Positions 1 through 64,000 of a stretch of DNA of 64,000 nt are shown piece after piece. How positions within the stretch are numbered: the stretch's first letter is position 1; the number at the start of each line of letters is the position of its first letter. This DNA comes from an uncultured Pelagibacteraceae bacterium. Its GTDB lineage: Bacteria > Pseudomonadota > Alphaproteobacteria > Pelagibacterales > Pelagibacteraceae. The notes below the pieces were generated by a model. That model did not search any database. It was not told where the DNA came from and saw nothing but the letters and a program-made list of their open reading frames with translations. Location: assembly GCA_902594255.1 (NCBI GenBank), contig CACJLN010000001.1:75001-139000 (forward strand). The letters run 5' to 3'. Both the position numbers and the translations under genes were made by a program.

Positions 1-621
<621 letters not shown>

Positions 622-752
622 ATGCACAGAAAAAAATTCTGTGTAGAATCAAATTTTTATTTTGAACACTAGCTAAAACATTACTAATGTTCGGATATAG
701 ATATTGATATTAATTATTATTTTTATTAACGATTTTTTATAACTAAGTGTTT

Positions 753-828
753 TGGTGGAGGATAGCGGGATCGAACCGCTGACCTCCTGAATGCAAATCA
801 GGCGCTCTCCCAGCTGAGCTAATCCCCC
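753..828 (-). tRNA. tRNA-Ala (anticodon TGC)
   Basis: A full 76-nt cloverleaf with a GGGGGAT acceptor strand, an anticodon loop containing TGC, a T-arm with GTTCGATC, and an encoded CCA end. It lies in the 16S-23S spacer next to tRNA-Ile, the usual bacterial spacer pair, and is cut from the rRNA primary transcript. Confidence 0.97.
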
Positions 829-842
829 ATTAATCAATCTTT

Positions 843-919
843 TGGTGGGCCGAGAAAGACTCGAACTTTCGACCCCACCCTTATCAAGGGTGTGCTCTAA
901 CCAACTGAGCTACCGGCCC
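843..919 (-). tRNA. tRNA-Ile (anticodon GAT)
   Basis: A full 77-nt cloverleaf with acceptor GGGCCGG, anticodon GAT in a CTTGATAAG loop, T-arm GTTCGAGTC, and an encoded CCA end. It is the first of the two spacer tRNAs downstream of 16S rRNA, with only 14 bases separating it from tRNA-Ala. Confidence 0.97.
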
Positions 920-940
920 CCATTCAAGAGAAACACTGAA

Positions 941-2604
<1,664 letters not shown>

Positions 2605-2698
2605 ATTTTAACTTTTAAAATAGCTAATTGAGCCAAAAGGACTCAATAATCCTCATTAATTTATTGTATTTACAATAATTTTTAGAGAAAGTTTGATG

Positions 2699-2726
2699 CT
2701 TATAGGCTAAAACTAAGGGAAATCAA
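2699..2726 (-). promoter_or_regulatory. Likely rRNA operon promoter
   Basis: Reading the minus strand, a -35 box TTGATT (2726-2721) is followed after 16 bases by a -10 box TATAAG (2704-2699), predicting a start near 2692, about 200 bases upstream of mature 16S. This is the best sigma-70-type promoter in the 2496-2824 gap. The rest of that gap holds the 16S leader with its processing arm and AT-rich sequence in front of the divergent M23 peptidase gene. Confidence 0.6.
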
Positions 2727-2824
2727 GCATTTAAGGAAATAAAAAAGATAAAAAAACATCAATTTACAAGGTTTTTTTGATAATTTTATGATTAAATTTA
2801 GAAAAAAATACTAAATTCAACTAA

Positions 2825-4117
2825 ATGCAAATTTTTGATCATATCTTTAAAAAGGGAAATCGAACAATCATTTCACTTACACTACTAATAATTGTAGCAA
2901 TCATTGCAATGAATTACCACAATTACCAAAAAAAAATGCATGAAACAAATATAAAGGATCTCATAAACAACGTATATTTAAAAAAAACTCTAAAAAATTT
3001 ATTTAACCAATTTAATCCAAAATATGAAAGGATTTATCATAATGTATTAAAAGGCCAATCATTAAGTAATATTTTTGAAAAGTATTCTGTAAGTAAAAAT
3101 GAATTGGAGCTTATCAAAAAAAGTCTAGTCAAAAAATACAAGATTAGTAACCTGAAAGTAAATGATTTGTTAGAATTTACAATCGATCGATCAAACCAAA
3201 AAATAATTGAATTTTCTTATCCAGTTTCAAAAACAAAAAAAATACACCTATCAAGAAGTGAAAATTTCAAATTTTTTAATGAAAAGATTATTACAACTAA
3301 ACTTGTAAAAAAAATTATTTATGAAGAAAATATTATCATGAGCAGTTTATATAAATCTGCTATGGATATAGGAATACCTGATAGTATAATTGTTGAATTT
3401 GCAAGAATTTACGGATTTGAGATAGATTTTCAAAGGGATATTAGAAAAAAAGACACATTTCAAATAATGTATGAAATTTTTAAAAATGAGGATGATGAGA
3501 TTGTTGAAAAAGGTAACATCTTATTTGCCAATCTTAATGTGCAGGGTATTAATTATCCTTTATACTTTTTTAACAAAAAAAATTTAAGTGGTCATTATGA
3601 TGAGAGTGGTAAAAGTATTGTAAAAACTTTAATGAAAACACCGATAAATGGAGCAAGATTATCCTCACCATTTGGAATGAGAAAACATCCTATAGATGGT
3701 TTTAATAAAATGCATAGAGGAACAGATTTTGCAGCACCAATGGGAACACCAATTATGGCCTCTGGAGATGGAGTAATAGTAAAAGCTGGATGGTGTGGTG
3801 GTGGTGGTAATTGTGTCAAAATTAAACATAATTCTGTTTATCAAACTATTTATGCACACATGTCAAAATTTGCTAATAAAGTTAGAAATGGTGTTAGAGT
3901 TAAACAGGGACAAATAATTGGTTATGTCGGATCAACTGGGAAATCTACTGGCCCTCATTTACATTACGAAGTAATAGAGAATGGAAAAAAAATAAACTCT
4001 CAAACTCTTAAGTTGCCGTCTGGAAAAATCTTGAAAGGAGAAGATAGAAAATTATTTGAAACAGTGAAAATTAAATTGGATGTTTTAAAATCTGAAAAGA
4101 TAATTGGAATAAATTAA
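2825..4117 (+). CDS. M23 family metallopeptidase (cell-wall endopeptidase)
   Basis: A 430-residue envelope protein predicted to cut peptidoglycan cross-links. One N-terminal membrane segment (residues about 14-31, rich in I/L/A) anchors it. A middle region, about residues 65-230, looks like the substrate-binding or regulatory part of Csd3/MepM-type enzymes. The C-terminal LytM domain carries the zinc-site motifs HRGTDFAAP (about residue 297) and GPHLHYE (about 376-382), so it should be catalytically active. It stands alone, divergent from the rRNA operon and convergent with the gene at 4122. The family is clear; the exact bond cut and any activation partner cannot be told from sequence. Confidence 0.9.
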   Translation: MQIFDHIFKKGNRTIISLTLLIIVAIIAMNYHNYQKKMHETNIKDLINNVYLKKTLKNLFNQFNPKYERIYHNVLKGQSLSNIFEKYSVSKNELELIKKSLVKKYKISNLKVNDLLEFTIDRSNQKIIEFSYPVSKTKKIHLSRSENFKFFNEKIITTKLVKKIIYEENIIMSSLYKSAMDIGIPDSIIVEFARIYGFEIDFQRDIRKKDTFQIMYEIFKNEDDEIVEKGNILFANLNVQGINYPLYFFNKKNLSGHYDESGKSIVKTLMKTPINGARLSSPFGMRKHPIDGFNKMHRGTDFAAPMGTPIMASGDGVIVKAGWCGGGGNCVKIKHNSVYQTIYAHMSKFANKVRNGVRVKQGQIIGYVGSTGKSTGPHLHYEVIENGKKINSQTLKLPSGKILKGEDRKLFETVKIKLDVLKSEKIIGIN

Positions 4118-4121
4118 TTTG

Positions 4122-4505
4122 TTATGCTGAGTTTTTTTCAATAATTGATTTTCCGTTTTTATCATTGTTATCGACTGATGCAGTTTCTTTTTCAATAATG
4201 TCATTTGATCTTACTTTTTTTAAACTTTCTTGTTCATTGAGTATTCTTTTAAAATGATCTGCGTGTTGAAAATAATTTTCTGACATAATTTTATCTCCTG
4301 AAGATAAAGCCTCACGAGCTAAATTATTATATTTCTCATGTAATTTTGATGCATTGTGGTTATTTCTGCCAGGTGTTTTTCTTTGAAAATTATTATTATT
4401 AGAAAAATTTGCTCCAAACTTGTTCTTATCTATGACATTATTTTTAAAGTTTCTGTCATTTCTTCTAAAATTATTTCTTCTATTATTATTTCTAAAAGTT
4501 ACCAT
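4122..4505 (-). CDS. DUF4167 domain protein
   Basis: A 127-residue, very hydrophilic protein. The N-terminal half is dominated by Asn, Arg and Lys (residues 1-50, low complexity). The core HNASKLHEKYNNLAREALSSG with a following DKIMSENYFQHADHF matches the DUF4167 domain found at the C-terminal part of alphaproteobacterial proteins of unknown function; the arginine/asparagine-rich tract suggests nucleic-acid contact, which is inference. It is the last gene of a minus-strand run lysC-ispG-prfA-prmC-DUF4167, starting six bases after the prmC stop. DUF4167 next to prmC/prfA is a common alphaproteobacterial arrangement. Confidence 0.85.
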   Translation of the reverse strand: MVTFRNNNRRNNFRRNDRNFKNNVIDKNKFGANFSNNNNFQRKTPGRNNHNASKLHEKYNNLAREALSSGDKIMSENYFQHADHFKRILNEQESLKKVRSNDIIEKETASVDNNDKNGKSIIEKNSA

Positions 4506-4511
4506 ATGAAT

Positions 4512-5357
4512 TTAATTAATTTTTGTGCTTATTATGCATCTGTCATTTTTCGCATAATCTTTAATTATATTATTTATATAAAATCCCCTTTTTTTTAACA
4601 AACATATTATCTTAGTCTTTTGATCGTATCCTATTTCAAGAACTAATTTTCCGTTACTTTTTAAAAGAGTGGATGCTTTTTTAATTATTTTTAAAGTTTT
4701 AAAAGTTCCATCTAATCCACCATCAAGAGCCAATTTTGGCTCGAACTCTCTGACATCCTTCTCCAAATATTTAATTTTATTACTATTTATATATGGAGGA
4801 TTAGAAATAATAAGATCATATTTTCCGAGGCAAAAATTGTCAACATCTGTTTTTATAAATTTTACTCTGTTTTCAAGGCTTAATTTCTTTGCATTAAGCT
4901 TGCTTAAACTTATTGATTTACTGCTTATATCTACCCCTTTGCCATAAAAGCATGGTTTTTCTTTTAAGATTGACAATAATATACAGCCCGAACCTACACC
5001 TATATCTAAAATGTTAGCATAATCTTTATTTTTAAACAATTTCAGAGTTGCCTCGATAAGAACTTCTGTATCAGGCCTAGGTATTAAGATCCCTTCTTCA
5101 ATTATAAATTCAGAATTCCAAAAATCTTTTTTTTTTGTTAAGTAAGCCACTGGTTTACCATTAGATCGTTGATTAATTAAATCTTTATAAATTTCATAAT
5201 TCTTTTTATTAAGCGGTTTATCTAAATTAAGTATTAAATATTTTCTTTGTTTCTTAAGTACATTAGCCAATAAAATTTCACAATCTAGATCTGAAAACTT
5301 GATATCTTTTTTTTTTAAAATTTTAGATCCTTCTTTAATTGCATTATAAATATTCAT
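4512..5357 (-). CDS. prmC: Release factor glutamine methyltransferase
   Basis: 281 residues, the usual size of PrmC/HemK. It transfers a methyl group from S-adenosylmethionine to the glutamine of the GGQ motif in peptide release factors. The N-terminal helical domain (1-85) is followed by the PRPDTE signature (93-98), the SAM-binding motif LDIGVGSG (118-125) and the catalytic NPPY (186-189). It follows its substrate gene prfA after four bases, the classic prfA-prmC operon. Confidence 0.96.
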   Translation of the reverse strand: MNIYNAIKEGSKILKKKDIKFSDLDCEILLANVLKKQRKYLILNLDKPLNKKNYEIYKDLINQRSNGKPVAYLTKKKDFWNSEFIIEEGILIPRPDTEVLIEATLKLFKNKDYANILDIGVGSGCILLSILKEKPCFYGKGVDISSKSISLSKLNAKKLSLENRVKFIKTDVDNFCLGKYDLIISNPPYINSNKIKYLEKDVREFEPKLALDGGLDGTFKTLKIIKKASTLLKSNGKLVLEIGYDQKTKIICLLKKRGFYINNIIKDYAKNDRCIISTKIN

Positions 5358-5361
5358 AATA

Positions 5362-6432
5362 TTATAAATTGCTTAAGCTTTCCTCTTGCGCACGTAAAGT
5401 TAAAGACTCGATCATTTCGTCAAACATTTCCCCTTCTAAGAATTCCTCAAGTTTATGGAAGGTTAAATTAATTCTATGGTCAGTCACTCTTCCTTGGGGG
5501 AAATTATAGGTTCTAATTCTTTCAGACCTATCTCCAGTGCCTATTTTACTTTTTCTATCTTTAGATCTTTCTTGATCAATTCTATTTCTCTCTAATTCGT
5601 AAAGTCTTGAACGTAAAATTTTCATACCCTTAGCTTTATTTTTGTGTTGAGACTTTTCATCTTGTTGAGATACAGATAAGCCTGATGGTAAATGAGTAAT
5701 TCTAACGGCACTATCAGTTGTATTCACCGATTGTCCACCTGGTCCTCCTGCTCTGAAAACATCAATCCTCAAATCAGCGTCACTTATTTTTAAATCAACC
5801 TCTTCTGCTTCTGGCAAAACTGCAACTGTTGCAGCAGAGGTGTGAACTCTACCCTGTGTCTCAGTATCTGGGACTCTTTGAACTCTGTGAACTCCACTTT
5901 CATACTTTAATGTAGAATAAATATTGTTACCTTTAATTGATGCTATAACCTCCTTTAATCCTCCTGCTTCACTTCTAGAAATGGAAATTAATTCAATATT
6001 CCATTTTTTTTTATGACTAACTTTTTCATACATTTTAAAAAGGTCAGACGCAAATAAACTTGCTTCCAGACCTCCTGTACCTGCTCTAATTTCAATAATT
6101 GCATTTTTTTTATCTGCCTCATCTTTAGGTAATAGAAATAATTTTAGTTTTTTTTCATTTTTTTCAAATTGAGTTTCTAAGTCCTTAAGTTCCATTTCAG
6201 CCATTTTTAAAAATTCTTTGTCAGAATCTTTATCTTTTAAAATTTTTTCTAATTCAATTTTATCTTTCTCAAATGATAAATATTTTTGTGCATCAATTAT
6301 TATTTCATTTATCTCTGAATATTCTTTAGATTTTTCTGCAAAAAGTTTTTTATCTATATTTACAGAAGATAAATCTTTTTCTAATAACGAGTGTTTGCTT
6401 ATTAACTCCTCAATTGTTTTACGTGGTATCAT
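5362..6432 (-). CDS. prfA: Peptide chain release factor 1
   Basis: 356 residues, full length. RF1 reads UAA and UAG stop codons and triggers release of the finished peptide. The GGQ catalytic motif lies in [11 protein letters not shown] (about residues 227-237), and the downstream HKNKAKGM and [19 protein letters not shown] blocks are typical of RF1/RF2. The spacing after ispG is one base and the next gene is prmC, which modifies the GGQ glutamine. Identification as RF1 rather than RF2 rests on the PrmC linkage, the length and the absence of an RF2-like programmed frameshift. Confidence 0.97.
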
Positions 6433-6433
6433 T

Positions 6434-7531
6434 TTAATTGTTTTCTAATTCTAGGACTTTCTTTTCAACTTCACTAACAACTTTTTCAATCATATCATTT
6501 GTTAAAACTTTTTCTGATTGTACGCCCGATAAATAAAGCATATTGTTTCCGTTTTTACCGCCAGTAATACCAACATCTGTCATAGCTGCTTCTCCAGGAC
6601 CATTAACAACACATCCAATAACTGATAGGGTAATTGGAGTTTTTATGTGAGAGAGGCGTTCTTCCAAAATTCTTACAGTTTCTATTACCTCAAAACCCTG
6701 TCTAGCACATGAGGGGCAGGAAATTATTTTTACTCCTCTTTCTCTTAAATTTAGAGATTTTAATATTTCATTTCCAATTTTCACCTCTTTTACTGGATCA
6801 TCTGATAAAGAAATTCTAATTGTATCACCTATACCTTCTAAAAGTAATGTTCCTAATCCGATTGAGGATTTTACACTCCCTGATACAAAACTCCCAGCCT
6901 CTGTAATCCCTAAATGCAGAGGGTAATCGGTGACTTTTGACAGTTGACGGTATGCCTCTATTGATAAAAATACATCAGATGACTTTACGCTGATTTTTAA
7001 ATTATCAAAATTTTCATTCTCTAAAATTTTAATATTTCTTAATGCACTCTCAACTAATGCTTCTGGACAAGGTTCCCTAAATTTTTCTAAAATATCTTTT
7101 TCTAAAGATCCAGCATTTACGCCAACTCTGATTGAACAATTATTATTGATTGCTGCTTTTACAACTTCTTTAATTTTATTTACACTCCCTATATTTCCTG
7201 GATTAATTCTTAAACAACTTGCTCCATTTTCAGCAGCCTCAATAGCTCTTTTATAATGAAAATGAATATCAGCGACAATAGGTATATCTACATGCTTTAT
7301 AATTTCTTTCAAAGCTTTAGTTGATAATTCATCAGGACATGAAACTCTTACTATATCAGCGCCTTCCATTTGAATTTCGTTAATTTGTTTTACAGTTGCT
7401 TCCACATCGGTTGTGAGAGTATTAGTCATAGATTGAACGGATATAGGATTGTTTCCTCCTACCTTTATTGAACCAACATTAATTTCTTTTGTTTTTCTTC
7501 TCTTAATGTCTCTAAAAGGTCTAATGCTCAT
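6434..7531 (-). CDS. ispG: 4-hydroxy-3-methylbut-2-en-1-yl diphosphate synthase
   Basis: 365 residues. IspG (GcpE) carries out the penultimate step of the non-mevalonate (MEP) isoprenoid pathway, reducing the cyclic diphosphate with a [4Fe-4S] cluster. The N-terminal TIM barrel begins with [11 protein letters not shown], and the C-terminal cluster domain carries the cysteine ligands in CPSCARQG and [10 protein letters not shown]. The start overlaps the lysC stop in an ATGA (7528-7531), implying coupled translation. The enzyme is the short bacterial form without the plant-type insertion. Confidence 0.97.
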
Positions 7532-8748
7532 TTACTGCTATCCAATTTAAATTCTTTATGTAAAGCAATTAATGCTTTTTTAGTATCTTTATTATCTATT
7601 AGAACTGAGATTTTTATCTCAGACGTAGAGATAACTTGGATATTTATTTTTTTATCAGCTAATGCTTGAAACATTCTAAAAGTAACACCAGGTGTAGTAA
7701 TCATACCAACACCAATGATAGAAATTTTAGAGACATCTTTTTTTAATAATAATTTTCTAAAAGTTATATTGTTATTTTCCTTCAATATTTTTTTCGTTTT
7801 GTTTAAATCTTCTGTTTTAATCGTAAATGTTAAATCTGTTTCTTTGCCATTTGCAGAAATATTTTGAACAACCATATCAACATTAATTGAATTTTTTGAT
7901 AATGGTTTAAAAATAGAGGCTGCAACACCAGGCTTATCCTTTACTCCAATAAGTGAAACTTTTGAGTCGTTTTGAGTAGTTGAAATTCCAGTAACAATTT
8001 TATTGTTAATTATGTTTGATCTTTTGGTAATAACTGTTCCAGATGTTTTTACAAAAGACGATCTTACTTCAATATCAATTCTGTTTAGTCTCGCATCTTG
8101 AATTGAAACTGGTTGCATTACTTTAGCACCTAACGAAGCCATTTCCAACATTTCCTCATATGATATTACTTTAATTTTTTTTGCTTTAAGAAGTTTATTT
8201 GGATCTGTGGTGTATATACCTTCAACGTCTGTATAAATTATACACTTTTCAGCCTTAAAAAATTTAGCTATCATAATTGCACTAGCATCAGAACCTCCTC
8301 GACCAATAGTAGTAATTCTATTGTCATTATTGATACCTTGGAATCCAGTAATAATTGGTATTCCGCCCTCTTTAAGATATTTCAAAATTTTATTTTTATT
8401 AACTTTATTTATTCTTGAATTCTTATGAACACCTTTAGTAATGATTGGAATTTGCCAAGATAACCAAGATCTTGACTTATAACCCCTATCAATCAATCTA
8501 CCTGCTATTAAAGAACAGGACATTTGCTCTCCAGATGAAACTAAAACGTCGTATTCTGTTTCTGAAAAATTCGTGCTGATTTCTAAAGATTTCTTTATTA
8601 ACTCATTTGTCACACCACTCATTGCAGATGAGACAACAATGACATTATATCTTTTTTTTTTAAAGCTAACGATTATTTCAGCAACTTTTTTAATCTTTTT
8701 TATTGTTCCGACTGAAGTTCCTCCAAATTTTAAAACTACAATTTTCAT
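7528..8748 (-). CDS. lysC: Aspartate kinase
   Basis: 406 residues. It phosphorylates aspartate, the first step towards lysine, threonine, methionine and diaminopimelate. The kinase domain opens with [10 protein letters not shown] (residues 5-14) and carries GRGGSDASA for the active site. Two C-terminal ACT domains (about 265-400) suggest feedback control by lysine and/or threonine. It is the first gene of the minus-strand run lysC-ispG-prfA-prmC; the divergent ubiG begins 64 bases away, so promoters for both lie in 8749-8812. Confidence 0.96.
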
Positions 8749-8812
8749 GCTAAGTTATGTTAAATTAAAAAATATTGAATAAATACATGTTGAATATAAA
8801 GTCAACTAACTA

Positions 8813-9541
8813 ATGAAAAATAACACAATTAATAATAAAGAAATAGAAAAATTTTCAAAAATTGCTGAAGAATGGTGGGATCCACATGGTAAATTTAAAC
8901 CATTACATAAGTTTAACCCTATAAGAATTTCATATATTAAAGAGAGTATAATCAATTCATTTAAACTGCAGGAAAAAGTAAGACCTTTAAAAAAAGTAAA
9001 AATTTTAGATATAGGCTGTGGTGGTGGCCTATTATCTGAACCAATGAGTAGATTGGGTGCTGATGTGATGGGTATAGATGCTTCAGATAAAAATATTGAA
9101 ATTGCCAAATTTCATGCAAAAAAAGATAATTTAAATATAAAATACCTTTGTGCATCCCCTGAACAACTAAATACAAGTACAAAATTTGATGTAATTTTAA
9201 ACATGGAGATAGTAGAACACGTTAAAGATGTAGATTTTTTTCTGCAATCATGCTCAAAACTTTTAAGAAAAAACGGAATCATGTTTGTTGCAACAATTAA
9301 TAAAACTTTAAAATCATATTTCTTTGCGATAATAGGAGCTGAATATATTCTGCGTTGGCTACCTATTGGAACACATGAGTGGGAAAAATTTGTAAAACCT
9401 GGTGAATTAGTAAAAATATTAAAAAAATATGATTTAAGATTAGATTCGTTAGATGGTATGAAATTTAATTTACTTAAAGATGAATGGAAAGTAAGTAAAG
9501 ATAAATCCATCAATTATATAGGAAGATTTATTAAAAATTAG
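8813..9541 (+). CDS. ubiG: Ubiquinone biosynthesis O-methyltransferase
   Basis: 242 residues. UbiG performs both O-methylation steps of ubiquinone synthesis. The N-terminus has the family pattern FSKIAEEWWDPHGKFKPLH. The SAM site is LDIGCGGGLLSEP (about 64-76), and the conserved MEIVEHVKDV and INRT-like INKTLKSY blocks follow. It converges on the DUF1178 gene, with the two stop codons overlapping by four bases at 9538-9541. Confidence 0.95.
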   Translation: MKNNTINNKEIEKFSKIAEEWWDPHGKFKPLHKFNPIRISYIKESIINSFKLQEKVRPLKKVKILDIGCGGGLLSEPMSRLGADVMGIDASDKNIEIAKFHAKKDNLNIKYLCASPEQLNTSTKFDVILNMEIVEHVKDVDFFLQSCSKLLRKNGIMFVATINKTLKSYFFAIIGAEYILRWLPIGTHEWEKFVKPGELVKILKKYDLRLDSLDGMKFNLLKDEWKVSKDKSINYIGRFIKN

Positions 9542-9966
9542 TTATTTTTATCATCAAACCAAGGTATGGATTGAGTTTCAATTCCTTCCTCTTTTAATTC
9601 TATTATATCTTTCTTAGATGCCTTTCCAAAAATACCTTTATCTCTTTTTCTTTTATCATAATGAATACTTCTTGCTTCATAGGCAAAATTATTACCTACA
9701 TAATCAAAGTTTTTTTTAATAAAATTTTGGTATTCTTTAATTGTTTTTTTTATATTCAAATTATTTTCTTTTGAAAGAAATTCTTTTTGACGCTTATCTC
9801 TATTTAGCACGTTTGGTTTCATCAGTGATTTTTCAATCTGGAGAGAATTACATTTGTGGCAATTTAGTAATTTCTTCTTTTTTAATTTTTCAAATTCTCT
9901 AGATGATGCAAACCAACTATCAAAAATCAAATTACAATCATTACAAATTAACTGATATTTTATCAT
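9538..9966 (-). CDS. DUF1178 family protein
   Basis: 142 residues. The N-terminus IKYQLICNDCNLIFDSWF with a second pair in NCHKCNS forms a four-cysteine, zinc-ribbon-like knuckle, which defines DUF1178 proteins of alphaproteobacteria. The C-terminal half (EARSIHYDKRKRDKGIFGKA, then the IPWFDDK tail) also fits the family. Function is unknown. The gene is placed between ubiG and argJ and transcribed with argJ, 40 bases after its start codon upstream. Confidence 0.85.
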   Translation of the reverse strand: MIKYQLICNDCNLIFDSWFASSREFEKLKKKKLLNCHKCNSLQIEKSLMKPNVLNRDKRQKEFLSKENNLNIKKTIKEYQNFIKKNFDYVGNNFAYEARSIHYDKRKRDKGIFGKASKKDIIELKEEGIETQSIPWFDDKNN

Positions 9967-10006
9967 AAGTTTTATTTAATTATTATCACTTAAATTTCAA
10001 TATGAA

Positions 10007-11308
10007 TTAGCTTCTATAGTCTGCATTTATTTCAATATATTTTTTAGTAAGATCCATAGTGTATACTGTAAATGTTTTCTTACCAGCGGCAATATCAATT
10101 TCAATATCGATTGCGTAATTCTTCATATATTCTTTTACAATACTTTCCTCATACTTTTCATACAACTTACCATTAGTAACAATTTTTAAATCTCCAAATT
10201 TTATGAATAATTTTTGAACATTGAATTCTACTCCAGCTTTTCCGATCGCCATAACTATTCTCCCCCAATTTGGGTCTTCGCCTGCTAAAGCTGTTTTAAC
10301 CAATTTTGAATTAGCAACTGAAAAACCAATCTTTTTTGCATCTTCTTCTGTTTTAGAATTTTTGACTTTTATTGTTACAAATTTAGATGCTCCTTCCCCA
10401 TCTGAGACAATTCTTTTTGCTAAATTTAACAAAACTTTGTTAAGAGAAATATCAAATTCGTTTAATTTTTTATCAGTGAAATTTGAGATTTTTTGATTAT
10501 TAGCTTTACCAGTTGAAAAGATTGTTATCATGTCATTAGTGCTTGTGTCACCATCACAACTAATAGCATTGAAGGTGTTTGTAACATTTTTTTTAAGTAA
10601 CTTTTTCAAAATTTCATTTGAGAGATCTGCGTCGGTAAATATATATCCTAAAGTCGTAGCCATGTTAGGCTTTATCATTCCAGAACCTTTTGCAATGCCA
10701 TAAATCTTTACTTTTGTGTTACCAATTTTACACTCTTCCATAGCTAGCTTTGGTTTTGTATCAGTGGTCATTATACCTAGTGCTGCTTTTGTCCAAATAT
10801 ACTTATTTTGAGTATACTTAATTTGTTCTAATAAATTTGGTAAACTTTTTTTAATGGTTTCAAATGGAAAAGTTTCACCTATTGTTCCTGTGCAGCCGAA
10901 AATAATCTGATGACAATTTATTTTTTCAGGGTTGTTATCGTCATTTTTTTGTTTTTCAGTCAATTTGGAAGAAACTAAATCTGCTATCTTTTGCATTGAC
11001 TGGTATCCTTTAATTCCAGTAAAAGTATTTGCATTTCTAGTATTAACAATAAGAGAATATATTTTTTTTGTTTTTTGACTTAAATTCCATTTAATATTTT
11101 CAGATATTATTTTTGACTGCGTGTATAATGACGCAAAATTTGCCCCATCTCTAAAGTAGAACATTACCAGGTCATCTCTTGGATTATTATACAAATTTGC
11201 AGAAATTGTAGAAATGGCTACTCCGTCTAAGTGATCAAGATTTTGGTAATCACCCATCTTGCTTTTATTTTGTTGAGAAGATAAAAAGTTTTTAAAATTT
11301 ATTCCCAT
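10007..11308 (-). CDS. argJ: Glutamate N-acetyltransferase / ornithine acetyltransferase
   Basis: 433 residues. ArgJ recycles the acetyl group from acetylornithine to glutamate in the arginine pathway. It is made as a precursor that cuts itself at a conserved Ala-Thr bond; here that site is KPNMATTLGY (about residues 213-222), with the Thr as nucleophile. The upstream TTDTKPKL and downstream GDGEGASKF and GEDPNWGR motifs are all present. The other arginine genes of the window (argD-argF, argB) are elsewhere, so the pathway is scattered. Confidence 0.95.
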   Translation of the reverse strand: MGINFKNFLSSQQNKSKMGDYQNLDHLDGVAISTISANLYNNPRDDLVMFYFRDGANFASLYTQSKIISENIKWNLSQKTKKIYSLIVNTRNANTFTGIKGYQSMQKIADLVSSKLTEKQKNDDNNPEKINCHQIIFGCTGTIGETFPFETIKKSLPNLLEQIKYTQNKYIWTKAALGIMTTDTKPKLAMEECKIGNTKVKIYGIAKGSGMIKPNMATTLGYIFTDADLSNEILKKLLKKNVTNTFNAISCDGDTSTNDMITIFSTGKANNQKISNFTDKKLNEFDISLNKVLLNLAKRIVSDGEGASKFVTIKVKNSKTEEDAKKIGFSVANSKLVKTALAGEDPNWGRIVMAIGKAGVEFNVQKLFIKFGDLKIVTNGKLYEKYEESIVKEYMKNYAIDIEIDIAAGKKTFTVYTMDLTKKYIEINADYRS

Positions 11309-11373
11309 TGTGTTTAAAATATAAATTTAATAATTATATAAATATTTAATATAGTATAATAAATCAAAAACTA

Positions 11374-13938
11374 ATGATTAATCCACTCAAATTTGTTTCT
11401 AGGATCTTCAAATCTTCAAATCAAAGAGAGCTTGAAAGGCTAAAAAAAATTACTGAAAATATTAATACACTTGAAAAAGTAGTAGAAAAAATGGAGGACG
11501 CTGAATTCCCCAAAAAAACAAACGATCTTAAAGAGAGACTTAAGAAGGGTGAAGATATCAATAAATTACTTCCTGAGGCTTTTTCTTTAGTAAGAGAAGC
11601 CTCAAGGAGAACAAGGGGTGAAAGACATTTTGACGTTCAAATTATTGGTGGAATAGTTTTACACGAAGGCAAAATTGCTGAAATGAAAACTGGTGAGGGT
11701 AAAACTCTTACCATTACCTTAGCGGCCTACCTTAACTCATTGTATGGAAAGGGTGTCCATGTCGTTACAGTAAATGATTATCTCGCAAAAAGAGACTCGA
11801 TAGAAATGGGAAAAATTTATAATTTTCTCGGTATCTCTTCAGGCTTTATTAATAATGATCAAGACGATTACGAAAGGAAAAAAAATTATAACTGTGATGT
11901 TACATACGCTACTAATAGTGAACTTGGATTTGATTACTTAAGGGATAATATGAAATTTTCAATTGATGAAATGGTTCAAAGACAGCATTTTTTTTCGATA
12001 GTTGATGAAATTGACTCCTGTCTAATTGATGAGGCAAGAACACCTTTAATAATATCTGGAGCTGCTGAAGATAAAACAAACCAATATCTTGCGATTGATG
12101 GCTTAGTTAAAAGACTTAAAAGTGAGGATTTTGAAATAGATGAAAAAGATAAAAATATTATGCTTACTAACAATGGTATTAATAATGTAGAAAAAATCTT
12201 TACAGATGCAGGAATTTTAAAAAATAACAACTTTTACGACCCAGAAAACTTAACATTAGTTCATCATGTAAACCAGGCACTAAGAGCTAATCACTTATTC
12301 GCCAAAGGGAAAGATTACCTTGTAAAAGACGGTGTTTTAAAAATTATTGATGAATTAACAGGTAGAATTTTAGAGGGTCGTCGATATGGAGATGGTCTTC
12401 ATCAAGCACTAGAGGCTAAAGAAAAAATTGAAATCCAAGCAGAAAATCAAACTTTAGCATCTATTACATATCAAAATTATTTTAAACTTTATTCAAAGAT
12501 ATCTGGCTGCACAGGAACCGCTGTAACAGAATCTCAAGAATTTTTTGAAATTTACAATCTTTCTGTAATTGTCATTCCTACAAACAATCCTATGATTAGA
12601 AAAGATTTTAATGATCAAATATTTAGAACAGAAAAAGAGAAAAATAATGCTATTATCCAAAAAATAAAAGAGTGTCACTCAAATGGACAGCCGTTACTTA
12701 TTTTTACTTCAAGCGTAAATAAATCAGAAATTTATTCTGAGCTCTTGCATAAAGAAAAGATTAAACACGTTGTTTTGAATGCGAAAAATCACGCAAATGA
12801 GGCAGAAATAATTGCTAATGCTGGAAAGAAAAATTCTGTGATACTTACTACCAGTATTTCAGGTAGAGGAGTTGACATTAAATTGGGAGGAAAAAAAGAG
12901 GTTTCTATAGATGATAAAGTAGAGGGCGAGGAAAAAAACATCGTTAAGAATTTAGGTGGATTGTTCGTAATAGGCACTGAAAGAATGGAGTCGAGAAGAG
13001 TAGATAATCAAGCTAGAGGTAGAGCAGGCCGACAAGGAGACGAAGGCTGTTCTATTTTTTTTGTTAGTCTACAAGATGATTTAATGAGAATATTCGGCTC
13101 AGAGTCAATGAATAATGTTTTAGAAAAACTTGGTCTTAAGGATGGTGAGAGTATAGATCATCCCTGGATTAATAAAGCTATTGAGCGTGCACAGCAAAAG
13201 ATTGAGGCAAGGAACTTTGATATACGAAAAACGCTTATTAAATTTGACAATGTTCTTAATGATCAGCGTCACGTTATTTTTTCTCAGAGGGAAAAGATTA
13301 TCACTACCACTAATATTTTTGAATTTTCTGATGAATTTTTGCAAGAGATGATTAATAATTTGATTCAATTAAAATCAAAAAAATTAAATAATCCTCAAAA
13401 TAACGAATTTGAAAAAAAATTGAAATCTTTAATTGGTAAAAATTTTGACGAGGAAAAAATAAATTCTTTTAACCATAATTCAAATGACCATCTTAAAGAG
13501 GAGATTAAAAAACATTTTGAATCTATAAGAAATGAAAGAATAAGATTATTAGGTGAAAAACAAGCTCAAGAAATTGAAAAAAGAATTTTCTTACAATCCA
13601 TAGACTTAAATTGGAAATCACACATTCAATATTTAGAGCAACTTAGACAAGTTATTGGCTTAAGATCTTATGGACAGAGAGATCCTTTGGTAGAGTATAA
13701 AAAAGAAGCTTTCGAATTGTTTGAAAATCTTTTGTATAAACTTAAAATAGATTATCTAACAATTTTATTAAATTTAAAAGTTGTAGAAAAAAAAGAGTCA
13801 ATTGTAAGAGAAAAAAATAAAGATATTTCTGGAAACCCAAAATGTTTACTCTTAATTAAAAAAGGTCAAAAAATATCAAGAAATGAAAGATGTGAAGCTA
13901 CAGGTAAAAAATATAAAAACTGCTGTGGAGCCTTATAA
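11374..13938 (+). CDS. secA: Preprotein translocase ATPase SecA
   Basis: 854 residues. SecA drives unfolded secretory proteins through the SecYEG channel using ATP. Nucleotide-binding domain 1 has the Walker A stretch AEMKTGEGKTL (about residues 102-112) and the DEID Walker B (about 209-212). The second ATPase domain carries GRAGRQGDEG (about 549-558). The extreme C-terminus should bind zinc for SecB and lipid contact, but here reads ERCEATGKKYKNCCGAL, lacking the second cysteine of the usual C-x-C-x8-C-C/H pattern. The gene is monocistronic and converges on accA, overlapping by six bases. Confidence 0.98.
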   Translation: MINPLKFVSRIFKSSNQRELERLKKITENINTLEKVVEKMEDAEFPKKTNDLKERLKKGEDINKLLPEAFSLVREASRRTRGERHFDVQIIGGIVLHEGKIAEMKTGEGKTLTITLAAYLNSLYGKGVHVVTVNDYLAKRDSIEMGKIYNFLGISSGFINNDQDDYERKKNYNCDVTYATNSELGFDYLRDNMKFSIDEMVQRQHFFSIVDEIDSCLIDEARTPLIISGAAEDKTNQYLAIDGLVKRLKSEDFEIDEKDKNIMLTNNGINNVEKIFTDAGILKNNNFYDPENLTLVHHVNQALRANHLFAKGKDYLVKDGVLKIIDELTGRILEGRRYGDGLHQALEAKEKIEIQAENQTLASITYQNYFKLYSKISGCTGTAVTESQEFFEIYNLSVIVIPTNNPMIRKDFNDQIFRTEKEKNNAIIQKIKECHSNGQPLLIFTSSVNKSEIYSELLHKEKIKHVVLNAKNHANEAEIIANAGKKNSVILTTSISGRGVDIKLGGKKEVSIDDKVEGEEKNIVKNLGGLFVIGTERMESRRVDNQARGRAGRQGDEGCSIFFVSLQDDLMRIFGSESMNNVLEKLGLKDGESIDHPWINKAIERAQQKIEARNFDIRKTLIKFDNVLNDQRHVIFSQREKIITTTNIFEFSDEFLQEMINNLIQLKSKKLNNPQNNEFEKKLKSLIGKNFDEEKINSFNHNSNDHLKEEIKKHFESIRNERIRLLGEKQAQEIEKRIFLQSIDLNWKSHIQYLEQLRQVIGLRSYGQRDPLVEYKKEAFELFENLLYKLKIDYLTILLNLKVVEKKESIVREKNKDISGNPKCLLLIKKGQKISRNERCEATGKKYKNCCGAL

Positions 13939-15036
13939 AATGATATATGAAAACAATATTATAAAAGCTAATCCAAAAAAAACCTTGACTTTGTTTTTTT
14001 TAAATAATTTAAAGTATTTATCAAATTTATTAGTAGGTTGATTTAAGTCACTTATTTCTTCAGGATTGCTAATAAAACCTTTATCTCTTCCAATTTTTAA
14101 AAATTTATTTTTTCTCTGATTTAAAACTTCCTCTCCACTTACATTATCAAATAACTTTAAATTTTTGTTTATTGAATTTTTTACATTCTCTAAAATTTTA
14201 TTCTTATCTCTATGAGCACCTCCTGTTGGCTCAATTATAATTTCATCAATTATATTTAATTCTAACAAATCCTTAGCAGACAATTTCATCGCTTTTGCAG
14301 CATCCAGCATTTTTTTTGGATCTCTCCATAATATTGTTGCACATCCCTCAGGAGAAATGACTGAGTAAATCGAATTTTCAAACATTATTACTTTATTTGA
14401 GGAAGCTAAAGCTACCGCTCCACCAGATCCACCTTCTCCAATAATAATCGCAAAAGTTGGAACAGTTAGGCTCATGCAGCACTCAATTGATTTTGCTATA
14501 GCCTCCGCTTGTCCTCGCTCCTCAGCACCTACTCCAGGGTAAGCACCTGGCGTATCTATAAAAGAAATTATTGGAATTCCATATTTATCAGCTAATTTCA
14601 TGAGTCTTATTGTTTTTCTATATCCTTCTGGACGCATCATTCCAAAGTTTCTATTAATTCTACTCTCAAGATCGTCTCCTTTTTCTTGACCGATTACTAA
14701 AACTGACCTCTGATCGAATTTAGCAAAACCAGCAATTACAGATTTATCTTCTCCATAATATCTGTCTCCGGATAAAGAAATAAAATCTGTAAATAAATTT
14801 TCTATAAAAAATTTTGACTTTGGTCTGTCTTCATGTCTGGCAACCAAGGTGGTTTGCCAAGGATCTAGATTAGAATAAATTTCTTTAAGTTTTAAATTTA
14901 ACTCTTTCTCAGTTTTGTTAATTTGCTCAGTATCTACCTCAGATAAACCTTCTTTATTGTGATAAGGATCTTTTAAGTTTTCAATTTCATTCTCAAGATC
15001 TTTTATTTCTGATTCAAAATTAAGGTAATTTTTCAT
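13933..15036 (-). CDS. accA: Acetyl-CoA carboxylase carboxyltransferase alpha subunit, with C-terminal membrane tail
   Basis: 367 residues against about 317-320 in most bacteria. With AccD it moves the carboxyl group from carboxybiotin to acetyl-CoA, the first step of fatty-acid synthesis. The crotonase-type core, ending near residue 320, has GQEKGDD, PGAYPGVGAEERGQAEAIA and IGEGGSGGA. The extra 45 or so residues end in a single hydrophobic segment, VFFGLAFIILFSYIIL, directly at the stop, resembling a tail anchor. Its partner accD is at 36.3 kb, not adjacent. The tail is visible; membrane attachment is inference. Confidence 0.95.
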   Translation of the reverse strand: MKNYLNFESEIKDLENEIENLKDPYHNKEGLSEVDTEQINKTEKELNLKLKEIYSNLDPWQTTLVARHEDRPKSKFFIENLFTDFISLSGDRYYGEDKSVIAGFAKFDQRSVLVIGQEKGDDLESRINRNFGMMRPEGYRKTIRLMKLADKYGIPIISFIDTPGAYPGVGAEERGQAEAIAKSIECCMSLTVPTFAIIIGEGGSGGAVALASSNKVIMFENSIYSVISPEGCATILWRDPKKMLDAAKAMKLSAKDLLELNIIDEIIIEPTGGAHRDKNKILENVKNSINKNLKLFDNVSGEEVLNQRKNKFLKIGRDKGFISNPEEISDLNQPTNKFDKYFKLFKKNKVKVFFGLAFIILFSYIIL

Positions 15037-15206
15037 AAGTATCTAAGAATTAATTAATTACATAATTTTAAAAAAAGGCAATAAAATGATTATTATAATA
15101 AAATCTTTGCATTAATTGATTTTTTAGTGTGATTTTTTTTAATATTGAACTAACATTTAAAATTAACATAAATAACTATATATTTATTCTTCTAAAATTA
15201 AATAAT

Positions 15207-17363
15207 ATGGAAAAATATACTAATATATCAAATCTAAAGGTATCTAAAAAGTTAGAAAATTTTGTTCAAAAAGAATTACTGAAAGATTTAGACATTTCAC
15301 CTAAAATTTTTTGGGTTAAATTTGACAAAGCTGTACATGAACTAGCTAAAATTAATGCTGAATTAATAAAAAAAAGAGAAGTCCTTCAAAAAAAAATAGA
15401 TGAATGGCATAAAAAAAGAAAGGGGGAAAAATTTAACTTAAATGAATATAAAAAATTCTTAAGAGAAATTGGTTATCTAGTTAAGGAAAAAGATAATTTT
15501 AAAATCAAAACCAAAAATTTAGACTCTGAAATATCAAGTATAGCTGGTCCACAACTTGTAGTACCAATTATGAATGAAAGATATGCTCTTAATGCTGCAA
15601 ATGCTAGGTGGGTTAGCCTTTACGACAGTTTATATGGCACAGATATAATTAAGTCAGAAGAAGGAGGAAGCGAAAGATATGACCCTGCAAGAGGTGAGGA
15701 AGTTATAAAATACGTAAGAAAATTTTTAGATGAATATATTCCAGTGAATGGCACTAGTTGGAAAAATATTTCAAATTTAATTGTGAATAAAGGTAATCTG
15801 ATAATTTATAAAGATGAAAATAAATTTAAATTAAAAGATACTAAGAAATTTATTGGCTATAGAGGAGCGAGTAATAAACCATCAGCAATAATACTTAAAA
15901 ACAACAATCTGCATATTGAAATTATAATTAACCCTAGGGCTTTTAGTGCTGCTCATGACATTGCTGGAATAAGCGATGTGATTGTTGAGTCTGCAGTTTC
16001 AACTATTTGTGATAACGAAGATAGTGTGGCTGCAGTAGACTCTGAAGACAAAGTAAAGTGTTATAAAAACTGGCTTGGTTTAATGCAAGGGAATTTAAAT
16101 GTTAAATTTGAGAAAGATGGAAAAACTTTTGAAAGAAAATTAAATCCTGACAGAAGTTATATTTCTAAGAACGGTAAAAAACTCAAATTGCATGGGAGAA
16201 GTCTTCTATTAAATCGAAACGTTGGACATTTGATGACTAACTCATCAGTGATATTAAAGGATGGATCTGAAGTACCAGAGGGAATATTGGATGCATTCAT
16301 AACTACAGCAGCTTGTTTGCATGATATCAAAAAAAAGGGAAATTCAAGGACCGGATCTATTTATATCGTAAAACCAAAAATGCATGGACCAGAGGAAACT
16401 GCTTTTACTGATTTAATTTTTACCAAAGTTGAAGAGGCTTTAAATTTAAAAAAATACACTTGTAAAATAGGCATTATGGATGAGGAGAGAAGAACATCAG
16501 CAAATCTTAAAGAGTGTATCAGAACATTAAAAGATAGAGTTTTTTTTATAAATACGGGTTTTTTGGATAGAACTGGAGATGAAATTCATACTTCAATGGA
16601 AGCCGGACCTATGATTAAAAAAGGTGAAATGAAACTATCAAAATGGATCTCAGCTTATGAAAACAGAAATGTAGATACTGGAATTGAATGTGGTTTCTCT
16701 GGAGTTGCACAGATTGGAAAAGGGATGTGGGCGATGCCTGATAAAATGTCAGATATGTTAAATCAAAAAATAGATCATCTTAAAGCAGGCGCAAATTGTG
16801 CCTGGGTTCCATCACCTACTGCTGCAGCTCTACACAGTCTTCATTATCACAAGATAGATATTTTTGACCAACAAAAAAAATTATCAGAAAGGAAAAAAGC
16901 TAAACTAGATGATTTATTATCTGTGCCGATAGCTGATAGACCAAATTGGTCAATGGAAGAAATAAATTCTGAAATCTCCAACTCTGCTCAAACTCTTTTG
17001 GGATATGTTGTTAGGTGGATAGACCAAGGAATTGGATGTTCAAAAGTTCCCGATATTAATAATGTAGGATTGATGGAAGATCGAGCCACTTTAAGGATCT
17101 CATCTCAACATATTGCAAATTGGATATATCACGGTGTGACAACAAAAATGCAGGTAATAGAAATTATGAAACAAATGGCAAAAATCGTTGATCAACAGAA
17201 TGTTAATGACTCAAATTACGAGAAAATGAGTGATGATTTTGAAAATTCAATAGCATTTAAAACAGCATGCGACCTTATCTTTAAAGGTAAAAAACAACCT
17301 TCTGGTTATACAGAACCTTTGTTACATTTAAATCGATTAAAAAAAAAATCTAATCAGAACTAG
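15207..17363 (+). CDS. glcB: Malate synthase G
   Basis: About 718 residues, typical for isoform G. It condenses glyoxylate with acetyl-CoA to malate. Recognisable blocks include NAANARWVSLYDSLYGTD, GLMQGNL, NRNVGHLMT, KPKMHGPEE, GIMDEERRTSANLKECI (catalytic Arg region), NTGFLDRTGDEIHTSM and AGANCAWVPSPTAAALHS. The frame is open further upstream from a GTG at 15129, but that extension is hydrophobic and lacks family similarity, so I take the ATG at 15207. It converges on recR with a 14-base overlap. Genome-streamlined marine bacteria use it to assimilate glycolate or glyoxylate; that role is inference. Confidence 0.95.
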   Translation: MEKYTNISNLKVSKKLENFVQKELLKDLDISPKIFWVKFDKAVHELAKINAELIKKREVLQKKIDEWHKKRKGEKFNLNEYKKFLREIGYLVKEKDNFKIKTKNLDSEISSIAGPQLVVPIMNERYALNAANARWVSLYDSLYGTDIIKSEEGGSERYDPARGEEVIKYVRKFLDEYIPVNGTSWKNISNLIVNKGNLIIYKDENKFKLKDTKKFIGYRGASNKPSAIILKNNNLHIEIIINPRAFSAAHDIAGISDVIVESAVSTICDNEDSVAAVDSEDKVKCYKNWLGLMQGNLNVKFEKDGKTFERKLNPDRSYISKNGKKLKLHGRSLLLNRNVGHLMTNSSVILKDGSEVPEGILDAFITTAACLHDIKKKGNSRTGSIYIVKPKMHGPEETAFTDLIFTKVEEALNLKKYTCKIGIMDEERRTSANLKECIRTLKDRVFFINTGFLDRTGDEIHTSMEAGPMIKKGEMKLSKWISAYENRNVDTGIECGFSGVAQIGKGMWAMPDKMSDMLNQKIDHLKAGANCAWVPSPTAAALHSLHYHKIDIFDQQKKLSERKKAKLDDLLSVPIADRPNWSMEEINSEISNSAQTLLGYVVRWIDQGIGCSKVPDINNVGLMEDRATLRISSQHIANWIYHGVTTKMQVIEIMKQMAKIVDQQNVNDSNYEKMSDDFENSIAFKTACDLIFKGKKQPSGYTEPLLHLNRLKKKSNQN

Positions 17364-17967
17364 AATTTAAATCTGATCGAAACTTAAATGCTGAATATAA
17401 AGTACCATCATCAAGACTTTCTATTTCCCCACCAACTGGTAAACCTTGGGCTAATTTAGTAATTTTTGTTTTTATATTTTTTAAACTATCTTGAATATAA
17501 TAAGCAGTGGTTTGACCTTCTACTGTTGCGCTTGTAGCTAAAATTACTTCCTCAATTTTATCTTTTTTTACTCTTTCAATTAAAGAGTTTATGAGTAAGT
17601 CATCCTTTTTTAACCTGGCAGAGGAAATAGTGCCCCCTAAAATATGAAAGTAACCTCTAAAAATATTAGAACTTTCTATGCTCCATTGGTCTGAAATATT
17701 CTCAACAACACAAATTTTATCATATTTTTTTTCAACAATTTGACAATTATTGAAACTACATTTAATCGAGGAGGGTTTTAATACTCCACAAATCTTACAT
17801 CTTAAAATATTTTTATATACGTCAGCAAGTGCTTTGGCCATAGGTTTTACCAGCTCATCTTTGTTGTTAACTAATTTTAAAACTATTCTTTTAGCTGATT
17901 TAGGTCCTAAACCTGGTAACCTAGAAATAATTTTAATTAGTTCCTCTATTTCATTTATTTTTTGCAT
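17350..17967 (-). CDS. recR: Recombination protein RecR
   Basis: 205 residues. RecR, with RecF/RecO, loads RecA on single-stranded DNA gaps. The N-terminal helix-hairpin-helix is LIKIISRLPGLGPKSAKRIV, followed by a C4 zinc finger (CKICGVLK with later cysteines around CSFNNCQ) and a Toprim domain with CVVENISDQWSIE and ILATSATVEGQTTAYYI. It closes the operon dnaX-ybaB-recR, a conserved bacterial trio. Confidence 0.96.
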   Translation of the reverse strand: MQKINEIEELIKIISRLPGLGPKSAKRIVLKLVNNKDELVKPMAKALADVYKNILRCKICGVLKPSSIKCSFNNCQIVEKKYDKICVVENISDQWSIESSNIFRGYFHILGGTISSARLKKDDLLINSLIERVKKDKIEEVILATSATVEGQTTAYYIQDSLKNIKTKITKLAQGLPVGGEIESLDDGTLYSAFKFRSDLNSSSD

Positions 17968-17970
17968 TAC

Positions 17971-18291
17971 CTACAAAGGCCACTTAAATCCAGGTATATT
18001 AAATCCACCTGTTGTCTTAGAGATCTCTTCTGTAGTCTTTAGCTTTAACTCAACTTTAGCTTTATTATGGGCCGCGACTATCAAGTCCTCAAGAATAACC
18101 TTATCTCCTTTTAAAATTTCATCTGAAATTTCAATTTTACACATTTCGCCCTCACCATCTAAAATTACTTTGACTGAATTAGACCCTGAAATCCCCTCAG
18201 CTTTAATATTTTTTATTTTTTCTTGGCTCTCTCTAATTTTTGCTTCAAATTCTTTTGCTTTATTAAGTATTTTGGTAAAATCAGTCATCAC
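17971..18291 (-). CDS. ybaB: YbaB/EbfC nucleoid-associated protein
   Basis: 106 residues. YbaB/EbfC proteins are small dimeric DNA-binding proteins. The N-terminal helix (ILNKAKEFEAKIRESQEKI) is followed by the beta-rich core with VKVILDGEGEMCKIEISDEIL, matching the family. Position between dnaX and recR is diagnostic. The start overlaps the dnaX stop by four bases, and two successive ATGs (18291 and 18288) are possible starts. Confidence 0.93.
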   Translation of the reverse strand: MMTDFTKILNKAKEFEAKIRESQEKIKNIKAEGISGSNSVKVILDGEGEMCKIEISDEILKGDKVILEDLIVAAHNKAKVELKLKTTEEISKTTGGFNIPGFKWPL

Positions 18292-19961
18292 TCTCCCTCA
18301 TCTTTATTTTTAACATCTACTAATTTAATATCATTAAAATTTTTTTTTAGTTCTAAAAATAATTTAGATTTATTAACTTTTTCAATTTCTTCTTTTTTAT
18401 ATCTGATCAATTTTTCCTTATGTGAGATTTCACCTGCTATCTTACTTAAAGTTATTATCCATCTTTCACCGGTCCAATCATTAAGTTTGTAAGTTAAATC
18501 TTTAATAAAATTTTTATCGAGTTTTTCGTTAAAAGAAATTTCAATTCTAAGATTTTCAAACTTTACTAAATTCACATTGTTTTCTAATTCATATTTCAAC
18601 TTAACCTCTTTTTTATCATTACAAATCTTAATCAAACTGCTGAAAGAGTTAATCTTAAATTTTTTCAAACCTTTAGGAAAAGCCTTTAGTTCTTTTTTTG
18701 GCTCCACTTTAGTTGACTGGGAAATATTCTTTATTTGATTAATAGTTTTATTTGTTTTTGAAAAATTTTCTTTTACACCCTCTGAAGAATTATCTTTTAA
18801 AGCTAATTCTTCGTTTTTAAGATTATTATCAAAACTCTGGTTTTCTTTAATTCCTCTTAAGTAAATTAATCTCAATAAAAACATTTCGATTGTCAAATTC
18901 TGATTCGAAACAATATCTAATTCAGTAATGATTTTAATAGTAAACTGCCAAAATAATATTAATGTTTTATTATCAAGATTACTTGATACTCTTTTAATTT
19001 CATCATACTCAGTATCATTTAAAGAGAAATTTGATCCTTCAAGTTTTATTGAGTCTACATTTTTAAAATAATATAGTAATTCAAGAAAATCATTAATAAA
19101 CACTTTTGGATCTATGCCACGATCATACATTTTTCGATAAAGCTCTAAGGTCTTAGCCTCATTTCCTTCTAAAATGAATATGAATAAATCAATTAATTGA
19201 GCTTTATCAAAAAAACCAAAAATTTTTTGAGCTTTTGACAATGTTAATTCTTCATTTTCTTTGACTGACAATAGTCCCCTATCTAGTAAAGACAAAGCAT
19301 CTCTAACTGAACCCTCTGAGATTTTGACAATCAGTTTTAAAGCTTCATGAGAAACATTTCCATTTTCTTCTAAAGATATTTTTTTTAAAAAATCAAATAG
19401 CTCAGTTGATTTTATTCTTGATAAATCAAACCTTTGACATCTAGAAACAACTGTAATTGGTATTTTTTTGATTTCTGTAGTAGCAAATATAAATTTTAAG
19501 TAAGAAGGTGGTTCTTCTAGAGTTTTTAACAGAGCATTAAAAGCTTGCTTACTTAACATATGTACTTCATCAATTATGAATATTTTATACTTCGCAGATG
19601 TTGGTCCATACCTTGAAAACTCGATCAAGTCTCTGACATCATCTACTCCAGTTTTACTTGCGGCGTCCATCTCTAATACATCTATATGATTTGAGTTAGC
19701 TATTGCCATACAATCACAACTTTCACACAAATCTTGTTCGGAAATTTGTTCAATACTATTTTTACAGTTTAAAGCCTTAGCTACTATTCTTGCTAATGTT
19801 GTTTTTCCAACTCCTCTGATACCAGTGAACAAATAAGCATTTGGCACTTTATCAATTTTAATTGAATTTATAATTGTCTCTGCAATAGTCTTTTGACCAA
19901 TCAAATCTTTAAAAGTTTGGGGTCTATATTTTAACGCTAAAACTTTACTATTATTATTCAT
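18288..19961 (-). CDS. dnaX: DNA polymerase III subunit gamma/tau
   Basis: 557 residues. DnaX is the clamp-loader motor of the replicase. The AAA+ domain starts LALKYRPQTFKDLIGQ, has Walker A GIRGVGKTTLA (about 48-58), a four-cysteine zinc module around CKNSIEQ...CESCDCMA, the Walker B IDEVHMLS and sensor motif TTEIKKIPITVVSRCQRF. The C-terminal third is lysine-rich and variable. I see no obvious slippery sequence for a short gamma form. It heads the operon dnaX-ybaB-recR, with the SRP RNA just upstream. Confidence 0.96.
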   Translation of the reverse strand: MNNNSKVLALKYRPQTFKDLIGQKTIAETIINSIKIDKVPNAYLFTGIRGVGKTTLARIVAKALNCKNSIEQISEQDLCESCDCMAIANSNHIDVLEMDAASKTGVDDVRDLIEFSRYGPTSAKYKIFIIDEVHMLSKQAFNALLKTLEEPPSYLKFIFATTEIKKIPITVVSRCQRFDLSRIKSTELFDFLKKISLEENGNVSHEALKLIVKISEGSVRDALSLLDRGLLSVKENEELTLSKAQKIFGFFDKAQLIDLFIFILEGNEAKTLELYRKMYDRGIDPKVFINDFLELLYYFKNVDSIKLEGSNFSLNDTEYDEIKRVSSNLDNKTLILFWQFTIKIITELDIVSNQNLTIEMFLLRLIYLRGIKENQSFDNNLKNEELALKDNSSEGVKENFSKTNKTINQIKNISQSTKVEPKKELKAFPKGLKKFKINSFSSLIKICNDKKEVKLKYELENNVNLVKFENLRIEISFNEKLDKNFIKDLTYKLNDWTGERWIITLSKIAGEISHKEKLIRYKKEEIEKVNKSKLFLELKKNFNDIKLVDVKNKDEGE

Positions 19962-19971
19962 ACCTTTTAGA

Positions 19972-20055
19972 GGAGACTAGAACCTGAAAAACTGTCTCTA
20001 CGATTGCTTCGGTTAAGATCTGGTCGGGTTCAAGCAGCATTCACCTCTAGCCTCC
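19972..20055 (-). ncRNA. ffs: Signal recognition particle RNA (4.5S type)
   Basis: An RNA directly upstream of dnaX, the usual alphaproteobacterial place for the SRP RNA. Its ends (GGAGGCUAGA and UCUAGUCUCC) pair over ten bases with one G-U. The centre, GACCAGAUC...GAAGCAAUC, aligns without gaps to the SRP domain IV core, keeping CAG on one side and the asymmetric GAAGCA on the other, which bind Ffh. The apical loop differs: UUAACC replaces the usual C-GGAA-G. The region 20056-20104 shows nothing else clear. End points are estimated from the stem. Confidence 0.85.
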
Positions 20056-20104
20056 ATAACTATTATAACAGCAATAATTCAGTTCTACAGAAAAAGATTG
20101 AAAT

Positions 20105-20935
20105 TTATTTTTCCCTTATTTTGTCAGCCTCAAAAACACCTAGAACGTGAAAATCTTGACAATGCAAACCCAGTTCCTCTAAAGATTTTTGAACTTTAAT
20201 ATCCTCAATATGTCCATCTAAGTCACACAAGAAAAAGAATGAGTCAAAGGAATTTTTTTCAGGATAACTTTGTAATTTAGTTAGATTAACTCCATTAATT
20301 GCAAACCCACCTAGAGATTGGTAAAGCGCAGCAGGTTTACTTTTTAATTTAAATAAAAAAGATGTGATATATTTCTTTTTACCATACTCTGGTTGAGAAA
20401 CGTTTTTTCCCATAACTAAAAATCTTGTTAAGTTTCCATTATCATTTTCTATATTTTTTTTTAATATTTCTAAATTATATGTTTTTGCACTTAATGAAGA
20501 AGCGATCGCTGCTTTTGTTCTGTCTTGGCTAGTTGATACCATCTCTGCTGAACCAGCAGTGTCTGCTCTTACATGTTCTGTGAATTTATTTGATTTTATG
20601 AATTTTGAACATTGGGATAATGCTTGGCCATGAGAATAGACATCTTTAATCTCTGAAATCTTTACACCTTTAAGACTTAATAAATTATGTTCAATTTTTT
20701 GAAAATACTCAGAATAAATATTAAGTCTATATTTAAATATAAGGTACTCGATTCCAATATTTCCCGTAATTCGATTTGACTCTGGTATTATAATCTTGGC
20801 ATCAGTATCTTTTGATGCTTTTAAGAAACATTCATCAAATGTTTTACACGGAATAATTTTTGCATCGGGCTCTATGGATAGTGCTGCTAAGTGTGAATAT
20901 GCTCCATATGTTCCCTGAAAGTAAATTTTACTCAT
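20105..20935 (-). CDS. pheA: Prephenate dehydratase
   Basis: 276 residues, a single-function dehydratase with a C-terminal ACT domain. It converts prephenate to phenylpyruvate for phenylalanine. The N-terminal FQGTYGAYSHLA, the middle HGQALSQC and DTAGSAEMV, and NLTRFLVMGK are dehydratase signatures. The ACT domain begins near KPAALYQSLGGFAINGVNLTK, the usual phenylalanine feedback site. No chorismate mutase domain is fused. The start overlaps the kdsB stop by four bases. Confidence 0.95.
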   Translation of the reverse strand: MSKIYFQGTYGAYSHLAALSIEPDAKIIPCKTFDECFLKASKDTDAKIIIPESNRITGNIGIEYLIFKYRLNIYSEYFQKIEHNLLSLKGVKISEIKDVYSHGQALSQCSKFIKSNKFTEHVRADTAGSAEMVSTSQDRTKAAIASSLSAKTYNLEILKKNIENDNGNLTRFLVMGKNVSQPEYGKKKYITSFLFKLKSKPAALYQSLGGFAINGVNLTKLQSYPEKNSFDSFFFLCDLDGHIEDIKVQKSLEELGLHCQDFHVLGVFEADKIREK

Positions 20936-21669
20936 TTTAATTTATATTCCATTATTTTTTTTATAGCTAGAAAATCCTCCTCTGTATCTACTCCAATAGG
21001 AGATGTTTTTGCCAAAGCTACATTGATCTTGATATCATTTTCTAATGCTCTGAATTGTTCAAGTTTATATTTTCGTTCGTTAAAGGATTGCTTATGAGAA
21101 ACAAACTTTTTGAGAGTTTCTTTTTGATAACAATATATACCTAAATGATGATAAATATTCTTATTTTGATCATACATTTTTCTAGAAAAACTAGTAGCAT
21201 CTGGAAAATTTATATTGGTCAGTCTTTCTTCTGTTGTGACCTTAACAACATTTTCATTATTATATAATCCTTTATCTGAAATTAATGAGGCCAAAGTGCC
21301 GAGATTAGAATTATATCTAATCATTTGATCATTTAAGTTTTTAATATCCTCTATATTAATTAAAGGCTCATCTCCTTGAAGATTCATTATTAAATCGATT
21401 TTTGGATTGTCCAATTTTACGAATGCCTCATAAATCCTATCAGTTCCAGTTTGATGGTAATTGTTAGTTATAATTGCTTGGCCACCATTTTTCTTGACGT
21501 CATCAACAATCTCTTGATCTTCAGCAGCAACTATCACTTCTCCAATGTTTGCTTCCTCTGCCTTCTTGAATACATGGGAAATAATAGATAAGCCATTCAC
21601 TTTAAGCAATGGTTTGCCTGGTAATCTTGTGGCTGACAACCTGGATGGAATTATGACTAAGGTTTTCAT
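20932..21669 (-). CDS. kdsB: 3-deoxy-manno-octulosonate (Kdo) cytidylyltransferase
   Basis: About 245 residues from the chosen start. It activates Kdo as CMP-Kdo for the lipopolysaccharide core. The N-terminus LVIIPSRLSATRLPGKPLL and the NLQGDEPLI and FHHLGIY-like YHHLGIYCYQ blocks identify it. The reading frame extends 22 codons upstream to 21735, but those residues are cysteine-rich and unlike the family, so I start at the ATG at 21667-21669. kdsD at 26.7 kb makes the Kdo precursor. Confidence 0.95.
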   Translation of the reverse strand: MKTLVIIPSRLSATRLPGKPLLKVNGLSIISHVFKKAEEANIGEVIVAAEDQEIVDDVKKNGGQAIITNNYHQTGTDRIYEAFVKLDNPKIDLIMNLQGDEPLINIEDIKNLNDQMIRYNSNLGTLASLISDKGLYNNENVVKVTTEERLTNINFPDATSFSRKMYDQNKNIYHHLGIYCYQKETLKKFVSHKQSFNERKYKLEQFRALENDIKINVALAKTSPIGVDTEEDFLAIKKIMEYKLK

Positions 21670-21778
21670 TGATCTTTTTTGTTTTTCTTTAGAATATAAA
21701 CAGAGGCAAAAATGTACATCAAAATATATAAGCAATTTTATAGTTATAGTGTTATATGTTCAAAATAATTTTTATTAA

Positions 21779-22321
21779 ATGGACTCTTTTGAATTAAATA
21801 AAATAATAGCTGCAGTTTTAATGGTTGCGTTAATCGTGATTGGTATTGGAAAGCTATCAGATGTGATTTTTCACGTTGAAAAACCTAAAACTCCAGGCTA
21901 CGCCGTCGATGTAGAACAAGCCGTCGTCACTAAGGCTCAGGCTAGTTCTGAAACAACTATGGAAAAAATAGATATGGCCGCTTTGATGGCTCTAGGAGAT
22001 CTTGCAACTGGTGAAAAGGTTTTTAAAAAGTGTGCAGCTTGTCATTCTATAGTAAAGGGTGGAAAGAATAATATTGGCCCAGCACTTTATAATGTTGTAG
22101 GAAGAAAAGTTGGAGTTGTAAGTGATTACAAATATTCAAAAGCTCTTTCTGGGTATGATAAAGAATGGAGTTTTGAAGAATTAAATGGTTACTTAATAAA
22201 ACCTGCCAAATGGATTAAGGGAACCAAAATGGCATTCGCTGGCTTAAGAAAAGAGAAAGATCGTGCATCAGTAATTTTATATTTGAATGAAAATTCAGAT
22301 AATCCTCTTCCATTACCTTAA
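21779..22321 (+). CDS. Membrane-anchored cytochrome c (CycM-like)
   Basis: 180 residues. An N-terminal hydrophobic anchor (residues about 9-25) precedes a class I cytochrome c domain with the haem site CAACH (85-89) and a likely methionine ligand in GTKMAF (M151). This architecture matches CycM/cytochrome c552-type proteins that carry electrons from the bc1 complex to the terminal oxidase in alphaproteobacteria. It is divergent from kdsB and converges on argF with a nine-base overlap. Gene name is left open because several similar families exist. Confidence 0.9.
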   Translation: MDSFELNKIIAAVLMVALIVIGIGKLSDVIFHVEKPKTPGYAVDVEQAVVTKAQASSETTMEKIDMAALMALGDLATGEKVFKKCAACHSIVKGGKNNIGPALYNVVGRKVGVVSDYKYSKALSGYDKEWSFEELNGYLIKPAKWIKGTKMAFAGLRKEKDRASVILYLNENSDNPLPLP

Positions 22322-23242
22322 TTTTCCAAAACAATAAAGTAATATAGATTTTTGCACGTGTACTCTATTTGCAGCCTGTTGCCATACTTTTGATCTCTCA
22401 CTCAAAAAAATTTTTTCATCTACTTCCTCGCCTCTAGGTAAACAATGTAGAAAAATACAATCTTTTTTAGCATACTCAATTAATTTCTTATTGATCTTAA
22501 ATTTTCTAAAATGCTTTAACTTATTCTTTTTATTAACTTTATCATTCATCGAAATAACTTTATCTGAAAAAATAACATCAGCATCTTTTACCGCTTTATA
22601 AGGATCAGTTAAAATTGAAATTTTATTAGTTTTGCTTTTTACATAACTTAAAACTGTTTTATTTGGTTGATAATTTTTAGGACATCCAATTGTCAATTTA
22701 AAGGAAAACTTGATTGATGCTGCGATCAAGGAATTTAAAACATTATTACAGTCACCTATCCATGAAATATTTAAATTGTTTATTGGTTTTTTTTTTATCT
22801 CCTCAACAGTGAATACATCTGACAAAATTTGAGTTGGGTGGGAAGATGGACTTAAACCATTTATAATAGGAATGGATAAAAATTTTCTAAATTCCTCAAG
22901 TTTTTTATCATCATCAGTTCTTAGCATAAAAGCATTTCCAAAATTAGATAATATTTTAGCTGTGTCTTGAATACTTTCTCCCCCTTTGGATAAATGTAAC
23001 TCGTCTGGTCTAAGCGTTAATGTGCTTCCTCCTAATTGTTTAATAGCTATATAAAAGCTCAATCTTGTTCTTAAACTAGATTTCTCAAACATTTGGATTA
23101 ACAATTTTCCTTTTAAGGGTGCTAGTCTATCTATTTGGAGATTGCTCAAATTTTTTCTTGCTAATTTTCTTTTTTTTGCATCAGTTATAATCTTTCTAAG
23201 ATCTTTAGCTGGAATATCACTCAAATTAATAAAATGCTTCAT
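22313..23242 (-). CDS. argF: Ornithine carbamoyltransferase
   Basis: About 309 residues. It makes citrulline from ornithine and carbamoyl phosphate. The carbamoyl-phosphate site is FEKSSLRTRLSF, the second conserved block is HPTQILSDVFT, and the ornithine loop is FLHCLPRGEE. The frame is open ten codons upstream to 23272, but the ATG at 23240-23242, directly after the argD stop, gives the expected MKHFINLSD start. It is the second gene of argD-argF. Confidence 0.96.
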   Translation of the reverse strand: MKHFINLSDIPAKDLRKIITDAKKRKLARKNLSNLQIDRLAPLKGKLLIQMFEKSSLRTRLSFYIAIKQLGGSTLTLRPDELHLSKGGESIQDTAKILSNFGNAFMLRTDDDKKLEEFRKFLSIPIINGLSPSSHPTQILSDVFTVEEIKKKPINNLNISWIGDCNNVLNSLIAASIKFSFKLTIGCPKNYQPNKTVLSYVKSKTNKISILTDPYKAVKDADVIFSDKVISMNDKVNKKNKLKHFRKFKINKKLIEYAKKDCIFLHCLPRGEEVDEKIFLSERSKVWQQAANRVHVQKSILLYCFGKLR

Positions 23243-23243
23243 C

Positions 23244-24410
23244 TTACTTAAGTTCTGTACAAACTTTATCAATTATCTTGAGAGCTTGATCTATCTCTTT
23301 TTTTTTTACATTTAATGGAGGTAAAACACGAACAACGTTTTCTGCTGCACGAATAGTTAAAAGTTTATTTTTCATCAATTTTTTGATAAAAACCGTTTGA
23401 TCTTTATGAAGTTGTATTCCAATTAATAATCCTCTTCCTCTGATTTCTTTTATTATAGTAGGGTACTTGTCTTTAATTTGATTTAATCTAAATAAGAAAT
23501 ATTTTGATAGTTTTTTTATATTATTCAAAAAATTTTTCTTTGATACAATGTCCATAACAGTATTTCCAACAGCCATGGCTAAGGGATTTCCCCCAAAAGT
23601 CGATCCGTGGGTTCCCGGTGTCATTCCTGAAGCAACTTTTTTATTCATTAAGACGGCTCCAATTGGAAATCCACCACCTATTCCCTTGGCAATAGGAACT
23701 ATATCAGGCTTTACTTTAGATCTTTCAAAAGCAAGAAAATCTCCTGACCGTGAGACTCCACATTGTACTTCATCTAATATGAGTAATATCTTTTTTTTAT
23801 TACAGAGATTTCTTAATTCTTTCAAACAAAAATCTGGAATCACCTTTATCCCTGACTCTCCTCCAATAGTTTCAACCATAATCGCTGCAGTATTTTTATT
23901 AATTTTCTTTTTTAGAGATTTGTGGTCTCCAAAAGTGAAATGGTCAAATCCTGGTACTTTAGGTCCAAAACCTTCAGTCATTTTTTTTGACCCACTAGCG
24001 AATATTGCTGCAATGGTTCTTCCATGAAAAGAATTCTTTATACATAAAATTCTATTTTTGTTAGGTTTCCCTATTGAAAAAAAATATCTTCTTGCAACTT
24101 TAATAGCTGCTTCAGTAGCCTCAGTGCCACTATTTTGAAAAATAACAGAATCAGCAAATGTTTTTTGACACAGTTTTTTTGCTAATTTTTCTCCTTCTGG
24201 GATTTCAAAAGCATTAGAAACGTGCCAAAGTTTTTTTGATTGTTTTTTAATTGAGCTTATTAATTTTGGATGAGCATGACCAAGTGATAGCACTGCGATG
24301 CCAGCACAAAAGTCTAAATATTTTTTTCCATTTGTAGAATATAGGTAGCTTCCTTTTCCAAACTTAAAAGAAATTTTCTTTCTGTTATAATTTTTTGCTA
24401 AATAACTCAT
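23244..24410 (-). CDS. argD: Acetylornithine aminotransferase
   Basis: 388 residues. A PLP-dependent class III aminotransferase that makes N-acetylornithine. The N-terminal GKGSYLYSTNGKKYLDFCAGIAVLSLGHAHP, the cofactor contact LDEVQCG, and the lysine-bearing block IVPIAKGIGGGFPIGA are present. It is first in the argD-argF operon. The related succinyl-diaminopimelate reaction is often shared by this enzyme, which would matter in a small genome; that is inference. Confidence 0.95.
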   Translation of the reverse strand: MSYLAKNYNRKKISFKFGKGSYLYSTNGKKYLDFCAGIAVLSLGHAHPKLISSIKKQSKKLWHVSNAFEIPEGEKLAKKLCQKTFADSVIFQNSGTEATEAAIKVARRYFFSIGKPNKNRILCIKNSFHGRTIAAIFASGSKKMTEGFGPKVPGFDHFTFGDHKSLKKKINKNTAAIMVETIGGESGIKVIPDFCLKELRNLCNKKKILLILDEVQCGVSRSGDFLAFERSKVKPDIVPIAKGIGGGFPIGAVLMNKKVASGMTPGTHGSTFGGNPLAMAVGNTVMDIVSKKNFLNNIKKLSKYFLFRLNQIKDKYPTIIKEIRGRGLLIGIQLHKDQTVFIKKLMKNKLLTIRAAENVVRVLPPLNVKKKEIDQALKIIDKVCTELK

Positions 24411-24519
24411 ATTTATTTTTATTATTAAAACTTTTTATTAATTTAACTATCAAATACAAGTAAGGATTGAATGTAATTAATCATCTAGTTTAATTATGTT
24501 AATAAGTATTAATAATTAC

Positions 24520-24549
24520 TTGTTAAATTAAATTTTTTATCAGTATATT
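24520..24549 (+). promoter_or_regulatory. Possible gcrA promoter
   Basis: In the 177-base gap between divergent argD and gcrA, TTGTTA (24520-24525) is followed after 18 bases by TATATT (24544-24549), about 40 bases upstream of the gcrA start. The region is so AT-rich that chance matches are easy, so this is tentative. Confidence 0.4.
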
Positions 24550-24587
24550 GTGTTATTAAATTAAATTTACACATTATATGGTGATTT

Positions 24588-25082
24588 ATGAGCTGGACAG
24601 AAGAAAAGGTTAATAAACTTAAAGAATTATGGGGTAAAGGAAAAACAGCAAGTCAAATAGCTGAAATTATTGGAGGTATAAGCAGAAATGCTGTTATAGG
24701 TAAGGCTCATAGATTGAATTTATCTGCTAAAATAAAAAATAGATCTCAAACTTATAAAAAAATTGATGAAAATATAGATGCTGGTCAAAATGATAAACTA
24801 AAAAAAGGTAGAAGAAATAGATTTAAATCTCTAATTATAGAAAAAGATTTTGAACCGGAAAATCCTAAACAACTTGAGGAACTTGACGAAAATTCATGCA
24901 AATGGCCTATTGGGCACCCAAATGAAAAAACATTTTATTTTTGCGGCAGATCCTCGCTTAAAGATTTCTCCTATTGTAAATTACACTTATTATATGCCTA
25001 TCAACCTAAGGGTAAAAAAGAAGATGCTGTTGAAAAAGATGAAATTCCAGAATTTATAGAGAAGAAAATAAAGTCTGCATAA
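24588..25082 (+). CDS. gcrA: Cell-cycle regulator GcrA
   Basis: 164 residues. GcrA is an alphaproteobacterial transcription factor that binds the housekeeping sigma factor and acts with CcrM DNA methylation. The N-terminal DNA-binding helix-turn-helix is MSWTEEKVNKLKELWGKG followed by TASQIAEIIGG and SRNAVIGKAHRL (residues 1-45). The C-terminal sigma-contact region has the family pattern CKWPIGHPNEK and FCGRSSL with YCKLHLLYAYQP (about 103-145). It is monocistronic. Confidence 0.95.
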   Translation: MSWTEEKVNKLKELWGKGKTASQIAEIIGGISRNAVIGKAHRLNLSAKIKNRSQTYKKIDENIDAGQNDKLKKGRRNRFKSLIIEKDFEPENPKQLEELDENSCKWPIGHPNEKTFYFCGRSSLKDFSYCKLHLLYAYQPKGKKEDAVEKDEIPEFIEKKIKSA

Positions 25083-25087
25083 AATAT

Positions 25088-26047
25088 TTAGTCAAATGAT
25101 GTGTCCTTAGAAAATTGACCACCATCTCTCCACATATAACTATATTTTTTGATCTCGTTCTCAAAATTTTTTTTAGCAGGCACTCCAATGCTAGTGTTAC
25201 TTGCATAATTATTTGAGACAACATTGTCATACTTTAAAAGTCTCAATTGATCAGTGGTCAAAAGTGGATTGGGCATTAATTCAAAAATTCTAGCTGTTAT
25301 TTTCGCTGCAATTAAAGGAAAAGGTAAAAATAATCTTTTCTTTCCAATTGAATTTAAAATTATCAACAAAATTTCTTTAAATGATAAAACCTCAGGTCCA
25401 ACACACTCTATAATTTTTGAATTCGTATTTTTTTTTACAACATTAATCATTAAATCTGTTAAATCAGAGCAATGAATAGGTGTAAACTTTGTATTACCAT
25501 TATAATACAGTGGAAAAAAAGGAAGCCTATTTAAAAGTGTCATAAACTTTGTAGAGAAGCTATCATCTACAGAATAAACAATAGATGGTCTTAAAATTAG
25601 CGCTTTATTAAAACACTTCAAGACATTTTTTTCTCCATTAAGTTTGCTAATCGCGTATTCCGAGTCTATTGCCTTATCTATTCCCAACGCAGAGACGTGA
25701 ATTAACTGTTTAATTTTATTTTGATGAGCTAATTTTGACAACATTGTAGGAAAATTTGTATGAATATTCACAAATGAATTTCTCTTCCCTTTTTCAAATA
25801 ATATTCCTACTAAATTAATACAAATATCATTTTTTTTAAAAAATGGTTTTATTTCATTTTCATCAAAAGGGTTTGCCTCTATTATATCTATATATCCAGC
25901 ATTTGCTTGGGTTTTAATAAAATTGCCCTTAGTATGAATATTGCGAGTAATTACAGTTACTTTATAATTGTTTTTAGCTAACTTTCTTATTAAATTTCTA
26001 CCAATTTGACCTGTTCCACCAAAAATTAGACAATTTTTTTCTTTCAT
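25088..26047 (-). CDS. NAD-binding protein of the complex I NDUFA9 / epimerase family
   Basis: 319 residues. An extended short-chain dehydrogenase fold with the dinucleotide motif IFGGTGQIGRNLI (about residues 8-20) and a weak active site region (YAISKLNGE). It matches the NDUFA9-like (39 kDa complex I subunit) group of alphaproteobacteria, often annotated as NADH-ubiquinone oxidoreductase assembly or accessory protein. Catalytic activity is doubtful in this group. It sits between gcrA (convergent) and RNase D (divergent, 16 bases away). Confidence 0.85.
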   Translation of the reverse strand: MKEKNCLIFGGTGQIGRNLIRKLAKNNYKVTVITRNIHTKGNFIKTQANAGYIDIIEANPFDENEIKPFFKKNDICINLVGILFEKGKRNSFVNIHTNFPTMLSKLAHQNKIKQLIHVSALGIDKAIDSEYAISKLNGEKNVLKCFNKALILRPSIVYSVDDSFSTKFMTLLNRLPFFPLYYNGNTKFTPIHCSDLTDLMINVVKKNTNSKIIECVGPEVLSFKEILLIILNSIGKKRLFLPFPLIAAKITARIFELMPNPLLTTDQLRLLKYDNVVSNNYASNTSIGVPAKKNFENEIKKYSYMWRDGGQFSKDTSFD

Positions 26048-26063
26048 ATATATACTATTTAAA

Positions 26064-26675
26064 ATGAATATTGATATTAAGCTTCACAAGAAGGATTTAC
26101 CAGATGATTTGAAATTAGGCAACGTAATAGCGGTCGATGGTGAATTTATGGGTCTTAATGTTAAAAGAGATCCTCTTTGTCTAGTTCAAGTTTCCACAGG
26201 AAATTCTGACGCACATATTATACAGCTTGATAGGTCCAAATATGACGCTCCAAATCTTATTAAAATTCTTAAAGATAATAAAATTAAAAAAATTTTTCAC
26301 TATGGAAGAGCAGACTTGGCACATATTAAATATTATTTGAAAACTGACACTAATAATATAGAAGATACAAAAATTGCTTCAAAACTTGCCAGATCTTATT
26401 CTGACAATCATTCTCTTAAAACTTTAATTAAAGAATTTAAGAATATTGATATTAGCAAACAATTTCAAAACTCAGACTTTGGTGGGCAGTTAAACAATGC
26501 TCAACTTAAATATTGTGCTAATGACGTAATTTATCTGCATGAAATACATACTAAATTAGAAGAGATCCTTGTTAGAGAGAAAAGAATAGACCTTTATAAA
26601 GATTGCCTTAAATTTCTTAAAACCAGGGTCGATTTAGATCTTGCTCAGTTCAAAGATGATATATGGTCTCATTAG
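26064..26675 (+). CDS. rnd: Ribonuclease D (short, catalytic domain only)
   Basis: 203 residues, only the 3'-5' exonuclease domain; the HRDC domains of the long enterobacterial form are missing, as is usual in alphaproteobacteria. DEDD residues are visible in VDGEFMGL (Exo I), HYGRADLAHI (Exo II) and YCANDVIYLHEI (Exo III, DEDDy). It should trim tRNA 3' ends. The stop is immediately followed by the kdsD start, so they are co-transcribed. Confidence 0.92.
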   Translation: MNIDIKLHKKDLPDDLKLGNVIAVDGEFMGLNVKRDPLCLVQVSTGNSDAHIIQLDRSKYDAPNLIKILKDNKIKKIFHYGRADLAHIKYYLKTDTNNIEDTKIASKLARSYSDNHSLKTLIKEFKNIDISKQFQNSDFGGQLNNAQLKYCANDVIYLHEIHTKLEEILVREKRIDLYKDCLKFLKTRVDLDLAQFKDDIWSH

Positions 26676-27647
26676 ATGAATAAAAATTCTTCAAAAAATA
26701 TTGCAACTGAGGTAATTAATTTAGAAATCGAAGCTTTAAAAATATTAAAAAAATCTATTAATAAAAGCTTTGACAAAGCAGTTAATACGATTGTGAATTG
26801 TCAATCTAAAATTATATTATGTGGGGTGGGCAAAAGTGGTTTAATAGCTGCTAAAATTGCATCTACTTTGTCATCAGTCGGTAGTCCTGCTTTTTCATTA
26901 TCAGCAAATGACTGTCTACATGGTGATTTAGGAAGCATTACAAAAAAAGATATTTTGATATTAATTAGCAACTCTGGAAAATCAGAGGAGATAATTCCCA
27001 TAATTAAGTTTGCTAACAGGAATAAGATAAAATTAATAGGTATTGTGTCCAAAAAGAATTCTTTTTTATACAGAGGTTCAGATATTAAAATATTGTTACC
27101 CGAAGTAAAAGAGTCTGGACTCGGGGTTGTACCAACATCAAGCACAAGTATTCAGTTGGCTATAGGAGACGCTTTAGCAATTGCAGCATTAAAGAAAAAA
27201 CAATTTAGTAAGTATGATTTTTCAAGACTTCATCCAGGAGGGAATTTGGGGAAACAACTTAAAACTGTTGGTGATATAATGGCTACTAGTACTAGGATAC
27301 CATTTATAAGCGAAAGTAAAAGTATGAAAGAAGCAATTAAAACTATCTCAAAGAAAAAGCTTGGTGTGGTTATTGTAAGAAATAGAAATAAAACGACAAC
27401 TGGCATCATAACTGATGGAAACATTAGAAAATTAAAGCAAAAAAATATTGATTTTCAAAAAACATTAGTAAAAGATGTGATGACAAAAAATCCAATCACA
27501 ATTACATCAGACTCCTTAGCAATAAAAGCGTTGAGAATAATGAACGAAAAAAAAATAACTTCATTATGCGTTATAAATGGAAAAAATTTTAATAAAACAA
27601 CAGGACTAATTCATATACATCATATACTTGAGACAAATATTGAGTAA
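26676..27647 (+). CDS. kdsD: Arabinose-5-phosphate isomerase
   Basis: 323 residues. An N-terminal SIS sugar-isomerase domain (GVGKSGLIAAKIASTLSSVGSPA, then ISNSGKSEE) and two C-terminal CBS domains (about 205-320). It turns ribulose-5-phosphate into arabinose-5-phosphate, the precursor of Kdo. It begins an LPS block with lptC and lptB, with no gap to either neighbour; KpsF is the alternative name for the same family. Confidence 0.94.
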   Translation: MNKNSSKNIATEVINLEIEALKILKKSINKSFDKAVNTIVNCQSKIILCGVGKSGLIAAKIASTLSSVGSPAFSLSANDCLHGDLGSITKKDILILISNSGKSEEIIPIIKFANRNKIKLIGIVSKKNSFLYRGSDIKILLPEVKESGLGVVPTSSTSIQLAIGDALAIAALKKKQFSKYDFSRLHPGGNLGKQLKTVGDIMATSTRIPFISESKSMKEAIKTISKKKLGVVIVRNRNKTTTGIITDGNIRKLKQKNIDFQKTLVKDVMTKNPITITSDSLAIKALRIMNEKKITSLCVINGKNFNKTTGLIHIHHILETNIE

Positions 27648-28229
27648 ATGAGAAAAGAAATTTTAATTCAAATTTTTCTAATAATATTGGTTTTGATGAT
27701 TTTGATATTCATTTATCAAAAATATTTCAAAGAAGAATTAAATGATAGTGTGATCATAAACAAAAATGAAATTATTAAAACAGAAGATAACCTTATTAAT
27801 ATTGAATATGAATCAATCGATAGTGAGGGCAGAAGATATATCATTACCGCAGAAACAGGGAATTTTAAAAAAGAAAAGTCAGAATTAATTTTTATGACAA
27901 ATGTAAATGCTAAGATTTTTCTTTTAGATGGGAGTATAATATATGTCAGTTCTTTAAATGCGGAATACAATACCCTATTCTACAATACAAAATTTTATAA
28001 AGAGGTAAAGATGAGGTTTTTAGAACATCATATTTTTTGTGAGAATCTAAATATTTTCTTTAACAAAAATTTGATTGAAGCATTTAATAATTTAAATTAT
28101 AAAAATTTGGATATTATTATGTTGGCAGATAAGATAGAAATTGATTTATTAACAAAAAATTCAAAAATATATAATTTTGACGAAAATAAAATTATAATAA
28201 AAAACAGAATTTTAGATGGCAATAATTAA
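27648..28229 (+). CDS. lptC: LPS export protein LptC-like
   Basis: 193 residues. An N-terminal membrane helix (residues about 5-24) is followed by a beta-rich periplasmic domain typical of LptC/OstA-like proteins (about 45-185). It should take LPS from the inner-membrane transporter. It lies between kdsD and lptB and overlaps lptB by 14 bases. The usual lptA gene between lptC and lptB is absent, so a double role or a distant lptA is possible. Sequence similarity in this family is low; position carries much of the call. Confidence 0.8.
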   Translation: MRKEILIQIFLIILVLMILIFIYQKYFKEELNDSVIINKNEIIKTEDNLINIEYESIDSEGRRYIITAETGNFKKEKSELIFMTNVNAKIFLLDGSIIYVSSLNAEYNTLFYNTKFYKEVKMRFLEHHIFCENLNIFFNKNLIEAFNNLNYKNLDIIMLADKIEIDLLTKNSKIYNFDENKIIIKNRILDGNN

Positions 28230-28992
28230 AAAGTTTAGAATAAAATCTTTTAAAAATACAAAGCCTGTCCTTAAATTAGAAAAGGTAAGTTTCTCTTTTA
28301 AGCAGAGACCTATATTAGACTCGATAAGCTTTAATTTAAATCATGGAGAAATTTTAGGTTTATTGGGGCCAAACGGTGTGGGAAAGTCAACAATTTTTAA
28401 TCTTATTACAGGCCTTTTAAAACCAAACTTTGGCTCAATTTTCATTAATGATAGGGATGTTTTGCATTATCCAATAGCAGAGAGAGCCACCACTTTCAAA
28501 ATAGGATACGTTCCACAATATGGTGGATATTTTCATGATCTTACTTTACTTGAAAATCTTAAGGCCATTGCTGAGATACAAATCATGGATATTTCAATAA
28601 GATTAAATAAAGTAGAAAAAATTATATCTCAATTTGAATTTGACTCCATTATAAATATTCCTGCTAAATTTCTCTCTGGAGGACAAAAAAAAAAATTAGT
28701 AATTGCTTTATCCTTATTAAATAATCCTAAAGTTTTACTTTTAGATGAACCATTCGCTGCTCTAGACGTTTTGACAATTAAAATGTTAAAGGAACTAATA
28801 GTTAATCTTCAATCACAAGAAAGAATAAGTATATGCATTTGCGATCATCAAGCTAGAGATCTTTTGTCTTGTGTTGATAACGCTTTAATCCTCTCAAATT
28901 GTAAAATAATTGCACAAGGAACACCTACTCAACTTGTGAATGATATAAAAGCGAAAAATGCTTATTTTGGCGACTCGTTCAAATTTAATTAA
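28216..28992 (+). CDS. lptB: LPS export ABC transporter ATP-binding protein
   Basis: 258 residues. A complete ABC ATPase: Walker A GLLGPNGVGKST (about 48-59), Q-loop in VPQYGGYF, signature LSGGQKKKL, Walker B VLLLDEPFAALD and the switch region ICDHQARD. The LptB-like FHDLTLLENLKAIAE supports the call. It would power LptF/LptG in moving LPS across the envelope. The ATG overlaps lptC by 14 bases. Confidence 0.92.
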   Translation: MAIIKKFRIKSFKNTKPVLKLEKVSFSFKQRPILDSISFNLNHGEILGLLGPNGVGKSTIFNLITGLLKPNFGSIFINDRDVLHYPIAERATTFKIGYVPQYGGYFHDLTLLENLKAIAEIQIMDISIRLNKVEKIISQFEFDSIINIPAKFLSGGQKKKLVIALSLLNNPKVLLLDEPFAALDVLTIKMLKELIVNLQSQERISICICDHQARDLLSCVDNALILSNCKIIAQGTPTQLVNDIKAKNAYFGDSFKFN

Positions 28993-28996
28993 TTTA

Positions 28997-30319
28997 ATGT
29001 CAGATATTTTTGTAATCAAAAAAAAAATTTATAGTTTTAAAAATAAAATAGTGAAAGTAAGTGGTGATAAAAGTCTCAGTATCAGGTGGGTTCTTTTAGC
29101 ATCATTAGCAGAAGGTAAATCGAAAGCTTTTAATCTTCTTTACTCTGAGGATGTTAGGGCTTCTATTAACGCGATTGAGAAACTTGGTATCAAAGTAAAA
29201 TTAAAAAAAGATTTTTGTGAAATCTATGGCAAGGGTTTAAATGGTTATAAATATAAAAAAAATATTACTTTAGATGCTCAAAATTCAGGAACTTTAGGAA
29301 GATTAATTTTAGGATTGTTAGTTAATTCAGATAAAAAAATAAAAATTATTGGAGATAAAAGTTTGTCAAAAAGAGATTTTAAGAGAGTTGCGGATCCACT
29401 TAGAAAATTTGGAGCTAAATTAAAACTTACTAACAACAGAAATTTACCTTTAAATATTTTAGGTACTAAAAATTTAAAACCAATAAAATATTACGAGGAC
29501 AAGGGATCTGCACAAGTCAAAAGTAGCATTATATTTGCTGGTTTAAGGACTGAAGGTACGACCACAATAAAAGCCAAAAAGTCTAGAAACCATACTGAAT
29601 TACTATGTAAATATCTTAAACTTCCTATAAGCTTCTCGAAGAAAAAAAATTTTGATTTAATCAGAGTCAAAAAAGCAAAAAAGATAAATTCTTTTAATTA
29701 TCATATTCCCTCAGACATAAGTTCAGCATCATTTTTTATAGTTCTGACTTGTTTGACAGAAAACTCAAGTTTGACAGTAAAAAATGTTAATATAAACCCC
29801 TCTAGAATAGGGATTTTAATTATTTTAAAAAAAATGGGTGTTAAAATAATTCTAAAAAATAGAAGATTTTATAAGGGAGAACTGATTGCAGATATTTTCG
29901 TTAAAAGTTCAAAAAAATTAAAATCAATTAACTGTCCAAGCAGCCTAAACACAAGTTCAATAGATGAATTTTTATTAATTTTTTTAGTAGCAGCTAAAGC
30001 AAAAGGAGTATCATTTTTCAAAAATTTAGATGAACTTAATCAGAAAGAAAGTCCTAGACTGAAATGGGGTTCTAAAATACTAAATTCAATTGGGATAAAA
30101 AATATTGTAACAGATAATTCAATCAAAATTTTTGGGAATCCCAATATAAATATAAAAAAAAAAATAATTATAAAGAATTATCTTAAAGATCATAGAATAT
30201 TTATGTCTTCAGCAGTAGCTGCATTAGCATTTGGCGGAGAGTGGCATTTACATAATAAAAACTCAATAAACACCTCATTTCCAAATTTTTTAAAAATTTT
30301 AAAAGAAATGCAGAAATGA
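28997..30319 (+). CDS. aroA: 3-phosphoshikimate 1-carboxyvinyltransferase (EPSP synthase)
   Basis: About 440 residues. It joins phosphoenolpyruvate and shikimate-3-phosphate in the aromatic pathway. GDKSLSIRWVLLASLAEG (substrate-binding start) and LDAQNSGTLGRLILGLL (PEP loop) are family hallmarks; this is class II-like, as in many alphaproteobacteria. The open frame extends to 28958 inside lptB, but the ATG at 28997 fits better. The stop overlaps the cmk start by four bases. Confidence 0.94.
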   Translation: MSDIFVIKKKIYSFKNKIVKVSGDKSLSIRWVLLASLAEGKSKAFNLLYSEDVRASINAIEKLGIKVKLKKDFCEIYGKGLNGYKYKKNITLDAQNSGTLGRLILGLLVNSDKKIKIIGDKSLSKRDFKRVADPLRKFGAKLKLTNNRNLPLNILGTKNLKPIKYYEDKGSAQVKSSIIFAGLRTEGTTTIKAKKSRNHTELLCKYLKLPISFSKKKNFDLIRVKKAKKINSFNYHIPSDISSASFFIVLTCLTENSSLTVKNVNINPSRIGILIILKKMGVKIILKNRRFYKGELIADIFVKSSKKLKSINCPSSLNTSSIDEFLLIFLVAAKAKGVSFFKNLDELNQKESPRLKWGSKILNSIGIKNIVTDNSIKIFGNPNINIKKKIIIKNYLKDHRIFMSSAVAALAFGGEWHLHNKNSINTSFPNFLKILKEMQK

Positions 30320-30984
30320 ATTTTAAAAATAAAAGATTTAAAATAGCTATTGACTCACCAGCTGCTGCTGGGGCAGGTACATTGGCAAAAAAAATCTCTG
30401 ATCATTATAATTTATATTATTTAGATACAGGTAAAATTTATAGATATATCGCGTATTTGAAAATTAAATATCCTAAAAAATTTAGAAATAATTTTGTTAA
30501 AAATCAAATTAGAAAACTCAATATAAAGAAATTGAAAAAGAAAGAATTATTATCAAATCAAGTGGGACTAGAGGCATCTATAATTTCAAAAAAAAGAGGT
30601 CTTCGTAAACTTGTTCACAAATTTCAAATTAAATGTGCATATCGGCCACCAAAAAAATACAATGGTTCTTGTTTAGATGGTAGAGATATAACTTATAATA
30701 TCATCCCAGATGCGGATTTTAAATTTTTTGTTACTGCCAACCTAAAAACAAGGGCGCTAAGGAGATATAAAGAATTAAAGTTAATCAACAAAAAAATAAA
30801 TTTTCGTGAAGTGCTTAAAAGTATTAAAATACGTGACAAAAGCGACTATAACCGAAAAGTGGCCCCACTTAAGAAAACTAAAGATTCAGTATTGATAAAC
30901 ACCACAAAGTTATCTAAAAGATCCTGTTTTTTAAAAATAAAAAAAATTATAGACAGGAAACTAAATACTAATGGAAATTTATAA
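30316..30984 (+). CDS. cmk: Cytidylate kinase
   Basis: 222 residues. CMP kinase phosphorylates CMP and dCMP. The fold is recognisable by its start FKIAIDSPAAAGAGTLAK, YYLDTGKIYR, LDGRDITYNIIPDA and RDKSDYNRKVAPL. The P-loop is unusual: most Cmk proteins read DGP(A/S)(A/G)(S/A)GKGT, but here the lysine is an alanine and the first glycine a serine. The aroA-cmk-rpsA order is a conserved bacterial arrangement. The stop overlaps the rpsA start by 14 bases. Confidence 0.92.
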   Translation: MNFKNKRFKIAIDSPAAAGAGTLAKKISDHYNLYYLDTGKIYRYIAYLKIKYPKKFRNNFVKNQIRKLNIKKLKKKELLSNQVGLEASIISKKRGLRKLVHKFQIKCAYRPPKKYNGSCLDGRDITYNIIPDADFKFFVTANLKTRALRRYKELKLINKKINFREVLKSIKIRDKSDYNRKVAPLKKTKDSVLINTTKLSKRSCFLKIKKIIDRKLNTNGNL

Positions 30985-32698
30985 GGATTTATCAAGTCCA
31001 GCCTCAGTAGAATTTAAAGAACTTCTTAACAGTCAATTATCAAAAACACCAATTGAAGAGGGAAAAATCATAGAAGGAAAAATTAACAAAATCACAGAAA
31101 AATTTGTTTTTTTATTTGTTGAAGGCTTAAAAAGTGAGCCAGTATTAGATATCAATGAATTAAAAAGTATGGGATTAGCAGAAAAAATAAAAGTGGGTGA
31201 AAAAATTTCAGTTTTATTAGAAAAGATAGAAGACAAAAATGGTGAAGTTTTAGTTTCAGCAAGTAAAGCACAAAAAATAAAAGGTTGGGATAAGCTAGTT
31301 GAGGCTTACGAGAAAAATGAACCTGTCTTAGCAAAAATAATTAGTAAATGTAAGGGAGGGGCAATTTGTGAACATATTGATACTGGGTCGCTAATGTTTC
31401 TACCAGGCAGCCAGATCAGCGACAAACCGTTAAAAGATATTTCACATCTTATGAATGAGCCTCAAAAATTTGCAATAATTAAATTGGATCGAGTCCGGGG
31501 TAACTGTTGTGTTTCAAGAAGAGAAATAATTTCTAGTTTTAAAAAAGAAGACAAGGCGAAGATTGTCGAAAAATATAAAGTTGGTGATATTATCAAAAAC
31601 GCAGAAGTAAAAGGCTATAGTTCCTTTGGATGTTTTTTTAATGTTAACGATGAGATAGATGTTCTTGTACACTTGCAGGAAATTTCTTATTCAAGAGTAA
31701 ATCATCCTGATGAGGTTTTTAATATTGGAGAAAAACATGATTTAAAAGTAATTTCTGTTGACAAGGAAAAACTTCAAGTAGGATGCTCAGTAAAACAATT
31801 ATCGCCTGATCCATTTGAACATATAGAAAATTACGAATTAAACAAAGTATATAAAGCAAAAGTTATGAAGATTATGGAATTTGGTGCCTTTTGCGAGTTA
31901 GAACCTGGACTAACTACTTTATTGCACTCAAGTGAACTTAGTTGGTCAAAAAGAAATGTCTCAGCAAAGAAAATGTTCAATGTTGGTGATGTAATTGACT
32001 GTGTAATTACCGAAATAGACAAAGAGAAAAGAAGAGTAGCTATTTCTCACAGATTGACAAAAAGTAATCCTTTTGAAACATTTGAAAAAAAATATCCAAT
32101 TGGTACAATTTTAGAAACAGAAGTTGTTAATAAAAATGAATATTCTCTTTTTGTGAAAGCTATAGACATGGATGTAGATGCATTTTTACATTGTAATGAT
32201 TTAACTTATTTAAATAATGGTGAAGAAGAATTATCAAAATATAAAAAAGGTGATAAATTAAATGTCAAGGTATTAGAGATAAAAACTTCCGATCAGAAAA
32301 TTAGGGTCGGATTAAAACAAACTCAACCAGATCCGTTTGATTGGTTTAATGATAAAAAAATTAATCAGACGATAACCGTAAAAATTATTTCTACAGATGC
32401 CAAGGGTTTAATTGTCAGGCCAGAAGGATGTGAAATGGATTTTATTATCAAAAAATCTCAAATTGCAATTAACGCTGCAGATGCTCGTACTAGTAGATTT
32501 ACTGGAGGCGAAAAAGTAGATTGTGCGATTGCTGAATTAGATTTAAATAAAAGAAAAGTATCTCTAAGCATGAAGCTTCTTGAGGAAATTGAAAAAAAAG
32601 AAGCTTTAGACAAATATGGGGCTGAAGGTTCAGGAAAAAACCTTCCTTTTTCATCTCTTTCAGAGGATTTAAAAAAAAAGAGTGAGGATAAAAAATAA
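30971..32698 (+). CDS. rpsA: 30S ribosomal protein S1
   Basis: 575 residues with about six S1/OB-fold repeats; clear copies include EGKINKITEKFVFLFVEG, KVMKIMEFGAFCELEPG and KVLEIKTSDQKIRVGL. S1 brings mRNA to the 30S subunit. This matters here because many starts in the window lack a Shine-Dalgarno sequence. It follows cmk, overlapping by 14 bases, and is followed by ihfB, a conserved order. Confidence 0.97.
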   Translation: MEIYKDLSSPASVEFKELLNSQLSKTPIEEGKIIEGKINKITEKFVFLFVEGLKSEPVLDINELKSMGLAEKIKVGEKISVLLEKIEDKNGEVLVSASKAQKIKGWDKLVEAYEKNEPVLAKIISKCKGGAICEHIDTGSLMFLPGSQISDKPLKDISHLMNEPQKFAIIKLDRVRGNCCVSRREIISSFKKEDKAKIVEKYKVGDIIKNAEVKGYSSFGCFFNVNDEIDVLVHLQEISYSRVNHPDEVFNIGEKHDLKVISVDKEKLQVGCSVKQLSPDPFEHIENYELNKVYKAKVMKIMEFGAFCELEPGLTTLLHSSELSWSKRNVSAKKMFNVGDVIDCVITEIDKEKRRVAISHRLTKSNPFETFEKKYPIGTILETEVVNKNEYSLFVKAIDMDVDAFLHCNDLTYLNNGEEELSKYKKGDKLNVKVLEIKTSDQKIRVGLKQTQPDPFDWFNDKKINQTITVKIISTDAKGLIVRPEGCEMDFIIKKSQIAINAADARTSRFTGGEKVDCAIAELDLNKRKVSLSMKLLEEIEKKEALDKYGAEGSGKNLPFSSLSEDLKKKSEDKK

Positions 32699-32720
32699 AT
32701 AATTATCAAGGGATTTATTT

Positions 32721-33014
32721 TTGACTGTTGTTAAATCCAAACTTTTAGCTCAATTATCAAAAAATTATCCAAATTTTTTAAAAAAAGATTTAGAGAAATT
32801 TTCTAATATAATTCTTCAAGAAATAAAAAATGCCTTAAAAAGAGGCGAAAGAGTAGAGCTAAGAGGATTCGGAATATTTTCATCAAATATCCAGAAGGCA
32901 AGGATTTCTAGAAATCCTAGAACTGGTGAAAAAGTAAATACCCCCTCAAAAAAAACTATTCACTTTAAAATGTCGAAAGAAATGTTTAAAAAATTAAATA
33001 ATGAAAAAGAATAG
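32721..33014 (+). CDS. ihfB: Integration host factor beta subunit (HU/IHF family)
   Basis: 97 residues, the size of a DNA-bending HU/IHF protein. LRGFGIFSSNIQKARISRNPRTGEKV is the DNA-contacting arm and the alpha-helical N-terminus (residues 1-40) is the dimer part. It starts with TTG, 22 bases after the rpsA stop; rpsA-ihfB is the classic context. Overlaps pyrF by 14 bases. Confidence 0.93.
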   Translation: MTVVKSKLLAQLSKNYPNFLKKDLEKFSNIILQEIKNALKRGERVELRGFGIFSSNIQKARISRNPRTGEKVNTPSKKTIHFKMSKEMFKKLNNEKE

Positions 33015-33684
33015 AATCTTTATCGCTTGTGACAACTCAAATATTAATCAAATTAAAAGAATTATCAAATATACAAAACCATATAATCTAATTCCTAAAT
33101 TTGGATTACAATTTTTTTATTCGAAAAATGGTAGAAAATTTCTTGAGAATTACAAATCTGAATTTATGCTCGATATTAAAGCTTCAGACATCCCACAAAC
33201 TATATCATCTGCACTTCATTCAATAAAAGATCTAAAAAAAATTAGATATATAACTGTTATGGCCAGTGTAGGTCTAAAAGGACTAAAGGTATTTCAAAAA
33301 CAAGCACTAAAAATTAATAAATCAATAATTGTATGTGGTGTGACTATACTAACTAGTCTTGATAATAAATCCTTAAGGGAGATTGGTTACAAAGATAGTG
33401 TTGAAAAATTAGTTTTGAAACAAGCAGCGTTGATTAAAAAAGCTGGACTAAAAGGTATTGTGGCCTCAGGTTCAGAGGCAAAAATTATTAGAAAAAAGTA
33501 TAAAAATTTTTTTATTCTTACTCCTGGAATAAGACTTCCTGGTGACAGAGCTAATGACCAATCTCGTATTCTTACACCTAAAGCAGCACTTCAAGCTGGT
33601 GCTTCTGCTATTGTTCTTGGAAGATCTATACATTCTGGAAAAATAAAACAAAATATAAAAAGATTAATTGATCATTTAAAATAA
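33001..33684 (+). CDS. pyrF: Orotidine 5'-phosphate decarboxylase
   Basis: 227 residues. It makes UMP. The catalytic pattern DIKASDIPQTI (with FMLDIK preceding) and the phosphate-binding end TPGIRLPGDRANDQSRILTPKAAL, then GASAIVLGRSI, identify it. It bridges the ihfB-pyrF-trpF junction with tight overlaps on both sides; its stop shares one base with the trpF start. Confidence 0.94.
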   Translation: MKKNRIFIACDNSNINQIKRIIKYTKPYNLIPKFGLQFFYSKNGRKFLENYKSEFMLDIKASDIPQTISSALHSIKDLKKIRYITVMASVGLKGLKVFQKQALKINKSIIVCGVTILTSLDNKSLREIGYKDSVEKLVLKQAALIKKAGLKGIVASGSEAKIIRKKYKNFFILTPGIRLPGDRANDQSRILTPKAALQAGASAIVLGRSIHSGKIKQNIKRLIDHLK

Positions 33685-34343
33685 TGACACTGATGTCTAA
33701 GATTTGTGGAGTTTCTACATCAACAATTTTAGATTATTTAATTAACCATCCATATTCACCCACACTAATAGGCTTTATCGTAAATTTTTCAAAATCAAAA
33801 CGTTATGTTAAAAATGATAAGCTTAAAAAATTACTAATTATTGATAAGAAAAAATGCAAATTCGTAGCTGTGCTAGTTAAGCCAGACTACAATGATTTAG
33901 AAAAGATTAAAGATTTACCTTTTGACTATTATCAAATTTACGATTGCAATCCTGAAGAAATAAAATCTATTAAAGAAAAATATAATAAAAAGATTATTTC
34001 AGCTATTACTGTAGAGAAAAAAGAAGATGTAAGCAAATATAAGAACTTTGTCTCTATTTCAGATATTATTTTGTTTGATTCTAAAGGATACGAAAAATCG
34101 TTAAGTTATGATCATAATTTGTTAAATGAGGTACCTAATAATATCAATAAAATGATTGCAGGTAATATCCAATTTGATGATGATATTGAAAAATTTAGAA
34201 ATATTTGTAAATATATCGATATTTCAGGAGGACTTGAAACTTCTGGTATAAAAGATATTTCCAAAATAGATATTTTTTTAAATAAAATTAAACAGTTAAA
34301 TAATGAAACTAAAAAAGGGTATCCCATTAATAGATCAACATGA
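33684..34343 (+). CDS. trpF: Phosphoribosylanthranilate isomerase
   Basis: 219 residues, TIM barrel, third step of tryptophan synthesis. The N-terminal KICGVST keeps the KICG signature with its catalytic cysteine, and the C-terminal IDISGGLETSGIKDISKID carries the phosphate-binding end. Similarity is lower than for neighbours, but the position before trpB and trpA is diagnostic. A second ATG at 33693 is also a possible start. It overlaps trpB by 41 bases. Confidence 0.9.
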   Translation: MTLMSKICGVSTSTILDYLINHPYSPTLIGFIVNFSKSKRYVKNDKLKKLLIIDKKKCKFVAVLVKPDYNDLEKIKDLPFDYYQIYDCNPEEIKSIKEKYNKKIISAITVEKKEDVSKYKNFVSISDIILFDSKGYEKSLSYDHNLLNEVPNNINKMIAGNIQFDDDIEKFRNICKYIDISGGLETSGIKDISKIDIFLNKIKQLNNETKKGYPINRST

Positions 34344-35532
34344 CAAAAATGGTTTTTGGGGTGGTAAATTTGGCGGAAGTTATATCCCTGAAACTTTAAA
34401 AAAACCAATAGAAGATCTTACAAAGGAATTCCAAAAACTTAGGAAAAATAAAAAGTTTTTAAAGAAAAAAGATTTTTATTTTAAAAACTATATTGGATCA
34501 CCAACTAATTTTGTAAAATTAGAAAATCTATCAAATTATTTAGATGGTGCACAAATTTGGGCAAAAGTGGTCTCCGAGGCCAATGGCGGAGCTCATAAAA
34601 TATATAACGCTACCGTTCATGCTTTAATTTGTAAAGCTATGGGAAAAAAATATATAATTGGTGATACTGGAGCTGGATATGCAGGAAAAATGCTTAGTAT
34701 GGCAGCAAAAAAATTTGGCTTGAGGTGCAAAATTTTTATGGGAGCTAAGGACATAAAAAGACAAAAACCCAATTGTGATGCTATGAGAAGGAATGGTGCA
34801 GAAATTGTACCTGTTTACTCTGGCAGCCAAACTTTAGTTGATGCTGTTAGCGAATGCATGAGGTATTGGGTCTCTAATTGCGATAATACTCATATGTGTG
34901 TTGGGTCTACAGTTGGTCCAAATATTTTTGTTAAAATCTGTGGTTGGAGTACTGCTCAAATTTCAAAGGAGTTAAAAGCTCAACTAAAAGAAAAATTTAA
35001 AAAAATTCCAAAAAAATTAAAGCTTATAAACTGCGTGGGTGGTGGAAGTTCAGCATATGGTTTTTGGAGTGAATTTATTGATTTCAATAAAAAACACATT
35101 GAATTAATAGGTGTAGAAGCAGGTGGACCAAAAAAGTCATTATTACATGCTGCGCCTTTAAGTAGAAACGCTAAGATCGGAATTTTACATGGAGCAGCGT
35201 CATACGTTTGTCAAAATAGTGAAGGTCAAATTCATGAAACAGAGTCAATAAGCGCTGGACTTGATTATCCAGGTGTAAGTCCGATTCATTGTTTTTTAAA
35301 AGATACCAAAAGAGCAAGGTATACCTATGCCACCGATGAAGAAGCACTGAATGCATATCAGTTAGTAACTAGATTTGAGAAACTAAATCCAAGTCTTGAG
35401 CCAAGTCATGCTTTTGCAGAAGCAATTAAAATCGCGCCTAAATTAAGCAAGGACACAATAATAATAGTTAATTCATGTGGAGATGCAAAAAAAGATAGGG
35501 ATATTTTGAAAGAAAGACTAGTTAGGAACTAA
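34303..35532 (+). CDS. trpB: Tryptophan synthase beta subunit
   Basis: 409 residues, PLP enzyme that joins indole and serine. The cofactor lysine lies in NGGAHKIYNA; GGSYIPETL, GDTGAGYAGKM, GVEAGG and YPGVSPIHCFLKD-type blocks match TrpB1. It starts inside trpF (41-base overlap); there is no later in-frame ATG before the conserved GFWGGKFGGSYIP, which supports the start. Confidence 0.96.
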   Translation: MKLKKGIPLIDQHDKNGFWGGKFGGSYIPETLKKPIEDLTKEFQKLRKNKKFLKKKDFYFKNYIGSPTNFVKLENLSNYLDGAQIWAKVVSEANGGAHKIYNATVHALICKAMGKKYIIGDTGAGYAGKMLSMAAKKFGLRCKIFMGAKDIKRQKPNCDAMRRNGAEIVPVYSGSQTLVDAVSECMRYWVSNCDNTHMCVGSTVGPNIFVKICGWSTAQISKELKAQLKEKFKKIPKKLKLINCVGGGSSAYGFWSEFIDFNKKHIELIGVEAGGPKKSLLHAAPLSRNAKIGILHGAASYVCQNSEGQIHETESISAGLDYPGVSPIHCFLKDTKRARYTYATDEEALNAYQLVTRFEKLNPSLEPSHAFAEAIKIAPKLSKDTIIIVNSCGDAKKDRDILKERLVRN

Positions 35533-36335
35533 TGAAAAATTCATTAATAAATCAATCTTTTAAAAATGCAAAAAAAGAAAATAGACCTGCTCTTCTTACT
35601 TACACCGTTGCAGGTGATAACACTAAAAAAAAATCTTTGGAAATTTTAAAATCTATTTCTAATTACGCAGACATTTGTGAATTAGGATTTCCTCATAACA
35701 CTCCTATTGCTGATGGAGGTCAAATTCAAACTAGCGCTTATAGAGCAATTAAAAATGGAATAAAAATAAATGATGTATTCTCAATAGTTAGAAATTTTAA
35801 AAAATCAAAAAAAGATAAACCTGTTATTTTGATGGGTTATTACAATATGGTTTATCAGTACAATGAAAACAAATTTATTACAAAATGTAAAAAATCTAAA
35901 GTTGATGGTTTAATTATAGTTGACTTACCTTACCCAGAAAATAAAATTTTTGCTGCTAAATGTAAAAAAAATAATATTAATTTTATTCAACTAATTTCAC
36001 CGACTACCTCAAAATTAAGATTAAAAAAGATTATTAATGACTCTCATGATATGATTTATTATATAAGTATGCTTTCTACTACTGGGGGGAAACTAAAGGT
36101 TTCTGCGAACGAAATAATTTCACAATATCAAATAATTAAAAATCATAATAAATCCAAAAATGTTGTAATTGGTTTTGGAATTACTGAAAAAACGATAAAA
36201 TCACTTAAAAAAGCCGATGGATTAGTAGTTGGAAGCGCGATTTGTAAAGAAATTACAAAGTCTATTAAAAAAAGACAAAATACTGTCACAAATGTTATTA
36301 ATCTTGTAAAAAGATTAAAAAATAAAATTAAATGA
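35532..36335 (+). CDS. trpA: Tryptophan synthase alpha subunit
   Basis: 267 residues. It cleaves indole-3-glycerol phosphate. CELGFPHNTPIADG (catalytic Glu region), LPYPEN (Asp region preceding) and the phosphate loop GFGITEKT are all present. ATG shares one base with the trpB stop, so the two subunits are coupled in translation, as expected for a complex. Confidence 0.96.
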   Translation: MKNSLINQSFKNAKKENRPALLTYTVAGDNTKKKSLEILKSISNYADICELGFPHNTPIADGGQIQTSAYRAIKNGIKINDVFSIVRNFKKSKKDKPVILMGYYNMVYQYNENKFITKCKKSKVDGLIIVDLPYPENKIFAAKCKKNNINFIQLISPTTSKLRLKKIINDSHDMIYYISMLSTTGGKLKVSANEIISQYQIIKNHNKSKNVVIGFGITEKTIKSLKKADGLVVGSAICKEITKSIKKRQNTVTNVINLVKRLKNKIK

Positions 36336-37261
36336 ATTGGATTACAAAAATAATAAAAGCGGGTGAAAAAATAAAGACCGCTATTCATAAAAGAGCAACA
36401 AAAGATGATATCGCAAATAGTGATTGGACTTCTTGTTGCAAAGGCCCTGTCTTAAAAAAAGAATTTGAACAAAACTTATGGGTTTGCCCAGATTGTAATA
36501 AACACCTTAGAATAACTCCCAAACAGAGATTTGATATTTTATTCGGTAAAAATAATTATGAGATATTAAAAACACCGATACCGAATGATGATCCGTTAGA
36601 CTGGTCAGACTCTAAGCCTTACAAAGAAAGATTGAAAACTGCTAGAAAAAAAACTGGTATGAGTTGTGGAATGATGGTTGCATGTGGAACGATACATAAC
36701 ATTAAAATTACTTCCGTTGCATCAGATTTCAATTTTTTAGGAGCCTCAATGGCAGCTGCAGAGGGTGAGGCCTTTCTGTATGGTGTACAATATGCGATTG
36801 AAAATAAAACTCCGTTTTTATGTATAAGTGCTGGTGGTGGAATGAGAATGATGGAAAGTTTAATTTCTTTATCTCAAATGACCAGAACTACTGTTGCAAT
36901 TAATGAATTAAAAAAAAATAATCTACCCTATCTAGTTTGTATAACTGATCCAACTGCTGGAGGAATTACCGCATCATATGCTATGTTGGGAGATATACAT
37001 TTAGCAGAACCTGGAGCATTAATTGCTTTTGCAGGAGCTAGAGTAATTCAGGGAACCGTTAAAGAAGAATTGCCTGAGGGTTTTCAAAAAAGTGAGTATT
37101 TAGAAAAAACAGGATTTGTTGACTTAATAGTGAACAGAAAGGATCTTTCAGAAAAAATAGGTACTTTATTATCAATATTGTTAAAGAAAAATTCTGTTAT
37201 AAGCACTGATGAGAATGAAACTACAGAAGATACTCAGTCGCTTTCAAAAGTTGCATCCTAA
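36332..37261 (+). CDS. accD: Acetyl-CoA carboxylase carboxyltransferase beta subunit
   Basis: 309 residues. It pairs with AccA at 13.9 kb. The N-terminal four-cysteine zinc ribbon reads C-C-KGP...WVCPDCNKHL, and the crotonase core has CISAGGGMRMME, CITDPTAGGITASYAMLGDI and GARVIQGT. trpA-accD-folC is the typical order. The last 53 bases overlap folC. Confidence 0.96.
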   Translation: MNWITKIIKAGEKIKTAIHKRATKDDIANSDWTSCCKGPVLKKEFEQNLWVCPDCNKHLRITPKQRFDILFGKNNYEILKTPIPNDDPLDWSDSKPYKERLKTARKKTGMSCGMMVACGTIHNIKITSVASDFNFLGASMAAAEGEAFLYGVQYAIENKTPFLCISAGGGMRMMESLISLSQMTRTTVAINELKKNNLPYLVCITDPTAGGITASYAMLGDIHLAEPGALIAFAGARVIQGTVKEELPEGFQKSEYLEKTGFVDLIVNRKDLSEKIGTLLSILLKKNSVISTDENETTEDTQSLSKVAS

Positions 37262-38480
37262 AGAAATTGATCTAAGCTTAGATCGCATTAAAAATTTGTG
37301 TGCAAAATTAGGTAATCCTCAAGATAAAATCAAAGCTATCTCTGTTATTGGAACTAACGGTAAAAATTCTACTATTCAAGCTTGTTATTCAATCTTAAAA
37401 GAAGCTCAAATTAAGTGCAATGTTTATACCAGTCCACATATACAAAAAATTAATGAGAGATTTGTCTTCAACAACAAAGAATTGTCTGATGACGAATTAG
37501 CTATTCTTTTCAAGAAAGTTGAGGAAATTAATGAAAACCAACCCATAACATTTTTTGAAATGCTCACAGCATGTTTCTTCTGCAAAGCCGCTGAATATCC
37601 AGATAATATTAATTTAGTTGAGTCTGGACTTTTTTTCAGGTTTGATGCAACAAACATTTTAAGAAAAAACTTAGCGAGTGTTATAACTTCAATTAGCAAA
37701 GATCACCTTGATTGGCTTCCAAATTCTAAGCAGACTATTGAAAAAATTGTATTTGAAAAAACCTCTTCGTTATTAGAATCAAATATTATTGTAGCGAAAC
37801 AAAATGATGAACAAACAATGAATTTAATAAAAAAAACTATTAAAAAAAATAGATCAAATAAAATTTATTATGATGAGGAATATTACTTCAAAAGAAATGA
37901 GGATAATTCGTTTTATTTCAAGGATGAAAAAGGTGGTTTAGAATTGCCAAAACCTAACGTTTTGGGCCAATTTCAATTAGAAAATATTTCTACAGCAATA
38001 GCAACTCTGCGACTGCTCAATTTAGATATTAAGGACGACCATATTAAAAATGGTATTCAAAAGATAAATAATCTTGGAAGACTACAGCTTATAAAGTCTG
38101 GTAAAATAAAAAATTTAGTAAAAGACAATTCAATTCTTATATCTGGTGACCATAATGAAGACGGGGCTAGAGCCTTGAATGAGTATCTTAGCAGCTTAAA
38201 TTGCAATAAACATCTTATAATTGGTATGATGGTCAATAAGGATCATGAGAAATATATTAGTTATTTTAAAGATATTTCTTCAATAACTACAGTTGATATT
38301 CCTAACCAACCTAATTCGATCTCTGGTAAAAAATTAAAAGATAAATTTAAAAATTTTTCAAATGTTAATTATAAAGAAAGTATTGAAGGGGCAATAAAGT
38401 CAAAAAAACTAAAACACGGAGATTTATTGATTATCACAGGATCACTTTACTTATGTGGAGAGGTTTTAAATCTAAATTAG
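37209..38480 (+). CDS. folC: Folylpolyglutamate / dihydrofolate synthase
   Basis: 423 residues. A Mur-ligase-type enzyme that adds glutamate to folates. The P-loop is VIGTNGKNSTI (about residues 45-55, canonical GTNGKGS with N for G), and SPHIQKINERF and EMLTACFF follow. It starts inside accD; because the family start aligns close to the ATG at 37209 or 37215, the overlap looks genuine. It converges with trxA, overlapping by four bases. Confidence 0.93.
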   Translation: MRMKLQKILSRFQKLHPKEIDLSLDRIKNLCAKLGNPQDKIKAISVIGTNGKNSTIQACYSILKEAQIKCNVYTSPHIQKINERFVFNNKELSDDELAILFKKVEEINENQPITFFEMLTACFFCKAAEYPDNINLVESGLFFRFDATNILRKNLASVITSISKDHLDWLPNSKQTIEKIVFEKTSSLLESNIIVAKQNDEQTMNLIKKTIKKNRSNKIYYDEEYYFKRNEDNSFYFKDEKGGLELPKPNVLGQFQLENISTAIATLRLLNLDIKDDHIKNGIQKINNLGRLQLIKSGKIKNLVKDNSILISGDHNEDGARALNEYLSSLNCNKHLIIGMMVNKDHEKYISYFKDISSITTVDIPNQPNSISGKKLKDKFKNFSNVNYKESIEGAIKSKKLKHGDLLIITGSLYLCGEVLNLN

Positions 38481-38794
38481 ATATTTTTATCTAAAAATTC
38501 TTTCATGTGACTTTCTGGGACACCACCTACTTTTCTGTCTACTTCTACACCTTTTTTATAAATAATTACTGTAGGAACACCTCTGATACCTGCAGCACTT
38601 CCTGTATTAATTCCCCCGTCTTCAATATCAGCATAATAAAATCCAGCCTTACCTTTATATTCTCCAGCTAATTTATCCATCACAGGTTTTAATGTTTTAC
38701 AAGGTCCACACCAAGCAGCGCTAAATTGAATTACAGATACATCCTCATTTTTGATTTTACTATCAAAATCCTCATCTTTAAAATCTATAAGCAT
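38477..38794 (-). CDS. trxA: Thioredoxin
   Basis: 105 residues, single-domain thioredoxin with the redox centre WCGPC (about residues 28-32), preceded by FSAAW, and the cis-proline loop GVPTV. It should reduce cytoplasmic disulfides and supply ribonucleotide reductase. It lies between folC and the sbcB operon; 38795-38828 between it and sbcB is short and holds no clear terminator, so it may also be read from the upstream operon. Confidence 0.95.
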   Translation of the reverse strand: MLIDFKDEDFDSKIKNEDVSVIQFSAAWCGPCKTLKPVMDKLAGEYKGKAGFYYADIEDGGINTGSAAGIRGVPTVIIYKKGVEVDRKVGGVPESHMKEFLDKNI

Positions 38795-38828
38795 AAAACC
38801 TTTCTAATTATAAGTTTATATATGTCAA

Positions 38829-40265
38829 CTAGGCAATTTCATATTTTTTTTCAATCGACATTATAAATGCATTAATTTCATCTAATTTTTTTAATTCATT
38901 TTCATCATCTCTATTTGAAGCTTGATCTCGTAAATAATCAATTTCAGTATATGCCATATTTACAGTTTGCCATTTTTCTTTATTTTTACTTAGAATTCTT
39001 CTCGCTATCTCACTTTTAATATTTTTATAAAGATCTGGCGGTAAAATTTGCGGCGCTTCTTGATAAATAATTTTTTGACCAAACCAGCAACATCTTTTAT
39101 CTTGAAACTTATCAAGTAAACGTAGCTTGTCTTCCCATGATGAACTGTGCCAGGTTTTAAATAATGCGGTATCCTTATTTGGTATAAATTTTTCATAAAG
39201 AGTTTCCTCAGGGAGTAAATCCTCTTGGGTTTTCAATTGTTCTTTTTCCTCTGCTGCTTCTCTATTTATTATTTGGATATTTTTACAAAAATTTTCATTA
39301 TTTCTAACTAATTGTGCCCTCTTTTTTAAAGTTTCTAAATCTAACTCTGTGTATGGTTTTTGTTTTAATGCAAATTCTTTATCTAAAACTACTGGAGCCT
39401 TATTCGTTCTTAAAACTCTCAACGCTTTTGGACTAAATTTTTTTAATGTATCTCTTAACTGATCCACTGATAAGTCTAGTAATGGCTCTGGGTCCCTTCT
39501 CAAATCCCAGAGATATCCCCAGGATGCATATGAGGGGTGAAAACATTGATTTGGGTGCAATGTACTTACTAAATACATCATATTTCTCCCCTTCACATTT
39601 TCAAAAATTGAATACACACCATCACTTTTCAAAATTGTCTCAACACTTGATTTTGTTGATGTTTTTAAAAATGTTTGCCAATTTTCTTTATGTTTCTCCT
39701 TTATAATTCTTAATACTTTTAAGGAATTTTGAGCATCCACATAAGCTGTATGGCTGGCAGATGTGTCAAAACCCTGCATTCTAGATAAAGATTCTAATGC
39801 AAGGCTTGGATTTCCTGCCTCTGTTAATTCTGTTTTTAAAGTCTCTGAATTTAAAGTTTGAGCCGCTCTAGCTATATGTAAACCATCGTGTTCACTATTG
39901 GGTGACGAGTGTGTAGCATAGGGATACCGATTACCCTTAAAAAAATTAAAATGAAACATCCTTCGGTCAAAATTTAAATTTGACCATCCCATAAACATTG
40001 CCGGAGCACATTTTGAGAAAAAATTTTCAACAGCACCTAAGAAATCATAATGCGAATAATTGCCTTTAGTTAATAAATCAATACTAGTTGAATTAACAAG
40101 TAAAGCTTTAGCGCTTGGCACCTCACCTTCTGGCATTCTACCTCTAATATTTAGTTTTCCAATTTCTTTTAAATTTTTGTCAACTACAACAGCTCCTACT
40201 TCAATAATGGATCCCCATATTGTTGAGTTTGTGGTTTCAGTGTCGTAGATTACAATTTTATCCAT
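38829..40265 (-). CDS. sbcB: Exodeoxyribonuclease I
   Basis: 478 residues. ExoI degrades single-stranded DNA from the 3' end and limits RecA-independent repair. The DEDD exonuclease start is IVIYDTETTNSTIWGSIIEVGA (the first 20 shown residues hold the Asp-Glu pair), FMGWSNLNFDRRMF gives the second acidic site, and SHTAYVDA the third. The SH3-like and C-terminal helical domains follow. It is third in the minus-strand operon rmuC-nuclease-sbcB, three bases after the nuclease stop. SbcB is uncommon in alphaproteobacteria, which suggests acquisition; that is inference. Confidence 0.88.
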   Translation of the reverse strand: MDKIVIYDTETTNSTIWGSIIEVGAVVVDKNLKEIGKLNIRGRMPEGEVPSAKALLVNSTSIDLLTKGNYSHYDFLGAVENFFSKCAPAMFMGWSNLNFDRRMFHFNFFKGNRYPYATHSSPNSEHDGLHIARAAQTLNSETLKTELTEAGNPSLALESLSRMQGFDTSASHTAYVDAQNSLKVLRIIKEKHKENWQTFLKTSTKSSVETILKSDGVYSIFENVKGRNMMYLVSTLHPNQCFHPSYASWGYLWDLRRDPEPLLDLSVDQLRDTLKKFSPKALRVLRTNKAPVVLDKEFALKQKPYTELDLETLKKRAQLVRNNENFCKNIQIINREAAEEKEQLKTQEDLLPEETLYEKFIPNKDTALFKTWHSSSWEDKLRLLDKFQDKRCCWFGQKIIYQEAPQILPPDLYKNIKSEIARRILSKNKEKWQTVNMAYTEIDYLRDQASNRDDENELKKLDEINAFIMSIEKKYEIA

Positions 40266-40268
40266 TTT

Positions 40269-40958
40269 TTAATAAACTAAATTATTCATTTCATTAAACT
40301 TTTTTAATCTTCCTAAAAACAAATTTTGATATGTTATTAGTTCAGGTCCTTGAATTTTAAACTCTTGAAACAAATTATCCACTGTACAAACTAGAATAAC
40401 GCATGCATTAATATCTGAATTATAAACAACATTATGTGCTAAAGAGTATGCAGCGGTTTGTAAAAACCAAGAGTCTATGTACTCTGCTTTTTTTGGTTTG
40501 TTGGACTGTTTAAAATCAATTATTGTCTCTTTTCCCTCATAAACACCAACGCAGTCTGCTGTGCCCGCATATCTCTCAGGATAATGCATTGTACACTCCA
40601 CACCGTATATTTCTTCTAATCTGTTTGTTAAACCTTTATCAATAATTTCTTTTGCCATTTTTTTAAATTGCTCATTGTCTTCAAAGAAACTTAGATTTTC
40701 TCTCCCCAAAAGAAAAGACTCTAAATAGCTGTGCATCTGGGAGCCTCTGCTACTTGCAGCTTTTGTAATAGCTTCAGCTTCTTTGTGACCAGTTCTTTCA
40801 CGCCAATTAGCCAAAGCTGCTTTATCTTCTTCAGACTTTGTTGCATCAAGTATTGATGTCACACTAGGTAATTTAGCTTCACCCAAAACATATCTTCTTA
40901 TTCCATCCTCTGTCGCTCTTGAACTTGTAGGATAGTTGTATTTTTTGTTCCAACGCAT
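40269..40958 (-). CDS. PD-(D/E)XK nuclease, phage-exonuclease type
   Basis: 229 residues from the chosen ATG. The N-terminal KYNYPTSSRA, LPSVTSILDATK, LANWRERTGHKEAEAI and SRGSQMHSYLE blocks resemble the recombination exonucleases of T4-like marine phages (RecB/Cas4-like fold). The acidic active site is in the stretch TADCVGVYEGKETIIDFKQSNK, giving D...DFK with a supporting Gln. The open frame extends 26 codons upstream into rmuC, but that part is unlike the family. It lies between rmuC and sbcB, in an operon of DNA-end-processing genes. The phage link is from recall of these families, not a search. Confidence 0.8.
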   Translation of the reverse strand: MRWNKKYNYPTSSRATEDGIRRYVLGEAKLPSVTSILDATKSEEDKAALANWRERTGHKEAEAITKAASSRGSQMHSYLESFLLGRENLSFFEDNEQFKKMAKEIIDKGLTNRLEEIYGVECTMHYPERYAGTADCVGVYEGKETIIDFKQSNKPKKAEYIDSWFLQTAAYSLAHNVVYNSDINACVILVCTVDNLFQEFKIQGPELITYQNLFLGRLKKFNEMNNLVY

Positions 40959-40995
40959 GTGATTTCTTATAGTCGGTATTATCTGAAAAAAGAAA

Positions 40996-42093
40996 TTATT
41001 TTTTAAGCTGTTTATTTCTTTCAACAAAACTCTCAACGTTCTCTGTCAACACAGCTTTTTCAACTTGCTCGGGATCTTTTATATTTTCTAAAGTTCTAGT
41101 AATTGATCTTGCATCTTTTCCAAAACTATCAACAACCGTCATGGCCTCTTCAAGTTTTTTTCTTAATTTATAAATGTTATCAAAATGACTAGAAAATCTT
41201 GTGCTTATTGCTTTAAGATGATCATAAATTTCCGTAGCGTTTTTGGATATTTTGATACTCTGGAATCCCATGTGTAAAGACTGTAAATAAGCTGAAAGAG
41301 TATTTGGGCCGCAAATTACTATTTTATATTTTTTCATTAATTCTTGAGTTAATAACTCCTTAGTGCTTGGGTCTTGATACTCAGTTAATTCTTTATAAAG
41401 ACTTTCTGTAGGAGCGTACACTATTGCAAAATTTGAAGTTTTAGGTGGAACAATATATTTTTCCATGACACTTTTTGCTTTGGCCTTAAATGCACTTGCT
41501 AATTTCGTTCTAGCATCAGCAACTGCCTTCTTATCATCTGCCTCGTGTGCATCTGTAATTGCCTTAAATTTTTCTACTGGAAAATGAGAGTCTACCGGAA
41601 CCAAAACATCTCCTTGAAGCTTGATCGCAAATTCTACATTTTCACTTGTATCCTCTTTCATTTTGACATTGGTCATAAATTGAGATGCCGGTAATAAATC
41701 CTTAATCAAAGCATCTAAAGAATATTCAGCCAAAGTTCCATACTTTTTAACCCCTGCTAAAATTTTAGTAATCCCCTCTTGGCTTTGATTTAATAATTTA
41801 ACTTGCTCATTAAAGTTTCCTACCTTTTCATCTACTTTGGTTAAGGCCTCGGTCATATCTTTTGTAACTCCAGTGGATAAAGAGTTAAATGAAGTAGACA
41901 TTGAACTAAGTGATGTATTTATTGTAGAATTAAGACTATCTTTTAATCTTACTATTTCAGCATTTAAATTAGCTAATTCCTCAGCTTCTTTATTCTCATT
42001 TTCATCTTTAGGTTTTGATTTTAAATTTAAGTATAAAATACCCAATGTTGCACCAAGCAATATGATCAAAATTACTAGTAGAATCGTGTCCAT
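40996..42093 (-). CDS. rmuC: DNA recombination protein RmuC
   Basis: 365 residues. RmuC proteins limit inversions at repeats and are thought to be membrane-anchored nucleases or scaffolds. A membrane helix (residues 3-21) is followed by a coiled coil (about 30-115) and the RmuC core, with KFGTLAEYSLDALIKDLLP-like sequence, LVPVDSHFPVEKF, and APTESLY. The start lies nine bases after a promoter box of the island type, so the mRNA is probably leaderless. It heads the operon that continues into the PD-(D/E)XK nuclease and sbcB. Confidence 0.9.
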   Translation of the reverse strand: MDTILLVILIILLGATLGILYLNLKSKPKDENENKEAEELANLNAEIVRLKDSLNSTINTSLSSMSTSFNSLSTGVTKDMTEALTKVDEKVGNFNEQVKLLNQSQEGITKILAGVKKYGTLAEYSLDALIKDLLPASQFMTNVKMKEDTSENVEFAIKLQGDVLVPVDSHFPVEKFKAITDAHEADDKKAVADARTKLASAFKAKAKSVMEKYIVPPKTSNFAIVYAPTESLYKELTEYQDPSTKELLTQELMKKYKIVICGPNTLSAYLQSLHMGFQSIKISKNATEIYDHLKAISTRFSSHFDNIYKLRKKLEEAMTVVDSFGKDARSITRTLENIKDPEQVEKAVLTENVESFVERNKQLKK

Positions 42094-42101
42094 ATTTAAT
42101 A

Positions 42102-42128
42102 AGATATACGTGTTTTACCCTAAATCAA
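42102..42128 (-). promoter_or_regulatory. Island-type promoter for rmuC operon
   Basis: On the minus strand TTG (42128-42126, part of GTTGATT) is followed after 15 bases by CGTATATCT (42110-42102). The rmuC ATG lies nine bases further on. The box CGTATATCT occurs only three times that I can find in the window, all in front of island genes, with CGAATATCT as a fourth variant upstream of nurA. CTTG plus a CxTATAT-like -10 resembles alphaproteobacterial RpoH promoters. Confidence 0.55.
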
Positions 42129-42142
42129 CTTATTAGTAGATT

Positions 42143-42171
42143 ATTGAAAAAAAAATATTTAGCGTATATCT
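42143..42171 (+). promoter_or_regulatory. Island-type promoter for DUF3696 ATPase
   Basis: ATTG (42143-42146) is followed after 16 bases by CGTATATCT (42163-42171), and the ATPase ATG lies ten bases later. It is divergent from the rmuC promoter 34 bases away, and their ten-base cores (AAGATATACG and CGTATATCTT) form an exact inverted repeat. Confidence 0.55.
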
Positions 42172-42180
42172 TGTTTAAAC

Positions 42181-44052
42181 ATGCCATCAGCTAAAAGTAA
42201 AAAAAAAACAAAATTAGGGATTGCAAAAACATCTTTTGCAAGAACATCTTTTAGCAAAGTAATTTTAGAAAATTTTAAAGGCTATGGAAAAAATACTGAA
42301 ATCGATTTGTGTGAGGGTGTGAATTTAGTTTACGGAAAAAATAGTGCTGGAAAAAGCTCTATTATTCAATCTTTAAGGTTAATTCGACAAAACTTATTAA
42401 TTGTAAATACTCCAGTTCCATTCGTTCCAATCGCTCCCCTTAATCTAGGTATGGCAGGAAAAATACAATTTCCTGAAGGTATAGAAGGTATTATATTTGC
42501 AAAAGATAAAAAAAGAGAGTTGAAACTTGGTGTAGAAATAGAAACTAATTTTAGCAATAAAGAAGATATTAATAGACGAACTCTAATACATAGTTTTTTA
42601 GTTCCATCAAAAAATAGCCCGACTAGAGCTGACTTGAAATCAATTGAATTGAAATTTACAAAAAGTATTAAAGATAATATTGCTGATAATACTCACATTA
42701 AAATCAATCTCGGTAAAAAAAACGTTTTTAATAATAAAAGTAAAATTGCTAATTTTTTAGAGGATATCGCTGAATTTAGTGGTCCATTTAGTAGAAGCGA
42801 AATAGGATTTAAATTTGATAAAAGTGAGGAGTCACCTATCGACGACATTTATGTACATGAGAACGCTTCTATTGAAATTTTGAAATTATCCTTAATAAAA
42901 AGATCTTTTGAAGACATAAATAAAGATTTAGAAAAAAATAGAAAAAAAATATTAAAACATCTCTCAAATGTTTATATAAGAACTAGGACAAACAATTCAA
43001 AACTAAATAAAAGATCTGTAGAAGAAACATTCTCAATTCAGCGAGAAAAAGAAAATAACGTTATTGAATTATCTAGGATTAAGAAAATGTTTAATTTTGT
43101 AAAATCTAAGAATTTAGCAATTTATAAAAATTTTGAGGATTTTTTTGTAAAAGATATATTGAATAATTCTAAGATTATAAGATTTCATGATCAATTACTT
43201 GATAAGAAAGGATTTGAGAAAATAATTCAAAGAGAAAAAAAGAAAAAAACAAAGAGTTTTTGGATTGTTCCAAGCTCATATTTAATAAATATTCTTGACA
43301 ATTGTTTTAGAACTAGACCTTCAATTATACCAACGTTTGATTTTAATTTTAATTACAATAACTATTTAAGAAATATACGAGATCTTTTGGATACAGTTTT
43401 AGTTATACCTGGTTTGAGAGCTCTTCCAGAAAGGTACCACAAAAGAGGAGTTCAAACCTCATTTGTCGGTGAGCAAGGTGAAAATATTGGTGAATTAATA
43501 TACAATCGTGAAGCGAGGGATAGAGTAAATAAGTGGTTCAAAATTCTTGAAATACCATATGAAATAAGAAGTTCTCTAAAAGAAAATTATTTTTATCTCG
43601 AACTTAAACCTATTGGTGAAAAATATTGGATTAGCTATAGAGATGTGGGATTAGGTTACTCTTTATCTCTAAGTTTTATTTTATCTTGTTTACTTGAAAC
43701 CAATAAAACTATTTTGGTAGAAGAGCCTGAGGTTCATTTGCACCCTAAATTACAGGGAGATATTATGGATCTTTTATTATACTCATCAAAAGTAAACAAA
43801 AATCAATTTATAGTCGAAACACATAGTGAAAATATGCTTTTAAGAGCACAAAAATGTATTAGAAAAGGAAACACAGAATTAAACCCTGACAAAAATAAAA
43901 TAAAAGTTACCAACAAAGATTTAGGAATAAATAATGTTTACAGAGAAAATAATAGTTCATCTGTTCAAAAAATAAAATTGGATAATCAAGGAGAATTTAG
44001 AACTCATTGGAGAGATGGATTTTTCTCTGAACGACTCGATGACTTGTTTTAA
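42181..44052 (+). CDS. SMC-like ATPase with DUF3696
   Basis: 623 residues. An AAA/ABC-type ATPase of the OLD/RecF-like class. After a basic N-terminus, the core opens ILENFKGYGK, with Walker A YGKNSAGKSSII (51-62); Walker B is ILVEEPEVHLHP (511-522), followed by VETHSE (545-550). The C-terminal GEFRTHWRDGFFSERLDDLF (residues 604-623) is the DUF3696 mark. The middle, about 150-440, is helical and unlike anything I recognise. Such ATPases often work with a nuclease or effector encoded next door, here the 344-residue gene starting at its stop. Role in DNA repair or defence is inferred. Confidence 0.8.
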   Translation: MPSAKSKKKTKLGIAKTSFARTSFSKVILENFKGYGKNTEIDLCEGVNLVYGKNSAGKSSIIQSLRLIRQNLLIVNTPVPFVPIAPLNLGMAGKIQFPEGIEGIIFAKDKKRELKLGVEIETNFSNKEDINRRTLIHSFLVPSKNSPTRADLKSIELKFTKSIKDNIADNTHIKINLGKKNVFNNKSKIANFLEDIAEFSGPFSRSEIGFKFDKSEESPIDDIYVHENASIEILKLSLIKRSFEDINKDLEKNRKKILKHLSNVYIRTRTNNSKLNKRSVEETFSIQREKENNVIELSRIKKMFNFVKSKNLAIYKNFEDFFVKDILNNSKIIRFHDQLLDKKGFEKIIQREKKKKTKSFWIVPSSYLINILDNCFRTRPSIIPTFDFNFNYNNYLRNIRDLLDTVLVIPGLRALPERYHKRGVQTSFVGEQGENIGELIYNREARDRVNKWFKILEIPYEIRSSLKENYFYLELKPIGEKYWISYRDVGLGYSLSLSFILSCLLETNKTILVEEPEVHLHPKLQGDIMDLLLYSSKVNKNQFIVETHSENMLLRAQKCIRKGNTELNPDKNKIKVTNKDLGINNVYRENNSSSVQKIKLDNQGEFRTHWRDGFFSERLDDLF

Positions 44053-45086
44053 TGATTGCTACAATAAAAATATCTAATAAATTTATAGAATCTATAATCT
44101 TAGAAGATTTTTTAAATAATAGAAAAATTTTTGAATTTTTATACGAATTATATAAAGATGAATATGTTTATTTAGTTGGAGACAAAGAACATTTGATTAA
44201 ACTTGTCAAAAAACATAAAACTTATTTAAAAAAATCAGGTTGTGTTAAACGAGCAAAATTTATTGCAGCTTTACGAAATAAAGTACAGTGGATTAATACC
44301 AATATTCCGATAGATTTAAACTTAATTTCTAATAAAGAAAAAAACCAAAATAAATTTTTCTTCAATTTTAAACAAATAAATAGATTATCTAAAAAAATTT
44401 TAAAACAAATCTCAAATATAAAAGACGAGGCATTTAGAATCACTCTTAAAAGAGGTCAAACCTATGAAACAACTATTAGATCTCAAGACGTTAAAAAAAT
44501 GCAAAATAAACTATTAAAAATTATTTTTGTAGTAGATGAAGTAATTATTTATGACAAATACATTGGTACTAATTTAGTATTTTTCCATCCAAAATTTAAA
44601 GAAATTAGACGTAATAATTTTTTAAATGATTACGGTTTAACTTTAAATTTTTTAAATCAAAAGATATTTAAAGATTCTCCTACAAAACCCAAATGCAAAA
44701 TTTATACTATTAATAAGCAAGATAAACTTTTTTTTGAAAATCCGGAAAAAAATTATGTTACTTTTAAAGAATGCGCTGAAGAGTATATAAATAATGCAAA
44801 AGGGATAAATTGTAAACTTTTCTTAAAAAAGTACAGGTTTAAAGAAAAAATATCAGAAGATTTTTGGAAAGAGGCACATGATAGGTCTTTAGTTTTTAAA
44901 AGGGACGATCACTATATTGCATATTTAAACTTAGATGTAGGACTTGATTTCATAAAAAAAATTTCCCACACATTAAATAAATACACTTTTACACCTGGTA
45001 AAAAAATTAATTATGAAAATCTAATTGAAGGTGATTTAACAAATATAATTAAAATGGATAACGACCTTGAGCTTGAAGTTGCATAA
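44052..45086 (+). CDS. Unknown partner of the DUF3696 ATPase
   Basis: 344 residues, basic (lysine-rich), no membrane segment. The start shares one base with the ATPase stop, so the two are co-translated and likely partners. I do not recognise the N-terminal part (residues 1-100). The centre has KIIFVVDEVIIYDKYIGTN (about 155-175). Near the C-terminus, HDRS (276-279) followed by GLDF (297-300) recalls the HDR...GLD pattern of the PLD-like MIT_C domain, which would suggest a phospholipase-D-type nuclease fold; this match is by eye and weak. If correct, the pair would be an ATPase-effector module. Confidence 0.7.
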   Translation: MIATIKISNKFIESIILEDFLNNRKIFEFLYELYKDEYVYLVGDKEHLIKLVKKHKTYLKKSGCVKRAKFIAALRNKVQWINTNIPIDLNLISNKEKNQNKFFFNFKQINRLSKKILKQISNIKDEAFRITLKRGQTYETTIRSQDVKKMQNKLLKIIFVVDEVIIYDKYIGTNLVFFHPKFKEIRRNNFLNDYGLTLNFLNQKIFKDSPTKPKCKIYTINKQDKLFFENPEKNYVTFKECAEEYINNAKGINCKLFLKKYRFKEKISEDFWKEAHDRSLVFKRDDHYIAYLNLDVGLDFIKKISHTLNKYTFTPGKKINYENLIEGDLTNIIKMDNDLELEVA

Positions 45087-45123
45087 ATTCGCGTAAAATT
45101 AGAATTTTTTTTTAAAAAAAGAC

Positions 45124-45151
45124 CTTGTTATTATAAATATCGCGTATATCT
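45124..45151 (+). promoter_or_regulatory. Island-type promoter upstream of the sigma gene
   Basis: CTTG (45124-45127) is followed after 15 bases by CGTATATCT (45143-45151). The sigma ATG lies 85 bases downstream, so unlike the other three island promoters this one leaves a leader. If the sigma factor recognises this box, it controls its own gene. The leader (45158-45183) can also form a CTTATT/AATAAG hairpin. Confidence 0.5.
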
Positions 45152-45225
45152 AAGAATTAGCTAACTTATTATTTATAAATAAGCTCAATTAAGCCACATT
45201 TATATGATAATAGAATAGCACGGCA

Positions 45226-45240
45226 GCATATGAAATATGC
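45226..45240 (+). promoter_or_regulatory. Hairpin covering the sigma start codon
   Basis: GCATAT (45226-45231), loop GAA, ATATGC (45235-45240): a six-pair stem in which the sigma ATG (45237-45239) lies in the 3' arm. No Shine-Dalgarno sequence is visible in front. Weak start-codon hairpins of this kind act as thermometers in some heat-shock sigma mRNAs. At six mostly A-U pairs the stem is marginal; function is speculative. Confidence 0.35.
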
Positions 45241-46199
45241 TAAAACTAAAATCTGGTGAGCTGCCCACTACAAACACAACTGGTTCTAGAGCTGCAAAGC
45301 TTGCACTTTTTAACCACTATCTCAACCATAAAGTAAACTCTAATCGGACAGTTTTAGAAAATATAATTTTTTCTTTTGGAGGAAATTACATCCCTGAAAG
45401 ATATTTAATTAAATCTCACAAAAATTCAAAAATTTCAGACGATTCTCTACAGGATATCAGATCTTTAGCTCATTTAATAGTTTGGGAAGCTGCAGATAAA
45501 TATTTATGGGGCTCTAATAGTAAAACAAAAATTAAATATAAAGAAAAATTTGATTTTTGTGTTTTTGCGAGCGAGCAAGTTAAGTTTAAGTTAAGAACTC
45601 ATTTAAGAGTTTTAAATTTAAATAGACTATGTGGAAAACTTCCTGACTCGGATGATATAAGAAATATCTATTCAAAATTACCAAAATTAAAAAAAGATAA
45701 AAAGTATTTAAGCAATAACGACTATAAAAAGATTGCTGAGGAAAATAATTTAAAAATAAGTGAAATTGAATTAGTTGATAAATTTATAACAACAAAAACT
45801 GAGTCTGGGGATGAATCGATTAAAAATGAGAATGAAGAAGATAATGGAAATAGATGGAGCCAATTAGAGTCAAGTAACAACGACGCAATACAGTATAATA
45901 AAAATGTTGGTGCATTCGATACACTTTCTGAAATAGAAGAAATAATTGAAAAAAATTTAGTTATTAAAAAATTTAACGACCTAAAAAAAGATTTTTTAAA
46001 AACACTTTCATTTCGAGATAAAGAAATTTTACTAAATACGAAATTGAAAGATTTAAGTCCATCTAAAGAATTATCTTTAGTTGAATTAAGTAAAAAATTT
46101 AATATTTCATCAGAAAGAGTAAGACAAATATCTGAGAAAAAATTTTCAGAATTAAAAAAAATTTTAATAAAAAATAAAAAAGACTTGGAAATTAATTAA
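45237..46199 (+). CDS. Divergent RpoH-like sigma factor
   Basis: 320 residues. The C-terminal region 4 is clear: a dimerising SFRDKEILLNTKL and a helix-turn-helix LSLVELSKKFNISSERVRQI (279-298), as in RpoH. A region 3-like stretch (about 165-200, IAEENNLKISEIELVDKF) and an RpoH-box-like IYSKLPKLKK precede an acidic linker. Region 2 is much altered: the core pattern of a helix with AADKY (about 90) and FDFCVFASEQVKFKLRTHLR (about 107-126) remains, but the classical RLVVKIA part is not recognisable. It is therefore either a drifted heat-shock sigma or a specialised factor. It sits amid genes carrying a shared promoter box, and its own gene has one. Confidence 0.8.
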   Translation: MLKLKSGELPTTNTTGSRAAKLALFNHYLNHKVNSNRTVLENIIFSFGGNYIPERYLIKSHKNSKISDDSLQDIRSLAHLIVWEAADKYLWGSNSKTKIKYKEKFDFCVFASEQVKFKLRTHLRVLNLNRLCGKLPDSDDIRNIYSKLPKLKKDKKYLSNNDYKKIAEENNLKISEIELVDKFITTKTESGDESIKNENEEDNGNRWSQLESSNNDAIQYNKNVGAFDTLSEIEEIIEKNLVIKKFNDLKKDFLKTLSFRDKEILLNTKLKDLSPSKELSLVELSKKFNISSERVRQISEKKFSELKKILIKNKKDLEIN

Positions 46200-46211
46200 A
46201 GACGAATATCT
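46184..46211 (+). promoter_or_regulatory. Island-type promoter for the nurA-herA unit
   Basis: CTTG (46184-46187) is followed after 15 bases by CGAATATCT (46203-46211), one base different from the other three boxes. It overlaps the end of the sigma gene. The predicted start is near 46217-46219, right at the ATG of the small open frame, and upstream of the structured RNA and nurA. Confidence 0.5.
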
Positions 46212-46218
46212 CAATAAT

Positions 46219-46554
46219 ATGCAAATAAATAACAAACATAAACATAGGAGGTCCACTTCAAATAACGTAATTAGCTTTAGTAAAAGCAGCTGTCGAGTAG
46301 CGGCAACGCCTCGTACCCTTGGATCTCTCCATTTTCCTTTCTTACATAACCAAGGGTCTTTCAACAGCTGCAATACTAAGGCTAAAAAAAAAATTACTAA
46401 AATTCATTTAAGAAGCTTTACTAATAGAAAATCATGCTGGGTGTTTAAACAAATCCTTAAAAGACGATTTAACAGACTTTCAAATAAAAAATTAACTATT
46501 CGAACAAATATTCGAGGAACTAAAATTCAATATTTTTGTGGAGCAAACAGATGA
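46219..46554 (+). CDS. Small basic open frame preceding nurA (uncertain)
   Basis: 111 codons without a stop, unusual in such AT-rich DNA, starting eight bases after the island promoter box and ending in an ATGA overlap with the nurA start (46551-46554). This geometry argues for real translation. The predicted product is very basic (many Lys and Arg, a few Cys) and matches nothing I know; residues about 18-56 are encoded by the palindromic RNA element and look unlike normal protein. It could be a real gene carrying an in-frame palindromic insert, or a non-coding leader. An AGGAGG at 46246-46251 has no start codon behind it. Confidence 0.4.
   Translation: MQINNKHKHRRSTSNNVISFSKSSCRVAATPRTLGSLHFPFLHNQGSFNSCNTKAKKKITKIHLRSFTNRKSCWVFKQILKRRFNRLSNKKLTIRTNIRGTKIQYFCGANR
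46271..46385 (+). ncRNA. Three-way-junction structured RNA element upstream of nurA
   Basis: The outer stem pairs 46271-46282 with 46374-46385 (12 pairs, including one G-U that works only in plus-strand RNA), then after an AAA/AA internal loop 46286-46293 with 46364-46371 (8 pairs). Inside are two hairpins: CGAG/CTCG plus GCG-GCAA-CGC (46294-46313, a GNRA loop), and ACCCTTGG/CCAAGGGT (46315-46322 with 46350-46357) with a 27-base pyrimidine-rich loop. It is GC-richer than its surroundings. It fits no riboswitch or ribozyme class I can name. A leader element, an independent small RNA, or a mobile palindrome are all possible. Confidence 0.65.
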
Positions 46555-47864
46555 GTAACGAAAGAGATATTAAAAATAAAATAAAATCAAACTCATCTTT
46601 ATTTACCAATTTTGTAAAAAATGCTGTTTCAGCATCTCCAAAAGTTCAAAATAACTTTCTGGATGTCAGCACTCAAGTTGCTCTTACTGTTCAGAAGATT
46701 TTAGAAGATGCAGATTTAATTTTAAATCTTGAATACAAAGGAAAAGATTTCTGGTCTGAAAATAAATGTAAAACTTCATGCTTTGTTGATGGAGGAGTTG
46801 ATAAGACATCTATAATCAGTAGTGCACCACTTAGTATTAGAACTGGCAGCTACATCGTAAAGCCAGATGCTGCAGATAAAAATAGAGAATTCTTTGAAGA
46901 AAGTATGGTTTTTCTAGGTGATCTATATGACCCAAAAAACGAACTCTATGACTTTGCGGAAGACGATTTTGATGAAGATCAAATGCTTAATAAGAAAAAA
47001 GATGGTGCTAGAATAATTTTTGAAGCAGTCACTATTGTTAAACACATTTTGTTAAATAGAAAATTTGATTACTGCTTTTTACATGGCCCTATTGAAGCAA
47101 CTGTAATGCCATTTACAGTAATGGGTTTTCCAACATTTACTAAATTTGCTGTTGAAAATATGCTACCTTTTTATAGTAAAAATAAGCTTAATGCAGAAGC
47201 AAGACATTTCATCAATGTTTATTTAGAGGCTCTTAATTCTATTAAGAAAAGTAAGTTTCCTATCTATGGAATTGTGGAAACATCTAATTCAGCACCCTAC
47301 ATCAAGAATTTACTATTTAACTATAAATCTAAAGGGACTATCTCAGAAAAAGATTTTAAAAACACTCTTGCAACTATCAAAAAATATAAAATTACAGACT
47401 CTCACTTATTAGAAATAATTCTACAAAGTGGCCAAGCAATTAAACCTCTTGAGGTAAAAAAACAAATTCAAGGATTTGGTGTTACTTCAGGATCAGCTTG
47501 GGAAGATAAAATGGACTCTTTTCCAAGTGTTCATATTGGATATATCAAGATTAATAATCATTCAGCACCCATAAGAATTGAGACACTAAATCCACCAAAA
47601 AACCTAATTAAAGATTATGAATATATTCTAGCTACAGCTAAATTATTGCCTAACTATGGTTTTCCAGTAGGTTTAAATGTAGTCGATAAATTTGCCAAAA
47701 TTCCAAATTGGATGAGTAAGGCCTCAAGAAAATATTATGCAACTCATTTATTAAAACAAGCTATTAGAAGTAAAGATCAGAACACGATCAGTTTAGCAGT
47801 AAAAATTTTATCAAAAAAAGTAAGGTCTTGGAGAAATAGACCATTAGGAGGATTAGCAAGATAA
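46551..47864 (+). CDS. nurA: NurA-domain nuclease
   Basis: 437 residues. NurA is a 5'-3' nuclease that resects DNA ends with the HerA motor. The NurA domain starts SCFVDGG (about residues 77-82, catalytic Asp), with FDYCFLHGPIEATVM, GIVETSNSAPYIK and the C-terminal HIGYIKINNHSAPIRIE and ATAKLLPNYGFPVGLNVVDK blocks in family order. The open frame extends five codons upstream (46536); I take ATG 46551, which forms ATGA with the preceding frame. The herA start shares one base with its stop. NurA-HerA is best known in archaea and Deinococcus-Thermus. Confidence 0.88.
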   Translation: MSNERDIKNKIKSNSSLFTNFVKNAVSASPKVQNNFLDVSTQVALTVQKILEDADLILNLEYKGKDFWSENKCKTSCFVDGGVDKTSIISSAPLSIRTGSYIVKPDAADKNREFFEESMVFLGDLYDPKNELYDFAEDDFDEDQMLNKKKDGARIIFEAVTIVKHILLNRKFDYCFLHGPIEATVMPFTVMGFPTFTKFAVENMLPFYSKNKLNAEARHFINVYLEALNSIKKSKFPIYGIVETSNSAPYIKNLLFNYKSKGTISEKDFKNTLATIKKYKITDSHLLEIILQSGQAIKPLEVKKQIQGFGVTSGSAWEDKMDSFPSVHIGYIKINNHSAPIRIETLNPPKNLIKDYEYILATAKLLPNYGFPVGLNVVDKFAKIPNWMSKASRKYYATHLLKQAIRSKDQNTISLAVKILSKKVRSWRNRPLGGLAR

Positions 47865-49546
47865 TGAATACTAAAAAATGGAAATCTATTGGTACTGTTT
47901 TGGGTGAAACTAATATAAGTGAATTTTACTTTAGCCTTAAAAACTATAAAGCTAAAAAAGGTGACATCATCACTACAGAGTCAAAAGTTCCATCAAGTGA
48001 GGGAAAAATTGAAGAAGTAACAGTTTGGGGTAAAATTTCCTCAATCGAAAGCTCAAATGTTTTCTTTCCAACTGAAGCTGCTCAAGAATTAACAAATGAA
48101 AATATTAATATTAGAGACACTATTCTTCCAACAACCAGAGATGAGCTTATTTGTAAAGTTATCATCTTAGGTTTTACTTTGAAAAATAACTTAAAATTAA
48201 TGCCCTTAAACTATCCTGTAAGACCTGCTGCACCAGTGAGTTATCCATCTAGTGAAGATGTAGAGGCTTTATTGATCTCTGATTTAAACTCTGAACATCC
48301 GTTATTTATTGGAAGTTTACTAGCTAGAGATGCAGTTAAAATTAAAATTGATGCTGATAATTTAGTATCTCGTCATGTTTCAATCTTTGGAATGTCAGGC
48401 TCAGGTAAAACTGTAATGGTTAGGAGAATAATGGATGAACTTTTAAAGAAAAAATATCCAATGTTAGTACTTGATATTCACGGTGATTATTTAGGATTCA
48501 TCCAAAAACAAAAAAAACTATATCCTAAAAATGAGGTCAAATTATTTTATCCTAATTTATCTGTAAGCTCGGATGACAAAGAAATCATTTACACTTTAAT
48601 TGATAAACTTGGAAACTCACTAACAGATCCACAAAAAGATTTTTTAAGCTCACTATTAGAAAAAGTTAAATACGAAGGTGGTAGTTTACTAAAGTATATC
48701 GAGCTACTTGTTCGAAAAGCTAGAGAGTATGCATCAGACCCCTCAAAATCTTTTAAAAATATTCGTCCAGCTTCAATGTATGTTGTGGTTAGAAGTCTTG
48801 GCCAAGTTGCTAAAAAGTTAAAAAATATGGAGCAAACTAACTTTAGGCATAGACAAAAAATGAGTAAATTAAAGTTCGAAGAATTACCAGATGCTGCAAC
48901 TGAACCAGAAAAAATTATTAATAAAGGGCAGCTAAGTATTTTATATCTTAAAGGTTATGAAAATCTTCCAGCTAGTGCAATTGTCTCAATATTATTAGAA
49001 AATCTATTTAAACATAGACAAGAAGTGGAAGAAGAAATTCCACCTTTCTTAACAATTATTGAAGAGGCTCATAATTTCATACCGTCAAGATCTGAGGATA
49101 AAGATAACCTTCCATCAGTCGATACAATTCGAAAAGTAATTACTGAAGGTAGAAAATTTGGAACTGGGGTAATGATTATTTCTCAAAGGCCATCACGATT
49201 AGATGAAACCATTGCTTCACAATGTAATAGTCAAATTGTATTTAGAATGGTCAATCAAAAAGACCAAAGAGCAACTACTAGAGACTCTGAAACTTTAAGT
49301 GTAGACGACTCTAAACAATTACCCAATCTTGCAAACGGCCAAGGTATAATTAGTGGGCAAGTAGTAAATTTTTCACTTCCAGTTCAAATTAAATTTGATG
49401 CTGAATTAATCAACGATGATATTGGGAATGAAAATTTTATCTCTGCAGTGGAAAATTGGGATGACAAGGAGTCTGTTAAACAAAGAAAAAAATTTGCTAA
49501 AGATTTCTCTAATATAACTTCTATAGATAGAAGGAGAGCTAATTGA
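47864..49546 (+). CDS. herA: HerA-type DNA translocase (DUF87 ATPase)
   Basis: 560 residues. A hexameric FtsK/VirB4-like motor that feeds DNA to NurA. The N-terminal HAS-barrel-like part (1-130) is followed by Walker A SIFGMSGSGKTVM (173-185), LVLDIHGDYLGF, and the Walker B region FLTIIEEAHNFIP (about 395-407), then GVMIISQRPSRLDETIASQCNS with the arginine-finger-type C-terminus. It is translationally coupled to nurA on the left and to a small membrane gene on the right (TTGA at 49543-49546). All motifs look intact, so it should be active. Confidence 0.92.
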   Translation: MNTKKWKSIGTVLGETNISEFYFSLKNYKAKKGDIITTESKVPSSEGKIEEVTVWGKISSIESSNVFFPTEAAQELTNENINIRDTILPTTRDELICKVIILGFTLKNNLKLMPLNYPVRPAAPVSYPSSEDVEALLISDLNSEHPLFIGSLLARDAVKIKIDADNLVSRHVSIFGMSGSGKTVMVRRIMDELLKKKYPMLVLDIHGDYLGFIQKQKKLYPKNEVKLFYPNLSVSSDDKEIIYTLIDKLGNSLTDPQKDFLSSLLEKVKYEGGSLLKYIELLVRKAREYASDPSKSFKNIRPASMYVVVRSLGQVAKKLKNMEQTNFRHRQKMSKLKFEELPDAATEPEKIINKGQLSILYLKGYENLPASAIVSILLENLFKHRQEVEEEIPPFLTIIEEAHNFIPSRSEDKDNLPSVDTIRKVITEGRKFGTGVMIISQRPSRLDETIASQCNSQIVFRMVNQKDQRATTRDSETLSVDDSKQLPNLANGQGIISGQVVNFSLPVQIKFDAELINDDIGNENFISAVENWDDKESVKQRKKFAKDFSNITSIDRRRAN

Positions 49547-49869
49547 TAGCAGATCCTTTACTGCTTGAAGCAATGTTATTTGCTGCAAAAGCTACATTAA
49601 TTTTTCAAGCATGCTTAATATTTTACTTTTTTGGAAAAGATGAAAAAGTTCCTTATGCAGCTAGGAATATATTTTTTGTATTAGCTAATGCAGGATGTTT
49701 GTTTTTAGCAAGTGGTATAATTCAAGAAAACTCCTTCTTAATCAAATGTGGTATTTTTATCTTAATAGCTCAAGGTATGATTGATGCTCATTTCATCCTA
49801 GCAAGATACGAAAGAATTAAGAAAATTGAAAAGGAAATAGAAAATGAAAAATCAGATGCAAAAAAATAA
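49543..49869 (+). CDS. Small two- or three-helix membrane protein after herA
   Basis: 108 residues starting with TTG in a TTGA overlap with herA, with a good AAGGAG at 49531-49536. Three hydrophobic stretches (about 8-28, 39-60, 64-84) are followed by a charged tail with KKIEKEIENEKSDAKK. I do not recognise a family. Coupling to herA suggests that the island's resection machinery may be tied to the membrane, or that these are simply co-transcribed genes. Confidence 0.6.
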   Translation: MIADPLLLEAMLFAAKATLIFQACLIFYFFGKDEKVPYAARNIFFVLANAGCLFLASGIIQENSFLIKCGIFILIAQGMIDAHFILARYERIKKIEKEIENEKSDAKK

Positions 49870-50041
49870 ACTTCTAATTCAATGTCCCGCTTGTGAAGGT
49901 ACTAAAAAAGTAAAAAACGTAAAAACAATAATTCAAATTGGTAAGTTCTATTTAGGTAAAGAGGTCATGGAAGAATGTAAGCTTTGTACTGAAAAAACCT
50001 TAAAACAAGTATTTGAACTTGACGGAGATACACTTCATTAA
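49844..50041 (+). CDS. Small zinc-ribbon protein
   Basis: 65 residues from the first ATG, or 61 from ATG 49856. Two cysteine pairs, CPACEG and CKLC, 30 residues apart form a probable zinc ribbon like that of DnaJ-type proteins. The gene begins within the preceding one (26-base overlap) and its TAA shares a base with the next ATG (50039-50043). Function unknown. Confidence 0.6.
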   Translation: MKNQMQKNKLLIQCPACEGTKKVKNVKTIIQIGKFYLGKEVMEECKLCTEKTLKQVFELDGDTLH

Positions 50042-50322
50042 TGACAAAAGTTATTTCTATTGATGATATGGAAATTGAATTTGAAAAACAAAATTCTGAA
50101 AGTACATGTAAATGGTGTGTTTATATTCGTGTAAGAAAAAAAGATAAAGATCAGTTATTATTTATGCTCAAAACTAATCACAAACCTTTGACTAGATTTA
50201 CATACAACTCAGGAAGCATTGTAACAAAATCAAAAAAAACATTATCTGAAATTTTAAGTAATACTATGGAAGGAATAGAGGAACTAAAAACAATAGAAAA
50301 AAATATTAATGATGAAAAATAA
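50041..50322 (+). CDS. Hypothetical protein in nurA-herA unit
   Basis: 93 residues, soluble, charged. No recognisable family. The centre (WCVYIRVRKKDKDQLLFML) looks like alternating beta-strand sequence; the C-terminus is a lysine/glutamate-rich helix. TAATG coupling to the gene before and a 14-base overlap with the gene after show it is part of the same unit. Confidence 0.55.
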   Translation: MTKVISIDDMEIEFEKQNSESTCKWCVYIRVRKKDKDQLLFMLKTNHKPLTRFTYNSGSIVTKSKKTLSEILSNTMEGIEELKTIEKNINDEK

Positions 50323-50893
50323 AATTAGTCATTATATTTTTTATCTATCAATAATTTTCATTTTCTCGCTACTTATAAATTACAAAAATTTATCTAAAGC
50401 CGACGAAAAATGGGCTATAAAAAAATTTGAAAAACTCACTTATGCAAAAGTATCAGGTGAAATTCAACACGGGGATGCTTTGAGTTTTTTTATTCTTGCA
50501 GAAGATAATTGTAATAAAATTTGGAATACATTCACTTTTTTAACTTTTGAAAGACCAGGTGATATTAAACAACTTTTGCATCAACATTTACCAATAAGAT
50601 TAAATGGCCTGGATCTCACAGCCAAAGTTGAAGATATAAAATCTTTCTCCAGAGGTTATAAAGTAATGTTTAGTTTGGGTGTGTTTCCTATTAGGGAATA
50701 TGTATATTTTTTAAATGAATTTTATACAGAGGAAAAAAAATATGAAATTGAAATTGTTGATGGGATTAATTTTAAGGCTGAAAAATATTTTGATATTCGT
50801 TTCAATAATTGGAAATTAGAAAATCTTGTTGTTTCAATTTCTAAAGCTAATAAACTGTGTAAAGAGATTATTACTAATACTGAAAAATTATAA
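50309..50893 (+). CDS. Membrane-anchored or secreted hypothetical protein
   Basis: 194 residues. Residues about 8-25 form one hydrophobic segment (YIFYLSIIFIFSLLI) followed by a polar ADE region, suggesting an uncleaved anchor or signal peptide. The rest (about 40-190) is a mixed alpha/beta domain with no family I recognise. It overlaps the preceding gene by 14 bases. Confidence 0.55.
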   Translation: MMKNKISHYIFYLSIIFIFSLLINYKNLSKADEKWAIKKFEKLTYAKVSGEIQHGDALSFFILAEDNCNKIWNTFTFLTFERPGDIKQLLHQHLPIRLNGLDLTAKVEDIKSFSRGYKVMFSLGVFPIREYVYFLNEFYTEEKKYEIEIVDGINFKAEKYFDIRFNNWKLENLVVSISKANKLCKEIITNTEKL

Positions 50894-50896
50894 TTT

Positions 50897-51073
50897 ATGA
50901 AAAGAAAAAGAATAAAGGAACCAAAACAAAACGGCCTTACCATGAAGCAAATTCAAGGATATATCAAAAGTGCTAAAGGTAGTAAAAAACTCTATTGGAA
51001 AGGTAGAAGAGACTCCTTTAAAGGTTCAATGAGATATCAAGATTGGTTGTTGTCATTAAAAAATAAAAAATAA
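50897..51073 (+). CDS. Very small basic protein
   Basis: 58 residues, starting MKRKRIKEPKQNGLTMKQIQ and containing many Lys/Arg with GRRDSFKGSMRYQDWLL. It starts three bases after the previous stop and keeps the same direction and tight spacing, so is likely real. The basic charge suggests RNA or DNA binding; unproven. Confidence 0.5.
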   Translation: MKRKRIKEPKQNGLTMKQIQGYIKSAKGSKKLYWKGRRDSFKGSMRYQDWLLSLKNKK

Positions 51074-51075
51074 AT

Positions 51076-51207
51076 ATGGATATTATTTTTTTATTTAAAA
51101 TACTTTTTTTTTTAGGTTCAATTATTGCTTTATATGCTGTTATAAGAAATCTAGATATAATAAAAATTATTCTTATCTATTTTAAAGATAGATTACTTGG
51201 AAAGTAG
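51076..51207 (+). CDS. 43-residue single-helix membrane protein
   Basis: 43 residues with one hydrophobic helix (residues about 3-24, rich in I, L and F) and a short basic tail. It starts two bases after the previous stop. It is the last gene of the nurA-herA unit and converges with hisG, overlapping by 15 bases. A candidate small membrane protein; evidence is position and composition only. Confidence 0.45.
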   Translation: MDIIFLFKILFFLGSIIALYAVIRNLDIIKIILIYFKDRLLGK

Positions 51208-51879
51208 TCTAATCAAGTTTTTTAATCCCTTTTTCTTAGTGTTTTTCTTTGAAGTGAAAATACAAGCTTGAGATTTTAAGATTTCTCCATCTTTCAATAT
51301 ACGTAAATTATTTGCCCTAAGAGTTTCACCTGTGGATGTTATATCTGTAATTAATTCAGCAGAACCAGTAAAAGGGTACGCCTCTGTTGCTCCTAAACTA
51401 TCAATCAATTTAAATTGAGTAACACCTTTAGAAAATAAAAAATCTCTTGTTAAATTTGGATACTTAGTTGCAACTCTTAATCTTTTTTTCTTTTTATCTC
51501 TAAATTCAAATGCAATTTCTTCTAGGTCAGCTATTGTTTGAACATCGATCCAAGGATCCGGTATAGCTACAACTAAATTAGCTTTTCCAAAATTAAGTTT
51601 TTTAATAACATTAATTTTGTTTTGAATATTTATCTCACTTTCTTTTAGTAAATCAAAACCAGAAAAACCGATATCTAAAGAGCCATCTCCTAATCTTTCA
51701 ATAATTTCTCTAGCATGCAAATATAAAATTTTCATATTTGATTTGTTTTTTATTGAGCCTATCAAATCTCTTTCCCCCCGTTCAGAAATTAGCTTTAATT
51801 TTTTTTTGATAAAAATTTTTAAAACATCTTTTCTTAACCGCCCCTTACTAGGTATTCCTATATTAATTAAATTTTTCAT
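51193..51879 (-). CDS. hisG: ATP phosphoribosyltransferase, short form
   Basis: 228 residues. HisG starts histidine synthesis from ATP and PRPP. The short form (HisG_S) lacks the C-terminal regulatory domain and needs HisZ, encoded directly upstream. NIGIPSKGRLRK (start), GDGSLDIGFSGFDLL, KYPNLTRDF and SLGATEAYPFTGSAELI are family blocks. It is last of hisS-hisZ-hisG, overlapping hisZ by four bases. Confidence 0.94.
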   Translation of the reverse strand: MKNLINIGIPSKGRLRKDVLKIFIKKKLKLISERGERDLIGSIKNKSNMKILYLHAREIIERLGDGSLDIGFSGFDLLKESEINIQNKINVIKKLNFGKANLVVAIPDPWIDVQTIADLEEIAFEFRDKKKKRLRVATKYPNLTRDFLFSKGVTQFKLIDSLGATEAYPFTGSAELITDITSTGETLRANNLRILKDGEILKSQACIFTSKKNTKKKGLKNLIRLLSK

Positions 51880-52934
51880 GATTGATAATTTAAGTTTAGG
51901 GCTGCTCCGACTGCTGGTATCTGTTTTTTTGAACCAAGATCAGAAATTAATTTGTCATAGCGACCACCGTTACAACAATTAATAATTTTTGACTTTGATT
52001 TGATGTCTATCTTAAAAACTATGCCGGTGTAGTACTCCAATTGTCTACCAAAGGCGGTAGAGAAAATTACATTTAATTTTGATATTTTGTTTTTTGATAC
52101 AGGAAAATATTTTTGATCAACAAAAAGGTTTATTTTATGTTTTTTAAAAAATTTATTTAACTCCTTTGCAGCTTTATTTATTGGACATTTTATTTTTAAA
52201 AAATCTTTAATAATTTTCGATGTATTACTTCCTTTACTTGCTCTTCTAGGATCCTTGATTTTTTTATCGAACCTTTCTAAGATTTCTTTTAATGTTCTAC
52301 CTGCAACAATGGATGATTGATCATTCTTTAACATTTTTAAGTATCGTCTTTTATCAACTTCAACAATAGTTGGATCTACATCAGAATTTGTTTCTAATCT
52401 TTTTAATAAATCACTGAAATATTCCTCGCGCCAAAAATGTCTTGTAAGTCTTAATTTCCATCTCTTTGGTATATCTAATTTAGCTATTAGAAGATTAAAA
52501 ATTTCTACATTGCCAATAGTTAGAGTGCCGGTAGAGTATTTTAGATTTTTTAGTGATTTTAATGATGTATTTATTATTTCTTTGTCGTCATTTTTTTCAT
52601 CTTTTGATCCTATAATCTCGAAACCAACTTGATTTCGAATTATAGAGTCTTTTTTATTTTGAGATTTTCTATAAGCCTGTCCACTATAAAATATTTTTTC
52701 TTTACCCTTTAAATTATTCTCTAAATATCTAAGACAAGACGCAATGGTAAGGTCAGGTCTCAAACATAATTCATTACCTTTCTGATCTGTAAATGAAAAA
52801 ATAAATTTTCTAAAACTCTCCCCAGACCTTTGAACTATATGACTAGTCTCAATAACTGATGATAATTCAATATATTTAAATCCTTTAGACTGAACTGATC
52901 TAAGAATTTTGTTAGATAAATTTTTTGATTTCAT
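51876..52934 (-). CDS. hisZ: ATP phosphoribosyltransferase regulatory subunit
   Basis: 352 residues. A histidyl-tRNA-synthetase paralogue that serves as regulator and partner of short HisG. Class II-like signs include SGESFRKFIFSFTDQKGNELCLRPDLT and IFSTAFGRQLEYYTGIVF, with CCNGGRYDKLISDLG. It lacks a complete anticodon domain. The ATG lies inside hisS (23-base overlap). Confidence 0.92.
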   Translation of the reverse strand: MKSKNLSNKILRSVQSKGFKYIELSSVIETSHIVQRSGESFRKFIFSFTDQKGNELCLRPDLTIASCLRYLENNLKGKEKIFYSGQAYRKSQNKKDSIIRNQVGFEIIGSKDEKNDDKEIINTSLKSLKNLKYSTGTLTIGNVEIFNLLIAKLDIPKRWKLRLTRHFWREEYFSDLLKRLETNSDVDPTIVEVDKRRYLKMLKNDQSSIVAGRTLKEILERFDKKIKDPRRASKGSNTSKIIKDFLKIKCPINKAAKELNKFFKKHKINLFVDQKYFPVSKNKISKLNVIFSTAFGRQLEYYTGIVFKIDIKSKSKIINCCNGGRYDKLISDLGSKKQIPAVGAALNLNYQS

Positions 52935-54309
52935 TTATTAAATTTTCTTTTGGAAATGTAATTTGGTTATTCTCCCCTTTTGCTCCAAGTAGATTTTTTA
53001 ATGTTATTTTATTGTCTTTAAATTCATTCTCGCCACAGATGACTGCAACTGGGCATTCTCTTTTATTTGCATAAGTAAGTTGCTTACCTAGATTTTTTTT
53101 ACTATCCAAAAATATTTCAGAATTTATATTATTTTGTCTCAAATTATCTAAAATTTCGTAATAATTTTTTAAATATTTTTCATCCATCACACAAACAATT
53201 ACTGGATTTTGTAAATCAATTTCAACTTGATTTAACTGCATCATTGCAAATAGCAATCTATCAACACCAATGCTTACGCCTGTCCCTGGAATGTCTACAC
53301 CCTTAAATCTTGAAATTAGTTTATTATACTGTCCACCTGAGCAAATACTTCCAATATCAACCTCTTTACCCTTAATATTTTTTGCTTTAAAATTTAAATT
53401 AGTCTCAACACAAAACCCATCATAATAATCTAGACCTCTAACTATCGTAAAATTGGTTTTTACTTGATCAGAGTAATTTCCAAAGTTTAAAACTTCAAAT
53501 AATTCCTCTAATTCTCTGATGCCCTCTTCGGTAGTAGGATTTTTAAAGTTTTCTTTTAGTTCCCTTAAATCTTTAATCTTTAAAAAATTTAAGATTTTTA
53601 AAGCTTGATCATCACTTAGGTTTGCTCCTTTTGTTATAGCTCCACTTTTATCTTTTCTCTCTTTTTTTAATAGTTCTTCAACACCTTTTAAACCAAACCC
53701 AGGCTTATCAAGTTTGTCTATAGCTCTCATTACTTTAATTTGTTTATCTTTTTCAATTTTCAAATCTTCAATTAAACCTTGAACAATTTTTCTGTTACTT
53801 ACATTGATAGTAAACTGATCTTTTTTTAAACCACAATCTATTAAAGTATTTGAGATTAGATTGCATAACTCAGCATTAGCTTGTGCTGGATTAACATTAC
53901 CAACTATATCACAATCTGCTTGAGTAAATTCTCTGTACCTAGCATTTCCAGATTTTTCATTTCTGAATACATTTTGAATTGCATATCTTTTGTAAATTGA
54001 AGGAAGTTCTTGATTGTTTTGAGCAACAAATCTGGCAAGTGGACTGGACAAATCATACCTTAAGGTAATATTTTTTTCCCCGTCATTAAAAGAGAAAACA
54101 TCAGACATAGGATTGGCATCATCCTCTGCAAGAAAGGATCCAATATTTTCACTTATCTCAAACGATGGAGTTTCTAGTGGGTCAAACCCATATTTAATAA
54201 AATTTTTCTCAATGACCTTTAAGAGTCTCTTTTTGAGAATTAATTTTCTGTTCCATCTATCTTCAAATCCTGAAGGTAATCCAGGAATTAATTTATTTTC
54301 TTTATTCAT
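52912..54309 (-). CDS. hisS: Histidyl-tRNA synthetase
   Basis: About 465 residues. It charges tRNA-His. Class II motifs: motif 2 in FRNEKSGNARYREFTQADCDIVG, the histidine-A motif region RGLDYYDGFCVE and the motif 3 GVSIGVDRLLFAM. It is the alphaproteobacterial type, which recognises tRNA-His without G-1. The open frame continues through tRNA-His to 54357, but the ATG at 54309 fits the family and lies four bases after the tRNA CCA. It heads hisS-hisZ-hisG. Confidence 0.95.
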   Translation of the reverse strand: MNKENKLIPGLPSGFEDRWNRKLILKKRLLKVIEKNFIKYGFDPLETPSFEISENIGSFLAEDDANPMSDVFSFNDGEKNITLRYDLSSPLARFVAQNNQELPSIYKRYAIQNVFRNEKSGNARYREFTQADCDIVGNVNPAQANAELCNLISNTLIDCGLKKDQFTINVSNRKIVQGLIEDLKIEKDKQIKVMRAIDKLDKPGFGLKGVEELLKKERKDKSGAITKGANLSDDQALKILNFLKIKDLRELKENFKNPTTEEGIRELEELFEVLNFGNYSDQVKTNFTIVRGLDYYDGFCVETNLNFKAKNIKGKEVDIGSICSGGQYNKLISRFKGVDIPGTGVSIGVDRLLFAMMQLNQVEIDLQNPVIVCVMDEKYLKNYYEILDNLRQNNINSEIFLDSKKNLGKQLTYANKRECPVAVICGENEFKDNKITLKNLLGAKGENNQITFPKENLINEIKKFI

Positions 54310-54313
54310 TTTT

Positions 54314-54387
54314 TGGTACCTTGAGTAGGTTACGCTCCTACGACTTCGGATCCACAAACCGACGTGATACTATTTCACCATCAAGGC
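54314..54387 (-). tRNA. tRNA-His (anticodon GTG)
   Basis: 74-nt cloverleaf with acceptor GCCTTGA pairing TCAAGGT (a G1-U72 pair), D-arm GTG...CAC, anticodon GTG in the loop TTGTGGA, and an encoded CCA. No G-1 is encoded and position 73 is A; this is the alphaproteobacterial tRNA-His form. It directly precedes its synthetase gene. Confidence 0.9.
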
Positions 54388-54448
54388 ATATCCTTTTTAG
54401 TTTTATCTTATTTTTTTGTTATTTAAAATTATAATATAAATGATTATT

Positions 54449-54522
54449 CGCTAGCTTTAGCCAGCGTGGTAATGAGAGTGCGCAACTCTGTTGGTTCCTC
54501 TGAGAGTTTTTCTAAGAGTACC
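54449..54522. ncRNA. Possible small structured RNA between cspA and tRNA-His
   Basis: Several paired segments lie in the 273-base gap: GGTA (54468-54471) with TACC (54519-54522) and CTCT with AGAG next to it, a hairpin AGAGT/ACTCT (54475-54489), and a CGCTAGC/GCCAGCG hairpin (54449-54466) in which a G-U pair forms only in minus-strand RNA. The pattern resembles no class I can name. Strand is probably minus. The rest of the gap holds the cspA terminator and AT-rich sequence. Confidence 0.35.
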
Positions 54523-54605
54523 TTTGTATATCAGATAGTTATTTTTATTTTTGCTAATCATTAAGAGCTATTTAGACAAAAAATTAAATTATTCAAGCCA
54601 TAAAA

Positions 54606-54649
54606 TAAAAAAGGACGAATATCTATATAATAGATAAATCGCCCTTTTT
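54606..54649 (-). terminator. Rho-independent terminator of cspA
   Basis: On the minus strand AAAAAGGGCGA (54649-54639) pairs over eleven bases with TCGTCCTTTTT (54618-54608, one G-U), enclosing a second perfect hairpin ATCTAT/ATAGAT. A run of T follows. It ends the message that starts upstream of cspA. Confidence 0.85.
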
Positions 54650-54660
54650 AATTTTAAAAA

Positions 54661-54873
54661 TTAATCTAGTTTTTTTAAATTAACTGCTGAAGGACCTTTT
54701 GGTCCATCTTCTAAGGTAAATTCTAATTTATCCCCTTCATTTAAGTATCTCATTCCTGCTGCTTTAACCGCACTTGCGTGAACAAACGCGTCCTTTTCTT
54801 TATCTTCTCTTTCGATAAATCCAAAGCCTTTTTTTCCGTTAAACCACTTCACGGTTCCTTTTAATGTACTCAT
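54661..54873 (-). CDS. cspA: Cold-shock protein (CspA family)
   Basis: 70 residues, one cold-shock domain. RNP1 KGFGFIER and RNP2 DAFVHASAV are intact, in the start TVKWFNGKKGFGFI. It binds single-stranded RNA/DNA. A strong terminator follows. It lies between tRNA-Phe upstream and the tRNA-His-hisS unit downstream. Confidence 0.96.
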   Translation of the reverse strand: MSTLKGTVKWFNGKKGFGFIEREDKEKDAFVHASAVKAAGMRYLNEGDKLEFTLEDGPKGPSAVNLKKLD

Positions 54874-54948
54874 CTTATTTCTTAGTCCTTTTGTTATTTA
54901 TTATCAGATGAAAATAATTTCTTTTCAGATTATTTCAAGATGTTTTGA

Positions 54949-55023
54949 TGGTGCCTCGGGAAGGATTCGCACCTCCGACACAAGCCTTTTCAGGGCTCTG
55001 CTCTACTCCTGAGCTACCGAGGC
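54949..55023 (-). tRNA. tRNA-Phe (anticodon GAA)
   Basis: 75-nt cloverleaf: acceptor GCCTCGG with CCGAGGC, D-arm GCTC...GAGC, anticodon loop CTGAAAA (GAA), T-arm with GTGCGAATCC, encoded CCA. It begins five bases after the infA stop, so it is probably released from the infA message. Confidence 0.94.
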
Positions 55024-55028
55024 AAATT

Positions 55029-55244
55029 TTAACCTCTAAAAATTATTCTGCCTTTTGTAAGATCATAAGGCGTCATTTCTACAGTAACATTATCACCTTG
55101 TAATACTCTAATTCTATTCTTTCTTAACTTACCTGCAGTATGTGCTGTAACTATATGACCATTTTCTAATTGAACTCTAAACATAGCATTTGGTAATAAA
55201 TCAGTTACTTTACCTTTGAATTCAAGTAAGTCTTGTTTTGACAA
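55029..55244 (-). CDS. infA: Translation initiation factor IF-1
   Basis: 71 residues, a single S1/OB-fold. [35 protein letters not shown] and [17 protein letters not shown] are almost canonical IF-1. It helps form the 30S initiation complex. Gap to hisD upstream is two bases. Confidence 0.97.
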
Positions 55245-55246
55245 AT

Positions 55247-56530
55247 TTATTTTCTCCTAATTCTTTTTTTTACAGATTGAGCATGAGCTTGCAACCCTTC
55301 ATAATTTGCAAGAGTTATAACTGATGGTCCAAGACTTTCAATACCCTTTTTTGATATATTTATATATGAAATTCTTTTGTAAAATTCATTTACACTAATT
55401 CCACTGGAATATTTAGCAGATGCATTCGTAGGTAAAATATGATTGGATCCTATATTGTAATCTGTCATTGCCATTACCGCATATTTTCCTAGACAAATAG
55501 AACCAGAGTTTTTTATTTTTGGAATAAATGATCTATAATTTTTAAGATTTAATTCCAAATGTTCAGGTGCAATTTTATTTATTACGTCTATTATTTTTTT
55601 ATCAGAGTGAATATGCATCAAAATTCCATTGCTCATTAAACTTTTTTGGGCGATCGAAACCCTCGGAATATCTTTTAATTGTAAAGAAATTTCTCTTTTT
55701 ACTTTTTCAATAAGTTTTTTATCTTTAGTAATAAGAATACATTGTGCTAAAATGTCGTGTTCAGCTTGACCTATTAAATCACTTGCTATCCATTCTGAAT
55801 TAGAAAATTTATCAGCTACAACCGTAATTTCAGATGGACCAGCTGTCATTCCTTCGATTCCAACATCTCCAAAAACCTCTTTCTTTGCAGCAGTCACATA
55901 AGCATTGCCTGGTCCAACAATCTTATTTACTTTTTTGATTTTATTAGTTCCATATGCAAGAGCTGCAATGGCCGACGGTCCACCTATTGAGTATATCTCT
56001 TTAATATTACATTTTTTTGCTGCATATAAAACTGCTGGATTTTGTTTCCCTTTTTTACCAGGATTTATCATTACTATTCTTTTAACCCCCGCAACAAGTG
56101 CAGGAATAGCATTCATTAAAACGCTTGAAGGGTATGAAGCGCTTGAACCAGGTACATAAATAGCCACTGAGTCAATCGGTAGATATTTGTACTCGAGCTT
56201 GTTCTTAAATTTATCTGTATACGAAATATTTTTGAATTTTTGAAGAGAATGAAATTTGTAAATTCGTTTATATGCAAGATCTATTGCAGTTTTTACTTTT
56301 TTATCAAGAGTTGAGATTGTCTTTGAGATTTGTTTAGAATTAGGTGAAATAATATTGTTTTTATTAAATCTTTTTTCGTATTTTATAACGGCTTTATCAC
56401 CATTTTTTTTTACATCTCTTATAATTTTGACAACGGAAACTGTATTAGATTTTATTCTACTTTTTCTTTTTAAAAGAAGTAAATCTAAATACTTATCAAA
56501 ATTTTTATTTTTACTATTTAGTATTTTCAT
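55247..56530 (-). CDS. hisD: Histidinol dehydrogenase
   Basis: 427 residues. It performs the last two steps of histidine synthesis, using zinc and [50 protein letters not shown] and the zinc-site QAEHDILAQ, plus NHILPT, identify it. It is not adjacent to hisG/hisZ but on the same strand. One base shared with the upstream gene. Confidence 0.96.
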
Positions 56531-56928
56531 TAATCTTTAATTTCATTTTGATCTTCAAGTCTTACTTCAATTGTTTCTGTCGTTAAAGCAATGTAAGCAT
56601 TATTATTAAAAATTAAATTAATTTCATAATCTTCTTTATTTTTCAAGTAATCTATAGCTATTAATTCTAAAACTAATTTGTCATTTTTTTGGTTTATATT
56701 TTTAGATTTTACCCTATCGACAAAATCAAACCTACAAATACTATTAATCTTTTTATCTTTTTCTCCCTTTTCAATTTTAGTTCTTGTGATTAATAATAAA
56801 AAAACTTTATTAGAAGCAAGATATTTTATATCCGAAACTTTAACACTTGCACCAGAACTATAAGCTGAGATCATTTGTAAGCCCTCATTATCAGTCGCTA
56901 TTATTTGAGCTAAATATTTCTTTTCCAT
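56530..56928 (-). CDS. DUF2948 family protein
   Basis: 132 residues. Fits the DUF2948 proteins found between murA and hisD in alphaproteobacteria (ATDNEGLQMISAYSSGASVKVSDIKYL, with RFDFVDRV). Function unknown. Both boundaries share a base with neighbours (murA stop, hisD start), so it is translationally coupled. Confidence 0.8.
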   Translation of the reverse strand: MEKKYLAQIIATDNEGLQMISAYSSGASVKVSDIKYLASNKVFLLLITRTKIEKGEKDKKINSICRFDFVDRVKSKNINQKNDKLVLELIAIDYLKNKEDYEINLIFNNNAYIALTTETIEVRLEDQNEIKD

Positions 56929-58181
56929 TAATTAATTCTTCTTATTTTAGCACCAACTTTTTTCAATTTTTTTTCTATATCTTCATATCCTCGATCTAAA
57001 TGATAGATTCTATTAATAACTGATCTTCCTTTAGCCGTTAATGCAGCAAGAATAAGTGAGACAGATGCTCTTAAATCTGTAGCCATTAATTCAGCAGCAG
57101 CAAAAGTTATATTTCCTTTAACCAAAACTTTATTACCTTTAATTTTAATTTGAGCTCCCATTCGGTTCAATTCTGCAACATGCATGAATCTATTTTCAAA
57201 AATATTTTCCTGAATAAAAGACTCTTTGTCTGCTTTACATAACAATACCATAAACTGAGCTTGTAAATCTGTTGGAAATCCTGGATAAGGTGCTGTTTTA
57301 ATATTAATACTTTTTATTTTTTTATTACCAATAACTTTTATCTCTTTTTTTTTTGTAACAATTTTTACTCCAATTTTTTTTAAAATATCTATCTCGGTTT
57401 TAATTACATTTGGAATAACATTCTTTATTTTTAAACGACCTTCAGTTATTGCTGCCGCTATCAAATAAGTGCAAGCCTCTATTCTATCAAACATTACAGA
57501 ATATCTTATTTGTTTTATATCCTTCACCCCAACAATCTTAATAGATCTTTTAGCTATCCATTTAATATTACACCCTAGCTTTATTAAAAAATTAGTTAGA
57601 TCTTTTATTTCAGGTTCAATAGCACAATTGTTTAATATAGTTGTACCTTTAGCAAGACATGCTGCAATTATTAAATTTTCAGTAGCACCAACAGATATCT
57701 TTGAGAAACGAATATTCGATCCCTTTAATCCTCTTGGTGCAACTGCATGTACATAACCTTGGTCAATTTTATATTCAACACCAAGTTTTGATAGGCCCTT
57801 CAAATGAAGATCTATGGGTCTTGAGCCAATTGCACAACCTCCTGGCAATGAAACTTTTGCATAACCAAATTTTGCCAACAAAGGACCAAGAACCAATATC
57901 CCTGCTCGCATAGTTTTAACCAATTTATATGCAGCAAATTTTTTATTTTGATTACAATTATCAATAATTAAATTTTTTTTTTCAAATTTTACTTTTGAAC
58001 CTAAAGACCTTAATAAGTTAATCATCGTCTCTATGTCTTTAACTTTTGGTAAGTTCCTTAAGTAAATTTTTTTATCAGATAACAAAGTTGCTGCTAGAAC
58101 TGGTAAAGATGCATTCTTGGAACCAGATATATCTATTTGACCATTAAGTTTATATGTACCAAAAACCTCTAGTTTTTGCAT
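56928..58181 (-). CDS. murA: UDP-N-acetylglucosamine 1-carboxyvinyltransferase
   Basis: About 417 residues. MurA is the first committed step of peptidoglycan synthesis. ISGSKNASLPVLAATLLS, TMRAGILVLGPLLAKFG, the catalytic-loop block SLPGGCAIGSRPIDLHL (Cys in GCAIG) and RVEACTYLIAA-like RIEACTYLIAA are present. A TTG at 58187 is an alternative start; I prefer ATG 58181. Next to dcd. Confidence 0.96.
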   Translation of the reverse strand: MQKLEVFGTYKLNGQIDISGSKNASLPVLAATLLSDKKIYLRNLPKVKDIETMINLLRSLGSKVKFEKKNLIIDNCNQNKKFAAYKLVKTMRAGILVLGPLLAKFGYAKVSLPGGCAIGSRPIDLHLKGLSKLGVEYKIDQGYVHAVAPRGLKGSNIRFSKISVGATENLIIAACLAKGTTILNNCAIEPEIKDLTNFLIKLGCNIKWIAKRSIKIVGVKDIKQIRYSVMFDRIEACTYLIAAAITEGRLKIKNVIPNVIKTEIDILKKIGVKIVTKKKEIKVIGNKKIKSINIKTAPYPGFPTDLQAQFMVLLCKADKESFIQENIFENRFMHVAELNRMGAQIKIKGNKVLVKGNITFAAAELMATDLRASVSLILAALTAKGRSVINRIYHLDRGYEDIEKKLKKVGAKIRRIN

Positions 58182-58183
58182 AA

Positions 58184-58738
58184 TCAAACTTTAGGCAAAG
58201 TTACTCCAGTTTGACCCATGTACTTCCCATTTCTGTCTGCATAAGTCACTTCCGGTTTTTCATTCCCTTTCAAGAAAATGAATTGTGCCACACCCTCATT
58301 CGCATAAATTTTCGCCGGCAAAGGAGTTGTATTAGAAAATTCTAAAGTCACATAACCTTCCCAGCCTGGTTCTAGAGGTGTTACGTTAACAATAATACCA
58401 CATCTTGCGTATGTAGATTTACCCAAACAAATTACTAAAATGTCATTAGGGATTTTAAATTTTTCAACAGTCCTAGCAAGCACAAATGAGTTTGGTGGAA
58501 TAATACACTCTGATGTATTTTTTGTTACAAAATTTGTGGGTTTGAAATTTTTAGGATCAACAATCTCAGAGTTTACATTTGTAAATATTTTAAATTCATC
58601 AGATACTCTTGCATCATACCCAAAGGAAGACAAACCATAAGAAATACTGTCTCCTCTGACTTGTTTTTCCTCAAAAGGTGAAATCATCTCCTTTTCTTTG
58701 GACATTTTTCTTATCCATTTATCTGACAAGACTGTCAT
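58184..58738 (-). CDS. dcd: dCTP deaminase
   Basis: 184 residues. It makes dUTP from dCTP. The signature [13 protein letters not shown], the active-site block [40 protein letters not shown] and a C-terminal [10 protein letters not shown] match Dcd. ATG shares a base with the upstream small gene stop (TAATG at 58736-58740). Confidence 0.95.
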
Positions 58739-58839
58739 TACTTATTTATTTTTTTTCTTTTTTTTTGAAATAATTTTCTTTTTTTTAAATTTTTTTTAAG
58801 AGCTAAACTTAATTTTTCTTTTTTATATACTTTAATCAT
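58738..58839 (-). CDS. Very small basic protein (33 residues)
   Basis: 33 residues, mostly lysine: [20 protein letters not shown] is the first part, ending in arginine/lysine. It is coupled on both sides: ATGA with the gene upstream (58836-58839) and TAATG with dcd downstream. The pattern LxxxLKxNLKxRK resembles small basic proteins of alphaproteobacteria that I recall only vaguely. Function unknown. Confidence 0.55.
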
Positions 58840-59036
58840 TCTTTATTTGGATTTGTTAGAAAATCAAGTGTGATAGGTTTTGAGGCGTCTAAAACTTTTG
58901 ACTTATCTTCCTCTTTTTTTTGTCCAACCTTAGCAAGTCTTTTGGCCTTTTTCTCCGCAAGCTTTTTCTCACGCTTAGCTTGTTTTTCCATAAGCTTCGC
59001 ACTTTTAGTAGATTTGTAATCGTAATGAATGCCCAT
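58836..59036 (-). CDS. Small lysine-rich hypothetical protein
   Basis: 66 residues, highly basic and helical in the middle (residues 10-50, AKLMEKQAKREKKLAEKKAK), with a conserved-looking end [17 protein letters not shown]. It is followed by the 33-residue gene in an ATGA overlap. I know no named function; possibly RNA- or ribosome-associated by charge. Confidence 0.65.
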   Translation of the reverse strand: MGIHYDYKSTKSAKLMEKQAKREKKLAEKKAKRLAKVGQKKEEDKSKVLDASKPITLDFLTNPNKE

Positions 59037-59136
59037 AAAATTTCCTCAATAAGATATAAATCATATTAGTAAAAAAATTAAGGCAATAATTTGAAAAAAA
59101 TGCTTTAATGTTAATAAAAGACAATTTCTACTTATT

Positions 59137-59210
59137 GCTCCTGTAGTTAAATGGCATAACAAGTCCTTGGTAAGGACTAGTTCCCTGGTCAGTACAGGGT
59201 GGGAGCACCA
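59137..59210 (+). tRNA. tRNA-Thr (anticodon GGT)
   Basis: 74-nt cloverleaf with acceptor GCTCCTG and TGGGAGC (with G-T wobble at the base), anticodon loop TTGGTAA (GGT), and an encoded CCA. It abuts the stop of the convergent TVP38 gene at 59211 with no spare base. Confidence 0.92.
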
Positions 59211-59933
59211 TTATTTTTTATATAATAGTTTTCTTAAAAAAATTGTAATTATGACCAAGCAAAAGAAAGCTAAAATCGGAATATAGATTTCAGGTAAAAA
59301 AATTATATCAGTGAATGATGGAATTTCCGTATTTTGATCAATTACTTTTTCTAATCCACTTCCAATAGAAACTGCTAAAAAAATTTGAGGGATAATTCCT
59401 ATTAGAGTTGCTAGAAAAAAATTACTAGTCTTAACATCAAAAATTGTTGGTAAAATACAACTTAGTTGCCAAGGGACTCCTCCCACAAAACGATATATTA
59501 ATAAATACGTAAATTCTGAGTTCCTGAATTTATTTTCAAGATTTTGAAATCTATTCAAAAATTTTTCCCTTACAATTTGTTTTAAAAAATAATTTCCAAA
59601 AATATATAAAAAAGTTGCACCTATACTTAAACCTAAAACTACAACTAAAGTGCCAACCCATTTTCCAAAGATAAAACCTCCCATAAGAGCAATTGGAGTT
59701 CCAAATCCTAGAAATGGGAATACCCATAAAATCGTAATAATCAAAAAGATTATGAATATTAAAAACAAGTTAGAATTTCTTAACTCTAGAAAATATAATC
59801 TGTTTTCTTTAATAAAATCATAAGAAGTTATTTCTTGAAAACTAAATTTGGAAAAAAACAAATATAAAAATACAGACAATAAAATTAAGTAGGACAAACC
59901 TATAAATAATTTAAGTTTTTTAGATTTTTCCAT
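59211..59933 (-). CDS. TVP38/TMEM64 family membrane protein (VTT domain)
   Basis: 240 residues with about six hydrophobic segments (residues about 7-26, 52-74, 76-90, 92-113, 166-190, 213-234). The conserved block GTPIALMGGFIFGKWVG and FLLIYRFVGGVPWQLSC-like YRFVGGVPWQLSCILP are hallmarks of the VTT/DedA superfamily, thought to act in lipid or ion balance. Substrate unknown. Divergent from rpmH. Confidence 0.85.
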   Translation of the reverse strand: MEKSKKLKLFIGLSYLILLSVFLYLFFSKFSFQEITSYDFIKENRLYFLELRNSNLFLIFIIFLIITILWVFPFLGFGTPIALMGGFIFGKWVGTLVVVLGLSIGATFLYIFGNYFLKQIVREKFLNRFQNLENKFRNSEFTYLLIYRFVGGVPWQLSCILPTIFDVKTSNFFLATLIGIIPQIFLAVSIGSGLEKVIDQNTEIPSFTDIIFLPEIYIPILAFFCLVIITIFLRKLLYKK

Positions 59934-59963
59934 TATTAATCTCTTTATTTATAAATGTTATAA

Positions 59964-59992
59964 TTGCTATTTATATATTTAATTACTATAAA
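59964..59992 (+). promoter_or_regulatory. rpmH promoter
   Basis: TTGCTA (59964-59969), 17 bases, TATAAA (59987-59992): a good sigma-70-type pair ending 32 bases before the rpmH ATG. It would drive rpmH-rnpA-yidD-yidC. Confidence 0.65.
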
Positions 59993-60024
59993 GGGCGAAA
60001 TTTAATTAAAATTTAACCACTTTT

Positions 60025-60165
60025 ATGAAAAGAACATATCAGCCATCTAAAATTAAAAGAGCAAGGAAACATGGTTTTAGGTCAAAAATGAAAACCAAAG
60101 GTGGTAAAAAGCTTTTAGCAAGAAGACGAGCAAGAGGAAGAAAGTCTTTAACAGTATCTGGCTAA
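60025..60165 (+). CDS. rpmH: 50S ribosomal protein L34
   Basis: 46 residues, starting [20 protein letters not shown] and rich in Arg/Lys to the end ([15 protein letters not shown]), essentially canonical L34. It starts the rpmH-rnpA-yidD-yidC group found near many bacterial replication origins. Confidence 0.97.
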
Positions 60166-60169
60166 ATAA

Positions 60170-60511
60170 ATGAAAAGCAAAATACTTGCTCTTTCTAAAA
60201 ATGAAGATTTTAAAAATTTACTTCAAAAGAAAAAGACATCAAATAAATATGTCACAATTTTTTATGGCATTTTAGATAATAAAAATATTGAAAAACTAAA
60301 TATAAGTTTTGTGACAAAAAAAAAATTAGGAAATGCAATAAAAAGAAATAAAATAAAAAGAAGATTAAAAAATATAATTAATGAGGCAGTTAAAAATATG
60401 ACAATAAAATTTAATTATTCATATCTTGTTATTGCCAAACCAACTATGTTAAATAACGAATATAAAAACATAAAAGAAACATTATTACAAAGCTTAAAAG
60501 AAATAAGATAA
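60170..60511 (+). CDS. rnpA: Ribonuclease P protein component
   Basis: 113 residues. The RNR-type motif is NAIKRNKIKRRLKNIINEAV, binding the P RNA; low similarity at the N-terminus is normal. It helps mature tRNA 5' ends. It follows rpmH and shares one base with yidD. Confidence 0.94.
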   Translation: MKSKILALSKNEDFKNLLQKKKTSNKYVTIFYGILDNKNIEKLNISFVTKKKLGNAIKRNKIKRRLKNIINEAVKNMTIKFNYSYLVIAKPTMLNNEYKNIKETLLQSLKEIR

Positions 60512-60762
60512 TGAATATTTTTACTTACCTATTAATTAAATTTATAAAAACATATAAATTTTTAATTAGCCCTTTGCTTGGAAATTCTTGTAGATATTTC
60601 CCTACATGTTCAGATTATAGTATCGAGTCTCTTAAAACTTTTGGATTTTTTAAGGGTATTTATAAAAGTTTAAGGAGAATTTTTTCCTGTCATCCCATTA
60701 GATTTTTAGGAGGTGGTGAAGGCTTTGATCCGGTTAACAAAAACATGAAAGTGAAAAAATAA
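60511..60762 (+). CDS. yidD: Membrane protein insertion efficiency factor YidD
   Basis: 83 residues. FIKTYKFLISPLLGNSCRYFPTCSDYSIE and RRIFSCHPIRFLGGGEGFDPV are the conserved YidD pattern with its cysteines. It likely assists YidC. Stop shares one base with the yidC start. Confidence 0.96.
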   Translation: MNIFTYLLIKFIKTYKFLISPLLGNSCRYFPTCSDYSIESLKTFGFFKGIYKSLRRIFSCHPIRFLGGGEGFDPVNKNMKVKK

Positions 60763-62441
60763 TGGAGTCGAAAAATGTAATTGCAGCGATAGCATTATCT
60801 ACAGCTGTAATCGTTCTGTATTCTTTGTTTTTTATGCCAGAAAAACCAGTTTCTAACAAAAATTTAATAAAAAAAAATCAAATAGAGCAAACTTCGGATA
60901 CACCTACCCTTGATCAAAAAGAAACGTCTATTCAAGTTTCAAGAGAAGATGCACTAAAACAGAGCCAAAGAATTAATTTTGAAAATCAAAGTATAATTGG
61001 ATCAATTAATTTAAAAGGAGCAACTATTGATGACTTGACTTTTAAAAATTATAACACTGATTTAGAAAGTAATAAAAAAGTTACCCTTTTAGGACCAAGG
61101 AACATAGAAAACGGATATTTAATTGAAAGTGGCTTTGTTACTTCAGATAAGAATATCGATATACCTAACTCAGAATCTATATGGAGAGTAATTGGTAACA
61201 ATAAATTAACAGACCAATCGTCAATAAAGTTATTATGGACAAACAATCAAGATATAACTTTTGAAAAAGAAATCTCGTTAGATGATAAGTATTTATTCAC
61301 TATTAGACAGAGCGTAATAAATTCGTCTAACAATAAATACGATTTTTATTCTTATGGTCAAATTATAAGAAATAAGATTCCTGAAATATCTAATTTTTAT
61401 ATTTTACATGAAGGTTTAATTGCTACATTAGATGACGAATTAATCGAAGAAGATTATGATGATATCCAAGAAAAAAAGTTTACAAAAACTGCACAAAAAG
61501 GTTGGCTTGGAATTGGAGATAAATATTGGATTACATCATTAATTCCTCCTAGTGAAAGAGAATTTAAGACAACATTTGATTACAAAAAAAAGTTTAGAGC
61601 TAATTTCATAACAACTGAACCTTTGGAGTTAGGCGAAAATGGTAGAATAGAGGAAGAATTTCAAATAATAGTAGCTGCTAAAAGAGTAGATATTATTGAT
61701 GGTTATGCTGAGGCATTAAATATCGACAAATTTGATTTAGTAATTGATTGGGGCTTTTTATATTTTATAACTAAGCCTCTTTTTTTTGGAATTGATTATT
61801 TTTTCAAACAATTAGGAAATTATGGTTTAGCAATTATAGCAATTACAATTTGTATTAGATTAGCTTTTTTTCCACTCGCAAATTTTTCTTTCAGAAGTAT
61901 GGCTAAAATGAAAGCCCTTCAACCAGAAATGGTTAGATTAAAAGAGCTTCATAAAGATGATAAAATGAAACTTCAACAAGAAATGATGGCCTTATACAAA
62001 AAAGAGAAGGTAAATCCAATGTCTGGTTGTCTACCAATACTTGTTCAAATTCCAGTCTTTTTTGCTCTTTACAAAGTTTTATTTGTTACAATTGAAATGA
62101 GACAAATGCCATTTTTTGGCTGGATACAGGATTTAAGTGAAAGAGACCCTACAAGTATATTTAATTTATTTGGCTTATTACCTTACGATGTTCCATCTTT
62201 TTTAGTAATTGGTGCTTGGCCAGTAGCTATGGGGGTTTCTATGTGGGTACAGCAGAAATTGAATCCTGCTCCTACAGATCCAATGCAAGCAAAAATATTT
62301 ATGTTTTTTCCACTTTTTTTGACCGTAATACTAGCGCCATTTCCTAGTGGTTTAGTAATTTATTGGACTGTAAATAATATTTTAACAATGGCCCAACAAG
62401 TGTTTATCATGAAAAGGACAACAGTTAAAACCGCCACTTAA
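60762..62441 (+). CDS. yidC: Membrane protein insertase YidC
   Basis: 559 residues. An N-terminal membrane helix (about residues 5-23), a large periplasmic beta domain (about 60-330), and the conserved insertase core with five helices (about 340-550), including NFSFRSMAKMKALQPEM, NPMSGCLPILVQIPVFFALYKVLF and SGLVIYWTVNNIL. In many relatives engB (yihA) follows; here argB does. Confidence 0.96.
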   Translation: MESKNVIAAIALSTAVIVLYSLFFMPEKPVSNKNLIKKNQIEQTSDTPTLDQKETSIQVSREDALKQSQRINFENQSIIGSINLKGATIDDLTFKNYNTDLESNKKVTLLGPRNIENGYLIESGFVTSDKNIDIPNSESIWRVIGNNKLTDQSSIKLLWTNNQDITFEKEISLDDKYLFTIRQSVINSSNNKYDFYSYGQIIRNKIPEISNFYILHEGLIATLDDELIEEDYDDIQEKKFTKTAQKGWLGIGDKYWITSLIPPSEREFKTTFDYKKKFRANFITTEPLELGENGRIEEEFQIIVAAKRVDIIDGYAEALNIDKFDLVIDWGFLYFITKPLFFGIDYFFKQLGNYGLAIIAITICIRLAFFPLANFSFRSMAKMKALQPEMVRLKELHKDDKMKLQQEMMALYKKEKVNPMSGCLPILVQIPVFFALYKVLFVTIEMRQMPFFGWIQDLSERDPTSIFNLFGLLPYDVPSFLVIGAWPVAMGVSMWVQQKLNPAPTDPMQAKIFMFFPLFLTVILAPFPSGLVIYWTVNNILTMAQQVFIMKRTTVKTAT

Positions 62442-62468
62442 AAAAATTAATCATTACCCAGCAAAAAA

Positions 62469-63317
62469 ATGGATTTAAAAAAAATACTTCCCAAAAATGG
62501 ACCACCAATTGACGAAGTGTCTAAATATATAGAAAAATATAAAAATGATCTCATAGTGATAAAATATGGAGGAAATATTTTTATAGAAAAAAATTTTTTT
62601 GAAAATTTTATAATTGATATAAATATACTTCATAAATTAGGCATTTCATTTGCTGTTGTTCATGGAGGGGGTCCTAGAATAAAAAGAGAACTGGATAAAT
62701 CTAATATTCAATCAAAATTTATCAGAGGTTTAAGAGTTACTGACAAAAAGATAATAAACATAGTTGAGTCAGTTTTAATTGATTTTAATAATGATATTGT
62801 TAATTCCTTAAAAAATTTTGGAACTGATGCGGTCTCAATCCATACAAAAAAAAATAATATCATTGAGGTAACTCCAGAAGCAAAAGAGCTTGGTTTTGTT
62901 GGGATACCTAGGAAAATTAACAGTAGTCTTATAGAAAAAATTCTCAATCAAAAGCAAGTTCCAATAATTTCACCATTGGGCTTAGGAAATGATAATCATA
63001 CATATAATATTAATGGTGATACTGCTGCTGGTGCAATAGCGAAATCATTAAAATCTAGAAGATTGCTATTAATGACTAATGTAGAGGGAGTTTTAGATAA
63101 GGAAAAAAAACTGATTAATGAAATCTCCTCGTCAGAAGTTTTAAAAATGGTTGAAGATAATACTATTACTGAAGGTATGATTCCTAAAATTAAAACTTGT
63201 TTAGATGCAGTTAAAAATGGAGTGAAGGCAGTTGGAATAATTGATGGCAGAAAGCAACACTCTATATTATTTGAGATTTTTTCTGACAAGGGCTCTGGGA
63301 CTTTGATAAGAAAATGA
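62469..63317 (+). CDS. argB: Acetylglutamate kinase
   Basis: 282 residues. It phosphorylates N-acetylglutamate in arginine synthesis. VIKYGGNIF (start of the kinase, K-Y-G-G), VVHGGGPRI, and INGDTAAGAIAKSL with TEGMIPKIKTCLDAVKNGV identify it. Its arginine control depends on an N-terminal helix that looks short here. It overlaps the HAD gene in an ATGA. Confidence 0.96.
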   Translation: MDLKKILPKNGPPIDEVSKYIEKYKNDLIVIKYGGNIFIEKNFFENFIIDINILHKLGISFAVVHGGGPRIKRELDKSNIQSKFIRGLRVTDKKIINIVESVLIDFNNDIVNSLKNFGTDAVSIHTKKNNIIEVTPEAKELGFVGIPRKINSSLIEKILNQKQVPIISPLGLGNDNHTYNINGDTAAGAIAKSLKSRRLLLMTNVEGVLDKEKKLINEISSSEVLKMVEDNTITEGMIPKIKTCLDAVKNGVKAVGIIDGRKQHSILFEIFSDKGSGTLIRK

Positions 63318-64000
63318 TAAATTTTAAAAAGATGAAATATCTTCTTTTAGATCTTGATGGAGTTTGTTATGGAAAACACAACAATTATTCCTTAGAAAAA
63401 GTATTTGGTCAAGTTTCTAAAAGAATGACAATGTTCATATCTGAGCGGCTAAAAATAGATATGGAAGAAGCAAAAAAATTACAGACTAATTATTTTTATA
63501 AATATAACACAAGCTTAAATGGTTTAATGATACATCATGATATACCTCCAGAAGAATTCTTAAAGTATGTCCATACAATAGATCTTTCGTTTATGAAAGA
63601 GGATAAGATTATGAGGAATGAGCTTGAAAAATTAGATATGGAAAAGTTTATTTTTACTAATGGGAGCGCTGAACATGCTAAAAATATTTTAACTCATTTA
63701 GGAGTATATGATCTCTTTGGAAGAGATAAAGTTTTTGATATTAAAGATGCTGGATATGTACCAAAACCTGAGGCAAAAACTTTTGATTTAATGGTTGAAA
63801 AATTTGGATTAAATCCAAAAGAAACTATTTATATAGAAGATATTGCAAAAAACCTCAGTATTGGTTATGAACGAGGTTGTGCAACTGTTTGGTTAATTAA
63901 TGACGAACACTTTGGTAAGTTAGATTCTGATAAAGATTATATTTCTCATAAAATTGAAAATCTGGCTTTATTTCTAAAGGAAATAAGGATATTAAAAAGT
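63314..64000 (+). CDS. HAD family hydrolase (pyrimidine 5'-nucleotidase type), cut by window edge
   Basis: At least 229 residues, running off the right edge without a stop. Motif I LLLDLDGVCYG (DxD), motif II FTNGS, the lysine in VPKPEAKTFD and motif IV YIEDIAKNL give a complete HAD phosphatase site. It is the pyrimidine 5'-nucleotidase/SSM1-like type that often follows argB in alphaproteobacteria. Starts in the ATGA overlap with argB. Confidence 0.88.
   Translation, partial: MINFKKMKYLLLDLDGVCYGKHNNYSLEKVFGQVSKRMTMFISERLKIDMEEAKKLQTNYFYKYNTSLNGLMIHHDIPPEEFLKYVHTIDLSFMKEDKIMRNELEKLDMEKFIFTNGSAEHAKNILTHLGVYDLFGRDKVFDIKDAGYVPKPEAKTFDLMVEKFGLNPKETIYIEDIAKNLSIGYERGCATVWLINDEHFGKLDSDKDYISHKIENLALFLKEIRILKS

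Follow-up and report, generated by a model that had tools for sequence, protein, structure and literature searches.

A putative RpoH-derived sigma factor and its private promoter-like boxes in a nuclease island of Pelagibacteraceae

Genes of the rmuC–hisG island

The window, a stretch of 64,000 nucleotides (G000:C1:75001–139000), comes from a genome assembly of 1.02 Mb in 36 contigs that is 81.6% complete. It holds an island at 42181–50893 between two genes on the minus strand, the resident rmuC on the left (40996–42093) and hisG on the right (51193–51879). The island genes lie on the plus strand. An AAA_15-type ATPase of 623 residues (42181–44052), which matches the PADLOC models NsnB and PDC-M55A, is followed by a partner protein of 344 residues, here called X (44052–45086). 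The sigma gene comes next as an intact ORF of 320 residues with an ATG start (45237–46199), and then p111, a basic ORF of 111 residues that is kept in the island and carries a structured RNA (46219–46554). A NurA-domain nuclease of 442 residues (46536–47864; PF09376, 21.3 bits with a cut-off of 21) and a HerA helicase of 560 residues (47864–49546; PF01935, 102.5 bits with a cut-off of 23.2) are encoded in adjacent genes, and both domains exceed their Pfam cut-offs. Four small ORFs follow HerA at 49543–50893 (49543–49869, 49844–50041, 50041–50322 and 50309–50893). Downstream of rmuC and in the same direction lie the genes of a PD-(D/E)XK-like protein (40269–41036, with a match under the Pfam cut-off) and an exonuclease-I-like protein (38829–40265). 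This gene content points to an attack on, or the processing of, DNA ends.

The X protein has no family match, and among six genes compared in three pairs of loci its dN/dS, about 0.5–0.7, is the highest. HerA has the lowest value except in the L034–L035 pair, where HerA itself is replaced. The AlphaFold model of X is poor, with a mean pLDDT of 48.8, and a PDB sequence search with X returned nothing. A motif of the form HDR...GL first suggested that X is a phospholipase-D-like or MIT_C-type protein; this assignment is unsupported by Pfam, PADLOC and profile comparison.

The sigma ORF shows a distinct contrast between its two ends. The original prediction described a clear region 4, a strongly altered region 2 and an acidic linker before region 4, and all of these are borne out. 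Region 4 passes PF04545 with 27.5 bits against a cut-off of 24.1 (34.6 bits for the allele at locus L034), and none of the region-2 Pfam models matches the window sigma at E ≤ 1; the one other Pfam match is sub-threshold and irrelevant. Among the sister alleles, L059 reaches 24.2 bits with the region-2 model (cut-off 24), followed by L067 (22.7), L043 (17.1) and L041 (11.9), and the remaining alleles tested do not match it. The NCBIfam sigma-32 models cover only residues ~139–316 of the window sigma and score far under their cut-offs, at 44.2 bits against 241 and, for the TIGR02392 equivalog, 36.8 against 323.1. By profile comparison using hhalign, a profile of five close sigma relatives aligns to ten Pelagibacter RpoH proteins with a probability of 98 and an E value of 2.4e-13. 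This alignment runs from region 2.3/2.4 through the RpoH-specific box and parts of region 3 to region 4, although most residues of the RpoH-specific box and region 3 differ from those of RpoH. Since it starts at region 2.3/2.4, region 2 is altered rather than absent. The linker (residues 186–235) contains 13 Asp or Glu residues against four Lys or Arg residues and aligns opposite the acidic GEDGDEWQDW stretch of RpoH; judged from this alignment, it is a lengthened version of a feature already in RpoH.

Purifying selection acts on the sigma gene, with dN/dS values of 0.08/0.44, 0.11/0.72 and 0.25/0.93 in three pairs. The AlphaFold model of sigma, made from a three-sequence input, is poor (mean pLDDT 43.2), and the PDB sequence search gave weak RpoD/SigA region-4 matches (best 0.046) and an irrelevant lectin match (0.0028). 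A phage origin of the island was also considered and rejected: relatives of sigma (three queries) and of p111 were not found in viral contigs, nor was a NurA relative found in phage records.

Promoter-like sites and the canonical RpoH

Directional promoter-like sites of the form xTTG...N13/14-CGTATATCT precede the island genes and rmuC. The ATPase site is composed of a −35-like ATTGAA (42143–42148) and, after a spacer of 14, the −10-like box CGTATATCT (42163–42171), which ends 9 nt before the ATG. The rmuC site faces the opposite way on the minus strand, with GTTGAT (42124–42129) and CGTATATCT (42102–42110), 8 nt from the ATG. The sigma gene has CTTGTT (45124–45129) and CGTATATCT (45143–45151), with 85 nt between the box end and the ATG. 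Lastly, the p111–nurA–herA site lies at the end of the sigma gene, where CTTGGA (46184–46189) is inside the ORF, and its box CGAATATCT (46203–46211) ends 7 nt before the p111 ATG; the ATPase, sigma and p111 sites are all on the plus strand. In general, transcription starts about 7 nt after the −10 element. Because the boxes of rmuC, the ATPase and p111 end 7–9 nt before the ATG, the mRNAs from these three promoters are probably leaderless.

The placement of these sites was compared with controls. Within the window, CGTATATCT occurs three times, each directly upstream of island genes or rmuC, and the pattern TTG-N15/16-CG[TA]ATATCT gives exactly four matches, one each before the ATPase, sigma, p111 and rmuC, the last of them on the minus strand. 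A word of nine common to three upstream regions was reached in one of 500 dinucleotide shuffles of the window and in none of 500 for L034. In the 1.02 Mb genome, TTGNN-N12..15-CGTATATCT is found in three copies, all three at the island, and the backward-read control gives none. The bare 9-mer CGTATATCT has seven copies against six in its backward-read control; as it is not rare genome-wide, the unusual feature is its placement together with the −35 element. The island accounts for three of the seven copies in G000, three of six in G146 and two of three in G721, and for none in six genomes whose islands carry other sigma alleles (the island of G295 is interrupted by a contig end in these counts). 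Outside the islands and rmuC regions, the promoter pattern occurs 0–2 times per genome in 26 genomes, and since the reversed-pattern control reaches a similar level (up to three per strand), nothing points to a wider regulon.

The original prediction called for a search for a second, canonical RpoH in the same genome, and one was found. Our region-2 search of the genome (E ≤ 0.001) returned two genes, an RpoD-like one (C4, a 605-residue ORF) and an RpoH (C1:2591), and this separate RpoH (L002) passes TIGR02392 with 361.3 bits against the cut-off of 323.1. The groES promoter of the same genome reads CTTGAA-N15-TCTATAT, close to the Sinorhizobium RpoH1 consensus CTTGAA-N15-16-CCTATAT as described in PMC4843759. 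It lacks the island box, and by its letters its −10 element and spacer are RpoH-type. Because a canonical RpoH is present and the groES promoter is RpoH-type, the earlier concern that the island protein might be a drifted heat-shock sigma serving the chaperone promoters does not hold for groESL. The claim of an unusual −10 box nearby was partly upheld: the box does stand before the island genes and rmuC with a −35 element, but it is less exotic than proposed. CGTATAT is one base away from CCTATAT, so the island box can be described as a CG variant of the RpoH-type −10 whose spacer is reduced by one to two bases.

Exchange of sigma alleles and their boxes

An island with a gene at the sigma position is found in twelve other genomes, three of which belong to another genus. 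Thirteen loci were read (the window, L034, L035, L040–L044, L059 and L065–L068), and a further one, L060, ends before sigma; L035 was taken from named contigs, and two relatives in named records are Pelagibacteraceae (SAR11) assemblies. When the region-4 resemblance to RpoH is set aside, homologues of the window sigma allele occur in two of 201 genus genomes, its own and G146. HerA is found in nine of the 201, including G068 and G140, where it lies at another locus without the island neighbors. For p111 the counts are nine of 399 genus genomes and nine of 397 family genomes, three of the latter belonging to another genus. The left flank is rmuC in 11 of the 13 loci, namely those reaching that far, including two of genus g4. 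The right flank is hisG in all ten genus-g1 loci and in L060. Two g4 stretches extend far enough to include hisG, and it was seen in neither; the L067 stretch is too short for either flank. Several loci have peculiarities of their own. The HerA frame of L043 (G003) is split and the NurA frame of L035 (G721) seems to be interrupted near its start by tblastn, each through sequencing error or decay, and L042 (G004) has an extra 220-residue ORF between NurA and HerA (oriented 9886–10548) that the other loci listed do not have. A more distant HerA–NurA pair, with ~40% HerA identity, is present in two other genus genomes (L045 and L046) behind a 108-residue and a 274-residue gene; neither locus has a tblastn match to the window sigma.

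The structured RNA within p111 (46246–46385, plus strand) is present in all 13 island loci. It is a three-way junction of 140 nt with 27 pairs, and 95.2% of the cells are paired over the 13 loci. In 14 of the 27 pairs both sides have changed, against 6.4 expected; none of 500 shuffles, which keep relatedness in, reached this number, and sliding the partners as a control gave one to five such pairs. A GNRA-type hairpin, a pyrimidine-rich loop and an invariant AGGAGGT at the 5′ end are its recognizable features. The covariance model scores 160.8 bits on the window, itself a member of the model, and finds no match in L045 or L046; Rfam gave no match over 42000–51200. We also considered whether p111 is a false ORF lying over the RNA, and third-position-biased changes (in close pairs only) and frames open in 13 of 13 loci argue against it. 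The RNA may regulate the NurA–HerA mRNA.

The island proteins differ greatly in how well they are conserved. We compared them in an identity matrix of 11 loci, as L059 and L067 are without the left part; for HerA of L043 the comparison is limited to the first 472 residues, and the start of the L034 ATPase was set at the ATG at 5666. The NurA values of this matrix were set aside, as the L035 NurA had been read out of frame. HerA is 97% identical to that of the window in L034, 93% in L040, 91% in L041 and 97% in L043, whereas the sigma identities at the same loci are 64, 26, 25 and 24%, and those of the ATPase and X lie at 24–35%. Overall, the sigma, ATPase and X alleles diverge to ~20% identity, with HerA at up to 97%. 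Sigma covaries with the ATPase (r = 0.78), the ATPase with X (0.71) and sigma with X (0.43), while the link to HerA is 0.08 for sigma and 0.01 for the ATPase. Thus, ATPase–X–sigma behaves as an exchangeable cassette over a conserved backbone. The converse case is L035, which has the sigma group and box of the window together with a HerA of 53% and a NurA of ~49% identity (the latter by tblastn). Seven of eight sigma alleles match NCBIfam sigma models at E ≤ 0.01, and TIGR02937 (cut-off 42.9) is passed by L059 (50.7), L041 (44.9) and L044 (45.1). The L059 sigma is nearest to a normal RpoH, with 76.7 bits to TIGR02392 against its cut-off of 323.1. The gene at the sigma position in L068 has no sigma-family match in NCBIfam and is counted as a sigma allele because of its 29–32% identity to the L040 group.

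The −10 boxes differ among these alleles. The boxes of L034 and L035 are CGTATATCT, with CGCATATCT before the L035 sigma; those of L065 are CGTATATTA, AGTATATTA and CGTATATTT, and those of L066 are AGTGTATCT and AGTATATCT. Boxes of the CGG[TCG]TAT type occur in L040, L041, L042, L044 and L068, CGGGTATAT stands before the L067 sigma, and GGAATA is perhaps, tentatively, the box of L043. Most sites keep a TTGA- or TTTA-like −35 and a spacer of 13–14, and the −10 varies, as is predicted by an altered region 2 combined with a conserved region 4. The box ends 7–8 nt before the rmuC ATG in 11 of 11 loci and 7 nt before the p111 ATG in the three group-1 loci. For the ATPase the distance is 7–9 nt in eight of 11 loci, 15 nt in L044 and 39 nt in L043, and an ATPase box is undetectable in L068. 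In per-locus shuffles, a shared word or 9-mer trio is rarer than 2% in five of 11 loci (the window, L034, L035, L066 and L041) and borderline, at about 5–7%, in L065 and L044; L040, L042, L068 and L043 have no significant box by this measure. The second pattern, TTNAA-N12..14-CGGTTAT, has island sites in each of four genomes searched that carry the corresponding sigma allele: three of six distinct hits lie at the island in G039, two of four in G004, two of four in G067 and three of five in G061, against none of 13 in the islands of four other genomes. Genome totals of this pattern and of the bare box are not above their backward-read controls, so only placement is informative for either. What supports the group-2 sites is that they recur at equivalent positions in four genomes and are absent from the islands of four others.

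That sigma and promoter may have changed together was part of the original prediction, and a Mantel comparison of 11 loci supports it. Box similarity correlates with sigma identity (r = 0.73, p ≤ 1e-4), with the ATPase (0.71) and with X (0.42), and is unrelated to HerA (−0.09), p111 (0.03) and the rmuC protein (0.10). These boxes were picked by eye, and the permutations do not remove shared ancestry. The sigma correlation is 0.74 given HerA and 0.74 given rmuC; given the ATPase it is 0.40 (p = 0.008), and that of the ATPase given sigma is 0.34 (p = 0.017). The test was repeated with the box defined as the nine bases at −17 to −9 before rmuC. With a slip of one base allowed, the sigma correlation is again 0.73 (p = 1e-4); with no slip it falls to 0.16 (p = 0.12), since the register of several loci is shifted by one base, and the ATPase gives 0.30 (p = 0.03). 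Two pairs illustrate the pattern. L043 and the window share a HerA that is 97% identical over 472 residues and have unrelated sigma factors and boxes, and L035 and the window, with HerA at 53% and sigma at 64%, have an identical box. The comparison therefore supports a box that follows sigma (and the ATPase), not HerA or the rmuC protein, with sigma and the ATPase inseparable here. The earlier proposal thus appears right in substance, with an island-specific sigma and −10 boxes that have apparently changed with it, in the form of an allele series.

Some genomes that lack the island also have boxes upstream of rmuC. Among 399 genus genomes, 268 gave a match to the N-terminal part of rmuC, and 80 upstream regions were read from the top of the list ordered by similarity to the window rmuC, a sample that favors its close relatives. 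The rows follow one another in this list except for G387. The sample excludes island carriers, genomes read before and one region at a contig end, and none of the 80 is among the nine p111 carriers. In 12 of these island-free regions, [CG]GTATATC stands at exactly −17 with a TTG-type −35 (L100–L107, L127, L135, L138 and L140); CGGTTAT is in none of the 80 within the last 60 bases before rmuC. An earlier set of 30 rmuC loci held four island carriers and one truncated case, and of the other 25, four have clear group-1-like boxes (L082, L094, L095 and L096) and two have looser ones. In G084 (L127), 80 bp that take in the divergent ATPase promoter are 97.5% identical to the rmuC–ATPase promoter region of L035, and G297 (L106; a single contig, 99% complete) keeps 51 bp of the island promoter region at 96% identity. 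We take these remnants for scars of island loss; a second factor might read the orphan boxes.

Proposed regulation and alternative readings

We consider it probable that this defense-like nuclease island encodes a dedicated, self-activating sigma factor derived from RpoH, and that the factor and its private promoters are exchanged together as a cassette. In this proposal, region 4 with core RNA polymerase would read the ordinary TTGA-type −35, and the altered region 2 would read the private −10 (CGTATATCT) 13–14 bp downstream of it. Four transcripts would start in this way: a leftward one through the resident gene rmuC into the nuclease genes that follow, a rightward one through ATPase–X, one for the sigma gene itself, which would amount to positive autoregulation, and one for p111–nurA–herA and the small ORFs. 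ATPase–X would sense or attack and HerA–NurA would degrade DNA ends, so that once triggered, as we infer, sigma would switch on the island together with the resident exonucleases. Over evolutionary time, sigma, the ATPase, X and the −10 boxes would be replaced as one cassette over a conserved HerA–NurA backbone.

To place the island among known systems, we compared its parts with described families. PADLOC recognizes the ATPase and HerA, and has no match for X, sigma or p111. The ATPase resembles NsnB (7.7e-36) and PDC-M55A (1.9e-33), the ATPase of a candidate defense system composed of an ATPase and a partner, in this library, which has no cut-off, and is followed by a partner gene; the island differs in that its partner X is without a PADLOC match. 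A search of plasmid records with the ATPase found relatives in 19. Six records were opened, and in the five annotated ones (L160 and L162–L165) a hypothetical gene of ~300–347 residues always follows the ATPase homologue. Type I restriction genes adjoin in two of these five, one of which also has SIR2 and DUF87. The Paracoccus plasmid partner (L163) matches PDC-M55B; of the three plasmid partners, those of P0007 and Azotobacter (L165) do not match it, nor do the window X and five other island X proteins. No alignment was detectable between the Pelagibacter X proteins and the plasmid partners. The sigma factor resembles RpoH in its alignable regions 2.3–4 and in its CTTGAA-type −35 and CCTATAT-like −10, but has a region 2 unrecognized by Pfam and scores far under the RpoH cut-offs; it also differs in its private −10, its shorter spacer and its exchange with the island, and is not the RpoH of the genome. 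MzaA is described as a sigma-70-family factor within the MZA anti-phage system (PMC9523054; NCBIfam NF041931), and the Pelagibacter sigma resembles it in being such a factor within what may be a defense system. The island sigma scores 18.2 bits with that model, against a cut-off of 800 and 143.7 bits for an ordinary RpoH, and none of the other mza-named NCBIfam models matches any of ten island proteins. With its HerA and NurA domains, the island resembles the HerA–NurA, HerA–DUF4297 and SIR2–HerA defense systems; it differs by adding a dedicated sigma, the ATPase–X pair and the structured RNA. In the open-license PMC literature we found neither this combination nor a description of a sigma island between rmuC and hisG. 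In our reading, the island most likely acts against phages or plasmids.

An ordinary regulon for DNA-break repair or recombination, rather than defense, is a less likely reading, to which we give a minor share. Work on archaea and bacteria describes DNA-end resection by HerA–NurA complexes, and sigma also faces rmuC and the exonuclease-I-like gene, as a repair regulon would have it. But the island is sporadic, as the p111 counts indicate, and appears to leave scars, its ATPase–X pair is exchanged down to ~20% identity as in many defense loci, and its plasmid ATPase relatives have a partner gene and, in two of the five annotated records, adjoining restriction genes.

The remaining alternatives concern the reader of the boxes. 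They could be operators of another cassette-encoded regulator, for example ATPase–X, with the sigma-like protein a passenger or in charge of a different regulon. The nearly equal Mantel values (0.71 for the ATPase against 0.73 for sigma, with partials of 0.34 and 0.40), the better value of the ATPase in the strict test without slip and an X protein without family or fold by sequence are compatible with this. We regard it as improbable all the same, as the sites are non-palindromic, face the genes in promoter direction and carry a TTG-type element at 13–14 bp, mostly lie 7–9 nt before ATGs, resemble the RpoH-type promoter that this genome has before groES and have an RpoH-derived sigma encoded between them. 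Still more doubtful to us is that sigma is a drifted RpoH copy and the boxes are a weak variant of the heat-shock promoter, read by the canonical RpoH of the genome. The single-base difference of CGTATAT from CCTATAT, the −35 in common and the orphan boxes before rmuC in 12 of 80 and four of 25 island-free regions fit this idea; the spacer of 13–14 rather than 15 and the purifying selection on the sigma gene do not. Moreover, 16 canonical RpoH proteins are alike at both ends, yet the boxes vary with the sigma allele (CGGTTATA, AGTGTATCT), a pattern that one common reader would leave unexplained.

An alternative sigma with a private regulon is of a known kind; what the dedicated-sigma reading adds is a co-change that is repeated here and testable. 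How a sigma factor and the promoters it reads can change their specificity jointly is puzzling in evolutionary terms, since a change on one side alone upsets the match. With several sigma–box pairs at one locus and a similar −35 and spacing, the region-2 residues that set the choice of −10 could be mapped by allele swaps. SAR11 bacteria have been described as among the most abundant bacteria and as having relatively few transcriptional regulators. If the dedicated-sigma reading is true, an immunity-type island commands transcription by its own sigma and extends this command to resident nucleases. We see an even chance that this SAR11 locus holds a natural series of orthogonal sigma–promoter pairs. 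In this series, the sigma would repeatedly be swapped, along with its sensor or effector genes, for one of different −10 specificity, and the promoters, including that of the resident nuclease operon, would be re-lettered accordingly; the island would then be an immune regulon that is complete in itself and separate from host transcription, with a new structured RNA in the effector mRNA.

A further feature lies before the sigma start codon. In the window (45210–45236), a GCAGC/GCAG motif is placed ~10–25 nt upstream of the ATG, and it recurs at the equivalent place in L034, L035, L040–L042, L044 and L067, that is, in group-1 and several group-2 alleles. In L065 and L066 a hairpin-like repeat takes its place. 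Translational control of sigma through this motif is possible.
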